From an uncultured Mycoplasmatota bacterium (GTDB lineage: Bacteria > Bacillota_I > Bacilli_A > RF39 > UBA660), in NCBI GenBank assembly GCA_946486465.1, contig CAMLTY010000007.1, positions 1 through 39,682 of the forward strand: a stretch of 39,682 nucleotides of DNA, written 5' to 3'. This document shows positions 1 through 39,682 of the stretch, one piece after another. The number at the start of each line of letters is the position of its first letter. The first letter of the stretch is position 1. The notes under the pieces were generated by a model. The model was not told the origin of the DNA and made no database searches. It saw only the letters and a list, made by a program, of their open reading frames with translations. Position numbers and translations under genes: made by a program.

Positions 1-82
1 GATTTATGTGACTGAAAGTCAATGGATATTATCCGCCAGTGCCTAGCATATTATAAAATATCAAAGTGAGAAAAATATTAAT

Positions 83-706
83 ATGAATGATTCAAGAATT
101 ATTAAAGATTTAAGATATCATCCTTTCGTTGTCGAAAAAATAGATGAAGGAAAAGATTTAGCCGATATTTTCTTTGAATTCCATTTAAAAGCAGTAAATA
201 TTACTGATGAAGAATGTAAAAAATATAATATTACAAGAGATGAAGCAGATACTATTGTTAACACTATAAAATCATTCGCTATCGAAATGCATAATCAAAA
301 AGTTAATAGTACCCTACAAAACTTTGATAAAGATTTTCCAATAGAAGCCCTTAAATATAATAGTAAATATAATAAAGACAAATATCACAAACTAGTACGT
401 GATAATATTCCTACTATTATTAAAGAAAACGGTGAAGAACCTATATATCACACTTTAAATGATAATGAGTATTGGCTTGCTCTATTAAGAAAAGATACTG
501 AAGAATTACAAGAAGTAAAAGATGCTACAAGTAAAGATGAAGTATTAAAAGAACTAGGAGATAAACTAGAACTTATTAGAGCAATGGCAGAGTATCAAGG
601 CTTTACATTAGATGATGTTATAAAACAAACAGATAAGAAAAAAGAAACAAATGGAGGATTCCAAAAGAGATTATTTTTAGAAACAGTCAAAAAAGAGGAA
701 AGCTAA
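83..706 (+). CDS. MazG-like nucleoside triphosphate pyrophosphohydrolase domain protein
   Basis: 207 aa. The C-terminal half (about residues 99-200) begins with KYHKLVRDNIPTIIKENGEEP and continues with an acidic helical pattern (EELQEV, ELGDKLELIRAMAEYQG, FQKRLFLE). This matches the small all-alpha house-cleaning phosphohydrolases of the MazG/phosphoribosyl-ATP pyrophosphatase superfamily (COG4997 type), which hydrolyse non-canonical NTPs. The first 95 or so residues are an extra charged helical domain that I do not recognise; the stand-alone family is usually only about 100 aa. A weak AAAGTGAG site lies about 12 nt before the ATG. It converges on the ABC exporter and shares a terminator with it. 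The fold assignment is fairly safe; the substrate is unknown. Confidence 0.72.
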   Translation: MNDSRIIKDLRYHPFVVEKIDEGKDLADIFFEFHLKAVNITDEECKKYNITRDEADTIVNTIKSFAIEMHNQKVNSTLQNFDKDFPIEALKYNSKYNKDKYHKLVRDNIPTIIKENGEEPIYHTLNDNEYWLALLRKDTEELQEVKDATSKDEVLKELGDKLELIRAMAEYQGFTLDDVIKQTDKKKETNGGFQKRLFLETVKKEES

Positions 707-714
707 CCTCTTTT
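691..714. terminator. Bidirectional intrinsic terminator between the pyrophosphohydrolase and ABC exporter genes
   Basis: An 8-bp stem AAAAGAGG/CCTCTTTT with an 8-nt loop that contains the stop codon of the upstream gene. T-rich sequence follows on both strands. Confidence 0.8.
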
Positions 715-2443
715 AATTTTCACTTTCCGCCATATATAAATTTTGATATTGTTTACACTCCTTTAACAATTCTTTATGAGTACCACTACCAACTAATTTA
801 CCTTTCTCTATTATATGAATAGTATCAGCATCAACGATAGTAGAAAGACGATGAGCAACTATAATGACCGTATGATCTTTTACTAAATCATCAATAGTCC
901 TCTTAATATACTCTTGAGACTCGTTATCAAGAGCACTAGTCGCTTCATCAAAAAGGATTATCTTTGTATTTAATAGAAGAGTTCTAGCAATGGCAAGTCT
1001 TTGTTTTTGTCCCCCTGATAAGTTAATACCGCCTTCACCAATAACAGTATCATATCCTTTAGGAAGACTCATAATATAATCATCTATATAAGCTCTTTTA
1101 CAATACTCTCTCACTTCTTCTAGACTAACATCTTCTTTAACTAATCTAAAATTATCAAGTATTGATAAATTAAATAGAAATGGACTTTGTCTAATAATCG
1201 AAACATTACCTCTTAAAGCATCTTCTGTTAAATCTTTAATATTAATACCATCTATAGTAATACTACCTTTGCTAGCATCAAAATATCTAAGTAGCAAGTT
1301 AAATATAGTACTCTTACCATTACCACTACGTCCTACAATAGCAATCTTCTTGTTAGGGACAATCTCCAAATCAAGACCATTTAAAGTATAATCTTCATCT
1401 TCTTTATATTTAAACTTAACATTATTAAATTTAATAACCCCTTTAGTATTTTCAAGTATTTTCTCTCCATATACTTCATCTTTATATAAATCATTATTTA
1501 ATAGTTCTCCTATTCTTTTTAAAGAAACAGTTACTTTATTAAAACTAACTCCAAAGTCACTAATACTCTCAACTACCTCATCAATTCTCCAGATATAAGA
1601 CTCCATCATTAAAAACACACTTAAACTAATAACCCCATCCAAATAACATTTACCAGTTGTAAAGAGAATTAAAAACTGAATTAAGAAATAAGCTAAATTA
1701 TTAAAGCCATAATACCATCTTTCATATTTTCTTACTCTAGCAGTATGACTATAAAGTTTATCTATAACTTTAGAAATGTTACACTCTATTATTCTAGTAA
1801 TACCAAGTGACTTAATCTCTCTAATTCCTGTAATATTTTCTGTTGCAACTTTTACATAAGAATCACTTTCTTTTTTAATATTCTCTTGACTCTTCTTAAT
1901 TCTAGGAAAAAACTTCATCGAAATAAATCCCATAATAATTGCAAGTAACATAATCTCTAAAAACAATACAAAAGATATTCTAATCGCAATAACAATAACT
2001 ATAATTACAACCACTGCTTTACAAATAAGCCTAACCATTTTAGAAAGTAGTTCCATCACTCTATCAGGATCAGTATATAAACGATTAATAAACTCACCCA
2101 CACCAATATCTTCAAAGGCAACAGCAGGTAACTTATCTATCTTTTTATATAAGTCTTTACTTACATTTTTTGTAAACTTAATCTCAAAATATGTATATAA
2201 AGCATCTCTTGGTATCTGTAAAAAGGTGTAAAAAATAATGTAAATTCCCTCATAAATTGCAAGATAAAAGACAAATGAATTTAAGTCTTTAGCAGTTAAA
2301 GCTTCAACAGCAACACCCCAAAAATATACAGATATTAAAGCCGGTAAATAAGATAATGCTACTAAGATAATATAAAGAATAAGTCTTAATTTATCATCTT
2401 TAATATAGTCCCAAAATATTTTAAAATGTTTTAACTTTTTCAA
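713..2443 (-). CDS. ABC exporter half-transporter (permease fused to ATPase)
   Basis: 576 aa, the normal size of a type IV ABC exporter half-transporter that works as a dimer. The N-terminal 310 or so residues hold about six hydrophobic segments. The C-terminal nucleotide-binding domain has Walker A GRSGNGKST, Q-loop IIRQSP, signature LSGGQKQR, Walker B IILFDEATSALD and H-loop AHRLST, all intact, so it should be an active ATPase. The substrate (lipid, peptide or drug) cannot be read from the sequence. The start is TTG at 2443, set by a strong GGAGGTG site 9 nt upstream. A sigma-A promoter (2611-2639) and a roughly 170-nt leader with a small ORF and a terminator-like hairpin precede it, suggesting control by attenuation. 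Confident as an ABC exporter. Confidence 0.93.
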   Translation of the reverse strand: MKKLKHFKIFWDYIKDDKLRLILYIILVALSYLPALISVYFWGVAVEALTAKDLNSFVFYLAIYEGIYIIFYTFLQIPRDALYTYFEIKFTKNVSKDLYKKIDKLPAVAFEDIGVGEFINRLYTDPDRVMELLSKMVRLICKAVVVIIVIVIAIRISFVLFLEIMLLAIIMGFISMKFFPRIKKSQENIKKESDSYVKVATENITGIREIKSLGITRIIECNISKVIDKLYSHTARVRKYERWYYGFNNLAYFLIQFLILFTTGKCYLDGVISLSVFLMMESYIWRIDEVVESISDFGVSFNKVTVSLKRIGELLNNDLYKDEVYGEKILENTKGVIKFNNVKFKYKEDEDYTLNGLDLEIVPNKKIAIVGRSGNGKSTIFNLLLRYFDASKGSITIDGINIKDLTEDALRGNVSIIRQSPFLFNLSILDNFRLVKEDVSLEEVREYCKRAYIDDYIMSLPKGYDTVIGEGGINLSGGQKQRLAIARTLLLNTKIILFDEATSALDNESQEYIKRTIDDLVKDHTVIIVAHRLSTIVDADTIHIIEKGKLVGSGTHKELLKECKQYQNLYMAESEN

Positions 2444-2467
2444 AAGAATACACCTCCACCAAAAAAG

Positions 2468-2481
2468 CTACTTTACAGTAG
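2468..2481 (-). terminator. Candidate attenuator hairpin in the ABC exporter leader
   Basis: On the minus strand CTACT-GTAA-AGTAG forms a 5-bp stem, and six T residues (2461-2466) follow almost at once, just ahead of the GGAGG site of the exporter. The 5' arm plus flank (2472-2483) is also perfectly complementary to a segment overlapping the leader-peptide stop codon (2520-2534, with a 3-nt bulge). That 12-bp pairing would exclude the hairpin. The stem alone is weak, so confidence is moderate. Confidence 0.5.
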
Positions 2482-2521
2482 TTCCTACAAATATTACATT
2501 AAAAGGATAAGCATTTTTTAA

Positions 2522-2581
2522 CTACCACTGTAAAAATATGTTATAAATAATTTTATTTACACTAGCAACTAAAAGTCTCAT
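2522..2581 (-). CDS. Putative 19-aa leader peptide of the ABC exporter
   Basis: ATG at 2581 to TAG at 2522 encodes MRLLVASVNKIIYNIFLQW. An AAGGAAG site lies about 10 nt upstream, and the ORF sits 30 nt after the -10 of the exporter promoter. Its last codons (TTA CAG TGG TAG) form one arm of an alternative pairing with the terminator-like hairpin downstream, as in ribosome-controlled attenuators of drug-inducible transporters. Translation is not proven; this is inferred from layout. Confidence 0.5.
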   Translation of the reverse strand: MRLLVASVNKIIYNIFLQW

Positions 2582-2610
2582 CCTAATCACTCTTCCTTTC
2601 AAGTGACATA

Positions 2611-2639
2611 ATAATAGCATATTGATACATACTTGTCAA
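2611..2639 (-). promoter_or_regulatory. Sigma-A promoter of the ABC exporter
   Basis: On the minus strand TTGACA, 17 nt, TATTAT: a near-consensus promoter about 170 nt ahead of the exporter start. It is divergent from the promoter at 2657-2685. Confidence 0.8.
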
Positions 2640-2656
2640 ACTATACATATTGTACA

Positions 2657-2685
2657 TTGAAAGAATTGCATTATAGATGTATAAT
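2657..2685 (+). promoter_or_regulatory. Sigma-A promoter of the PASTA protein gene
   Basis: TTGAAA, 17 nt, TATAAT, followed by a GAGGTGAT ribosome binding site 7 nt before the ATG at 2703. Between this and the divergent promoter lies an imperfect palindrome (TATACATATTGTACA, 2642-2656) that could bind a regulator of both. Confidence 0.8.
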
Positions 2686-2702
2686 ATTAACGAGGTGATA
2701 CA

Positions 2703-3536
2703 ATGATTATATGTCCAAACTGCAAAAGAGAAAATGATGAAGATGCTAAATTCTGTAAAAACTGTGGTTATTATTTTTTAGAAGAAAATAATAAAAAAGA
2801 ACATAAAAAGAAAGACAAAGTTAAACACAAAACCAAAACTAAAAGCAAGACGAAAATAAAGAAGGAAAAAGCAAAGGCACCAAGATATAAACAATCAAGT
2901 GATAAACAAAAATCAAGTATCTTTACAAAAATACTTTTACTATTCTTCATTCTATTGTCTATAGGATTATTAGTAATAGCAAGCATCCTAGGATATAACT
3001 ACTACTTAGAAAACAATATAGAAGTACCTAATGTTATAGGTTATTCTTATGAAGAAGCAACGGCTTTACTTGATACTGCAAACCTTAGTTATGAAATGAA
3101 AGAAGAAGAAACTACTAACAAGGAAGAAGTTGGTATAGTTATAAAACAAAGTAAGAATGCGGGTTCTAAGACTCATGAAAATGCAATTATTACTTTAACA
3201 GTAGGAATATTAGATAACCATGTTACAGTTCCTAATGTCGTTGGTATGACTCTAGAAAAAGCAACTAGAACATTAAATAAAAGCGGTGTATCTTACAGAA
3301 TAGAATATAAAGATACTAACGATGAAGAAGATAATACAGTAATAAAACAAAGTATAAAAGCAAATAAAAAAATAGAAAATACAGAAATAGTAACTATTAC
3401 AATTGCGAGAAATAACAATAACGAAACTGACAATAACACTAATAACGATGATGAAACATCTAACGAAGATAAAGAAAATACTACTTCTACTGATGAAAAA
3501 ACAAATAATGAGCAAGAAAAAAATCTACAAAACTAA
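2703..3536 (+). CDS. Membrane-anchored zinc-ribbon protein with two PASTA domains
   Basis: 277 aa. Residues 4-22 form a zinc ribbon (CPNCKRENDEDAKFCKNCG) typical of short N-terminal zinc_ribbon_2 domains. A very Lys-rich linker (about 30-65) follows, then one transmembrane segment (about 75-98, LLLFFILLSIGLLVIASILG). Two PASTA repeats come next, starting VPNVIGYSYEEA and VPNVVGMTLEKA, then an Asn/Glu/Thr-rich low-complexity tail. PASTA domains bind muropeptides or lipid II outside the cell, normally at the end of Ser/Thr kinases or PBPs. Here the cytoplasmic kinase is replaced by a zinc ribbon, so the protein could sense the wall without phosphorylation. The domains are clear; the function is inferred. 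Confidence 0.82.
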   Translation: MIICPNCKRENDEDAKFCKNCGYYFLEENNKKEHKKKDKVKHKTKTKSKTKIKKEKAKAPRYKQSSDKQKSSIFTKILLLFFILLSIGLLVIASILGYNYYLENNIEVPNVIGYSYEEATALLDTANLSYEMKEEETTNKEEVGIVIKQSKNAGSKTHENAIITLTVGILDNHVTVPNVVGMTLEKATRTLNKSGVSYRIEYKDTNDEEDNTVIKQSIKANKKIENTEIVTITIARNNNNETDNNTNNDDETSNEDKENTTSTDEKTNNEQEKNLQN

Positions 3537-3547
3537 GTAGATTTTTT
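3518..3547. terminator. Bidirectional intrinsic terminator
   Basis: An 11-bp stem AAAAAATCTAC/GTAGATTTTTT with an 8-nt loop, A-rich on one side and T-rich on the other. It separates the convergent PASTA gene and the envelope operon. Confidence 0.85.
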
Positions 3548-4496
3548 AATTTAAACTATTACCCTTAACATTTGCAGTTTCTACCTTAACAGTAGTACTT
3601 TTATCAAAACTTTTAGGAAGTCCCTTATTCAACAAAATACTGTCTCTCTTTACATCATAACTAGTATCTAAGCCATTTAAATCAAGAACAACTGGATCTA
3701 CACTCTTTTGATAATCAGCATCATCACTAGGTCTTAGTAAAAATTCACTATTATGAATATCAACATAATTTAATGAATCATTATATCTAGCAAGTCCCTC
3801 TAAAAGGTTATCGGTAAAAATTTTATTTAATCCAGTATCCACTTTAATAACACCTTCACTATAATCTTCTAAATCAGCAGTTTCTGGTATAGCAATAGTA
3901 ACATTAGGCATTATTTGATCACCTACTGCCACTTCAATATCTGAAGGAATTAAAGTTGGTTCTGCTACGCTCTTATCATAAACACCCTTTTGAATATCTC
4001 CTCCAAAAGTTTCTTTCATACCAACAGCAAGTAAATCAGCATGATTATTACCTTTATTATAGTTACCTATTACTTTATAGTCATCACCTTTATAATTAGT
4101 TAATGCTACAAAACATTCTGTTCCATCCTTATTTAATTCGTTTATATCTCTAACTTCAACATCAAGGCCAGTTGACTCCAAAGAACCTTCAACTTGCTTA
4201 ATTTGTTCATCACTAATACCATCATTAACGAGTACTACATTTAATGATGATAAATCATCAGTACTAGTAGTAATAGAATATGGTTCCTCTATTGGTTTTG
4301 GTTCTACAATAGGGCCATCGCTAGAACCGCCTCCCATAATATTACTACATCCAACCCCTAAAGCAGAAACACCTGCTGTAATACCAATAATACCTCCAAT
4401 AACTTTTCTTCTTTTTGCACGTAATCTTTTCATTCTAGCTTCTCTTATCATTTCAGGAGTAGCTCTAAAATTATTAACAACTCTTCTCTCACTCAT
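3546..4496 (-). CDS. Membrane-anchored extracytoplasmic protein, possibly a degenerate amidase fold
   Basis: 316 aa. A basic cytoplasmic N-terminus (RMKRLRAKRRK) precedes a hydrophobic segment (about 33-50) ending in GVGCSN; the Cys lacks the usual Leu at -3, so a lipoprotein anchor is doubtful. The remainder is a soluble alpha/beta domain exposed outside the cell. Phrases such as LNVVLVNDGISDEQIKQVEGSLESTG, HADLLAVGMKETFGG and MPNVTIAIPET recall the strand/helix order of peptidoglycan amidases of the Amidase_3 type. The zinc-binding His/Glu motifs are not evident, so it is at best a non-catalytic relative. It is the last gene of the envelope operon that begins with ezrA. Function unknown. 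Confidence 0.55.
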   Translation of the reverse strand: MSERRVVNNFRATPEMIREARMKRLRAKRRKVIGGIIGITAGVSALGVGCSNIMGGGSSDGPIVEPKPIEEPYSITTSTDDLSSLNVVLVNDGISDEQIKQVEGSLESTGLDVEVRDINELNKDGTECFVALTNYKGDDYKVIGNYNKGNNHADLLAVGMKETFGGDIQKGVYDKSVAEPTLIPSDIEVAVGDQIMPNVTIAIPETADLEDYSEGVIKVDTGLNKIFTDNLLEGLARYNDSLNYVDIHNSEFLLRPSDDADYQKSVDPVVLDLNGLDTSYDVKRDSILLNKGLPKSFDKSTTVKVETANVKGNSLN

Positions 4497-4504
4497 AATA
4501 AAAC

Positions 4505-4846
4505 CTACTTTCTACTAGTATTATTAGCAATAATATTAAGTAATCTAATCATTTCTCCAAGTCCATAAATCATACTGCAAAAAACAAAACTAGCAATCCA
4601 AAATATTAATGTTAATGATAAATTATATTCTGTTTTTGTACAAGTAGCAAATAACTCTGATGTTTCACTACAAGCAGGAAACAAATTGCCAACAAGTACC
4701 CCTACTATAAACAAGAATATAAACAAACATACCGCTAATTGTTGATAGAAGTTATAATTCCTTTTCTTCTGTACTTCCTTACTTATCTTCTTTAACTTAG
4801 GTAAATCTTCTCTTTCTTCATCAATCTCATCAAACAAATCTTTCAT
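4505..4846 (-). CDS. Small two-span membrane protein of unknown function
   Basis: 113 aa. A charged N-terminus (DLFDEIDEEREDLPKLKK) is followed by two hydrophobic segments (about 35-53 and 78-95). The loop between them should be extracytoplasmic and holds two Cys (ACSETSELFATC) that could form a disulphide. Its ATG overlaps the stop of the preceding gene by 4 nt (ATGA), so the two are probably translationally coupled. I do not recognise the family. Confidence 0.6.
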   Translation of the reverse strand: MKDLFDEIDEEREDLPKLKKISKEVQKKRNYNFYQQLAVCLFIFLFIVGVLVGNLFPACSETSELFATCTKTEYNLSLTLIFWIASFVFCSMIYGLGEMIRLLNIIANNTSRK

Positions 4847-5604
4847 TTCAAAGCCTCCTCATCTTTATTCTTTTTAGGTCTACCGCGTCTTTTAACCTCT
4901 TTAGGCTTCTCTTCATTCTTAGTAGTTTCATCTTCTTTAACTTCGTCTACTTTATCTACAGTTTTCTCTTTCTCATGCTCTTTTTCTTTAACAATATCTA
5001 ACTCTTTTCTTTCCACATATTCTTTATATAGATAAATATATCTAACAAACATAAAATGGTATAACGCTTCTAATAAATAAACAACCACATCTTCAAAACT
5101 ATTAACTGATACTAAAGATACTATCAAACTAATAGCAATAATACCAATCAATAAATAATAATACTGTCCATTATTAATCTCTGCTAAAGGACTATCAGAA
5201 AGTTTTAAGTCTTTACCTATAACAGTTCTAGTAAAGAATGAATATCCAAAATATAATGTAATTAACACATTAAAAGCCAAATTTAAAATAGAATCGAAAC
5301 CAAAAGATTGAAAGATTGTAAATAAACTAGCAAAAGTAGTAAGTAAATAAAATGCAAATATAATTACATTCAAATAATCAAAATACTTTTTACCAAACTT
5401 AACTCTAATTAAAATAAAATAGATTAAGCTAACTAAATAAATACTATTATGATTAATAATAGATCTAAATATATCTCCTGCTTCCATATGACTTTGAATA
5501 GCAAAAGACTGTGATAAAATTATAAGAATAACTAAAAGACCAATCAAAATATATGTAATCATACTAGGGCTATCAAAGAAATCTCTTTCCTTACTCTTAT
5601 TCAT
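4843..5604 (-). CDS. Multi-span membrane protein with an AT-hook-like basic tail
   Basis: 253 aa. Residues 15-190 contain about six hydrophobic segments. The last 60 residues are a highly charged cytoplasmic tail (repeated KEKE, VDKVDEVKEDE) that ends in KRRGRPKKNKDE. The RGRPKK core is the AT-hook consensus for minor-groove binding of AT-rich DNA. A membrane protein with such a tail could tether the chromosome, but the motif is short and could simply be basic sequence. It is 239 nt downstream of the pilin-like gene's stop side in the same operon and overlaps the next gene by 4 nt. Confidence 0.6.
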   Translation of the reverse strand: MNKSKERDFFDSPSMITYILIGLLVILIILSQSFAIQSHMEAGDIFRSIINHNSIYLVSLIYFILIRVKFGKKYFDYLNVIIFAFYLLTTFASLFTIFQSFGFDSILNLAFNVLITLYFGYSFFTRTVIGKDLKLSDSPLAEINNGQYYYLLIGIIAISLIVSLVSVNSFEDVVVYLLEALYHFMFVRYIYLYKEYVERKELDIVKEKEHEKEKTVDKVDEVKEDETTKNEEKPKEVKRRGRPKKNKDEEALK

Positions 5605-5670
5605 CTAACATACCTCCTTACACTTACTCCATTATAATTATAGCATAATTTTTAAGAAAAGAACATTAAT

Positions 5671-6294
5671 TTAACTAACTAATGTCCTTTTCCTATAAGC
5701 AGTTTTCTCATCTACATCATAGTTCTTCTTAATCGCTTTAAGACTATTATATTTACCCCCATAATTAGCAGCAACTAATTTAATAAATAACTCTTCTTCA
5801 TAATAACCATCAAGCAAATTCTTACCATTTTTCATTAATCCATACACTTTTACAGTATCAACATTATTACCATTGATTTTATCAAAAGACCAATTACTTA
5901 CTTTATAAATACTATAGTCTTTAGCAGTAACATCTTGATTATAAATTAAATAATCTCCACATTTTAATGTTACTTTTTTATTATCATGAGAAAAAACTAC
6001 TTTAGACTCATACATATCACAGTACTCATCACCAGAGAAATTATTTTTAATTCTTGTTACTAAATTAGTATTAATTAATTCATATAAATAAACAACATTC
6101 TCACTTGTCTCATTATTATAATTAACAGCATTAATACCAACAATCTTAGCATTATATCTAAACACTTGATATCTTTCTTTTTGATTATTGTTAACAACTA
6201 TAAACAAAAGTATCGCACTAAGTATTAAACATGTAACCGCTACTGTTAAAAACTCATATGTTCCCCTTCCATTCTCATTAAATCTTACTTTCAT
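5671..6294 (-). CDS. Pilin-like single-pass membrane protein
   Basis: 207 aa. A short basic N-terminus ending in GRG leads into TYEFLTVAVTCLILSAILLF, a long hydrophobic helix with a Glu near its start. This is the layout of type IV pilin-like or TadE-like proteins, although the peptidase site is not canonical. The external domain has two Cys (EYCDMYESK, TLKCGDYL) and aromatic beta-rich sequence. The ATG lies 9 nt after GGAAAG. The gene begins inside the last codons of ezrA (17-nt overlap), so the two are translated from the same transcript. No secretion ATPase or prepilin peptidase is in the window. Function uncertain. Confidence 0.55.
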   Translation of the reverse strand: MKVRFNENGRGTYEFLTVAVTCLILSAILLFIVVNNNQKERYQVFRYNAKIVGINAVNYNNETSENVVYLYELINTNLVTRIKNNFSGDEYCDMYESKVVFSHDNKKVTLKCGDYLIYNQDVTAKDYSIYKVSNWSFDKINGNNVDTVKVYGLMKNGKNLLDGYYEEELFIKLVAANYGGKYNSLKAIKKNYDVDEKTAYRKRTLVS

Positions 6295-7993
6295 AAGCTT
6301 TAATCTTTCCTTCTATCGTATCATCTACTAATTTAACAGTATCAACGCATAATTTTAAAGCACTATCATAATTACCTTTATAGAATAGGGAACTAGCTCT
6401 ATCAAGGCCATTATTAATATCCTCATGTAAACTTCTATATCTATTACCATAGACAATTAAAGCCTCTGTTAACTTAGCTTTATTTATCATATTTAAAGTT
6501 GTATTATAAAGTTTTAACACTAAATCTCTAGCCGTATCAACTCTAGTATTAAGAGTTTTAATAACAATAGGTTTACGAGATAATTCTTTAACTACCTCTT
6601 CTATCGCTTCATTCGCTTCATTAAGTTCCACAAAATAGTTATCACTTATTATAGGTAGTTTAAACTCTCTCATCTTCTCTTTACATTCTCTTAGTAATTT
6701 ATCTATCTCACCTAACTGTTCTCTCGCTCTTTGTTCATCTTCATACATATTACCAAGACTCTTCAAAGCCACATCTAAAGTTGATTCTGTTTGTTTAAGT
6801 TTTAATGTAAGTTCATCTACTTCTTTAGTTACTAAGGAATAAGGAGTCGCTTTATTCTTAACTCTATCTACTAGATTTTTATATTCATCTTTAATAGAAG
6901 TCAAGTCTTTATTAACTTCATTAATAATATTAACATCTTCCTCATTAAGGTCATACATATTCTTAATATCATCTAACTGGTCATAAATATCACTAACTAC
7001 CTTATCAGTTTTCTTTAACTTCTTAGCAAAATCTCTAATACCTTCTTCATATACTTTTCTTGAAAGTCTCTCTTTCTCAAAATCAACAAAGATACTATCT
7101 AAATAATCAAGAATAGTTTTTAACTCAAACATACAATCTTCAAGATTTAAAACTTTAATTCTATCTAAAATAGTTCCCACATTCTTACGAGACTCTTCTA
7201 AATTATAATCAAGATTTAAATATTCAATAGGATAACCTTTCTCTGTCATATCTTTAGCAGTATCTTCAATCTCTTTAATTCTCTTAGGTATCATCTGTTT
7301 ACACATAAGCATTAAATCAGGAACTTCTTCTACCACTATCTCCATATGTTCTATCATAGTATCCAAAGCTTTAACAATATGTACCACATCGCTATACATA
7401 TTATCATCCATAGCCTTCTCAAACTCTAAGAAACGTTTCTCTATATTTTCAAGTTGTAACTCTATCGCTTCTGCCATCTCTTCATAAAAATTTTTATGGT
7501 CATTATATTCTTTATTTAATGCTCTATACTTAGTCTTAAGTTTACTAATAATACTACGATATTTCTCTTCACTCAAAGTTATCTCTTTTATCTGGTCAAG
7601 TAAATCATCCGCTTGCTCTCTAACTTTATAGACTTCCATCTCGCACTTTGCAATTCTAAATTTAGCCGTCTTATATTCTTTCTTATCTAATAAAGTATCT
7701 AACTCTATAAGCATATCATCTATCTTTGGAATATCAACATTTTTAATAGTATCAAATCTCTCTTCCCACTTTTGATACTTCTCTTCCATCTTTTCATTCT
7801 TAATAATTGGTTCTAACTTAGAAAGTTCTAAAAGCACAGGTGTACTTCCAATTAAGTTTTTCTCTCGCTCTAAATTGTCGTATATATCTTGGTAATACCT
7901 CTTTTGTCTTCTTTTCAAGATAGTGATAATAGTAATTACTAAAATTAAAACTACAATGATAACACAGATTATAAATAAAAGTGTATGTCCCAT
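6278..7993 (-). CDS. ezrA: Septation ring formation regulator EzrA
   Basis: 571 aa from the chosen ATG. One N-terminal transmembrane helix (HTLLFIICVIIVVLILVITIITIL) is followed by a basic stop (KRRQKRYYQ) and about 530 residues of nearly continuous charged coiled coil. This is the spectrin-like architecture and length of EzrA (562 aa in Bacillus subtilis). EzrA binds FtsZ at the membrane, restrains polar Z-rings and supports divisome assembly. The upstream in-frame GTG at 8002 overlaps the ribosome binding site (AGAGGTG); the ATG at 7993, 8 nt after AGAGG, is the better start. It is the first gene of an envelope operon running left. No alternative family fits as well. Confidence 0.9.
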   Translation of the reverse strand: MGHTLLFIICVIIVVLILVITIITILKRRQKRYYQDIYDNLEREKNLIGSTPVLLELSKLEPIIKNEKMEEKYQKWEERFDTIKNVDIPKIDDMLIELDTLLDKKEYKTAKFRIAKCEMEVYKVREQADDLLDQIKEITLSEEKYRSIISKLKTKYRALNKEYNDHKNFYEEMAEAIELQLENIEKRFLEFEKAMDDNMYSDVVHIVKALDTMIEHMEIVVEEVPDLMLMCKQMIPKRIKEIEDTAKDMTEKGYPIEYLNLDYNLEESRKNVGTILDRIKVLNLEDCMFELKTILDYLDSIFVDFEKERLSRKVYEEGIRDFAKKLKKTDKVVSDIYDQLDDIKNMYDLNEEDVNIINEVNKDLTSIKDEYKNLVDRVKNKATPYSLVTKEVDELTLKLKQTESTLDVALKSLGNMYEDEQRAREQLGEIDKLLRECKEKMREFKLPIISDNYFVELNEANEAIEEVVKELSRKPIVIKTLNTRVDTARDLVLKLYNTTLNMINKAKLTEALIVYGNRYRSLHEDINNGLDRASSLFYKGNYDSALKLCVDTVKLVDDTIEGKIKAYESKI

Positions 7994-8014
7994 TACTATC
8001 ACCTCTACTATAAC

Positions 8015-8020
8015 ATCATA
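8015..8020 (-). promoter_or_regulatory. Candidate extended -10 promoter for ezrA
   Basis: On the minus strand TGTTATGAT gives an extended -10 (TG-N-TATGAT) about 25 nt before the ezrA ATG. No good -35 is seen, so this is tentative. Confidence 0.4.
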
Positions 8021-8050
8021 ACATAAACTAACATTTTATGCTACAAAAAC

Positions 8051-8079
8051 TTGACAAAAAGAAATTTTCATAATATGAT
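8051..8079 (+). promoter_or_regulatory. Sigma-A promoter of rpsD
   Basis: TTGACA, 17 nt, TATGAT. It lies about 155 nt before rpsD, leaving room for the structured leader. Confidence 0.85.
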
Positions 8080-8107
8080 ATTAGAGCAATTTACTTGAAA
8101 CAGCAAT

Positions 8108-8200
8108 GTCTTACTTTATTCAATGTGTTTTCGAAAGTTTTAGTAACTTTTGTGCTGGAAGGTGAAAGAAATACTCCCTGAATAAATGGTGAAGACAAAT
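8108..8200 (+). ncRNA. Ribosomal protein S4 autoregulatory leader (candidate)
   Basis: The rpsD 5' UTR contains an 8-bp outer stem TTTATTCA/TGAATAAA (8115-8122 with 8179-8186). It encloses an 8-bp hairpin CGAAAGTT/AACTTTTG (8132-8139 with 8145-8152), and a GAAAGAAATACTCCC segment lies between. In Firmicutes S4 binds its own leader as a nested stem/pseudoknot and represses rpsD. Position, size and nested stems fit; the S4-binding pseudoknot itself was not modelled. Confidence 0.65.
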
Positions 8201-8235
8201 CAAGAAAATGCAAATATAAGGAAAGGAGAAAATAC

Positions 8236-8838
8236 ATGGCAAGATATACAGGACCAAGTTACAAACAATCAAGACGTGTTGGTTTTTCTTTAACTGAAAC
8301 TGGTAAAGAACTTGCAAAAAGACCATATGGACCAGGACAACATGGAAATGCTAGACATGGTAAACCAAGTGATTATGGTAACCAATTAAAAGAAAAACAA
8401 AAATTACGTTTTATGTATGGTGTTAACGAAAAGCAATTTAAAAAGACATTTAAAGAAGCTGGTAAAATGCCAGGTGTACATGGTACTAACTTCTTAATCT
8501 TATTAGAGTCTCGTCTAGATAACTTAGTATATCGTATGGGATTTGCTACTACTCGTCGTGGAGCAAGACAACTTGTAAACCATGGACACATTACTGTAAA
8601 TGGTAAGAAAGTAGATATTCCATCATACAGAGTTAAACCAGGAAGTGTTATCGCTTTAAAAGAGAATTCTAAAGATCATAAAGCTGCTAATGAAGCACTA
8701 GCTAAAGTTAATAAACGTGTGGAATATGTAACTTTTGATGAAAACAAAAAAGAAGGTACTTATGTAAGATATCCTGAAAGAAATGAACTTAACATGGATA
8801 TCAATGAGTCACTAATCGTTGAATTCTATAATAAATAA
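8236..8838 (+). CDS. rpsD: 30S ribosomal protein S4
   Basis: 200 aa, full length for Gram-positive S4. It starts [21 protein letters not shown], has the GPGQHG stretch, and carries the S4 RNA-binding domain in the middle ([46 protein letters not shown]). S4 binds 16S rRNA early in 30S assembly. An AAAGGAG site lies 7 nt before the ATG. It is monocistronic: its own promoter and leader precede it and an intrinsic terminator follows directly. The Cys zinc-finger residues of some S4 proteins are absent, so this is the C-minus form. Very confident. Confidence 0.99.
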
Positions 8839-8862
8839 AACTGCATCACTGCAGTTTTTTTT
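8837..8862 (+). terminator. Intrinsic terminator of rpsD
   Basis: AAAACTGCA-TCAC-TGCAGTTTT (9-bp stem, 4-nt loop) followed by a run of T. The reverse strand also ends in A/T-rich sequence, so it may serve the convergent tyrS operon too. Confidence 0.92.
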
Positions 8863-8899
8863 ATTTTCTCATATATATCATACTAACTATAACATCGTA

Positions 8900-9316
8900 T
8901 TACATTTTTATTATGTATTTCCTAATTATAAGAACAATATAAACTATTACAGGAATTTCTTTTGAAATATCTTCTATATTTTCAGGTTTATCTTCTATCA
9001 TTAAATCAATTTTTTTCTCTTTACATACATCTGCTTTCTTCATAGTAAATATTATTTCATCATATAAAACAGAATTTGTCTTTAACCATTCTTTAACAAG
9101 TCTTTGCATCCTCACTTTATTTTCATTTTCATAAGTTGTAAACGAACGTGAAGTAATAATAAAAATCTGATTTCCCTCAGTCTTTAATTTTCTAATAATT
9201 TCTGAAGCATAACACCTAATTGGAATATTATTATCACTAAAATACTTGGTGCCATTATCTAAAACATAATTATGTTCATCAGTCAATACACCATCTATAT
9301 CAATACCTATTCTCAT
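8900..9316 (-). pseudogene. HAD-superfamily nucleotidase (YqfW/NT5C-like) with a decayed C-terminus
   Basis: 138 aa from the ATG at 9316, chosen because AAAGG lies 9 nt upstream; the longer in-frame start at 9355 has no site. The N-terminus has the HAD motif I DIDGVLTD, motif II ITSRS, and the late acidic motif DLMIEDKPENIEDI, all as in 5'(3')-deoxyribonucleotidase-like YqfW proteins. After EIPVIVY the frame turns into VLIIRKYIIKM and stops. One base further on, the other frame reads CSYN-stop-EIHNKNVIRCYS-stop-YDIYEKIKK, which looks like the family's usual tail (YN..., NIIR.YSWYDIY) broken by a 1-nt deletion near 8944 and two TAG codons (8922-8924, 8883-8885). The catalytic core is present, so some activity is possible. 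It is the last gene of the tyrS operon. Confidence 0.7.
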
Positions 9317-9336
9317 AATTCTTAACCTTTCTCCAT

Positions 9337-9687
9337 CTATTTCAACTCTATACAATCAAAATTATTTTTAATAACAGAAATAACATCATCATCTGCTACT
9401 ATTAAAATAGATTTATCTATTGGAAGAGATTTAACAAAACTAATTATCTCTTCCTTTTCATTATTATCTAAACTATGAGTTCTTTCTACTATTAACTTAT
9501 CTCCTACAAGAATAAGAGCACTACCAAAGTCTTTTAACTTAAATGATGTATAACACATATCAAACTTAATAGCATTATTTTTTAATTTTAACTTTTTACC
9601 AGTCTCTACTCCTTCTTCTGATAAAGGAGGATTTAGATTACCACTAGTATCTTTATCCTCCCTAAAGCTCTTAACTATATAAATCAT
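9337..9687 (-). CDS. Degenerate histidine-phosphatase-like small protein
   Basis: 116 aa. The phrase NPPLSEEGVETGKKL followed by FDMCYTSFKLKDFGSALILV follows the phosphoglycerate-mutase/histidine-phosphatase order (PLTEEGREQA, then 'SSPLKRARQTA'). However, the catalytic RHG near the N-terminus is replaced by VKSFRED and the later GHG-type His is missing (IVADDDVISVI). It is therefore probably non-catalytic, if the relation is right. Its ATG overlaps the stop of the preceding gene (TAATG), and the HAD gene follows 20 nt downstream. Both neighbours suggest a nucleotide- or phosphate-related cassette, but that is inference. Confidence 0.5.
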   Translation of the reverse strand: MIYIVKSFREDKDTSGNLNPPLSEEGVETGKKLKLKNNAIKFDMCYTSFKLKDFGSALILVGDKLIVERTHSLDNNEKEEIISFVKSLPIDKSILIVADDDVISVIKNNFDCIELK

Positions 9688-10985
9688 TACTTATACCACT
9701 GTCTCTCTAAATCTTTATTATATTTTAAGAAATAAGTACGATAATCTTTATTATTACTACCAAGTTCACGTGATGAAGATGCTCCCCCTACTAAGTAACC
9801 ATCACTAGTAACTATAACATCACTAAAGTAATCAATACCTTCACCATTCTCTTTATTATTAGCTTCCTTTTCTAAATCAGTATTATATTTAACAATAATA
9901 CCACGATAATCTAAGTAATTATAAGTATCTGTAGACTTATCTTCATCTTTCTTATAAGTATGACCAACAACAATTAAATTATCTCCATCACTAACTATCT
10001 TATTAAACCTAGCAGCATTATTTCTACTGAAAGTAACTTCATCTAAAACTTCACCATCACTATTATATTTAAGAATTAATCCTTCTGTAACTTTATCAGC
10101 ATCTTTAGCATCAATATTAATAGTCTTAGAACCTGCTACAAAGAAGTCATCTCCTACTTTTACAATAGAACTAAAACCAACAGTATCAGTATATTCATAA
10201 GTCTTAGCATAAACTTGTTCCCCATCTAAAGTATATTTAGCAATCATACCATAACGAGTAGCATCTTTACCAACTAAATATAGATAATCTCCATCAATAA
10301 TAGCATCATTAAATGTTGCAGATTTACTACCTCCGAAGTTAGCTCTCCACTGTTCCTTTAGATTAAAGTCATATTTGATTATCAAAGCACCTCCATCTGG
10401 ATCAGTCCCAATAACCATATTTTGTAAAATACTTTGACCAACTACAATAAAGCCATCATCAACAAGTAATACTTTATTAAAAGTTGTATCCCCTGCTATT
10501 TGTACACTCTTAGTCTTAACTTGTTTACCTTCTCTATCATATAAAACAATTAACCCATCAGTAGCATTATCACTAACTTGCTGTTTATCATACTGAGCAC
10601 CACCTACAGCAATAAATCCGTCACTATATTCTATAACATCACTAAAATATGATGAATATCCCTTAGTATAAGCACTTTCAAACTCTACATCAAAGTCCTT
10701 ATTATATTTAGCAAACTTAGCTTTATTATATTCTTTCTCGTAATCATTAAACTTACTATTCTTAAAATCACTATTACCAACTACTAAATAACCATCTTTA
10801 GTTTCTTTAAAGCTATTTAAAGTATCGGTATAAATAATAGACTTACTTCTATTATAATAAGATAAACCTATATAACCTACTTCTATAGCAATAATAGCAA
10901 TACAAAGAACAATAATTACTCTTAACCATTTAACTAATCTTTTCTGTTCTACCCTTAAATCCTTTTTAGTTTTATTCTTCTTCAT
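9687..10985 (-). CDS. Membrane-anchored beta-propeller-like surface protein
   Basis: 432 aa from the ATG at 10985, which has GGAGG 5 nt upstream; the longer frame to 11027 runs back into tyrS. One transmembrane segment (about 19-41, WLRVIIVLCIAIIAIEVGYIG) follows a basic cytoplasmic stretch. The external part is a series of about seven repeats of roughly 50 residues with the pattern 'F.DVI..DGFIAVG...D..DGLIVLYD..G', as in Kelch/PQQ-like or WD-like beta-propellers. The repeats are best seen around VVGNSDF, AVGGAQYD, VVGQSI, LVGKDATRYG, VAGSKT, VVGHTYK and VGGASSS. It overlaps the tyrS 3' end by 14 nt and is in the T-box operon. A role in binding or scaffolding outside the cell is likely. Confidence 0.65.
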   Translation of the reverse strand: MKKNKTKKDLRVEQKRLVKWLRVIIVLCIAIIAIEVGYIGLSYYNRSKSIIYTDTLNSFKETKDGYLVVGNSDFKNSKFNDYEKEYNKAKFAKYNKDFDVEFESAYTKGYSSYFSDVIEYSDGFIAVGGAQYDKQQVSDNATDGLIVLYDREGKQVKTKSVQIAGDTTFNKVLLVDDGFIVVGQSILQNMVIGTDPDGGALIIKYDFNLKEQWRANFGGSKSATFNDAIIDGDYLYLVGKDATRYGMIAKYTLDGEQVYAKTYEYTDTVGFSSIVKVGDDFFVAGSKTINIDAKDADKVTEGLILKYNSDGEVLDEVTFSRNNAARFNKIVSDGDNLIVVGHTYKKDEDKSTDTYNYLDYRGIIVKYNTDLEKEANNKENGEGIDYFSDVIVTSDGYLVGGASSSRELGSNNKDYRTYFLKYNKDLERQWYK

Positions 10986-12231
10986 CACTACCTCCAAAAC
11001 ATGCAATAAAGTATTTCTTCTTACCACGTCTTACTACTACATATTTATTATCTATAGCAATAGACTTATTAATAGTAAACTCTAAATCAGTAATTTTCTC
11101 TCCATTAATACTAATACTATTATTATTAACAAACTCCCTTGCTTCTCTTTTACTACTACAAATATTAAACTCTACAAGAAAATCTACTATATTCATATCT
11201 TTATCTATAACAAGCTTATCAAGTCCTTTAAAAGCCATTTCTATCTCTTTACTAGTAAGATTCTTAATATCTCCACTAAATAATGCTTCACTAATATTTA
11301 AAGCCTCATTATAAGCCTCTTCTCCATGTAAATCAGTAATTATTTCTCTTGCTAAAGCTTTATGAGCAATACGTTTTTCTGGAGCCTCAAGTTGTTCTTT
11401 TTCTATCTTCTCTATTTCTTCTTTACTTAAGAAGGTTAAGAATTTCAAATAATCTATTACTTTAGTATCTTCTGCATTTATTAAGAATTGATACATCTCA
11501 TAAGGAGTAGTCTTTTCTCTATCTAACCAAATCGCTCCTCCTTCACTCTTACCAAACTTAGTACCATCCGCTTTAGTTAAAAGAGGCATTGTAAAAGCAT
11601 ATACTTCTTTACCAGTCTTTTTACGAATCAAGTCAATACCTGCAGTAATATTACCCCATTGATCTTGTCCAGCCACTTGTAAAGTACAGTCAAATTCCTG
11701 ATTAAGATGTAAATAATCTAAAGCCTGTAATATCATATAAGAAAACTCTGCATAAGTAATACCTGAATCAAGTCTTCTTCTTACAATATCTTTATCAAGC
11801 ATATAATTAATGTTAAAGTATTTACCATAATCTCTTAAGAAGTCTATTACATTAATATCTTTAGTCCAATCAAAGTTATTAACAACTCTAAAGTCCTTAT
11901 CTCCTCTTGCAAATATCCTTTCCGCTTGTTCTTTCAAGCAAAGAAAGTTATGATTTAACTCATTCTTACTTATCATAGGTCTTTCACTAGTAGGACGAGG
12001 GTCACCAATAAGACCAGTCGCACCTCCTACTAATAAAATTGGATGATGTCCTGCTTCTTTCAAACGTCTTGCAATTAAGAACGATGAAAAATGTCCAATA
12101 TGTAAACTATCAGCAGTTGGATCAGTTCCAATATAAAAGGTAAGACCTCCTTTATTTAGTTTATCAACAAGTTCAGGACTAGATATATCTTTAATTAGTC
12201 CTCTCCATTTCAATTCTTCAAACAATGTCAT
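10972..12231 (-). CDS. tyrS: Tyrosyl-tRNA synthetase
   Basis: 419 aa, typical length. Class I signatures are present: HIGH motif as HIGHFSS (about residue 45), the tyrosine-pocket segment YMILQALDYLHL, QVAGQDQWGNITAG, and the KMSKS loop as KFGKSEGGAIWLD. A C-terminal S4-like RNA-binding domain follows (SSKREAREFVNNNSISINGEKI). It charges tRNA-Tyr. The ATG overlaps the preceding gene's stop by 4 nt and follows GGAGGGAT. The T-box riboswitch about 830 nt upstream, with a TAC specifier, is the expected regulator. Very confident. Confidence 0.98.
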   Translation of the reverse strand: MTLFEELKWRGLIKDISSPELVDKLNKGGLTFYIGTDPTADSLHIGHFSSFLIARRLKEAGHHPILLVGGATGLIGDPRPTSERPMISKNELNHNFLCLKEQAERIFARGDKDFRVVNNFDWTKDINVIDFLRDYGKYFNINYMLDKDIVRRRLDSGITYAEFSYMILQALDYLHLNQEFDCTLQVAGQDQWGNITAGIDLIRKKTGKEVYAFTMPLLTKADGTKFGKSEGGAIWLDREKTTPYEMYQFLINAEDTKVIDYLKFLTFLSKEEIEKIEKEQLEAPEKRIAHKALAREIITDLHGEEAYNEALNISEALFSGDIKNLTSKEIEMAFKGLDKLVIDKDMNIVDFLVEFNICSSKREAREFVNNNSISINGEKITDLEFTINKSIAIDNKYVVVRRGKKKYFIACFGGSDEEE

Positions 12232-12662
12232 TTTATCCCTCCTAATTTCTTAACATGATTATTATCTTTAATTCTAGTATCACCAAAATAATCAAAATAA
12301 ATTTCTTCCCCACTACAATCAGGTCTATACATTAATCCCCAATGTAAAACACCAAATCCTTCACCAAATACTTGCCATAACTTATCTTCTTCATAATCTT
12401 TTTCATCATAAAAACCTAAGTTTCCTTCAATATAATTAATAAAGTCTTCTTTAGATAAATTAAAGTCTTTAGTAACCTTATCAATTTCTCTATCAATTTC
12501 TTCCTTATAGGCATCATAAAATTCTCCTTCTTCTACTTTTAAAGATTCAAACTCATCTTTTTTATCTAAAAGAAGAAGAGCAAGTAAATTACTAGGATGA
12601 TTTCTTTCTCCTGTATCATGATAATTTTCTAATTCTTCATTATAAAACTCTATTAATGTCAT
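12228..12662 (-). CDS. Small acidic protein, paralogue of the preceding gene
   Basis: 144 aa, strongly acidic and Tyr-rich. It shares with its upstream neighbour the start (MTLIEFYNEEL.NY against MSLSELYSEEVNQY), the segments LLALLLLDKK/VLAMLLLEKK and WQVFGEGFGVL/WQIYGVAIEVL, and the identical end VKKLGGIK. The pair therefore arose by tandem duplication. It has no transmembrane segment and no recognisable domain. It is translationally coupled on both sides (4-nt ATGA overlaps) and lies between the tyrosine T-box and tyrS. Function unknown. Confidence 0.7.
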   Translation of the reverse strand: MTLIEFYNEELENYHDTGERNHPSNLLALLLLDKKDEFESLKVEEGEFYDAYKEEIDREIDKVTKDFNLSKEDFINYIEGNLGFYDEKDYEEDKLWQVFGEGFGVLHWGLMYRPDCSGEEIYFDYFGDTRIKDNNHVKKLGGIK

Positions 12663-13036
12663 TTTATCCCTCCTAATTTCTTTACTTTATTTCCTATCTC
12701 TTCACCATAACAATATTGATAAACATCTTCCCCATTCATAAGAGACATCTGAGTAATTCCATCAAATAATACTTCTATTGCCACGCCATAAATCTGCCAA
12801 AATTCATCAGCATCTTTTGGAGAGTCTAAATCAAAATCCTCTTCTACTTTAACAACATCATCTTTTATTTCATTCTCATAATCACGACAAAAAGTTTCAA
12901 TATTTACATCAGTAGGAAAAAAATACTTTTTCTTTTCTAACAGTAACATTGCTAAAACTTGACTAGGTTCAACCTGTAATTTGCCAGTTTTTCTATACTG
13001 ATTAACTTCTTCACTATATAATTCGCTTAAACTCAT
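12659..13036 (-). CDS. Small acidic protein, first gene of the T-box operon
   Basis: 125 aa from the ATG at 13036, preceded by AGGAG 7 nt upstream. The longer open frame to 13111 is only the T-box antiterminator read as protein and should not be used. Acidic and soluble, with an ENEIKDDVVKVEEDFDLD helix and a conserved end VKKLGGIK shared with the next gene. I do not recognise the family. Its place directly behind the tyrosine-responsive leader means it should be induced, with tyrS, when charged tRNA-Tyr is low. Confidence 0.7.
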   Translation of the reverse strand: MSLSELYSEEVNQYRKTGKLQVEPSQVLAMLLLEKKKYFFPTDVNIETFCRDYENEIKDDVVKVEEDFDLDSPKDADEFWQIYGVAIEVLFDGITQMSLMNGEDVYQYCYGEEIGNKVKKLGGIK

Positions 13037-13055
13037 ACTACCACTCCTACAAAAT

Positions 13056-13240
13056 AAAAAGTTCCCATAAACTAAGGACGAGCCAAACCCGTGGTAAACC
13101 ACTGTATCCATCCTTAATCCTTAGAAACTATGCACTCTACCTAATTAACGCTTAAGTCACGTTTTTTCTCCATCTATGTAATTTCAAAATATAACTATCT
13201 TAGTTTACACCAACCACTAAGTCTCTTTTAAATAATTATA
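13056..13240 (-). ncRNA. Tyrosine-specific T-box riboswitch
   Basis: The minus-strand leader has the Stem I signature AGAGACTTAG...GGTTGGTGTAAACTAAG (arms 13216-13221 and 13199-13204). It is followed by GAAATTACATAG with the specifier TAC (13180-13178, Tyr). The T-box proper is GTGGTTTACCACGG near 13090, with UGGU fitting the A discriminator of tRNA-Tyr, followed by CTCGTCCTTAG. Two copies of TAAGGA (13111-13124) compete for the single TCCTTAG (13072-13078). The segment ends with AACTTTTTATTTT. Compared with the common AAGGTGGTACCACGG form, about 9 nt are inserted between AAGG and GTGG and 2 nt within the loop. Confidence 0.9.
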
Positions 13241-13276
13241 TTTCTACTTTTAGATTTCATCAAAAAATCTAATTAA

Positions 13277-13305
13277 ACTATACCAAAAAAAGACTACTAA
13301 GTCAA
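13277..13305 (-). promoter_or_regulatory. Sigma-A promoter of the T-box/tyrS operon
   Basis: On the minus strand TTGACT, 17 nt, TATAGT. The -35 begins 16 nt after the murI stop codon. The only terminator candidate between murI and this promoter is GACT-TAGT-AGTC followed by seven T, overlapping the promoter, so some read-through from murI is likely. Confidence 0.8.
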
Positions 13306-13320
13306 ACAATTTACAGCACT

Positions 13321-14064
13321 TTATTCATCACTACTACTCATCAATTCCATAAATCTAGCCCTCTTATTAGAATTATTACTAGAATCAATAAACTCTACCC
13401 TATAACTCTTATTATCAAAAGTTATTCCTCTAAGGTTTAACTGTCTAACTAGCTCTTTACTAACACCCAAAGAACCATCAAAGAACTTAACATCACCTAA
13501 AACTCTTTTAAGATTATCTTTAATTAAAGGATAATGAGTACAACCTAAGACAACATTATCTATATCTTTATACCTACTAAGATTACTTTCCAAATATTGA
13601 TTTATTTCATCTTCATTACCTTCTTCTATTAGTTCTGCAAGTCCCTTACAAGGAAGAAGTATTGTCTTATGATTATCATATTTATTAAATAAGGTAAGAA
13701 ACTTCTCACTCTTTATCGTCCCTTCTGTAGCCATAACTAAAGTCTTACCTTTAGGATTATAGTCATGTACCATTTTATAAGCAGGTTCTATAGCAATGAA
13801 TAAGGTATCAGGGTATTCTTCTCTTAATCTTTTAACACATATTGCACTAGCCGTATTACAAGCGACAATTATGGCAATACAACCACTATCTAAAAGATAA
13901 TCTACTACTCCTTTAACAATACTATAAACTTCATCTTCACTCTTATCTCCATAGGGATTGTTTTTAGAATCAGAGTAATATATAAATTTAGCATTTATCC
14001 TCTGTTTTAAAATCTCTCTTAAAACTGTAACCCCACCAATTCCTGAATCTAAAACACCTATCAT
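13321..14064 (-). CDS. murI: Glutamate racemase
   Basis: 247 aa. Family motifs are intact: MIGVLDSGIGGVTVLREI at the N-terminus, the first catalytic Cys in VACNTASA (about residue 73), and the second in VVLGCTHYPLI (about residue 175). It makes D-glutamate for peptidoglycan, so the organism has a wall. Its ATG overlaps the truA stop by 4 nt and it ends the SDR-ECF-truA-murI operon. Very confident. Confidence 0.96.
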   Translation of the reverse strand: MIGVLDSGIGGVTVLREILKQRINAKFIYYSDSKNNPYGDKSEDEVYSIVKGVVDYLLDSGCIAIIVACNTASAICVKRLREEYPDTLFIAIEPAYKMVHDYNPKGKTLVMATEGTIKSEKFLTLFNKYDNHKTILLPCKGLAELIEEGNEDEINQYLESNLSRYKDIDNVVLGCTHYPLIKDNLKRVLGDVKFFDGSLGVSKELVRQLNLRGITFDNKSYRVEFIDSSNNSNKRARFMELMSSSDE

Positions 14065-14804
14065 ATATCACTCTCCAAAGTAGTTTTAACAAGATAAAGT
14101 CCACAAGCTTTCGCTGTCGCCCCATTTTTACCTCTTACTTTACTTTCAAGTATTCTCTTAACTTCATAAGGCTCTATCTTACCAGTACCAACTTTAATTA
14201 AGGCTCCTACCATATTTCTAACTTGATATCTTAAAAAACCACTACCTACAAACTTAATATCTAAAACATCTTTTTTTCTAGTAATAGATGCTTCATAGAT
14301 AGTCCTAACACAATTTTCCTTAACGGTATTCTCGGTAACAAAGGCTCTAAAGTCATGTTCACCTTCAAAAAAGTGTATTGCCTTTCTCATTCTACTAACA
14401 TTAAGTAAATGGCCATGTTGATAGACATAATTTCTCATCACAGGATTATATTCCTTCATGCTTATATAATAATGATATTCTTTTCTTAAGACATGATACC
14501 TAACAAAATAATCATCTGGAACTTCCATCGCCGAATTTATATGTATCTCATCTGGTAAATAACTATTCATCGCCCTTTTTAATTTATAAGGTGTAATATT
14601 AACATCTAAATCTAAATGAGCGACTTGGTCAACGGCATGCACCCCTTTATCAGTTCTTCCCGCTGCCACTACCTTTACTTTAGTATTATTATTAATCTTA
14701 TAAAGAGCCTCTTCTAACTCTCCCTGTATAGTCCTATACCCCTCTTGTTTTTGATATCCTTTAAAATTACTACCATCATAACTAAATCTAATTAAAAATC
14801 TCAT
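14061..14804 (-). CDS. truA: tRNA pseudouridine synthase A
   Basis: 247 aa, normal size. It has the TruA motif AAGRTDKGVHAVDQVAHLD with the catalytic Asp (about residue 52), and RYHVLRKEYHYYI and FLRYQVRNMVGALIKVG further on. It forms pseudouridine at positions 38-40 of the tRNA anticodon arm. It starts 4 nt after the second ECF ATPase. In many Firmicutes truA follows ecfA1-ecfA2-ecfT; here the ecfT gene is missing. Very confident. Confidence 0.97.
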   Translation of the reverse strand: MRFLIRFSYDGSNFKGYQKQEGYRTIQGELEEALYKINNNTKVKVVAAGRTDKGVHAVDQVAHLDLDVNITPYKLKRAMNSYLPDEIHINSAMEVPDDYFVRYHVLRKEYHYYISMKEYNPVMRNYVYQHGHLLNVSRMRKAIHFFEGEHDFRAFVTENTVKENCVRTIYEASITRKKDVLDIKFVGSGFLRYQVRNMVGALIKVGTGKIEPYEVKRILESKVRGKNGATAKACGLYLVKTTLESDI

Positions 14805-14808
14805 AATC

Positions 14809-15594
14809 TCACTTCACATTCCAATATATATCTTTAATAAGGTCCATAACACTTTTCCTTCTAGGTAATTTAACATTCTTCTTATCTTTAACTAATAGTA
14901 TAAAATCTACTATATCAGGTCTTTTAATATTATATTTACTATCAAAGAAAATATCACTAGTATTCCCTTCTCCTAAAACTGTATTATTACTAAGTACAAT
15001 TAAATAATCAGTATATTGATATAAGTAATTAGGATTATTACTATATATAACAATAGTCTTAGAAAACTTATCTTTTAATCTTGTAATAATTCTAATAAGC
15101 TTTTTCCTAACATTTAAATCAAGTCCTCTAAAAGGTTCATCTAAAAGTATTACTTTAGGATTTGTTATAAAGGCAAGAGCAAACTGAAGTAATTTTACTT
15201 CACTTCCAGTCAAAGTAGATATACGTCTATCTAAGATATCCACTTTAAGACCAACTATTCTTAAGGAGTCTTTTATCTTTTTATCAATATCATCTACTTC
15301 TACTTTTTTATATCTAACATATTCTCTAAAATACTCATAAATATTATCTATATCAAAAAGATTAACAAATCTTTTCTCCACCAGTTCCATATCATTTCTA
15401 AACAAAAAATAATTACGCCTTAACTTTCTAATCTTATTAAAGTAAATAATCCCTCTACTATCATCATCTAATGATATTAATCTAAGTAGTTTATCACCAT
15501 TCTTTCCATATATACCAGTAACTTCTCCTTTAGGTATAACAAAAGATATATCAGAAAAATATTTACTATTAACATGAGAAAACTTTATTTCCAT
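14809..15594 (-). CDS. Degenerate ECF-type ABC ATPase (EcfA2 position)
   Basis: 261 aa, the size of an energy-coupling-factor ATPase. The fold is recognisable from the Walker B region VILLDEPFRGLDLNVRKKLIRII and the ECF-like C-terminus. The Walker A is broken: GIYGKNGDKLLRL lacks the GKS/T, and the signature LSGGQ is replaced by LTGSEVKLLQFA. It therefore probably cannot bind or hydrolyse ATP normally. The ATG overlaps the upstream ATPase gene by 10 nt and follows GGAGAG. By position (before truA) it corresponds to ecfA2. It may be a remnant, or a regulatory half of a heterodimer with the upstream gene. Confidence 0.78.
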   Translation of the reverse strand: MEIKFSHVNSKYFSDISFVIPKGEVTGIYGKNGDKLLRLISLDDDSRGIIYFNKIRKLRRNYFLFRNDMELVEKRFVNLFDIDNIYEYFREYVRYKKVEVDDIDKKIKDSLRIVGLKVDILDRRISTLTGSEVKLLQFALAFITNPKVILLDEPFRGLDLNVRKKLIRIITRLKDKFSKTIVIYSNNPNYLYQYTDYLIVLSNNTVLGEGNTSDIFFDSKYNIKRPDIVDFILLVKDKKNVKLPRRKSVMDLIKDIYWNVK

Positions 15595-16355
15595 AAACTC
15601 TCCACCATCCCCAAAGGACTCATATTAATTTTGTCGGTAAGATTATAATACTCTAATTTCACAGATAAATCTACCATAAAAGGTAATTCTAAACCTATTT
15701 TATTTAATAGGCTATCATTAGATAAAACCTCTAACATCTCGCCACTACTAACTATTTCTCCTTTATCAAGTACATATATAATACTATTAATTGTGTATAT
15801 TACTTCTTCTAAAGTAGAAGTAGATATTATAATAGTAATTCCTCTTGTCCTTAACTGTTCTAAAAACCCCATAAACTCTTCTTTTTCTATAGGAGACAAA
15901 AAAAGACAAGGGTCATCTAATAATAATAATTTAGGATTACTAACGATTTTAGATGCCAAACAGACTCTAAGCTTTTCATATTCATTTAAATCTTTAATAT
16001 TTTTATTAAGTAAATTAGTAATATGCAAGTCTTTAGCAATATCTCTAACTAACACATTAATTTTATCATCATCATATCCTAATCTCTCTACACTATATCT
16101 AATGTTCTTTAAGACTGTATCATAGTTAAAGGTTAAACTAGCCATATAAGAAATATCATTATCACTTTTAATTATCTCTTTATCATAAGTAATTTTATTT
16201 TTAACATTAACAAGCCCCGCTAGTACTTTAAGTAACAAACTCTTTCCACTATTATTAGAACCTGTAACAAAGACTAAAGAATTTAAAGGTATCTCTATAC
16301 TAAACTTCGTAAAAGGTCCTAACATTAGATTATCAACCGAAACCAAACTGCTCAT
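15585..16355 (-). CDS. Divergent ECF-type ABC ATPase (EcfA1 position)
   Basis: 256 aa from the ATG at 16355, which immediately follows the SDR stop (TAAGATG) and an AAGGGAAAG site; an upstream ATG at 16403 lies inside the SDR gene. Walker A is intact (GSNNSGKSLLL), but the signature is LNEYEKLRV instead of LSGGQ and Walker B reads LLLLDDPCLFLSP. The usual catalytic Glu after the Walker B Asp is thus Asp. The C-terminus (GLELPFMVDLSVKLEY...PLGMVESLWK) clearly matches EcfA proteins, which end in an 'LP.V..L...L' and 'LV..LW' pattern. No EcfT or S component is in the window. Confidence 0.78.
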   Translation of the reverse strand: MSSLVSVDNLMLGPFTKFSIEIPLNSLVFVTGSNNSGKSLLLKVLAGLVNVKNKITYDKEIIKSDNDISYMASLTFNYDTVLKNIRYSVERLGYDDDKINVLVRDIAKDLHITNLLNKNIKDLNEYEKLRVCLASKIVSNPKLLLLDDPCLFLSPIEKEEFMGFLEQLRTRGITIIISTSTLEEVIYTINSIIYVLDKGEIVSSGEMLEVLSNDSLLNKIGLELPFMVDLSVKLEYYNLTDKINMSPLGMVESLWK

Positions 16356-16356
16356 C

Positions 16357-17115
16357 TTACTTTCCCTTCTTCTTTTGAATATTATAGTTAATACGTGTAA
16401 CAAACTTATCAGGTAAAAATCTCACTATAAATTTAACAAATTTCATCTTAAACCCAGGAATAATTATAGTCTTACCACTAAACATCTTCTCTACTGCATA
16501 CCTTGCTACATAACTACTACTTAAAGCTTTAACACCAAACTCTACTCCTGCCCTATCATTAAATTTAGTCTTAACAGGCCCTGGACATAAAACCGATATC
16601 TGCACTTTACTCTTACGTCTTCTTAACTCTTCTCTAATCGCTAAACTAAGACGATACACATAACTTTTAGATGCATAATAACTACTCATTAAAGGTCCTG
16701 ACATAAAAGCTGCTGAACTAGAAACATTAAGAATAATGCCCCGATCTTTTTTTATCATATCTTTTAAATAAAACTTACATAACATATCAACCGCTCTAAT
16801 ATTAACATCTAACATATTAAGTTCACTATTAAGGTCAATATCAGAAAACTCTCCAAACACTCCAAACCCTGCATTATTAACAAGTATATCAATATCATCA
16901 TTCTTAGTTAAGACATAAAGCTCTTTAACTTTCTGTAAATTAGACAAATCAACAACAACTATCTTAACTTTAACTTTCCCATTTATAGTAGATTTAACAC
17001 TCTCTAAAGCTTCTTTATCTCTACCAACAAGTATTAAATCATAATCTAATTTAGCAAGATTAAGAGCGATATCACGACCAATACCACTACTTGCCCCTGT
17101 TACCATAGCCTTCAA
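16357..17115 (-). CDS. Short-chain dehydrogenase/reductase
   Basis: 252 aa, classical SDR. Cofactor motif VTGASSGIGRDIA at residues 5-17, LVGRD after beta-2 (NADP(H) preferred), NNAGFGVFG, catalytic Ser in NVSSSAAFM and YxxxK as YYASKSYVY, all intact. The nearest relatives are the YqjQ/DltE-like family of unknown substrate. The C-terminal KFVTRINYNIQKKKGK is basic and may touch the membrane. The start is TTG at 17115 with GGAGGTGG 8 nt upstream. It is first in the operon leading to truA and murI. Confidence 0.9.
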   Translation of the reverse strand: MKAMVTGASSGIGRDIALNLAKLDYDLILVGRDKEALESVKSTINGKVKVKIVVVDLSNLQKVKELYVLTKNDDIDILVNNAGFGVFGEFSDIDLNSELNMLDVNIRAVDMLCKFYLKDMIKKDRGIILNVSSSAAFMSGPLMSSYYASKSYVYRLSLAIREELRRRKSKVQISVLCPGPVKTKFNDRAGVEFGVKALSSSYVARYAVEKMFSGKTIIIPGFKMKFVKFIVRFLPDKFVTRINYNIQKKKGK

Positions 17116-17177
17116 CTAAACCACCTCCGTCTTGTCTAATTACATTTTAACACAGAAAAAAAGATAAAGAAAGAATT

Positions 17178-17207
17178 TTGACTAATCAATAAATATTATG
17201 ATAATAT
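17178..17207 (+). promoter_or_regulatory. Promoter of the coiled-coil protein gene
   Basis: TTGACT, 18 nt, TAATAT (a 17-nt spacing to ATAATA is also possible), 23 nt before the ATG at 17231. Confidence 0.6.
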
Positions 17208-17230
17208 ATAAATAGAAAGAAGGCGTTACA

Positions 17231-17755
17231 ATGACAAGCGACAAATTATATCAAGAATATAATAAAACATTTAATGAAAGAGCCAGCTTAGAAAATAAAA
17301 TAAATGACTTTATTACAAAATGGCAAGAAGGAAATAATACATTAAGTACCAAAGAAGTAGAAAATATAGTTGAAAAGGGATATGAAAGACTAGAAGCTCT
17401 AAAGAAAAGAGAAGAAGAATTACACGAAGCATATCAAAAACAAGAAGAATTAGAAAAAAATATTCAAAGTTCATCTATTAGTGTTGAACATCAACTAAAT
17501 ACAAGACCAACTAAATTAAATATAACTGGTGGGGTACTTTCTTCTGATGCAACTAAATCACATTTAACTGCAGAGCCTAAAACAGAAGAAGAATTACATA
17601 AAGATAAAGAAAATCTTTTAAACAAGTTAAAAGAAAAGGCAATAAAAGGAGAAATATCAAAAGAAACAGCTTCAAAATTAATCGCAGATATTAACACAAT
17701 TTATAGTCCTGATACTTCTTCTTATGAAACAACAACTGAATCAAAGCATAAATAA
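17231..17755 (+). CDS. Cytoplasmic coiled-coil protein of unknown function
   Basis: 174 aa. Residues 1-80 are a long charged coiled coil (NERASLENKIND, RLEALKKREEELHEAYQKQEELEKN). A Ser/Thr-rich linker with SSDATKSHLTAEPKTEEEL follows, then a second short helix (KENLLNKLKEKAIKGEISKETASKLIADI), then a polar end. No signal peptide and no transmembrane segment. The middle segment KAIKGEISKETASKLIADI resembles SHOCT-type helical motifs, but this is weak. AAGGCG serves as ribosome binding site. Monocistronic. Confidence 0.6.
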   Translation: MTSDKLYQEYNKTFNERASLENKINDFITKWQEGNNTLSTKEVENIVEKGYERLEALKKREEELHEAYQKQEELEKNIQSSSISVEHQLNTRPTKLNITGGVLSSDATKSHLTAEPKTEEELHKDKENLLNKLKEKAIKGEISKETASKLIADINTIYSPDTSSYETTTESKHK

Positions 17756-17782
17756 AAATTCACAAGACTGTGAATTTTTATT
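17751..17782. terminator. Bidirectional intrinsic terminator
   Basis: A perfect 14-bp stem (AATAAAAATTCACA with its complement) and a 4-nt loop AGAC, between the coiled-coil gene and the convergent GH31 gene. Confidence 0.93.
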
Positions 17783-17787
17783 ATTTA

Positions 17788-20211
17788 TTACACACTTTCT
17801 ATATATTCCATAAGTTTTAAGAATAATTTCATATGTTCTTTAGATAGTCCCTCTTTCCTAAGTTTACGAATAGCAATTCTTTTTTTCTTAATAGGTAAAT
17901 CAGAAAAGATAATAGCAGCAAGTTTTTCTTTTAAATAAGTACTAATCTGCAAGTCCATTAAGATACTATCAATATCTTCATTAATAAGTCTAACTGCATC
18001 AATTTCAATATCTCTACCCCTACAATTAATAGTTAACTGTCCAATAGTATTAACATTATTAACTTCCACAACAAAGTCATTTTCTTCTACATACATTGAC
18101 TCTATTTTAATTTCTTTGTCATTATAATGAGCAGTTACAGACTCAGCTTTCTTAGTATTTCTAAATCTAAACTTATAATTACGTCTCATAGGGGCAATAC
18201 CACTTTTACCTTCAACTGACCTTATAATTACTGTATAGTTATTCTGCATATAGTTATAATCAATATCTGTCTTTAAGTAATAACCCTCTTTATATAAGGA
18301 TGTAAGCCCATCATCTTCATAAAGAGTATATGTATTAGATACTCCAGGAAATATATGAATTTCCATATCTAAAGGAAGCCCTACGTTATTAACATCACTT
18401 CTATTAGATAAAGGTATAACAGAACCAGCTTTCGCAAAAACAGGATAATCCTCTTCTTTATAGAATGATACATACTTTTTATTACCAGGAAACTTCTTAC
18501 CAGTCTTAAAATCATACCAAACTCCATCTGGTATATAAAAGCGATGTATTGTCCTATTCATTACTGTATCTTTTCTAGTTAAGATAGGACATACAAGAAA
18601 TTCACTCCCTAAAAAGTATTGATATTTATAATTATTATCATCTATTACCCATTTATATTTATAATAAAATGGCTCTATCAACATCTTCGCTTCTTTATAA
18701 TATCTATAACTTTCTGTATACAAATAAGGAATCAATCTATGTCTTAAACGCAAGTAATCATTAGCGATAGTCTCAGTCTTAATATCCCATCTCCAAGGTT
18801 CTCTTTTATAATAATTACCACGTGCTGCATGGAATCTAAGAATAGGACTAAAAGTACCAAGTTCTACATATCTAATATAAAGTTCACTCTCTTCTATACC
18901 ACCATGATTACCCCCCACATCATGAGACCAAAATGATACTCCTATGTTAGCAGCAGCCATCATACTAGAAGATATCTCTTTTAAGCCTTCCCAAGATACC
19001 TCAGTCTCTCCAGCATAAAGAATAGGATACCGATGAGGAGCATAAATACCATTACGGCTTAACATAATATTTCTTTTAGCAGGATTCCTACCTATATCTT
19101 TATAATTAAAATGATTATAGGCAAGCAATTTTAAAGGATTATTATCTCCCTTATAATCATGCCAAAAAAAGTCAACACCTAAAGATTCTAAAGGATGTAA
19201 AAAAAGTTTAAAGTAAACATCAAGTAACTTAGGGTTCAATGGATCAAAAACAATTATCTTATTACCATTAATACCTAAATAAGAACAGGCTTGAGCATAA
19301 TATGTTTCATGAGGATAAATTCCCTCGGTAGGATCAATTTCAAGGCCTAACCTTATATTATGGCCATGTAAAAACTTAGAAATTTCATTAGGATTTGGAA
19401 ATAACTCTTTATTAAAAGTAAAACCAGTATGTAAATCTTTAGCATTACCAATATTCCTATAATGCCAATCTTTATCTAAAAGAAGTACTGCTAAAGGAAC
19501 ATTACGTCTTTCAAAGTTTCCTACTAACTCTTTAACTGATTCTTCATTATAAGTAGTATTACGACTCCACCAATTACCTAAAGCATAACGAGGTATAAGT
19601 TCAGGATTACCAGTAAGATGAAAATAATCTTTCATAGCAAGTTCAAAATCATCTTTATACATAAATACATATATATCAAAACTACCCTTCTCACGATTTT
19701 CAAGAGTCCCATCTGAATTAAATAAAAGACTATTACTATCATCAATACTAGCAAAACCTTCTAAAGAGTAAAGGCCTCTTTTCAAAGCTTTAGGAGTATT
19801 AACATCTTCACTAATCATATTACCACCAAGATTACGAACTTCAGGATGACCATAATACCAATCTCTATCATTTTCTTTACCACCCATAAATAAAGTAATT
19901 TTTAAATTCTTCATAGGATCAACTTTAGTACCAGTAAAAGGAGCTTCTTTTACATAAGTTAATTTAAAATACTTAGTAGTAATCTCTAAAAACTTTGCGT
20001 CTTGTTTAGTCTGATATTCTGGGAAAGTAAAAGAACGATTTAAAGCGAACTGACTTGGAGCATCTACAAAAGCACCACTAGGACTATATTCAAGTCTAAC
20101 AAGTCTCTCACTTAATATAGTAATACGATAATGTTTACCTTTATATATACATTTATCATCACTCTTTGCTTTACTAACATCTATTTCAAATTGTTTGCCT
20201 AGTGGATACAT
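17788..20211 (-). CDS. Glycoside hydrolase family 31 alpha-glycosidase
   Basis: 807 aa without signal peptide, so cytoplasmic. After an N-terminal beta domain the GH31 barrel starts near 205 (IPRYALGNWWSR). The nucleophile region is VDFFWHDYKGD (Asp352). The acid/base region reads YAGETEVSWEGL, where the relatives I know have GDT, so Glu402 stands where Asp is usual. GVSFWSHDVGG follows (Asp431). RFHAARGNYYKREPWRW and the C-terminal beta-sandwich are typical. The 'SHDVGG' type with a Trp-containing nucleophile loop belongs to the bacterial groups that act on alpha-glucosides or related oligosaccharides; the exact sugar is unknown. An extra 60-aa helical tail (LRKEGLSKEHMKLFLKLMEYI) follows the sandwich. 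Start ATG after GGGTGAT. Confidence 0.93.
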   Translation of the reverse strand: MYPLGKQFEIDVSKAKSDDKCIYKGKHYRITILSERLVRLEYSPSGAFVDAPSQFALNRSFTFPEYQTKQDAKFLEITTKYFKLTYVKEAPFTGTKVDPMKNLKITLFMGGKENDRDWYYGHPEVRNLGGNMISEDVNTPKALKRGLYSLEGFASIDDSNSLLFNSDGTLENREKGSFDIYVFMYKDDFELAMKDYFHLTGNPELIPRYALGNWWSRNTTYNEESVKELVGNFERRNVPLAVLLLDKDWHYRNIGNAKDLHTGFTFNKELFPNPNEISKFLHGHNIRLGLEIDPTEGIYPHETYYAQACSYLGINGNKIIVFDPLNPKLLDVYFKLFLHPLESLGVDFFWHDYKGDNNPLKLLAYNHFNYKDIGRNPAKRNIMLSRNGIYAPHRYPILYAGETEVSWEGLKEISSSMMAAANIGVSFWSHDVGGNHGGIEESELYIRYVELGTFSPILRFHAARGNYYKREPWRWDIKTETIANDYLRLRHRLIPYLYTESYRYYKEAKMLIEPFYYKYKWVIDDNNYKYQYFLGSEFLVCPILTRKDTVMNRTIHRFYIPDGVWYDFKTGKKFPGNKKYVSFYKEEDYPVFAKAGSVIPLSNRSDVNNVGLPLDMEIHIFPGVSNTYTLYEDDGLTSLYKEGYYLKTDIDYNYMQNNYTVIIRSVEGKSGIAPMRRNYKFRFRNTKKAESVTAHYNDKEIKIESMYVEENDFVVEVNNVNTIGQLTINCRGRDIEIDAVRLINEDIDSILMDLQISTYLKEKLAAIIFSDLPIKKKRIAIRKLRKEGLSKEHMKLFLKLMEYIESV

Positions 20212-20287
20212 AATATCACCCGTCCTTTTATTCTCTTTAATTTTAACATAAATATAAAAGAATGAAAAGTAAGAACATTAAAAAGAT

Positions 20288-21790
20288 TTAAATAGACAAT
20301 CTATATGGATTTTCACTACTACCATCACCACTTGTTATTTTTATATTACTGTTTAAATAAAGTGTTGGATAAACATATCTACTAGATCGTGCTCCACCAG
20401 CAAAAACATTATCACTATTAACATAATATATATCAATGAAAGTATATAATCTACTTACTATTGTTAACCATACTACATTTTTCTTATATAACCAACTATT
20501 AGGTGCTTCTGTTGTATTACAACTCATTACTGTATTATAACAAGTATCACCAACACCATTTGCAAAAGTATAAGAATAATCACTTATATAAATTAAACCT
20601 ACTTCTCCTAGCCATGATAAAGGTCTATTAGAAGTAACTTGATTACTTCGCTCTTGAATATAATCATCTTCTCCAGTATTACTAGCAGTACTACTATCTT
20701 TACTACCTAAATACCAAACTGCTTTACTAATCATACTCTTCGCTTCATCACTTAAACCACTTTCACTAAAATCACAACTAACAGTGGCATTATCATAGCC
20801 ACTATAACACATTCCACTACCTCTATTATAGTATAAGCTTCCTCCAACCTCTTCATTTTCATATCCACCATTTAACAATTTCATAAGTCTTGCATCAGTC
20901 CAATCATTTTTACCACCAACTCGTTCTGCTCCCGTACTTATATCCTTATTATCCCAAGAATATCTTCCTATAGATTCATTTCTTACTATCTTTATTCTAT
21001 TTTCCGTCTCTCCTTTAGCATTAACTACAGGAAATACACCAATTATTCTCCATACTTCATCGTTAAATATAACATAGTTATTAGGATTGTTTCCTATATA
21101 ACGATAATCAGTTAAAGCTTCTGTTTGATAAGTCTCACTATGATTAAACACATACATTTCCTTCTGTTCTTCTATACTACTACTATTATAATCATTATTA
21201 CTAGGATCATTCGCTTTATCTATCAAAACATCAATTCCTTCAGGTTTATCTTGTGAAACTTCTACTCTTAACTTTCCACTAAATACTTGTCCAGAGTAAT
21301 TTCCATCTACTTCATCTGTTATCCATAGATTTAAACTATATTCATTTGTGCTTTTTCCTTCTATGGTTCCAGAATCTAATATTCTATTAGGGTTACTTCC
21401 TATACTGGTAAGTAAATAAGCTCCACTATCACTACCATTCTTAACTAGATTATACTTTAAATACTTATCATCTATTCTAGTATCAGTGCCACTTATAGTA
21501 TTATCATCTAAATAAATTGTATAATCTACCGCTTTACTACCATTATTTATTAGTTTAAAAGTTGAACCTTCTAAAGATAATCCTTCACTATCACTTATAC
21601 CTACTGCATTATCTAAACTTATCCCTTCACTTGTCTCATCTAGTACTAGTTCTAATTCTCCTACTTTTACTATCTGGTCTGCTCCATTTAACTCTGTAGT
21701 AAAATAAGCATAACTTATTAGTATCGCAAGTATTAATACTATAAATATACTTATGATTATTACTGTCGCTTTCTTATTATTCTTCTCCAT
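20288..21790 (-). CDS. TasA/camelysin-like anchored surface protein with a DUF6273-like C-terminal domain
   Basis: 500 aa from the ATG at 21790 (AGGAG 10 nt upstream; the in-frame GTG at 21820 precedes that site). The N-terminus is a short basic stretch and one transmembrane/signal segment (about 8-30, ending SYAYF). A TasA/CalY-like beta domain follows (VKVGELELVLDET, FKLINNGSKAVDYTIYLDD, SGKLRVEVSQ). The C-terminal half carries the VWRIIGVFPV and YPTLYLNSNIKITSGDGSSENPYRL pattern of DUF6273-like extracellular domains. Cys pairs (GMCYSGYDNATVSCDF, DTCYNTVMSCN) suggest disulphides. Promoter, small ORF and terminator-like hairpin precede it. The anchor domain resembles that of the gene at 37723. 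Confidence 0.75.
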   Translation of the reverse strand: MEKNNKKATVIIISIFIVLILAILISYAYFTTELNGADQIVKVGELELVLDETSEGISLDNAVGISDSEGLSLEGSTFKLINNGSKAVDYTIYLDDNTISGTDTRIDDKYLKYNLVKNGSDSGAYLLTSIGSNPNRILDSGTIEGKSTNEYSLNLWITDEVDGNYSGQVFSGKLRVEVSQDKPEGIDVLIDKANDPSNNDYNSSSIEEQKEMYVFNHSETYQTEALTDYRYIGNNPNNYVIFNDEVWRIIGVFPVVNAKGETENRIKIVRNESIGRYSWDNKDISTGAERVGGKNDWTDARLMKLLNGGYENEEVGGSLYYNRGSGMCYSGYDNATVSCDFSESGLSDEAKSMISKAVWYLGSKDSSTASNTGEDDYIQERSNQVTSNRPLSWLGEVGLIYISDYSYTFANGVGDTCYNTVMSCNTTEAPNSWLYKKNVVWLTIVSRLYTFIDIYYVNSDNVFAGGARSSRYVYPTLYLNSNIKITSGDGSSENPYRLSI

Positions 21791-21824
21791 AAATCTCTTA
21801 CTCCTTCCATTATTACACACAAAA

Positions 21825-21854
21825 AAGAATAGAATAATTCTCTATTCTATTCTT
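21825..21854 (-). terminator. Attenuator-like hairpin ahead of the TasA-like gene
   Basis: A perfect 12-bp stem AAGAATAGAATA/TATTCTATTCTT with a 6-nt loop. On the minus strand a T run follows (21821-21826 as A on plus). It lies between the promoter at 21996-22024 and the gene start, so it should act as a conditional terminator rather than as the end of VanY, whose stop is 175 nt earlier. Confidence 0.75.
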
Positions 21855-21906
21855 CTTACACTATGAAAGAAAGTAACTAAATTACTATTAAATTTACCTT
21901 TTATGC

Positions 21907-21960
21907 TTAAGGATAAAAACTGCCCCCCCAGGTAACATATTGTAAACATAGTTTTCTCAT
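21907..21960 (-). CDS. Putative 17-aa small peptide upstream of the TasA-like gene
   Basis: ATG at 21960 to TAA at 21907 encodes MRKLCLQYVTWGGSFYP, with AGAAGG 10 nt upstream and 36 nt after the candidate -10. Its TGG GGG GGC codons form an uninterrupted run of seven G, remarkable in this AT-rich DNA and prone to slippage that would change the frame. It may be a leader peptide for the downstream hairpin. Coding is not proven. Confidence 0.4.
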   Translation of the reverse strand: MRKLCLQYVTWGGSFYP

Positions 21961-21995
21961 ATTTTTTTTACCTTCTCTCAATTCTTATTATCTAT

Positions 21996-22024
21996 ATATT
22001 AACATATTTTTCATTAGTTAACAA
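21996..22024 (-). promoter_or_regulatory. Promoter of the small ORF and TasA-like gene
   Basis: On the minus strand TTGTTA, 17 nt, TAATAT. The -35 starts 4 nt after the VanY stop codon. Confidence 0.6.
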
Positions 22025-22027
22025 TTA

Positions 22028-23158
22028 CTAATCATCTAAAAACATAACATAATACTCATCATAAGTAATATTATTTTCTTTTATATATTTAGCAATTTTT
22101 TTACCAACATATCTATAATGCCAAGCCTCGCATTTATAACCTGTAATATCTTCTTTACTTCTAGGATATCTTAATATAAATCCATACTTATAAGCATTAT
22201 CCATCATCCAAGTATATTCATCACTTTCCACAAAAGTATTAACAGATTTACTAGCAATATCTAAACTCATCGCTGTTTGATGTTCAGAAAAACCAGGTTT
22301 CGCTACATAATTATCAACATAATTTTGTCCATAAAGCTCTAAATATGTATTAGTAATCTCTTCTTGGTCTTTATAACTTCTATACCCCGAACTAACCATT
22401 AATTCCATTCCATCTTTACTTGCCGCTTCTGCCATATCATAAAAAGCCTTCGCTACATTTCTCTCTATTTCTACATCTTCATCTGTCTTAACATATTCAT
22501 CTTTTATCTTAACCAAATCATCTGGAACATACTCACTACTTAACTGTCTATGCTTATTAACAAGTACATAATCATCAAAATCATCTATAACTAAAGGGTC
22601 TACATAATCTTCTTTATCAAAATCCATATTAACATATAAAACAGTAGTCTCGGCATCATCATTTTCTTTATCTTGATACTCTACATATCTATCTAAATTC
22701 TCAAGTTTTGCAAAATCAATAGATAAAAACTCTTCTATATACTTAACTTTATCTCTTTTCGTAAATTCACTAACCGATTTATCATCACCTTTAGAAATAA
22801 TTAAATTAACTTCATTAACACTATAACCTTTATCTAATAATTTATTAATATTTCTAATTAAATGTTTCTGATTTTCATAATCAACCTTAGCATAATTATC
22901 AAGATTATCTTCTATATAAACATCACTTTCAAAAGCCGCATTCAAAGTCTTATTCTCTCCTATATCCATAATATAAGAATACTTAAACTTAAAGATAATA
23001 CTCTTCGCTGCCTCTTCACTATATCCTAAATTTTTAAGTTCTCCTATTCTATTAAAATAAAATGCTAAAATAATAATTATAACTACAACAACCGCACTAA
23101 TTATTACTAAAGGTTTTCTTGCACTACTTTTTAATTTCAATTTTCTTTTCTTTGTCAT
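22028..23158 (-). CDS. VanY-type D-alanyl-D-alanine carboxypeptidase (peptidase M15B)
   Basis: 376 aa. A basic N-terminus and a signal anchor (about 15-33, PLVIISAVVVVIIIILAFYF) place the enzyme outside. A 170-aa linker domain precedes the M15B catalytic part: VSSGYRSYKDQEE, SEHQTAMSLDI (zinc His and Asp of the SxHxxGxAxD motif; the Gly is Thr here) and CEAWHYRYVG (general base Glu and third zinc ligand His). It trims the terminal D-Ala of peptidoglycan stems. It is divergent from the patatin gene across an inverted repeat. Confident in the class; the linker is not recognised. Confidence 0.9.
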   Translation of the reverse strand: MTKKRKLKLKSSARKPLVIISAVVVVIIIILAFYFNRIGELKNLGYSEEAAKSIIFKFKYSYIMDIGENKTLNAAFESDVYIEDNLDNYAKVDYENQKHLIRNINKLLDKGYSVNEVNLIISKGDDKSVSEFTKRDKVKYIEEFLSIDFAKLENLDRYVEYQDKENDDAETTVLYVNMDFDKEDYVDPLVIDDFDDYVLVNKHRQLSSEYVPDDLVKIKDEYVKTDEDVEIERNVAKAFYDMAEAASKDGMELMVSSGYRSYKDQEEITNTYLELYGQNYVDNYVAKPGFSEHQTAMSLDIASKSVNTFVESDEYTWMMDNAYKYGFILRYPRSKEDITGYKCEAWHYRYVGKKIAKYIKENNITYDEYYVMFLDD

Positions 23159-23184
23159 TAAACCACACTACCTTCTAATAAAAG

Positions 23185-23221
23185 TATAACATAGTTTTTA
23201 AATCTTTTAAACTATGTTATA
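23185..23221. promoter_or_regulatory. Inverted repeat spanning divergent promoters of the VanY-type and patatin genes
   Basis: TATAACATAGTTT (23185-23197) and its exact complement AAACTATGTTATA (23209-23221), separated by 11 nt. Each arm holds a -10-like hexamer: TATACT on minus (23188-23183) and TATAAT on plus (23218-23223). A symmetric operator for both genes is the simplest reading. Confidence 0.6.
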
Positions 23222-23241
23222 ATAAGCTCTTGAAAGGCGTG

Positions 23242-24381
23242 ATGTATTTGAAAACAGCAGTTGTCTTATCTGGTGGAGGTGCTAAAGGAAGTTACCAATT
23301 AGGTGTCTGGAAGGCCTTAAGAGAACTACATATTAAATATGATATTGTAACAGGCACATCTATTGGCGCTTTAAATGGTGTCTTCATGTGTGAAAACTCT
23401 TATTTTAAAGCGAAAAGAATATGGAAAAGAATAAATCTAGAGTATCTTTTTAATAAACTACCTAAATCCAATAAAGAAATAGATATTCTTAAACTATTTG
23501 GCAGTAATTTTATCAAAAATGGTGGTATGGATATTAAAAGAATAGAAACAATTCTAGAAGAGTCTGTTAATAAGAGAAAATTTTATAATAGTAAAATTGA
23601 TTTTGGACTAATTACTTATAATTTTACTACTAGAAAGCCTTTAATCTTAACTAAAGATACTATCCCTGAAGATAAGTTAATTGACTATCTCATGGCTTCC
23701 GCTACTTGTTTTCCTGCTTTTAAAATGAAAGAAATAGATGGAGATAAATATATAGATGGTGGTTATTATGATAACTTACCTATAGAACTTGCTATCGAAC
23801 TAGGTGCAGAATCCCTAATAATTGTTGATTTAAAAGCCCCAGGCTTTAAGAAAAAAGTTAATAAACAAATAGATAGTATTATCATAAAACCCAGAAATAA
23901 CATCTCTTTCTTCTTAAACTTTAATGAAGAAGCAGCTAAAATAAATGCCAAATTAGGTTACAATGACACTCTAAAAGCTTTTAAGAAACTAGATGGTAAT
24001 AAATTTACTTTTAGAAAGAATACTATTAATAAGTATTATATTAATAATAAAGATATTTTATTAGATACTACTGAGAAACAATTCTTATCATCAATAGAAC
24101 AACTTGGAAAAACATTTAAATTAGATGAAAGTAAAATTTACAGTTTTAAGAGCTTTATAAGAGAACTAAGAAAGAAAATAGAAATAGAAGAAACTTTAGA
24201 TAAAAAGACTATAAGAAATATAAAATCTCTAACTAAAAAGATTAACTCTAAAACTTTAATATTATTTTTCTTAAGTCATTTAGAAAATGGTAAGAACCCT
24301 AAAAAACTAAGTAAAGTCTTTTCTAAAGAATATAAACTAGCCAAGTACTTACAAATATTAGGAGTAGAATATGGAAAATAA
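23242..24381 (+). CDS. Patatin-like phospholipase
   Basis: About 379 aa. The oxyanion motif is GGGAKGSY and the nucleophile Ser lies in GTSIGAL (about residue 40 of this start). The catalytic Asp is in DGGYYDNLP (DGG/DGA motif). These define bacterial patatins (RssA/YchK-like), which hydrolyse acyl esters of lipids in the cytoplasm or at the membrane. A helical C-terminal extension of about 150 aa, rich in Lys, is unlike the short bacterial forms. The start is ambiguous: an in-frame TTG at 23230, the ATG at 23242 and a TTG at 23248 all lie around AAAGGCGTGAT; TTG 23248 has the best spacing. First gene of a plus-strand operon. Confidence 0.92.
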   Translation: MYLKTAVVLSGGGAKGSYQLGVWKALRELHIKYDIVTGTSIGALNGVFMCENSYFKAKRIWKRINLEYLFNKLPKSNKEIDILKLFGSNFIKNGGMDIKRIETILEESVNKRKFYNSKIDFGLITYNFTTRKPLILTKDTIPEDKLIDYLMASATCFPAFKMKEIDGDKYIDGGYYDNLPIELAIELGAESLIIVDLKAPGFKKKVNKQIDSIIIKPRNNISFFLNFNEEAAKINAKLGYNDTLKAFKKLDGNKFTFRKNTINKYYINNKDILLDTTEKQFLSSIEQLGKTFKLDESKIYSFKSFIRELRKKIEIEETLDKKTIRNIKSLTKKINSKTLILFFLSHLENGKNPKKLSKVFSKEYKLAKYLQILGVEYGK

Positions 24382-25327
24382 ATTTAAATATACAAGTGAT
24401 AATAAAAGATACCACACCTTAACTTATTATTATAAAGAAAAGTTTAATTCTAAAGTCTGTAAAGTAAGTTTAAATGCTAACTTTACTTGCCCTAATATCG
24501 ATGGAAAAGTCGGGATTGGTGGTTGTATCTATTGTTCTAAATTAGGTAGTGGTGAATATGCAGGAAACCCTAAAGAAGATTTAATAACTCAGTTTGAAAA
24601 AGGAAAAGAAATGATGCAAAGGAAATGGCCTAATGCCAAGTTCATCGCTTACTTTCAAGCGAATACCAATACTTATGCACCTATAGAAAGACTTAAAGAG
24701 TGCTTTGAACCTTTCATAAATAGAGATGATTGTATTGGTCTATCTATCGCTACTAGAAGTGATTCTATCACTGATGAATGTTTAGACTACCTAGAAGATA
24801 TTAGTAAAAGAACTTATCTAATCGTAGAATTAGGATTACAAACTATCCATGAAAAGACAAGTAAACTAATTAATAGATGCTCTAGTCTTGATAACTTTAA
24901 TAAGATGGTCAAAAAATTAAAGATGCGAAATATTAATGTCGTTGTTCATATCATTAATGGCCTCCCCTATGAAACAGAAGATATGATGATTGATACAGTT
25001 AAACATTTAAATGACTTAAATATCGATGGTATAAAAATACATATGCTAGGAGTATTAAAAGACACACCTTTAGAAAAATATTATCAAAAACATAAATTTC
25101 ATATTCTAACCAAAGAAGAATATGTTAATATAGTAGTGAAGCAACTAGAGTATCTTAATCCTAAAATTGTAATACATCGCTTAACAGAAGATCCAAAGCA
25201 AGATGATATAATAGAGCCAACTTGGCTTACTAAAAAGTTTACAATTTTAAATGAAATTGATAAAATAATGAGTACTAGAGATCTCTATCAAGGAGATATG
25301 GTAAAGGAGAAAATGAAAAATGAATAA
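24371..25327 (+). CDS. Radical SAM protein, YtqA/TIGR01212-like
   Basis: 318 aa. The cluster-binding Cys are in CPNIDGKVGIGGCIYC, the longer spacing typical of the TIGR01212 family, followed by the SAM-binding segments AYFQANTNTYAPIERLKE, GLSIATRSDSI, VELGLQTIHEKT and HIINGLPYET. That family is close to Elp3/oxygen-independent coproporphyrinogen oxidases; its function is not settled. The ATG overlaps the patatin gene by 11 nt, with AGGAG 6 nt upstream, so they are co-translated. Confident in the family. Confidence 0.9.
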   Translation: MENKFKYTSDNKRYHTLTYYYKEKFNSKVCKVSLNANFTCPNIDGKVGIGGCIYCSKLGSGEYAGNPKEDLITQFEKGKEMMQRKWPNAKFIAYFQANTNTYAPIERLKECFEPFINRDDCIGLSIATRSDSITDECLDYLEDISKRTYLIVELGLQTIHEKTSKLINRCSSLDNFNKMVKKLKMRNINVVVHIINGLPYETEDMMIDTVKHLNDLNIDGIKIHMLGVLKDTPLEKYYQKHKFHILTKEEYVNIVVKQLEYLNPKIVIHRLTEDPKQDDIIEPTWLTKKFTILNEIDKIMSTRDLYQGDMVKEKMKNE

Positions 25328-26168
25328 CAATTACAATTTATTAATGTCAAGAAGGGAAGTATTAATTGAGCAAGATTTAAATGAAGAGTATATAAAAAAA
25401 TTTAATCTTAGTATTGATACTATTAAAAGGAAAAAGAGAAAAAAGCTAAAACCTAAAGAATTAGATGAACTAGAAGGTATTATTAAATATTTACAAAATA
25501 TTCCTAAAGATGAAAAAATTAAGGACTACTTCTTAAGACATCTAAAAGTATTTTTAATATATGGAAATGTAAAGTTAATAGATAAAGATGCTATTGTTTT
25601 AGAACTAACAAGTAATAAAGAAACTCATATATTATATATATCAATAGAAAAAGATAATATTAATTCTACTTTAAAAGGAAAAGATTATAGAGAAGAAGTT
25701 AGCTATAAACAGCTTAATAATGATTACTATACAACTTATAAAAGAACTGAAACAAATATCTATGAAGACAAAGAAACAAGCCTTTATGAGATTAATACTA
25801 ATGATGAATTCCATGGTTTCCATAATAATAAAGAAATAGTAACAAGACTTATTTCTAATCATGACAATTACATAAAAAGTAAAAGCACAGAAAAAATATC
25901 TAGACAAGATTTAAAAGTAAATAACTATAAAGAAGTAACTAATTACTATAGAAAAGATGGGTTTCTTGTAAGAAAATATAAAAAGAAATACAGAAATAAA
26001 AAAGTTAATGAAATATTAGGATATAAAGAATACAAAATAAGTGAAGACTACAATAAGAATGATAAATATTTAAATCCAGTTGGTCATTATAAAGACTTTG
26101 ATAGAAAACTATATAATCCTTTCTTAAGAGGGAAATGTAAAGTTAAAACAATTTATGAACAAAGTTAG
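25320..26168 (+). CDS. Basic protein of unknown function
   Basis: 282 aa, Lys/Asn/Tyr-rich and soluble, without signal peptide. A basic patch (TIKRKKRKKLKPKELDELEGI) near residues 35-55 is followed by a beta-rich middle (VKLIDKDAIVLELTSNKETHILYISIEKD) and repeated YKE/YK segments at the end. The ATG overlaps the radical SAM gene by 8 nt, and AAAGGAG lies 10 nt upstream. The codon use is like the neighbours. I do not recognise it; nucleic-acid binding would fit the charge but is a guess. Confidence 0.55.
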   Translation: MNNNYNLLMSRREVLIEQDLNEEYIKKFNLSIDTIKRKKRKKLKPKELDELEGIIKYLQNIPKDEKIKDYFLRHLKVFLIYGNVKLIDKDAIVLELTSNKETHILYISIEKDNINSTLKGKDYREEVSYKQLNNDYYTTYKRTETNIYEDKETSLYEINTNDEFHGFHNNKEIVTRLISNHDNYIKSKSTEKISRQDLKVNNYKEVTNYYRKDGFLVRKYKKKYRNKKVNEILGYKEYKISEDYNKNDKYLNPVGHYKDFDRKLYNPFLRGKCKVKTIYEQS

Positions 26169-26177
26169 GTGATAATA

Positions 26178-26774
26178 ATGAATATAGATATTAAAAAATA
26201 TTTAAAAAAATTGATAGCAATGGGAGCACTTTCTTTTGTCCTAGTAACAACAGGTTGTTCTAGTAAAGAAAATAATGCTGAACCAACTAATGAAATTACA
26301 ACAGAAATTGAAAATAACAATACTGAAGAAACAACTGAAGATAGCGAAATAGTAAAATACTTTGAAGATAAAAATGAAGAAATTAATAATTTAATCTATA
26401 CAGAAAACTTTGAAAAAGCAGATGAAGTTTGGGGAGATTATTTTATAGATGCCATAGACTTTATATTTTATGACAAGGAGTATAAAGATACTAAATTTGC
26501 TGATTTAAATCCTGAAGCCCAACAAAAATGTATTGATGAACTTAAAGAAGTTGAAAATAAAATAAATAAAATTAATCCTAATTGGAAAGAAGATCTTGGA
26601 AATATTAAAGATTCTACTGCAGAAGCTTATTCTAATCTTTTAGATATTATCGAAAAATTAATTGGAACAGATAATTACAATAAAATTAAAAATATCAAAG
26701 ATAGTATTAAAGATAGCATCATAGATAGTGCAAGTGATTGGTATCAAGGCTACAAAAGTAACCATCAAAAGTGA
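26178..26774 (+). CDS. Predicted lipoprotein
   Basis: 198 aa from the ATG at 26178 (AGGTGAT upstream; the GTG at 26169 overlaps that site). A basic N-terminus and hydrophobic core (LIAMGALSFVLVTTGC) end in a lipobox VTTGCSS, so Cys is the likely lipidated residue. An acidic Glu/Asn/Thr-rich linker leads into a helical domain (FEKADEVWGDYFIDAIDFIFYDKEYKD, LNPEAQQKCIDELKEVENKIN). No family recognised; the helical domain may bind a partner at the outer face of the membrane. Last gene of the patatin operon, followed by a strong terminator. Confidence 0.7.
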   Translation: MNIDIKKYLKKLIAMGALSFVLVTTGCSSKENNAEPTNEITTEIENNNTEETTEDSEIVKYFEDKNEEINNLIYTENFEKADEVWGDYFIDAIDFIFYDKEYKDTKFADLNPEAQQKCIDELKEVENKINKINPNWKEDLGNIKDSTAEAYSNLLDIIEKLIGTDNYNKIKNIKDSIKDSIIDSASDWYQGYKSNHQK

Positions 26775-26799
26775 TTATATGTAAAGTAATCACTTTTTT
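26767..26799 (+). terminator. Intrinsic terminator of the patatin operon
   Basis: AAAAGTGATTA/TAATCACTTTT, an 11-bp perfect stem with a 9-nt loop, followed by T residues. Confidence 0.92.
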
Positions 26800-26801
26800 A
26801 C

Positions 26802-26830
26802 TTGTAAATAGACACTACTTCGATTATAAT
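26802..26830 (+). promoter_or_regulatory. Sigma-A promoter of the Ig-like anchored protein gene
   Basis: TTGTAA, 17 nt, TATAAT, directly behind the preceding terminator. Confidence 0.8.
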
Positions 26831-26856
26831 GTTTATAAGAGTAAAGGATGATATGT

Positions 26857-27570
26857 ATGGATAAACATGTTAGAATTATAACTGTAACTGCCCTTTCCTT
26901 ACTTGGAGTTCTTTGTATTGCCTCAGGAGTAATGTATAGTTCTTTACAGGCAAATAATGTAGAAGAAAAAGTATTAGTAGTAGTTGAACAAAAACAAGTA
27001 AGTAAAGAAAGTGATATTGACATAAAATTAAAAAATTTAACAATTGAAGTTAACACTCCTCTAAGTGTCAAAATAATTGACTACTTAGATAGTGCTGTCT
27101 CAGATGAAGTTCTAGCAAACTTAAAACTAGATACAAGTGAAGTTAACGTTACTGAACCAGGAACATATAATTACACAGTTACTTATAAAAAGAAGACATA
27201 TCAAGGTATTATTATTGTAAAAGAAAAAGAAGTAACAAATAATACTTTACAAAGCATAACTTTAAAAACTGTAAACATAAATGTAGGTACTGCTCTACCA
27301 ACTGATGTTAGTAACTATGTAATAGAACCCCTTACTGATGATATAAAAGCCACTATGTTAATTGACCTTAGTAAAGTTAATGTCAATACTGCAGGTAATT
27401 ATCAGTACACAATTACTTATAATAATAGCATTTATACCGGTACTATAGTAGTAACAGAAACACAACCTACATTATCAACTAATATAGGAGATACTCCTCA
27501 AGAAGAACCAACCCAAACACCACCGACAACTACTACAACAGAAGAACAAACTAATACTCAAGTTAATTAA
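26857..27570 (+). CDS. Anchored surface protein with two Ig-like repeats
   Basis: 237 aa from the ATG at 26857, 9 nt after AAAGG; the ATG at 26848 overlaps that site. A signal anchor (about 8-28, ITVTALSLLGVLCIASGVMYSS) is followed by two repeats of about 70 residues, each ending in a 'PGTYNYTVTY..K.Y.G.I.V' strand pattern (TEPGTYNYTVTYKKKTYQG and NTAGNYQYTITYNNSIYTG). This is as in bacterial Ig-like (Big/DUF5011-type) domains. The C-terminus is Thr/Pro/Gln-rich low complexity without a sorting signal. It probably decorates the membrane surface. Monocistronic. Confidence 0.7.
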   Translation: MDKHVRIITVTALSLLGVLCIASGVMYSSLQANNVEEKVLVVVEQKQVSKESDIDIKLKNLTIEVNTPLSVKIIDYLDSAVSDEVLANLKLDTSEVNVTEPGTYNYTVTYKKKTYQGIIIVKEKEVTNNTLQSITLKTVNINVGTALPTDVSNYVIEPLTDDIKATMLIDLSKVNVNTAGNYQYTITYNNSIYTGTIVVTETQPTLSTNIGDTPQEEPTQTPPTTTTTEEQTNTQVN

Positions 27571-27594
27571 AACTTCCACCAAGGGAAGTTTTTT
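27569..27594. terminator. Intrinsic terminator between the Ig-like gene and corA
   Basis: AAAACTTCC/GGAAGTTTT (9-bp stem, 6-nt loop) followed by T on plus; weaker T tract on minus. Confidence 0.88.
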
Positions 27595-28537
27595 ATAACA
27601 TATTTTTCTTTTTTAAGATAAGAGCAACTATCAAAGATAAGAGAAGTGATAATAAAAGTAACAAAACAAAAGCATAAGGATTATCAGCAAACTTACCAAA
27701 TGTAACATTCATACCCATAAAAGATGCTACCATTGTAGGTATAGAAAATACAATCGTAATACCTGCTAAGAACTTCATAATAGTATTAAGATTATTAGAT
27801 ATAATAGTAGCAACTGTATCTGTAGTACTAGATAAAATACCTCTATATAAATCAGCCATTTCTATCGCTTGATTATTTTCAATAATTGCATCTTCTAATA
27901 AGTCTTCATCCTCTTCATAAAGTTCTATTACATTACCTTTTAATATTTTATCAAGAACAACTCCATTACTCTTTAAAGCTGTAATTATATAAGTTAAACT
28001 ATTTTCAATAGAAAGTAAATTTAAAAGTTCTTGGTTCTTAGTAGCATTAAGTATATTAGACTCTGCTACTTCTATTTTACTATCTATTTCTCTTAACATC
28101 TTTAAATATAATAAAGCAAGTTTATAAATCATCTGAATAATAAATCTACTTTTCTTATAAGTATAAAACTCTTTAATCTTTCCCTTAGTAAACTCATCAA
28201 TAATACTATACTTCTGTAAACAAACTGTCACAATATAATCATTTCTAACAACTAAAATACCTATAGGTAAAGTTGTAATAGTCTTAACATTATTCTTAGT
28301 CTCATAAACAGGAACATCTAAAAGAAGCATCTTAACTCCATCTTCCTCATCAATACGAGGTTTCTCATCATCATCTATTATACTCATAATAAAGTTTTTC
28401 TTAATACCAAGAGCATTAACTACTTCATCTATCTCTACCTCTGTAGGATTAACTAAATTAACCCAGCTTCCTACTTCATATTTATCTATTCTACTAAACT
28501 CTCCACTAGTAATATCAGTATTATATATCTTTAGCAC
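27593..28537 (-). CDS. corA: CorA-type magnesium transporter
   Basis: 314 aa. The C-terminus has the two transmembrane helices of CorA with the GMN signature in FMGMNVTFG between them, preceded by the long stalk helix (AEVAESNILNAT type region). The N-terminal cytoplasmic domain is standard. It works as a pentamer carrying Mg2+ and related divalent ions. The start is GTG at 28537, fixed by AAAGGAGTGAT. It lies 24 nt after the HExxH protein gene and is the last gene of that operon. Ion choice among CorA members varies. Confidence 0.93.
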   Translation of the reverse strand: MLKIYNTDITSGEFSRIDKYEVGSWVNLVNPTEVEIDEVVNALGIKKNFIMSIIDDDEKPRIDEEDGVKMLLLDVPVYETKNNVKTITTLPIGILVVRNDYIVTVCLQKYSIIDEFTKGKIKEFYTYKKSRFIIQMIYKLALLYLKMLREIDSKIEVAESNILNATKNQELLNLLSIENSLTYIITALKSNGVVLDKILKGNVIELYEEDEDLLEDAIIENNQAIEMADLYRGILSSTTDTVATIISNNLNTIMKFLAGITIVFSIPTMVASFMGMNVTFGKFADNPYAFVLLLLLSLLLSLIVALILKKKNML

Positions 28538-28561
28538 AAAATATCACTCCTTTTAATACTT

Positions 28562-29767
28562 CTAACTTGCTTTAGTATCCCCCATATATTTAGTATTCTC
28601 TCTATCATTAGCATTCTTAATCAAAGTTAAATAAAGCTCATCCAACTTCGCATTATCGTTTTGGAAAATCAACTCATCAACAAGTTCCATCTTACCTTTG
28701 TACACAACATGACCTTCCTCTACCTTAAATTCATATCTTAACCCAGGATAAAGTTCAAACAAATCAGGCCTATCATAAATAAATTCAGCAAATAAATCAT
28801 TAATATTAACAAATTTGTCATCTATTTTTCTCAATGGATCACTTAAACTCTCCAAATCATTATTTACAATTCCTGAACAAAGCTGTGCATATGATTCATC
28901 AACTTCAAAGCCTAAAAAACTTAAATACTTTTTAGTATTATTATAAGAATACACATTAGCTAATATCTCTTCTAAATTTTTATTATAGTTAGAACCAGTA
29001 TACAAAGAATGATTATAAAAATTAACAAGAATTGTTTCTTTTATAGACATAATATCAATATAATTATTAATTATTCCATTAGCATTACAATGCAATTTAA
29101 AAACATGATAGAGTTCATGAAATAAGATATAAAGACTAAAGGAAGAACCATTATTATAAAAAGCATCAAAACAAGTTTTATTAAGTCTAACTTTATCTAA
29201 TGCAAAATCTCCACCTGTTTTATCTCCAAGATTTGCAACAAAAAAATTGATTTTCATATTCAAAACATTAGCACTGTCTAAAACCAAATGAGAAAGAACT
29301 TTCTCTATTAACTCTTTACTAAGAGTATTTTTCTTTAATAAAACGTCTTTAATAATTTTATTTCTAAGTTCTGTATCAATATAAGAAAAAGAATCTCTAT
29401 TAAAAATAATCTCTATAAGCTTAACATCTTCTTCATTATAAGAAGGAGAAGCAGATAATCTTTGTAGTACCTCATCTACTTTAGCAGTAAAATTTAACCT
29501 ATTCAATAATTCACCAAAAACTTTTGTATTCATAGAAAGATCTAATAAGTATAATGAAAGTTCTTCATCAATATCATTTTCATTTAAAGAAGATATTATA
29601 GATACGATACTATCATAACTTCTCTTTAACTCTTCATTAAAACTACCACAATATTCACAAGTAAATGTTTGAAAATTATAAGAACCTCCACAGCTTGAAC
29701 AATTAATGTTTTTACAAAAAACATTTATGCTATTAATTAAACTCTCTTTGTAATTCTGATTTAACAT
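28562..29767 (-). CDS. Zinc-ribbon protein with an HExxH metallopeptidase motif
   Basis: 401 aa, soluble. Cys23/Cys26 and Cys37/Cys40 (CSSCGGSY...CEYCG) form a zinc ribbon. A helical segment (about 45-165) follows. The motif LFHELYHVFKLH (HELYH at 217-221) is an HExxH zinc-protease motif, and LEEILANVYSY about 45 residues later could supply the third ligand, as in gluzincins. No signal peptide, so it would act inside the cell. I know no close named family. Start ATG with AAGGAG 7 nt upstream, inside the end of the 51-aa gene. Protease activity is inferred from the motif only. Confidence 0.65.
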   Translation of the reverse strand: MLNQNYKESLINSINVFCKNINCSSCGGSYNFQTFTCEYCGSFNEELKRSYDSIVSIISSLNENDIDEELSLYLLDLSMNTKVFGELLNRLNFTAKVDEVLQRLSASPSYNEEDVKLIEIIFNRDSFSYIDTELRNKIIKDVLLKKNTLSKELIEKVLSHLVLDSANVLNMKINFFVANLGDKTGGDFALDKVRLNKTCFDAFYNNGSSFSLYILFHELYHVFKLHCNANGIINNYIDIMSIKETILVNFYNHSLYTGSNYNKNLEEILANVYSYNNTKKYLSFLGFEVDESYAQLCSGIVNNDLESLSDPLRKIDDKFVNINDLFAEFIYDRPDLFELYPGLRYEFKVEEGHVVYKGKMELVDELIFQNDNAKLDELYLTLIKNANDRENTKYMGDTKAS

Positions 29768-29888
29768 CTAATAACTCCTTATATTTTTTTATTTGATATA
29801 AAATTAATAATTTCTTTTCCTCATCTTTTTCTTTAACATATAATTGTTCTAGCACTTTAATCTTCTCCTCTATACTCATATTATCCAT
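29733..29888 (-). CDS. Small charged helical protein, 51 aa
   Basis: ATG at 29888 to TAA at 29733. The ATG overlaps the fhs stop (TGATG) and has GGGGGTG 5 nt upstream. The product (MDNMSIEEKIKVLEQLYVKE and so on, ending SELQREFN) is a highly charged amphipathic helix. Its end overlaps the HExxH gene by 35 nt, so the three genes are translationally coupled. Codon structure is clean from start to stop. Function unknown; a small partner of the HExxH protein is possible. Confidence 0.65.
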   Translation of the reverse strand: MDNMSIEEKIKVLEQLYVKEKDEEKKLLILYQIKKYKELLDVKSELQREFN

Positions 29889-31483
29889 CAAAACACCCCC
29901 ATTATCTTTCCATCTACTAAATCTATATTTTCATAATTAGGCTTCTTAGGAAGTCCTGGCATTGTATAAATTTTACCAGATAGCACCGTAATAAAACCTG
30001 CTCCATTATTTATAATTAAATCTCTTACATGAAGGGCACTATCTTTAGGATATCCCAACAGTTTAGGATCATCACTTATCGAATATTGTGTTTTCGCAAC
30101 ACAAATTGGAAGATAAGATAAGCCTAATTTATCTATAAGTTTTAACTTTTCTTCTGCTACCTCACTATATTCTACATAATTAGAGTTATAAACAAGCTTA
30201 TTAAGTTTATTTATTTTATTCTTTATACTATCACTTTTATCAACAAGTAACTTAAAGTTATTTACCTCCCCACAAGACTTTATAACTGCCTTAGCAAGAT
30301 CAATCGCTCCTTCTCCACCTTTACTATAAGCTTTGCATACTTCACAAATATAACCACGACTTTTAACATAGTCTTTTATATAATTAATATCTTCTAAACT
30401 ATCATCAGTAAATTTATTAAGACAAACAACAATAGGTACATTATAATTCTTTAAATGATTAAGATGAGCATCTATATTACATATACCAGACGCAAGCGTT
30501 CCATCACCATTATATTTTAAGGCACGAACTGTAACCACTAAAACAATAGTAGAAGGAGTAATACCAGCGGTAGGGCAAACTATATCAAGAAATTTCTCAG
30601 CCCCTAAATCACTACCAAAACCAGCTTCTGTAATAACATAATCAGATAGACTCCTAGCAAGTTTTATAGAAGTAATACTACTACAACCATGAGCAATATT
30701 TGCAAAAGGTCCTCCATGAATAATAGCAGGTGTCCCTTCTAAAGTCTGTACCAAGTTAGGCTTAAAAGCATCTTTCAAAAGAACAGTCAAAGCCCCTTCA
30801 AGTTTTAAATCATGAACATAAATAGCCTCATCTTTACTATTAAAACCTACTATTATCCTAGATAATCTATTTCTTAAATCATATATATCAGTAGCAAGGC
30901 AAAATAATGCCATAACTTCACTCGCTGCTGTTATATTAAAGTGATCTAAATATTCACCGCTCTTACACTCTAATTTAACATCTCTTAAACTCCTATCATT
31001 AACATCTAGACAACGATTAAAAGTTACTGTTTTAATATCTAAACTATTCCCTTGTTCAATATGATTATAAATCGCTGCACTAATTAAGTTATTAGCAGAA
31101 GTTATCGCATGAAAGTCTCCTGTAAAATGTAAATTAATATCTTCCATTGGTACAACTTGACTATAACCTCCTCCAGTCGCCCCCCCTTTAATACCAAAAA
31201 CAGGGCCAAGCGAAGGTTCTCTTAAAGCAAGACAAATAGACTTATTAAGCTTATTAAAGGCATCGGCAAGACCAATACTAACAGTAGTCTTACCTTCTCC
31301 ATAAGGAGTAGGATTAATTGCCGTTACCAAGATAACTTTACCACTTGTTTCTCCCTTATCTTTAACTATCTTAGCTTTACTCTTACCATACATCTCTATA
31401 TCATCTAAAGAAAGATTAAGCTTACTAGCAATTGTCTTGATATCTTCTAATTTAGTATTATGAGCAATCTCTAAATCAGTCAT
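29888..31483 (-). CDS. fhs: Formate-tetrahydrofolate ligase
   Basis: 531 aa, slightly shorter than the usual 556. Family segments are intact: TAINPTPYGEGKTTVSIGL (P-loop), REPSLGPVFGIKGGATGGGYSQV, DINLHFTGDFHAI, and the C-terminal FITVLSGKIYTMPGLPKKPN. It forms 10-formyl-THF from formate and ATP, feeding purine and formyl-Met synthesis. A GGAGGTGG site precedes the ATG. It heads the fhs, small protein, HExxH, corA operon. Very confident. Confidence 0.98.
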   Translation of the reverse strand: MTDLEIAHNTKLEDIKTIASKLNLSLDDIEMYGKSKAKIVKDKGETSGKVILVTAINPTPYGEGKTTVSIGLADAFNKLNKSICLALREPSLGPVFGIKGGATGGGYSQVVPMEDINLHFTGDFHAITSANNLISAAIYNHIEQGNSLDIKTVTFNRCLDVNDRSLRDVKLECKSGEYLDHFNITAASEVMALFCLATDIYDLRNRLSRIIVGFNSKDEAIYVHDLKLEGALTVLLKDAFKPNLVQTLEGTPAIIHGGPFANIAHGCSSITSIKLARSLSDYVITEAGFGSDLGAEKFLDIVCPTAGITPSTIVLVVTVRALKYNGDGTLASGICNIDAHLNHLKNYNVPIVVCLNKFTDDSLEDINYIKDYVKSRGYICEVCKAYSKGGEGAIDLAKAVIKSCGEVNNFKLLVDKSDSIKNKINKLNKLVYNSNYVEYSEVAEEKLKLIDKLGLSYLPICVAKTQYSISDDPKLLGYPKDSALHVRDLIINNGAGFITVLSGKIYTMPGLPKKPNYENIDLVDGKIMGVF

Positions 31484-31534
31484 TATACCACCTCCAAAAC
31501 TACTCTTATTATATGCTAAATCTAAAGAAAAAAC

Positions 31535-31550
31535 TAGTCATAAAAGACTA
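31535..31550 (-). terminator. Weak terminator-like hairpin between the unknown gene and fhs
   Basis: On the minus strand TAGTC-TTTTAT-GACTA followed, one base later, by six T. The 5-bp stem is short. A TATAAT-like -10 follows before fhs without a clear -35. Confidence 0.4.
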
Positions 31551-32528
31551 ATTATTTTTATAAATAGAATAACTCTTCACCTTGACCTCATCTAAGCCAA
31601 TTTTAAAATCATTACTTTGTGATTCTAAATTATCCAAATATTTCTTAACTTCGTCTATATCCTGATTAAGCATATTATTAAATTCATCTTTCTTATACTC
31701 ATTTATACACTGAATCTTTTCTAATAATTTAGATAAAGCATAACTAACATATGCTCTTCCCAGATCTATACATTTATCTTTATTAAATGTATCATCTTCT
31801 AAAATAAATCCCTCATCTTCATTACCAATAATAACTTTATTATAAGTTATAGGATTAGAAAACATCCAAAAAGAATCTTTAATAACAGGAGTTAGAGCAA
31901 TATCAAAACTAGCATCTTTGCTTTCAAAACTACAATTATTTATTTTAAATTCAGAAACACCATTAAGTGATACTGTTTTTATATTACCATTAGAATCATT
32001 AAAGTTAACTTTATCCCCCATATAGTTCAGTCTTCTTATATTAACATTTTTACTATACACCTCTAAGGAATCACTACTAATAACAACATCTCTCAAATTA
32101 CATTTATCACCAGATATTTCTATCTTTTTAGCATCTCTCACTTCCAAGTCACAAAAACCATGACCATAAAGAAGATACTGAGAGTCTTCAATAACAACAT
32201 GAGCACTCTCTTTTCCAAGCTTATCACAAAGATTAAGTACTATATCAACACCTTCATTACCATATATACTAAAACTTTCAATATTATCATCACTACTAGA
32301 CACTATTACCTTAGAACAATTATTAACATCTAAAGCACCAGATAAGTAAAAATCTTTAAACCAAATATGAGAAACATTATCTCGTAATCTACCACTCTTA
32401 GAATATATTTTACGAATATTAAAAAGATAGTTTAATAAATTAATAGAATATTCCCTATCATCACCATCTAATTTATATATAATTCTCTCTTTTTTTAAAT
32501 CTTTAATTAGTTTGTTTATAATTTGCAT
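31548..32528 (-). CDS. Soluble beta-rich protein of unknown function
   Basis: 326 aa. Residues 50-230 show short repeated beta units with regularly spaced hydrophobic residues and many Asn/Ser/Asp turns (SKVIVSSSDDNIESFSIYGNEG, DLEVRDAKKIEISGDKCNLRDVVISSDSLEVYSKNVN where each part is a short strand). This suggests a right-handed beta-helix or similar solenoid. The C-terminal 70 residues are helical (ALSKLLEKIQCINEYKKDEF). No signal peptide or anchor, so cytoplasmic. It follows the kinase gene by 39 nt and has an AAAGGAG site. I do not recognise a family. Confidence 0.55.
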   Translation of the reverse strand: MQIINKLIKDLKKERIIYKLDGDDREYSINLLNYLFNIRKIYSKSGRLRDNVSHIWFKDFYLSGALDVNNCSKVIVSSSDDNIESFSIYGNEGVDIVLNLCDKLGKESAHVVIEDSQYLLYGHGFCDLEVRDAKKIEISGDKCNLRDVVISSDSLEVYSKNVNIRRLNYMGDKVNFNDSNGNIKTVSLNGVSEFKINNCSFESKDASFDIALTPVIKDSFWMFSNPITYNKVIIGNEDEGFILEDDTFNKDKCIDLGRAYVSYALSKLLEKIQCINEYKKDEFNNMLNQDIDEVKKYLDNLESQSNDFKIGLDEVKVKSYSIYKNN

Positions 32529-32567
32529 ATTGCATCTCCTTTTCTCTATATTATAAGAAAAAAAATT

Positions 32568-33233
32568 CTATAACTCAAGTTCTTTTCTAACTACATTATA
32601 AACCTCTCTACTTATATCATCAATACTACGTAACACCCCATCTTTACTACACTCTATTATTTTAAAGTTATACTTATCTGCCACATATAAACTATTATCA
32701 TAGACTTTATCTAAAAAGGCATTATCTTTCTCATTAATATCTCCTTCTACTCCTTCAGTATCTCTATTTTTTCTAAGAGTATTAGCAAAGTTTTTATCTA
32801 GTTTTAAAAAGATAACTAAATCAGGTTTCTTAAGACCGAGTCTATTATATTCATAGTCTGTTATATAGTTTAAGAACTCATCTCTTTTTTCTCGTTCAAA
32901 TAGCGACCCTTGATAGATTAAATTAGATGTTGTATATCTATCTAACAAGACTATCTTACCACTATTTAAAGCATCTTTTAATTCCATGTGATAAGCATAA
33001 AATCTATCTAATGCATAAAAACTACTAATTGCATAAGGTCCAATATCTTCTTTTTTACCTAAATTACCTTTTAAGTATTCTTCTACTAAACTAGCCCCTA
33101 CACTACCATAACTAGGAAAATGATGATAGATTACCTCTTTTCCTGAATTAATTAATTTGTTATATAATTCTTTAATTTGTGTAGTCTTACCAACTCCATC
33201 ACTAACTCCTTCAATTACTATTAACTTTCCCAT
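32568..33233 (-). CDS. tmk: Thymidylate kinase
   Basis: 221 aa. P-loop GVSDGVGKTT (residues 9-18), DR(Y/H) motif DRYTTSNLIYQGS (about residue 97), and a LID region with Arg (RKNRDTEGV). Where the common bacterial form has TREPG, this protein has HHFPSYGSVGASLVEEYLKG, followed by PYAISSFYALDR. That puts it with the FPxYxS subtype also seen in other low-GC bacteria and eukaryotes. It phosphorylates dTMP to dTDP. GGAGG precedes the ATG by 7 nt. Confident as a dTMP-kinase-family enzyme. Confidence 0.88.
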   Translation of the reverse strand: MGKLIVIEGVSDGVGKTTQIKELYNKLINSGKEVIYHHFPSYGSVGASLVEEYLKGNLGKKEDIGPYAISSFYALDRFYAYHMELKDALNSGKIVLLDRYTTSNLIYQGSLFEREKRDEFLNYITDYEYNRLGLKKPDLVIFLKLDKNFANTLRKNRDTEGVEGDINEKDNAFLDKVYDNSLYVADKYNFKIIECSKDGVLRSIDDISREVYNVVRKELEL

Positions 33234-33282
33234 ATCTTAACCTCCTAAAAATATTATAAATGAAAAAAAATAAAATTTATAT

Positions 33283-33381
33283 GAATTTTTAAAATTCAAG
33301 AAATTTTTATTCTGAATTTTGTAAATTCCCCTAGCGAATTTACAAAATTGGCTCAAAAAACACCTCGAATTTACAAAATTC
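33283..33381. repeat. Cluster of four GAATTTT-type 15-nt palindromic elements
   Basis: GAATTTTTAAAATTC (33283-33297), GAATTTTGTAAATTC (33314-33328), GAATTTACAAAATTG (33336-33350) and GAATTTACAAAATTC (33367-33381). The second and fourth are exact reverse complements, and the third differs by one base. The second and third can form a 14-bp hairpin with a CCCTAGC loop. The region has no gene; it is the upstream region of the adhesin-sortase operon. Confidence 0.75.
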
Positions 33382-33386
33382 ATAGT

Positions 33387-33415
33387 TTGCATCTTTTTTT
33401 AGTCCATGCTAGAGT
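33387..33415 (+). promoter_or_regulatory. Tentative promoter of the adhesin-sortase operon
   Basis: TTGCAT, 17 nt, TAGAGT, about 31 nt before the ATG at 33447 and directly after the palindrome cluster. The hexamers are only partly consensus. Confidence 0.4.
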
Positions 33416-33446
33416 AAGTCTCGTTAAGAAAAAAGGAGGAAAATTT

Positions 33447-34946
33447 ATGAAAAAAATATTATTATTCTTAACTCTAAGTTTTATTTATTTAATAAGTTCT
33501 ACAACTATTGTAAATGCAAGTACGGATTCTTTCTATGAAGCAGAATATATTGATAATATCTATATGGTTAGATATGATAAAACTACCAAAACTAAATATT
33601 ATCAAAAAGCAAGAGTATATCGAAGAACAAGTGATGGAAAACTTGCATACTGTTTACAACCTTTCACTAAGTTTAATCCTAATAATAACTCTTATGAAAC
33701 AGTATCATCCTTACCAGACATTAATAATGAAACACTAGAAAGATTAAGAGATATTATAGGATTTGGTTATGGATATAGTGGACATTCAAACGATTTAAAA
33801 TGGTATGCAGTTACCCAATTAATGATATGGCAAGCAGTGGAACCTAATAATGAGTTTTATTTCACAGATACCTTAAATGGAAATAAAATAACAACTTATG
33901 ATGATGAAATTAATATTATTAATAGCACTATAAATAGCAGTTATATCATGCCAAGCTTTAATAATCAAACATTTTACGGAATAGTAGGAAAACCATTAAC
34001 TTTTAAAGATACTAATGATATTGTAAAATTTTTTGCAAGACCAAATAATGATGTTGATATAAATAACAACCTAGTTACAGTTACTAAAAAGACCCCAGGT
34101 TGTTATGAAGAAACATTTACAAGATATCATAATTATAGTAGTTCTATTCTATTTTACTATAATCCAAATAGTCAACATCTAGCAACCATAGGAAATCCTA
34201 ATAATAGAGTAGCAAAAGTAAGATATTGTTTTAATGAATTAAAATTAAATATTAAAAAGGTTGATAAAGATACAGGAACAACAGATAGTATTGGTGAAGC
34301 ATCTCTAAAAGATACAGTTTTTACTCTATATAATAAGAACATGGAAAAAATCACAGATATATCTTTAGATGAAAATATGGAAGCCTCTTTATCAAGCAAT
34401 GATTTTGATTTAGATTATGGTACTTATTATCTAAAAGAAACTAAGACAGGAACAGGATATCTTCCTAATGATAAAGTATATGAAATAAACTTTACAGGTG
34501 ATAATCCTACAGTAGATTTAACTATTGAAAATAAAGTTATTGAAAAAGAAGTAACTATTAAAAAGTTATATGGAGATGGTTTACTAATGCAAACAGAACC
34601 TAATATTACTTTTGAAATCTATGACAAAGATAATAATCTAGTTAAAAGTATCACCACAGATCAAAATGGGCTTGCAGAGATTACTCTTCCTTATGGTCAT
34701 TATAAAATAGTACAATCTAACACTACCGAAGGTTATACTAAAATAGAACCATTTGAAATATTTATTAATGATATAGATAAAGATTATTATTACACAATAA
34801 ATGATTATAAAGAAAAAGATAAAGAAGAAGTACCTAAAGAAACAATTTCTATAGAAGTACCAAATACAAGTACTGAAGATAACAACTACCACTTATTTAG
34901 TTTAATATTACCTACATACTTAATTGTTAAGAAAAAGTTTAGTTAG
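33447..34946 (+). CDS. Cell-wall adhesin with thioester and CnaB domains
   Basis: 499 aa from the ATG at 33447 (AAAGGAGG 7 nt upstream; longer frames to 33348 have no site). Signal peptide 1-24 (ILLFLTLSFIYLISSTTIVNA). The thioester domain has the Cys in LAYCLQPF (Cys69) and the Gln in AVTQLMIWQAV (Gln124), the pair that forms the reactive internal thioester of TQXA-type adhesins. Two CnaB-like beta domains follow (LNIKKVDKDTG...YYLKETKTGTGY and VTIKKLYGDG...ITLPYGHYKIVQ). The C-terminus has VPNTS (471-475), a hydrophobic stretch and KKKFS: a sorting signal of the LPxTG type. It is linked to the sortase gene by a 23-nt overlap. Confidence 0.9.
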   Translation: MKKILLFLTLSFIYLISSTTIVNASTDSFYEAEYIDNIYMVRYDKTTKTKYYQKARVYRRTSDGKLAYCLQPFTKFNPNNNSYETVSSLPDINNETLERLRDIIGFGYGYSGHSNDLKWYAVTQLMIWQAVEPNNEFYFTDTLNGNKITTYDDEINIINSTINSSYIMPSFNNQTFYGIVGKPLTFKDTNDIVKFFARPNNDVDINNNLVTVTKKTPGCYEETFTRYHNYSSSILFYYNPNSQHLATIGNPNNRVAKVRYCFNELKLNIKKVDKDTGTTDSIGEASLKDTVFTLYNKNMEKITDISLDENMEASLSSNDFDLDYGTYYLKETKTGTGYLPNDKVYEINFTGDNPTVDLTIENKVIEKEVTIKKLYGDGLLMQTEPNITFEIYDKDNNLVKSITTDQNGLAEITLPYGHYKIVQSNTTEGYTKIEPFEIFINDIDKDYYYTINDYKEKDKEEVPKETISIEVPNTSTEDNNYHLFSLILPTYLIVKKKFS

Positions 34947-35466
34947 TATCTTACTACTAACAGTATACTTAGGTAGTTGTCTATTAATATATAATAGTGA
35001 AAAAGATATTAAAAGTATTAGTACTGCAAACTTAGAAAGAAATACTAATACTAGTTATATTAGTACAGTAAATAAAGATGCAAATGATGAAATAATTGGC
35101 ACTTTAACAATAGATAAATTAAACTTATCTAAAAAAATCTATAATATTAACAGTTCTCATAATAATGTAGAAGAAAATGTTACTATATTAAATGATGATA
35201 TGAATCTAATAGTCTTAGCAGCTCATTCTGGTCCTGGATATATCGCTTTCTTCAATGATTTAGATAAACTAGAATTAAATGATACTGTTAATTTAACCTA
35301 TAATAATAAGAAACTAGTATACAAAGTAACTAACATAGAAGAACAACCTAAAGATGGAACTATAGAAATAAATAAAACTGACAAACAAAGATTAATACTA
35401 ACTACTTGTAGTAAAAAAGATAAAACAAAACAGTTAGTAGTAATAACAAAAAAAATAGATGCCTAA
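34924..35466 (+). CDS. Sortase
   Basis: 180 aa. One N-terminal signal anchor (about 5-22) is followed by the sortase beta-barrel with catalytic His101 in LAAHSGPG and Cys162 in LILTTCSKKD. The Arg that normally follows the Cys (as in R-L-V-V) is Gln170 (KQLVV), with Lys169 before it, so the triad is unusual. The class looks like D/E by size. The start is TTG at 34924, the first codon after an in-frame stop, with no clear ribosome site; translation is probably coupled to the adhesin gene. It should attach the adjacent VPNTS protein to the wall. Confidence 0.85.
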   Translation: MLRKSLVSILLLTVYLGSCLLIYNSEKDIKSISTANLERNTNTSYISTVNKDANDEIIGTLTIDKLNLSKKIYNINSSHNNVEENVTILNDDMNLIVLAAHSGPGYIAFFNDLDKLELNDTVNLTYNNKKLVYKVTNIEEQPKDGTIEINKTDKQRLILTTCSKKDKTKQLVVITKKIDA

Positions 35467-35480
35467 GCACCTATTTTTTT
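35448..35480. terminator. Bidirectional terminator between the sortase and clpB genes
   Basis: AAAAAAATAG and CTATTTTTTT pair over about 10 bp, with a TGC-CTAA-GCA tip beyond one A/C mismatch; the sortase stop lies in the loop. Confidence 0.85.
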
Positions 35481-37570
35481 ATTACTAACTGATTATCTTT
35501 AACATCAAAAGTAACAGTTTCTCCATACTTAATAGTACCTTTAACAAGTTCATGAGCAAGTAAACTCTCAACAGTTTTACTAACTTCACGTTTCAAAGGT
35601 CTAGCCCCATAATTAACATCATATCCTTCTTCAACTAAATAATCTTTAGCTTTGTCTGTTAATTTAATATGAATATCATTCATAGATAGACGGTTCTCTA
35701 TATCAGATATAATCTTATCAAGAATTTGATAGATTACATCTTTAGTAAGAGGTTTAAAGACAATAATCTCATCTACACGGTTAATAAATTCAGGTCTAAA
35801 GTGACTTCTTACTTCATCCATTACTTTACTAGTATCTCCATCTAATATATATTCACTACCAAGGTTAGATGTCATAATGATAATAGTGTTTTTAAAGTCA
35901 ACTGTTCTACCATTAGAATCGGTTATTCTACCGTCATCTAATATTTGAAGTAAAAGATTTAATACTTCAGGATGAGCTTTCTCTATCTCATCAAATAAAA
36001 CGATACTATATGGATTACGTCTAACTGCCTCAGTTAACTGTCCCCCTTCTTCATAACCAACATAACCTGGAGGAGAACCAATTAAACATGATACACTAAA
36101 CTTCTCCATATATTCACTCATATCAATACGAACCATATGTTTCTCATCATCAAAAAGTTCATAAGCAAGAGTTCTTGCTACTTCTGTTTTACCAACTCCA
36201 GTAGGTCCTAAAAAGATGAATGAACCAATAGGTCTATTAGGGTCTTTAATACCACTACGTGACTTAATTATCGCTTCACTAACTAAATGCAAGGCTTCAT
36301 CTTGACCCATAACACGTTTTTTCATACTATTCTCAAGATTAAGAAGTTTCTCTTTCTCACTACTAACTAACTTACTTAAAGGGATATTAGTCATCTTAGA
36401 AATAACACCAGCGATATCTTCTTCTGTAACATTATCACTTAAAAGTTTCATTTTATCTTTATTTTTTAACTCTTCAAGTTCTTTCTCTAACTTAGGAATA
36501 GTACCATGTTGAAGTTTAGCAGCCTTTTCTAAGTCATACTTATTTTCAGCTTGCTCTAACTCAAAACGAGCCTTCTCAATCTCTTTCTTCTTAGATTGTA
36601 TTTTATCATTAAGACTTTTCTCTTCTTCCCACGCCTCTTTATATTCCTTCTCTTTAGCTTTCAACTCTCCTAACTCTTTATCTATCTCATCTTTACGTTT
36701 CATAGATAACTGGTCTTTCTCTTTCTTAATCGCTTGTCTTTCAATTTCAAGTCTCATAATCTTACGAGTTAAAGAATCAAGTGCATTAGGAACAGAGTCC
36801 ATTTGTACACGAATAGTAGCACATGCTTCATCTACTAAATCTATCGCTTTATCAGGTAAATATCTATCAGTAATATAACGATTAGAAAGTGTTGCCGCTG
36901 CCACTAAAGCTTTATCATGAATAGTAACTCCATGATGTATTTCAAACTTTTCTTTAAGACCACGTAATATTGTAATAGTATCTTCTACACTAGGTTCTTT
37001 AACAATAATCTTTTGAAAACGTCTCTCTAAAGCCCCATCTTTCTCAATATACTTACGATATTCATTTAAAGTAGTAGCACCTATTACATGAATCTCCCCA
37101 CGAGCAAGCATTGGTTTTAAGATATTAGATGTATCCATCGCTCCCTCTGTATTACCAGTACCTACAATCATATGAATCTCATCAATAAACATAATAATAG
37201 AACCTTCGGATTTTTTAATTTCATTTAATACTTTCTTAAGTCTCTCTTCAAACTCACCACGGTATTTAGCACCTGCAACTAAACTTGCCATATCAAGTTC
37301 CCATATAGTTTTATTTTTAAGACTAGCAGGAACATCTCCACGTTCTATACGAAGAGCAAGTCCTTCAACAATAGCAGTTTTACCAACACCAGGTTCACCA
37401 ATTAAAACAGGGTTATTCTTAGTACGACGAGAAAGTACCCTTGTTATACTACGGATCTCTTCATCACGACCAATAACAGGATCAATCTTACCTGCTTTAA
37501 CCGCTTCATTTATATTACGACCATATTTTTCTAAAACATTCTCATTTTCTTCATTTGGATTTTGATACAT
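35471..37570 (-). CDS. clpB: ATP-dependent chaperone ClpB, N-domain-less form
   Basis: 699 aa. Two AAA+ modules: first Walker [15 protein letters not shown], Walker [14 protein letters not shown] and arginine finger region GALERRFQ; then a coiled-coil middle domain (about 260-390); then second Walker [15 protein letters not shown], Walker [12 protein letters not shown], and the pore loop [13 protein letters not shown]. The usual 150-residue N domain is absent (ClpB is about 860 aa), as in mollicutes and the ClpB short form. With DnaK it dissolves aggregates. The M domain and lack of a ClpP-binding IGF loop argue for ClpB over ClpC. ATG after GGAGAGAT. Regulated by CIRCE/HrcA. Confidence 0.96.
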
Positions 37571-37599
37571 AATACATCTCTCCTTTCTAACACATACAT

Positions 37600-37628
37600 A
37601 TTATATAATAAACATTAGCACTTGTCAA
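37600..37628 (-). promoter_or_regulatory. Sigma-A promoter of clpB
   Basis: On the minus strand TTGACA, 17 nt, TATAAT. The -35 and most of the spacer lie inside the CIRCE element. Confidence 0.92.
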
Positions 37629-37641
37629 GTAAGAGTGCTAA
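37615..37641. promoter_or_regulatory. CIRCE operator (HrcA site)
   Basis: TTAGCACTT-N9-GAGTGCTAA, one mismatch from the consensus TTAGCACTC-N9-GAGTGCTAA. It overlaps the clpB promoter, so HrcA should repress clpB in the absence of heat stress. Confidence 0.95.
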
Positions 37642-37646
37642 TATTT

Positions 37647-37687
37647 AATAAAAATATAATCCAGTATATTTTTCATACCAGATTATA
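37647..37687 (-). terminator. Strong hairpin downstream of the lectin-fold surface gene
   Basis: On the minus strand TATAATCTGGTATG-AAAAA-TATACTGGATTATA, a 14-bp stem (three G-T pairs), followed by TTTTTATT. A good intrinsic terminator, 36 nt after the stop codon of the gene at 37723. The same position is where diversity-generating retroelement target genes carry an inverted repeat. Confidence 0.85.
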
Positions 37688-37722
37688 CTTATAAAGCTCA
37701 TTGAAATCTCAAATAGATAATA

Positions 37723-39570
37723 TTACAGGCTAGGACTCATCACAAGACGGAACGAGTTGCAGTTGCCATAGGCAACGCTAGAACCAGTGCCAGCGACACT
37801 TTGGAACACACCTGCGCCATTAACAAAAAAGGTACCACCATGCAATATCCAAGGGTTTGTATCATTTGTCATTGACTGAGAATCTCCATACCATCCAGTT
37901 GTTTCTGATAAAGCGTGTGATAAACATTCCCCTCCATTACATGCATTACTTACTGTACTTCCTGTGTACTTATTATAATATTTTGTATCTAATGTCAATG
38001 GACTACTAAACCCACTACTTCCTATCATATCGTTATAATTTCCCATTACATATTCCCAAGATCCTCCTGACATATCATAGATTCCGTAGATTGTTCCTGA
38101 TGTACTTGCTCCTACTCCTTTTCCTGATACACCACTCTCATCTCTTGTATTATCATCATATGTATATAGACACCCATAATTTTCACCAATACTTGTACTT
38201 GGCGCTCCACTACTACATCCTGTTATATAACTATCTGATTTATTTTGATATATTTCTTTATTAGCACCTAAAAAATTTACATTACCTAATTTCCCGTAAG
38301 CACTTTGTGATAAGTAAGCAACTGCCGCCCATTCATCGTTTTTCATAGTGTGTGAATTCATACTTGTACTAAATCCATACCTATTACCTTCACTACTAAC
38401 TTTAAGCCCTACATTATAAATATTACTTACATTTATATTTCTCCAACTACTTACATTTGGTTTTATAATTGGATCAAGAGTTGTATTATTTATACTACTC
38501 TGTTCTGTATTACTTGTCTCAAACTTTCCTACCCATATACCAGAAAGTTCTTGATCACCAAAGGTAAAAGCATCAGGTGTATACCAATTCTTTGGTTCTT
38601 CCGTATTCAAGTATCTTGCCGTTCCTTTTTCATTTACCTCAGGTCCAACAAATTTTACATCTATTTCACCTGGTAATTCTTTAGTTGGCTCCGTATTCAA
38701 ATATACACCTCTTTTACCATAATAATTTGTTCCATCTCCTGCAATTGTATAAGAATATCTTGGTATCCATACCCACATAGTTTCAATATCATCCATATTT
38801 ACAACTGTTCCAACTGGAGCATTTAAATAACTATCTCTTGTATCAGCACTTACAGTAACAGCATTTGCCCATATTCCTCTACCATAATTGTACCAACCAT
38901 TATCTTTATCTGTTTTTACCCAGTTATAACCGTCATGTTTTACGGCTATCATATTACTATCCATTTCAGGTTCATTTACTTCTTCATTATCTTGAATAAA
39001 AGTATCCTCTGCAACTTGTTGAGTTGCAAATACTTTCAACTTATCTAAAAATACTTTACCCATAACATCATTACCAGCATTTATATTAAGCCAAACTCTT
39101 AATTCACAATCTATATTCTCACTAGCTTTAATTACTCCATGATATATTACAGGAGATTCTGATAACGTTCCAGTGTAAGCTTTATCTCCTACTTTTACCT
39201 CATATCTTATATCTTTACTATCTAATAACTGACAAGGACTACCATCTGTTGTTTGACATGAACTAATTAAATCTTCATCATCTACAAGTGATAGTGAATA
39301 ATATAAATCTATTTTACTTTTATTTTTCAATGTAAATTTATAAGGACTACTAGCTTTCCCATCATCATCATAAGTAGGTATAGCATTAACTAACTTTATA
39401 CCTTCACTAGCACTTTCATCTAGCTCTAAATCAATAGTATCTACTAAAATATTAACATTTTTATTTCCTTGGAATGAAGTAGTTAACCAAGCATAAGATA
39501 ACCCTATTAATAATGCTATTAATATTAGTAGTACAATAACTATTATTATATTCTTTCTTTTATTCTTCAC
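37723..39570 (-). CDS. Anchored surface protein with TasA-like and FGE/C-type-lectin-fold domains; candidate DGR target
   Basis: 615 aa from the GTG at 39570 (AAGGAG 9 nt upstream; the ATG at 39588 overlaps that site). A signal anchor (about 8-30, ending LSYAWL) and a TasA/camelysin-like beta domain (ILVDTIDLELDESASEG, FTLKNKSKIDLYYSLSL) resemble the gene at 20288. A middle section with WVWIPRYSYTI and a C-terminal formylglycine-generating-enzyme/lectin fold follow (IYGIYDMSGGSWEYVMGNY, then WILHGGTFFVNGAGVFQ... and SFRLVMSP). The last 42 codons shift to GC-rich NNC codons. The protein faces outside; its tip is probably a binding surface. Confidence 0.85.
   Translation of the reverse strand: MKNKRKNIIIVIVLLILIALLIGLSYAWLTTSFQGNKNVNILVDTIDLELDESASEGIKLVNAIPTYDDDGKASSPYKFTLKNKSKIDLYYSLSLVDDEDLISSCQTTDGSPCQLLDSKDIRYEVKVGDKAYTGTLSESPVIYHGVIKASENIDCELRVWLNINAGNDVMGKVFLDKLKVFATQQVAEDTFIQDNEEVNEPEMDSNMIAVKHDGYNWVKTDKDNGWYNYGRGIWANAVTVSADTRDSYLNAPVGTVVNMDDIETMWVWIPRYSYTIAGDGTNYYGKRGVYLNTEPTKELPGEIDVKFVGPEVNEKGTARYLNTEEPKNWYTPDAFTFGDQELSGIWVGKFETSNTEQSSINNTTLDPIIKPNVSSWRNINVSNIYNVGLKVSSEGNRYGFSTSMNSHTMKNDEWAAVAYLSQSAYGKLGNVNFLGANKEIYQNKSDSYITGCSSGAPSTSIGENYGCLYTYDDNTRDESGVSGKGVGASTSGTIYGIYDMSGGSWEYVMGNYNDMIGSSGFSSPLTLDTKYYNKYTGSTVSNACNGGECLSHALSETTGWYGDSQSMTNDTNPWILHGGTFFVNGAGVFQSVAGTGSSVAYGNCNSFRLVMSPSL
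37726..37851 (-). other. Candidate DGR variable region (VR)
   Basis: The final 42 codons of the surface gene (residues about 574-615). G+C is about 50% here against about 30% around it. Codons ending in C (ACC, GGC, TTC, GTC, AGC, GCC, TGC, AAC) dominate, as expected when AAC codons of a template repeat are copied with random changes at A. The segment ends in SFRLVMSP, the conserved end of lectin-fold variable regions. No template repeat copy was found in the window. Confidence 0.65.
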
Positions 39571-39634
39571 AAAATACCACTCCTTCATTACAATAGCTTT
39601 TCACTTTTTACTTTTCCATTTTTTTACATTAGAG

Positions 39635-39663
39635 TTGTTCGGAAATTAAAAATGTGGTACAAT
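39635..39663 (+). promoter_or_regulatory. Promoter reading out of the right edge
   Basis: TTGTTC, 17 nt, TACAAT with an extended TGG before the -10. It points to a gene beyond the window; no coding start is visible before the end. Confidence 0.6.
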
Positions 39664-39682
39664 TTAAGTGCTAGATATGAAA

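Follow-up and report, generated by a model that had tools for sequence, protein, structure and literature searches.

The window, that is, the whole stretch of DNA analysed here (39,682 nucleotides), is the entire contig C7 of a 1.40-Mb metagenome-assembled genome (MAG), designated G000, which is 86.9% complete and 3.7% contaminated. On its reverse strand lies a gene for a surface-protein-like product with a hydrophobic N-terminal segment, a shared N-terminal module and a C-terminal domain that has at its end a putative variable region (VR) of a diversity-generating retroelement (DGR). The gene was identified as an open reading frame with full-length paralogues and with homologues in the genus, and its neighbour from its reading frame and a comparison of neighbourhoods.

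35471..37570, reverse strand: Clp ATPase-like gene (clpB, named by eye)
37723..39588, reverse strand: surface-protein-like target gene, 621 aa
37835..37843, reverse strand: 5' anchor of the VR, GCATGGTGG, with three substitutions relative to the form usual in most VRs and templates compared, GCGCGGCGG
37756..37834, reverse strand: VR body, 79 nt, in frame, adenine fraction 0.18; no matching template found
37736..37755, reverse strand: IMH-like 3' segment, TCGTTCCGTCTTGTGATGAG, with two C-to-T changes relative to the usual start, TCGTTCCGCCTCGTGATG
37716..37732, reverse strand: place of the stem-loop in template-matched VRs, here TAGCCTGTAATATTATC, with no inverted repeat found

The last 42 codons of the gene (37726-37851) have a G+C content of 0.500, a GC3 of 0.476 and C at a fraction of 0.310 of third positions, against 0.315, 0.147 and 0.033 in the remainder of the gene. 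The contig has 33 ORFs of at least 150 amino acids, and the 9,642 windows of 42 codons drawn from these without the gene itself all stay below each of the three values, with maxima of 0.437, 0.405 and 0.262. The break to about 50% G+C that the first-pass annotation had described is thus real and exceeds all of these windows, whereas its statement that most codons here end in C was mistaken, the count being 13 of 42 (31%). The fold proposed for this domain, that of the formylglycine-generating enzyme and C-type lectins, is weakly supported by matches to PF03781 in two paralogues (E 0.0068 for that on contig C51 and 0.08 for that on C67) and in four of seven aligned homologues (best E 0.0093), all of them below the curated cut-off, and the window protein itself had no Pfam match at E<=0.1. 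A PDB search with the target protein found no match, an AlphaFold model had a mean pLDDT of 35 and was too poor to use, and so the searches of Pfam, NCBIfam and PDB together with the model gave no firm answer on the fold.

The N-terminal module, a hydrophobic segment ending in SYAWL followed by about 170 residues, has 20 matches in G000 (the window gene and 19 other places), 16 of which lie outside the full-length target family. To judge by eye, 33348-35466 of the window may encode a long, secreted protein whose tail (VPNTS) is of the sortase type, with a sortase-like gene after it.

The 3' flank of the window VR is common to DGR templates. The flanks carry more mismatches than those of any other of the 21 VRs compared (3/9 and 2/18, that is, five substitutions), and the stem-loop TAGYCC-GTAA-GGRCTA, which follows VRs with a matching template (one of them in a form with a 3-nt loop), is absent. 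As had been noted from the sequence, the window contains neither a reverse transcriptase (RT; PF00078 at E<=0.001) nor, with two mismatches allowed, another copy of the 3' segment, and when the DNA of the whole genome was searched with the window VR, the 3' end alone recurred elsewhere.

A retroelement cassette on a second contig

Full-length paralogues of the window protein are encoded on contigs C67 (78% identity), C51 (78%) and C5 (53%) of the same MAG, and homologues at E<=1e-40 occur in 27 of the 35 genomes of the genus, G000 included. On C51 (locus L007) the paralogue of 624 aa is followed in the same direction by three template units, the accessory variability determinant (Avd; 118 aa) and the RT (354 aa). 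The best PDB match of the RT (phmmer) is 8ub7 (E 1.9e-45), which we take to be the RT of the BPP-1 DGR; it also matches PF00078 and phrog_1423, reverse transcriptase (E 3.9e-113). With NCBIfam NF033474 the Avd scores 80.5 bits, just above the cut-off of 80, and it also matches PF22296 (E 3.7e-22) and phrog_3206, 'Avd protein of DGR' (E 9.7e-27). Compared with template 3, the VR of the C51 target is changed at 15 of 31 adenines and at none of 45 other bases, and it is followed by the stem-loop TAGCCC-GTAA-GGGCTA, with 6 bp and a GTAA loop; those described for phage-related DGRs, which it resembles without equalling them, have 7-10 bp and GRNA loops (PMC3240598). The C51 locus is a complete DGR, with RT, Avd, VR, templates and adenine-only differences.

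The suggestion that the window gene ends in a DGR-type variable region whose cassette lies outside the window is accordingly upheld through its paralogue: a 78% identical protein is a DGR target, and RT, Avd and three templates accompany it in the same MAG. Adenine-directed homing, the process invoked for the composition break, is evident in the C51 VR; the window VR, with no matching template, no stem-loop and five flank substitutions, gives no such sign of being rewritten. The genome-wide search that had been recommended likewise succeeded in part, in that it recovered the DGR-type RT and the templates on C51, while a near-copy of the window VR was lacking among the 64 templates described below. 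The second RT of G000, on C8, is group II intron-like, its 293.8 bits falling short of the cut-off of 300.

A near copy of the cassette in a related genome, G008, is 98.96% identical to that of C51 over 6.4 kb (L007, about 130-6550, against L123). In 3.5 kb of alignment the 76-nt VR holds 15 substitutions and a 3-nt gap, whereas the remainder of the target gene and template 3 have one substitution each. As the cassettes are about 99% identical and their differences are concentrated in the VR, the VR is the hypervariable site. C51 is 99% identical to G008 and C67 98.4% identical to G029, whereas for the window region the corresponding values are 91% and 94%. The cassette being more similar than the chromosome, either C51 was recently transferred between species or it was wrongly binned, and the assemblies do not tell horizontal transfer from wrong binning.

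Contig C67 carries another target, and its end overlaps the end of C51 by 55 bases; in G029 a C67-type target is followed by an Rpn-like gene in the same order. The C67 VR has no stem-loop and no template, is identical in G029 and is nearly so in G021, and to judge from these comparisons it is a fixed variant. Rpn/PD-(D/E)XK transposase-like genes were observed 3' of target genes (L007, 6495-7427; L019, 3616-3969). They score just under the family cut-offs, the one on C5 was named by eye, and they may mobilise targets.

Template arrays and stop-bearing units

Nine cassettes of the genus were assembled with the array and at least the target end, and they contain 3-26 units each: three in G000 and G008, five to six in G010, G013, G028, G016 and G002, 11 in G032 and 26 in G015. 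The units are mostly 310-400 bases apart; in each, a leader is combined with a template body (73-91 nt) and with a conserved spacer that probably forms a stem. The templates analysed number 64 (59 distinct) and come from ten cassettes, one of which (G004) is partial; units with a body shorter than 72 nt, here called null units, had been set apart beforehand. All 64 are open and in frame, against 13.6% that are free of stops after shuffling. One further unit of G015 (L125:8066), which is 79 nt long and in frame by eye, did not fit the 5' anchor pattern and stands outside the 64. A GGGARAAACTT-like leader recurs before many template units in L125 (3400-12500) and in other arrays, as seen by eye. 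A sigma-70 promoter before each unit was considered and rejected, with 4 of 67 units against 3.5 expected.

The spacer stem, CTATGATAT/ATATCATAG, encloses a small hairpin, and across 57 spacers 94% and 100% of cells are paired. These are 57 of 61 after the prior exclusion of G008, an odd spacer of G032 and three of G028 having been omitted. Compensatory change is seen in two pairs, and cells changed on both sides number 10 against 1.3 in shuffled alignments. The covariation signal appears modest, as it is confined to only two pairs, a number that 139 of 500 shuffles reach.

In seven pairings of a VR with its own array, which include the near-identical cassettes of G000 and G008, mismatches fall on 82 of 188 template adenines and on 2 of 353 other bases, with one 3-nt gap; the next-best templates from other cassettes, as listed for each VR, have at least five non-adenine mismatches. 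Null units left uncounted, the members used were the third of three (twice, in the near-identical cassettes), the 19th of 25, the fifth of five, the second of four, the first of five and the first of four. These assignments show, at the level of the assemblies compared, that VRs of different species derive from different array members. Two VRs at contig ends (G002:7878 and G004b:3335) were assigned as such from their 3' ends, their open frames running off the contig, and in G002 only the target end is assembled. In G010 (L126, contig C1) the RT lies in two pieces, at 24848-25237 and 27143-27826 of the record, about 1.9 kb apart and one of them with an internal stop; this cassette may no longer work, and may have stopped recently. 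In G029 (L139, contig C59, 4935-6299) a post-VR stretch lies near a remnant of the C-terminal part of an RT, as if the cassette between them had been deleted; it is probably a dead DGR with an orphaned VR.

The match to a template goes with the stem-loop. Among 44 VRs, those with the GTAA stem-loop match a template in nine cases and fail to do so in five, and those without it in one and 29 cases (Fisher p 2.5e-5, which overstates the independence of the data, since the VRs are related to one another and cassette VRs make up eight of the nine that have both stem-loop and match). The sole match without a GTAA stem-loop is that of G032, which has the 3-nt loop. As five VRs with an intact stem-loop are also without a match among the templates compared, a missing match by itself proves little. 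The idea that templates are a memory of past VRs was unsupported: the most adenine-biased template pairs gave p values of 0.002-0.01, uncorrected, and the differences between units 1 and 3 of G000 (11 of 31 adenines, 5 of 45 other bases) count against it.

In seven of the nine arrays the first unit is a null unit of 66-70 nt with 9-18% adenine (17-41% in templates), and all seven carry a stop in the target frame, as against none of the 64 templates. The VR body of G028 is identical to its own null unit over 68 nt, and that of G032 differs from its own by one T in a run of T and by one A-to-G change; the two overwritten targets are truncated to 592 and 593 aa. The cassette of G010, 94% identical to that of G028 over 6.3 kb, has the same VR surroundings with a VR from another unit. 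Because the null unit is poor in adenine, few copying errors would be expected of it, and it looks like an OFF state; the assemblies, on which this reading is built, suggest an OFF template alongside template choice.

It is also possible, if somewhat doubtful, that the null unit is a regulatory or structural RNA and that its two copies in VRs arose by accidental recombination between similar flanks. The VR-type 3' end is found in six of the seven null units; the null units listed (six of the seven) have a different spacer and, by eye, a terminator-like hairpin; and in G000 the null slot, recognised by its spacer, is occupied by an ordinary template, with the same sequence there in G008, all of which would suit such an RNA. 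The stops in every null unit, the low adenine content, which would be expected for faithful copying, the presence of two of nine cassettes in the null state and the A-to-G change between the G032 unit and its copy speak for the OFF template instead, though ordinary recombination could have delivered the overwriting sequence.

Fate of the window variable region

The mechanism that these arrays bring to mind would run as follows. Each unit would give rise to its own template RNA, one of which would be copied by RT and Avd with errors at adenines, and the cDNA would replace the VR beside the GTAA-loop stem-loop. The choice of unit would decide how long the variable segment is and which framework it has, the adenine errors would alter individual residues, and the adenine-poor unit, copied nearly without error, would turn the target gene off. 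The window gene would be a remote copy of the target that was once diversified by such a DGR, and its VR would have lost stem-loop and template and would now be under ordinary mutation.

None of the 64 templates matches the window VR. The best-scoring one differs at 21 of 32 adenines and 15 of 47 non-adenines with three gaps, and the fewest non-adenine mismatches with any template are 11, with six gaps. With the MAG about 87% complete, a fourth unit could be missing. The window VR is best read as a retired remote target, and for the joint reading, namely that it was made by a DGR and is now retired, and that the arrays provide template choice and an OFF template, we would put the probability at roughly 0.78.

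The neighbourhood of the window gene bears on whether targets at this site can be active. A target gene or fragment lies beside clpB in six other genomes (G012, G034, G027 and G033, with short frames in G022 and G007), and that of G034 keeps its stem-loop and nearly fits a template of the G010 array (mismatches at 12 of 25 adenines and 3 of 54 other bases), so that the site can evidently host a live target. In genomes with arrays, six remote targets that could be parsed (G015:C8, G032:C34, G032:C44, G002:C51, G028:C40 and G004:C59) have no template match, and action in trans on remote targets thus lacks within-genome support; a parsable C-terminus was available in 19 of 40 remote loci and in four of the six at the clpB site.

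The window VR might alternatively have been acquired by gene conversion from another target instead of by local reverse transcription, as the gene is closer to its own C51 paralogue (79.9% nucleotide identity) than to targets at the same site elsewhere (68.5-76%); its VR is, however, unlike the present VRs of C51 and C67 in length and bases, and we consider this route unlikely. Somewhat more improbable is that the window VR is still live as a remote target, served in trans by RT and Avd from a template that other strains carry or that the assembly of this genome has missed. Its 79-nt body is in frame, poor in adenine and rich in C like other VRs, the G034 target at the clpB site has both stem-loop and near match, and remote or incomplete DGR loci have been described as diversifying, with action in trans explored (PMC10907252, in its available parts); yet the missing stem-loop, the five flank substitutions and the lack of a match among 64 templates speak against it. 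That the segment is merely the G+C-rich end of an ordinary conserved domain, unconnected with DGRs, can be set aside as highly implausible: no such segment is visible, by eye, at the end of the C5 paralogue of this genome, so the domain exists outside DGRs too, but the 3' flank is shared with DGR templates, the reading is contradicted for C51, whose 78% identical protein is a DGR target, and the segment is the variable part between near-identical cassettes, with no invariant column among homologues. The window gene, read as a retired copy, would illustrate a possible fate of remote targets, in which the stem-loop is lost and a variant becomes fixed.

Relation to known systems and distribution

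In the usual description of a DGR, a single template supplies one VR or a few. The BPP-1 DGR (bRT, Avd, one template repeat, or TR, and the VR of mtd) resembles the present one in its RT and Avd families, its adenine-directed transfer, its IMH-type 3' segment, a stem-loop of similar form after the VR and the spacer beside the template (PMC3240598, PMC12875486). Its 3' stem-loop is needed for efficient homing (PMC3240598) and is elsewhere called important and not strictly required, and its spacer primes the cDNA (PMC12875486). It differs in that the accessible portions of these papers describe a single TR, whereas here up to 26 units each have a spacer, with an adenine-poor stop unit in most arrays, and in that the target here is chromosomal and surface-protein-like. 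In Treponema denticola there are likewise several targets per genome, and leftover targets without RT or template, comparable to the retired window gene, have been found; the multiple TRs reported there, as far as the available text goes, are variants among isolates or within the metagenome of one person and form no tandem array per cassette (PMC4891356). The MetaCSST survey counted 216 of 271 multi-VR DGRs with one TR, hence 55 with more, and one with six unique TRs; its available sections describe no ordered array with a spacer for each unit, no assignment of VRs to members and no null template (PMC6642488). Multi-TR DGRs and remote targets are thus known, and a tandem template array with per-unit spacers or a stop-bearing template was not found in the literature covered, which left aside most subscription papers and all preprints and was available in part.

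In the pilE/pilS type of antigenic variation one expressed surface gene is altered by a choice among many silent copies. The arrays differ from it in that RT, Avd and adenine errors would add new sequence with each copy. If the present reading is true, the array joins two strategies kept apart so far, cassette switching and targeted hypermutation, DGRs gain an OFF state, and template choice becomes directly testable by sequencing. The broadest form of this view is one for which we see about even odds: the DGR would be a template-choice switch in which up to 26 units with their own spacers rewrite one receptor-like surface protein in different frameworks and lengths, the adenine-poor stop unit serves as a low-error, reversible OFF, and remote copies drop out and become fixed.

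The RT occurs at E<=1e-70 in 34 of 291 genomes of the family sample, G000 included, and a search of GTDB genomes gave 12 loci in Bacilli, Tenericutes or MAGs, two of them in Candidatus Onthousia. A phage origin was considered and rejected, since none of the 156 matching phage records reaches 60% identity and no close relative was found in viral_contigs. Of 23 RT loci outside the genus (at least one contig being counted twice), seven (G108, G256, G287, G140, G118, G314 and L153) have a shared repeat in two copies, as a single VR with a single template would give, and most of the others have no clear repeat; this weakly suggests that a single template may be the older state. A second genus also has arrays, with 11 template-like units in G198 (L216) and three in G294 (L217), where four adenines are the sole differences between the VR and one unit; these arrays lie 3' of the RT, whereas those of the present genus lie 5' of it.
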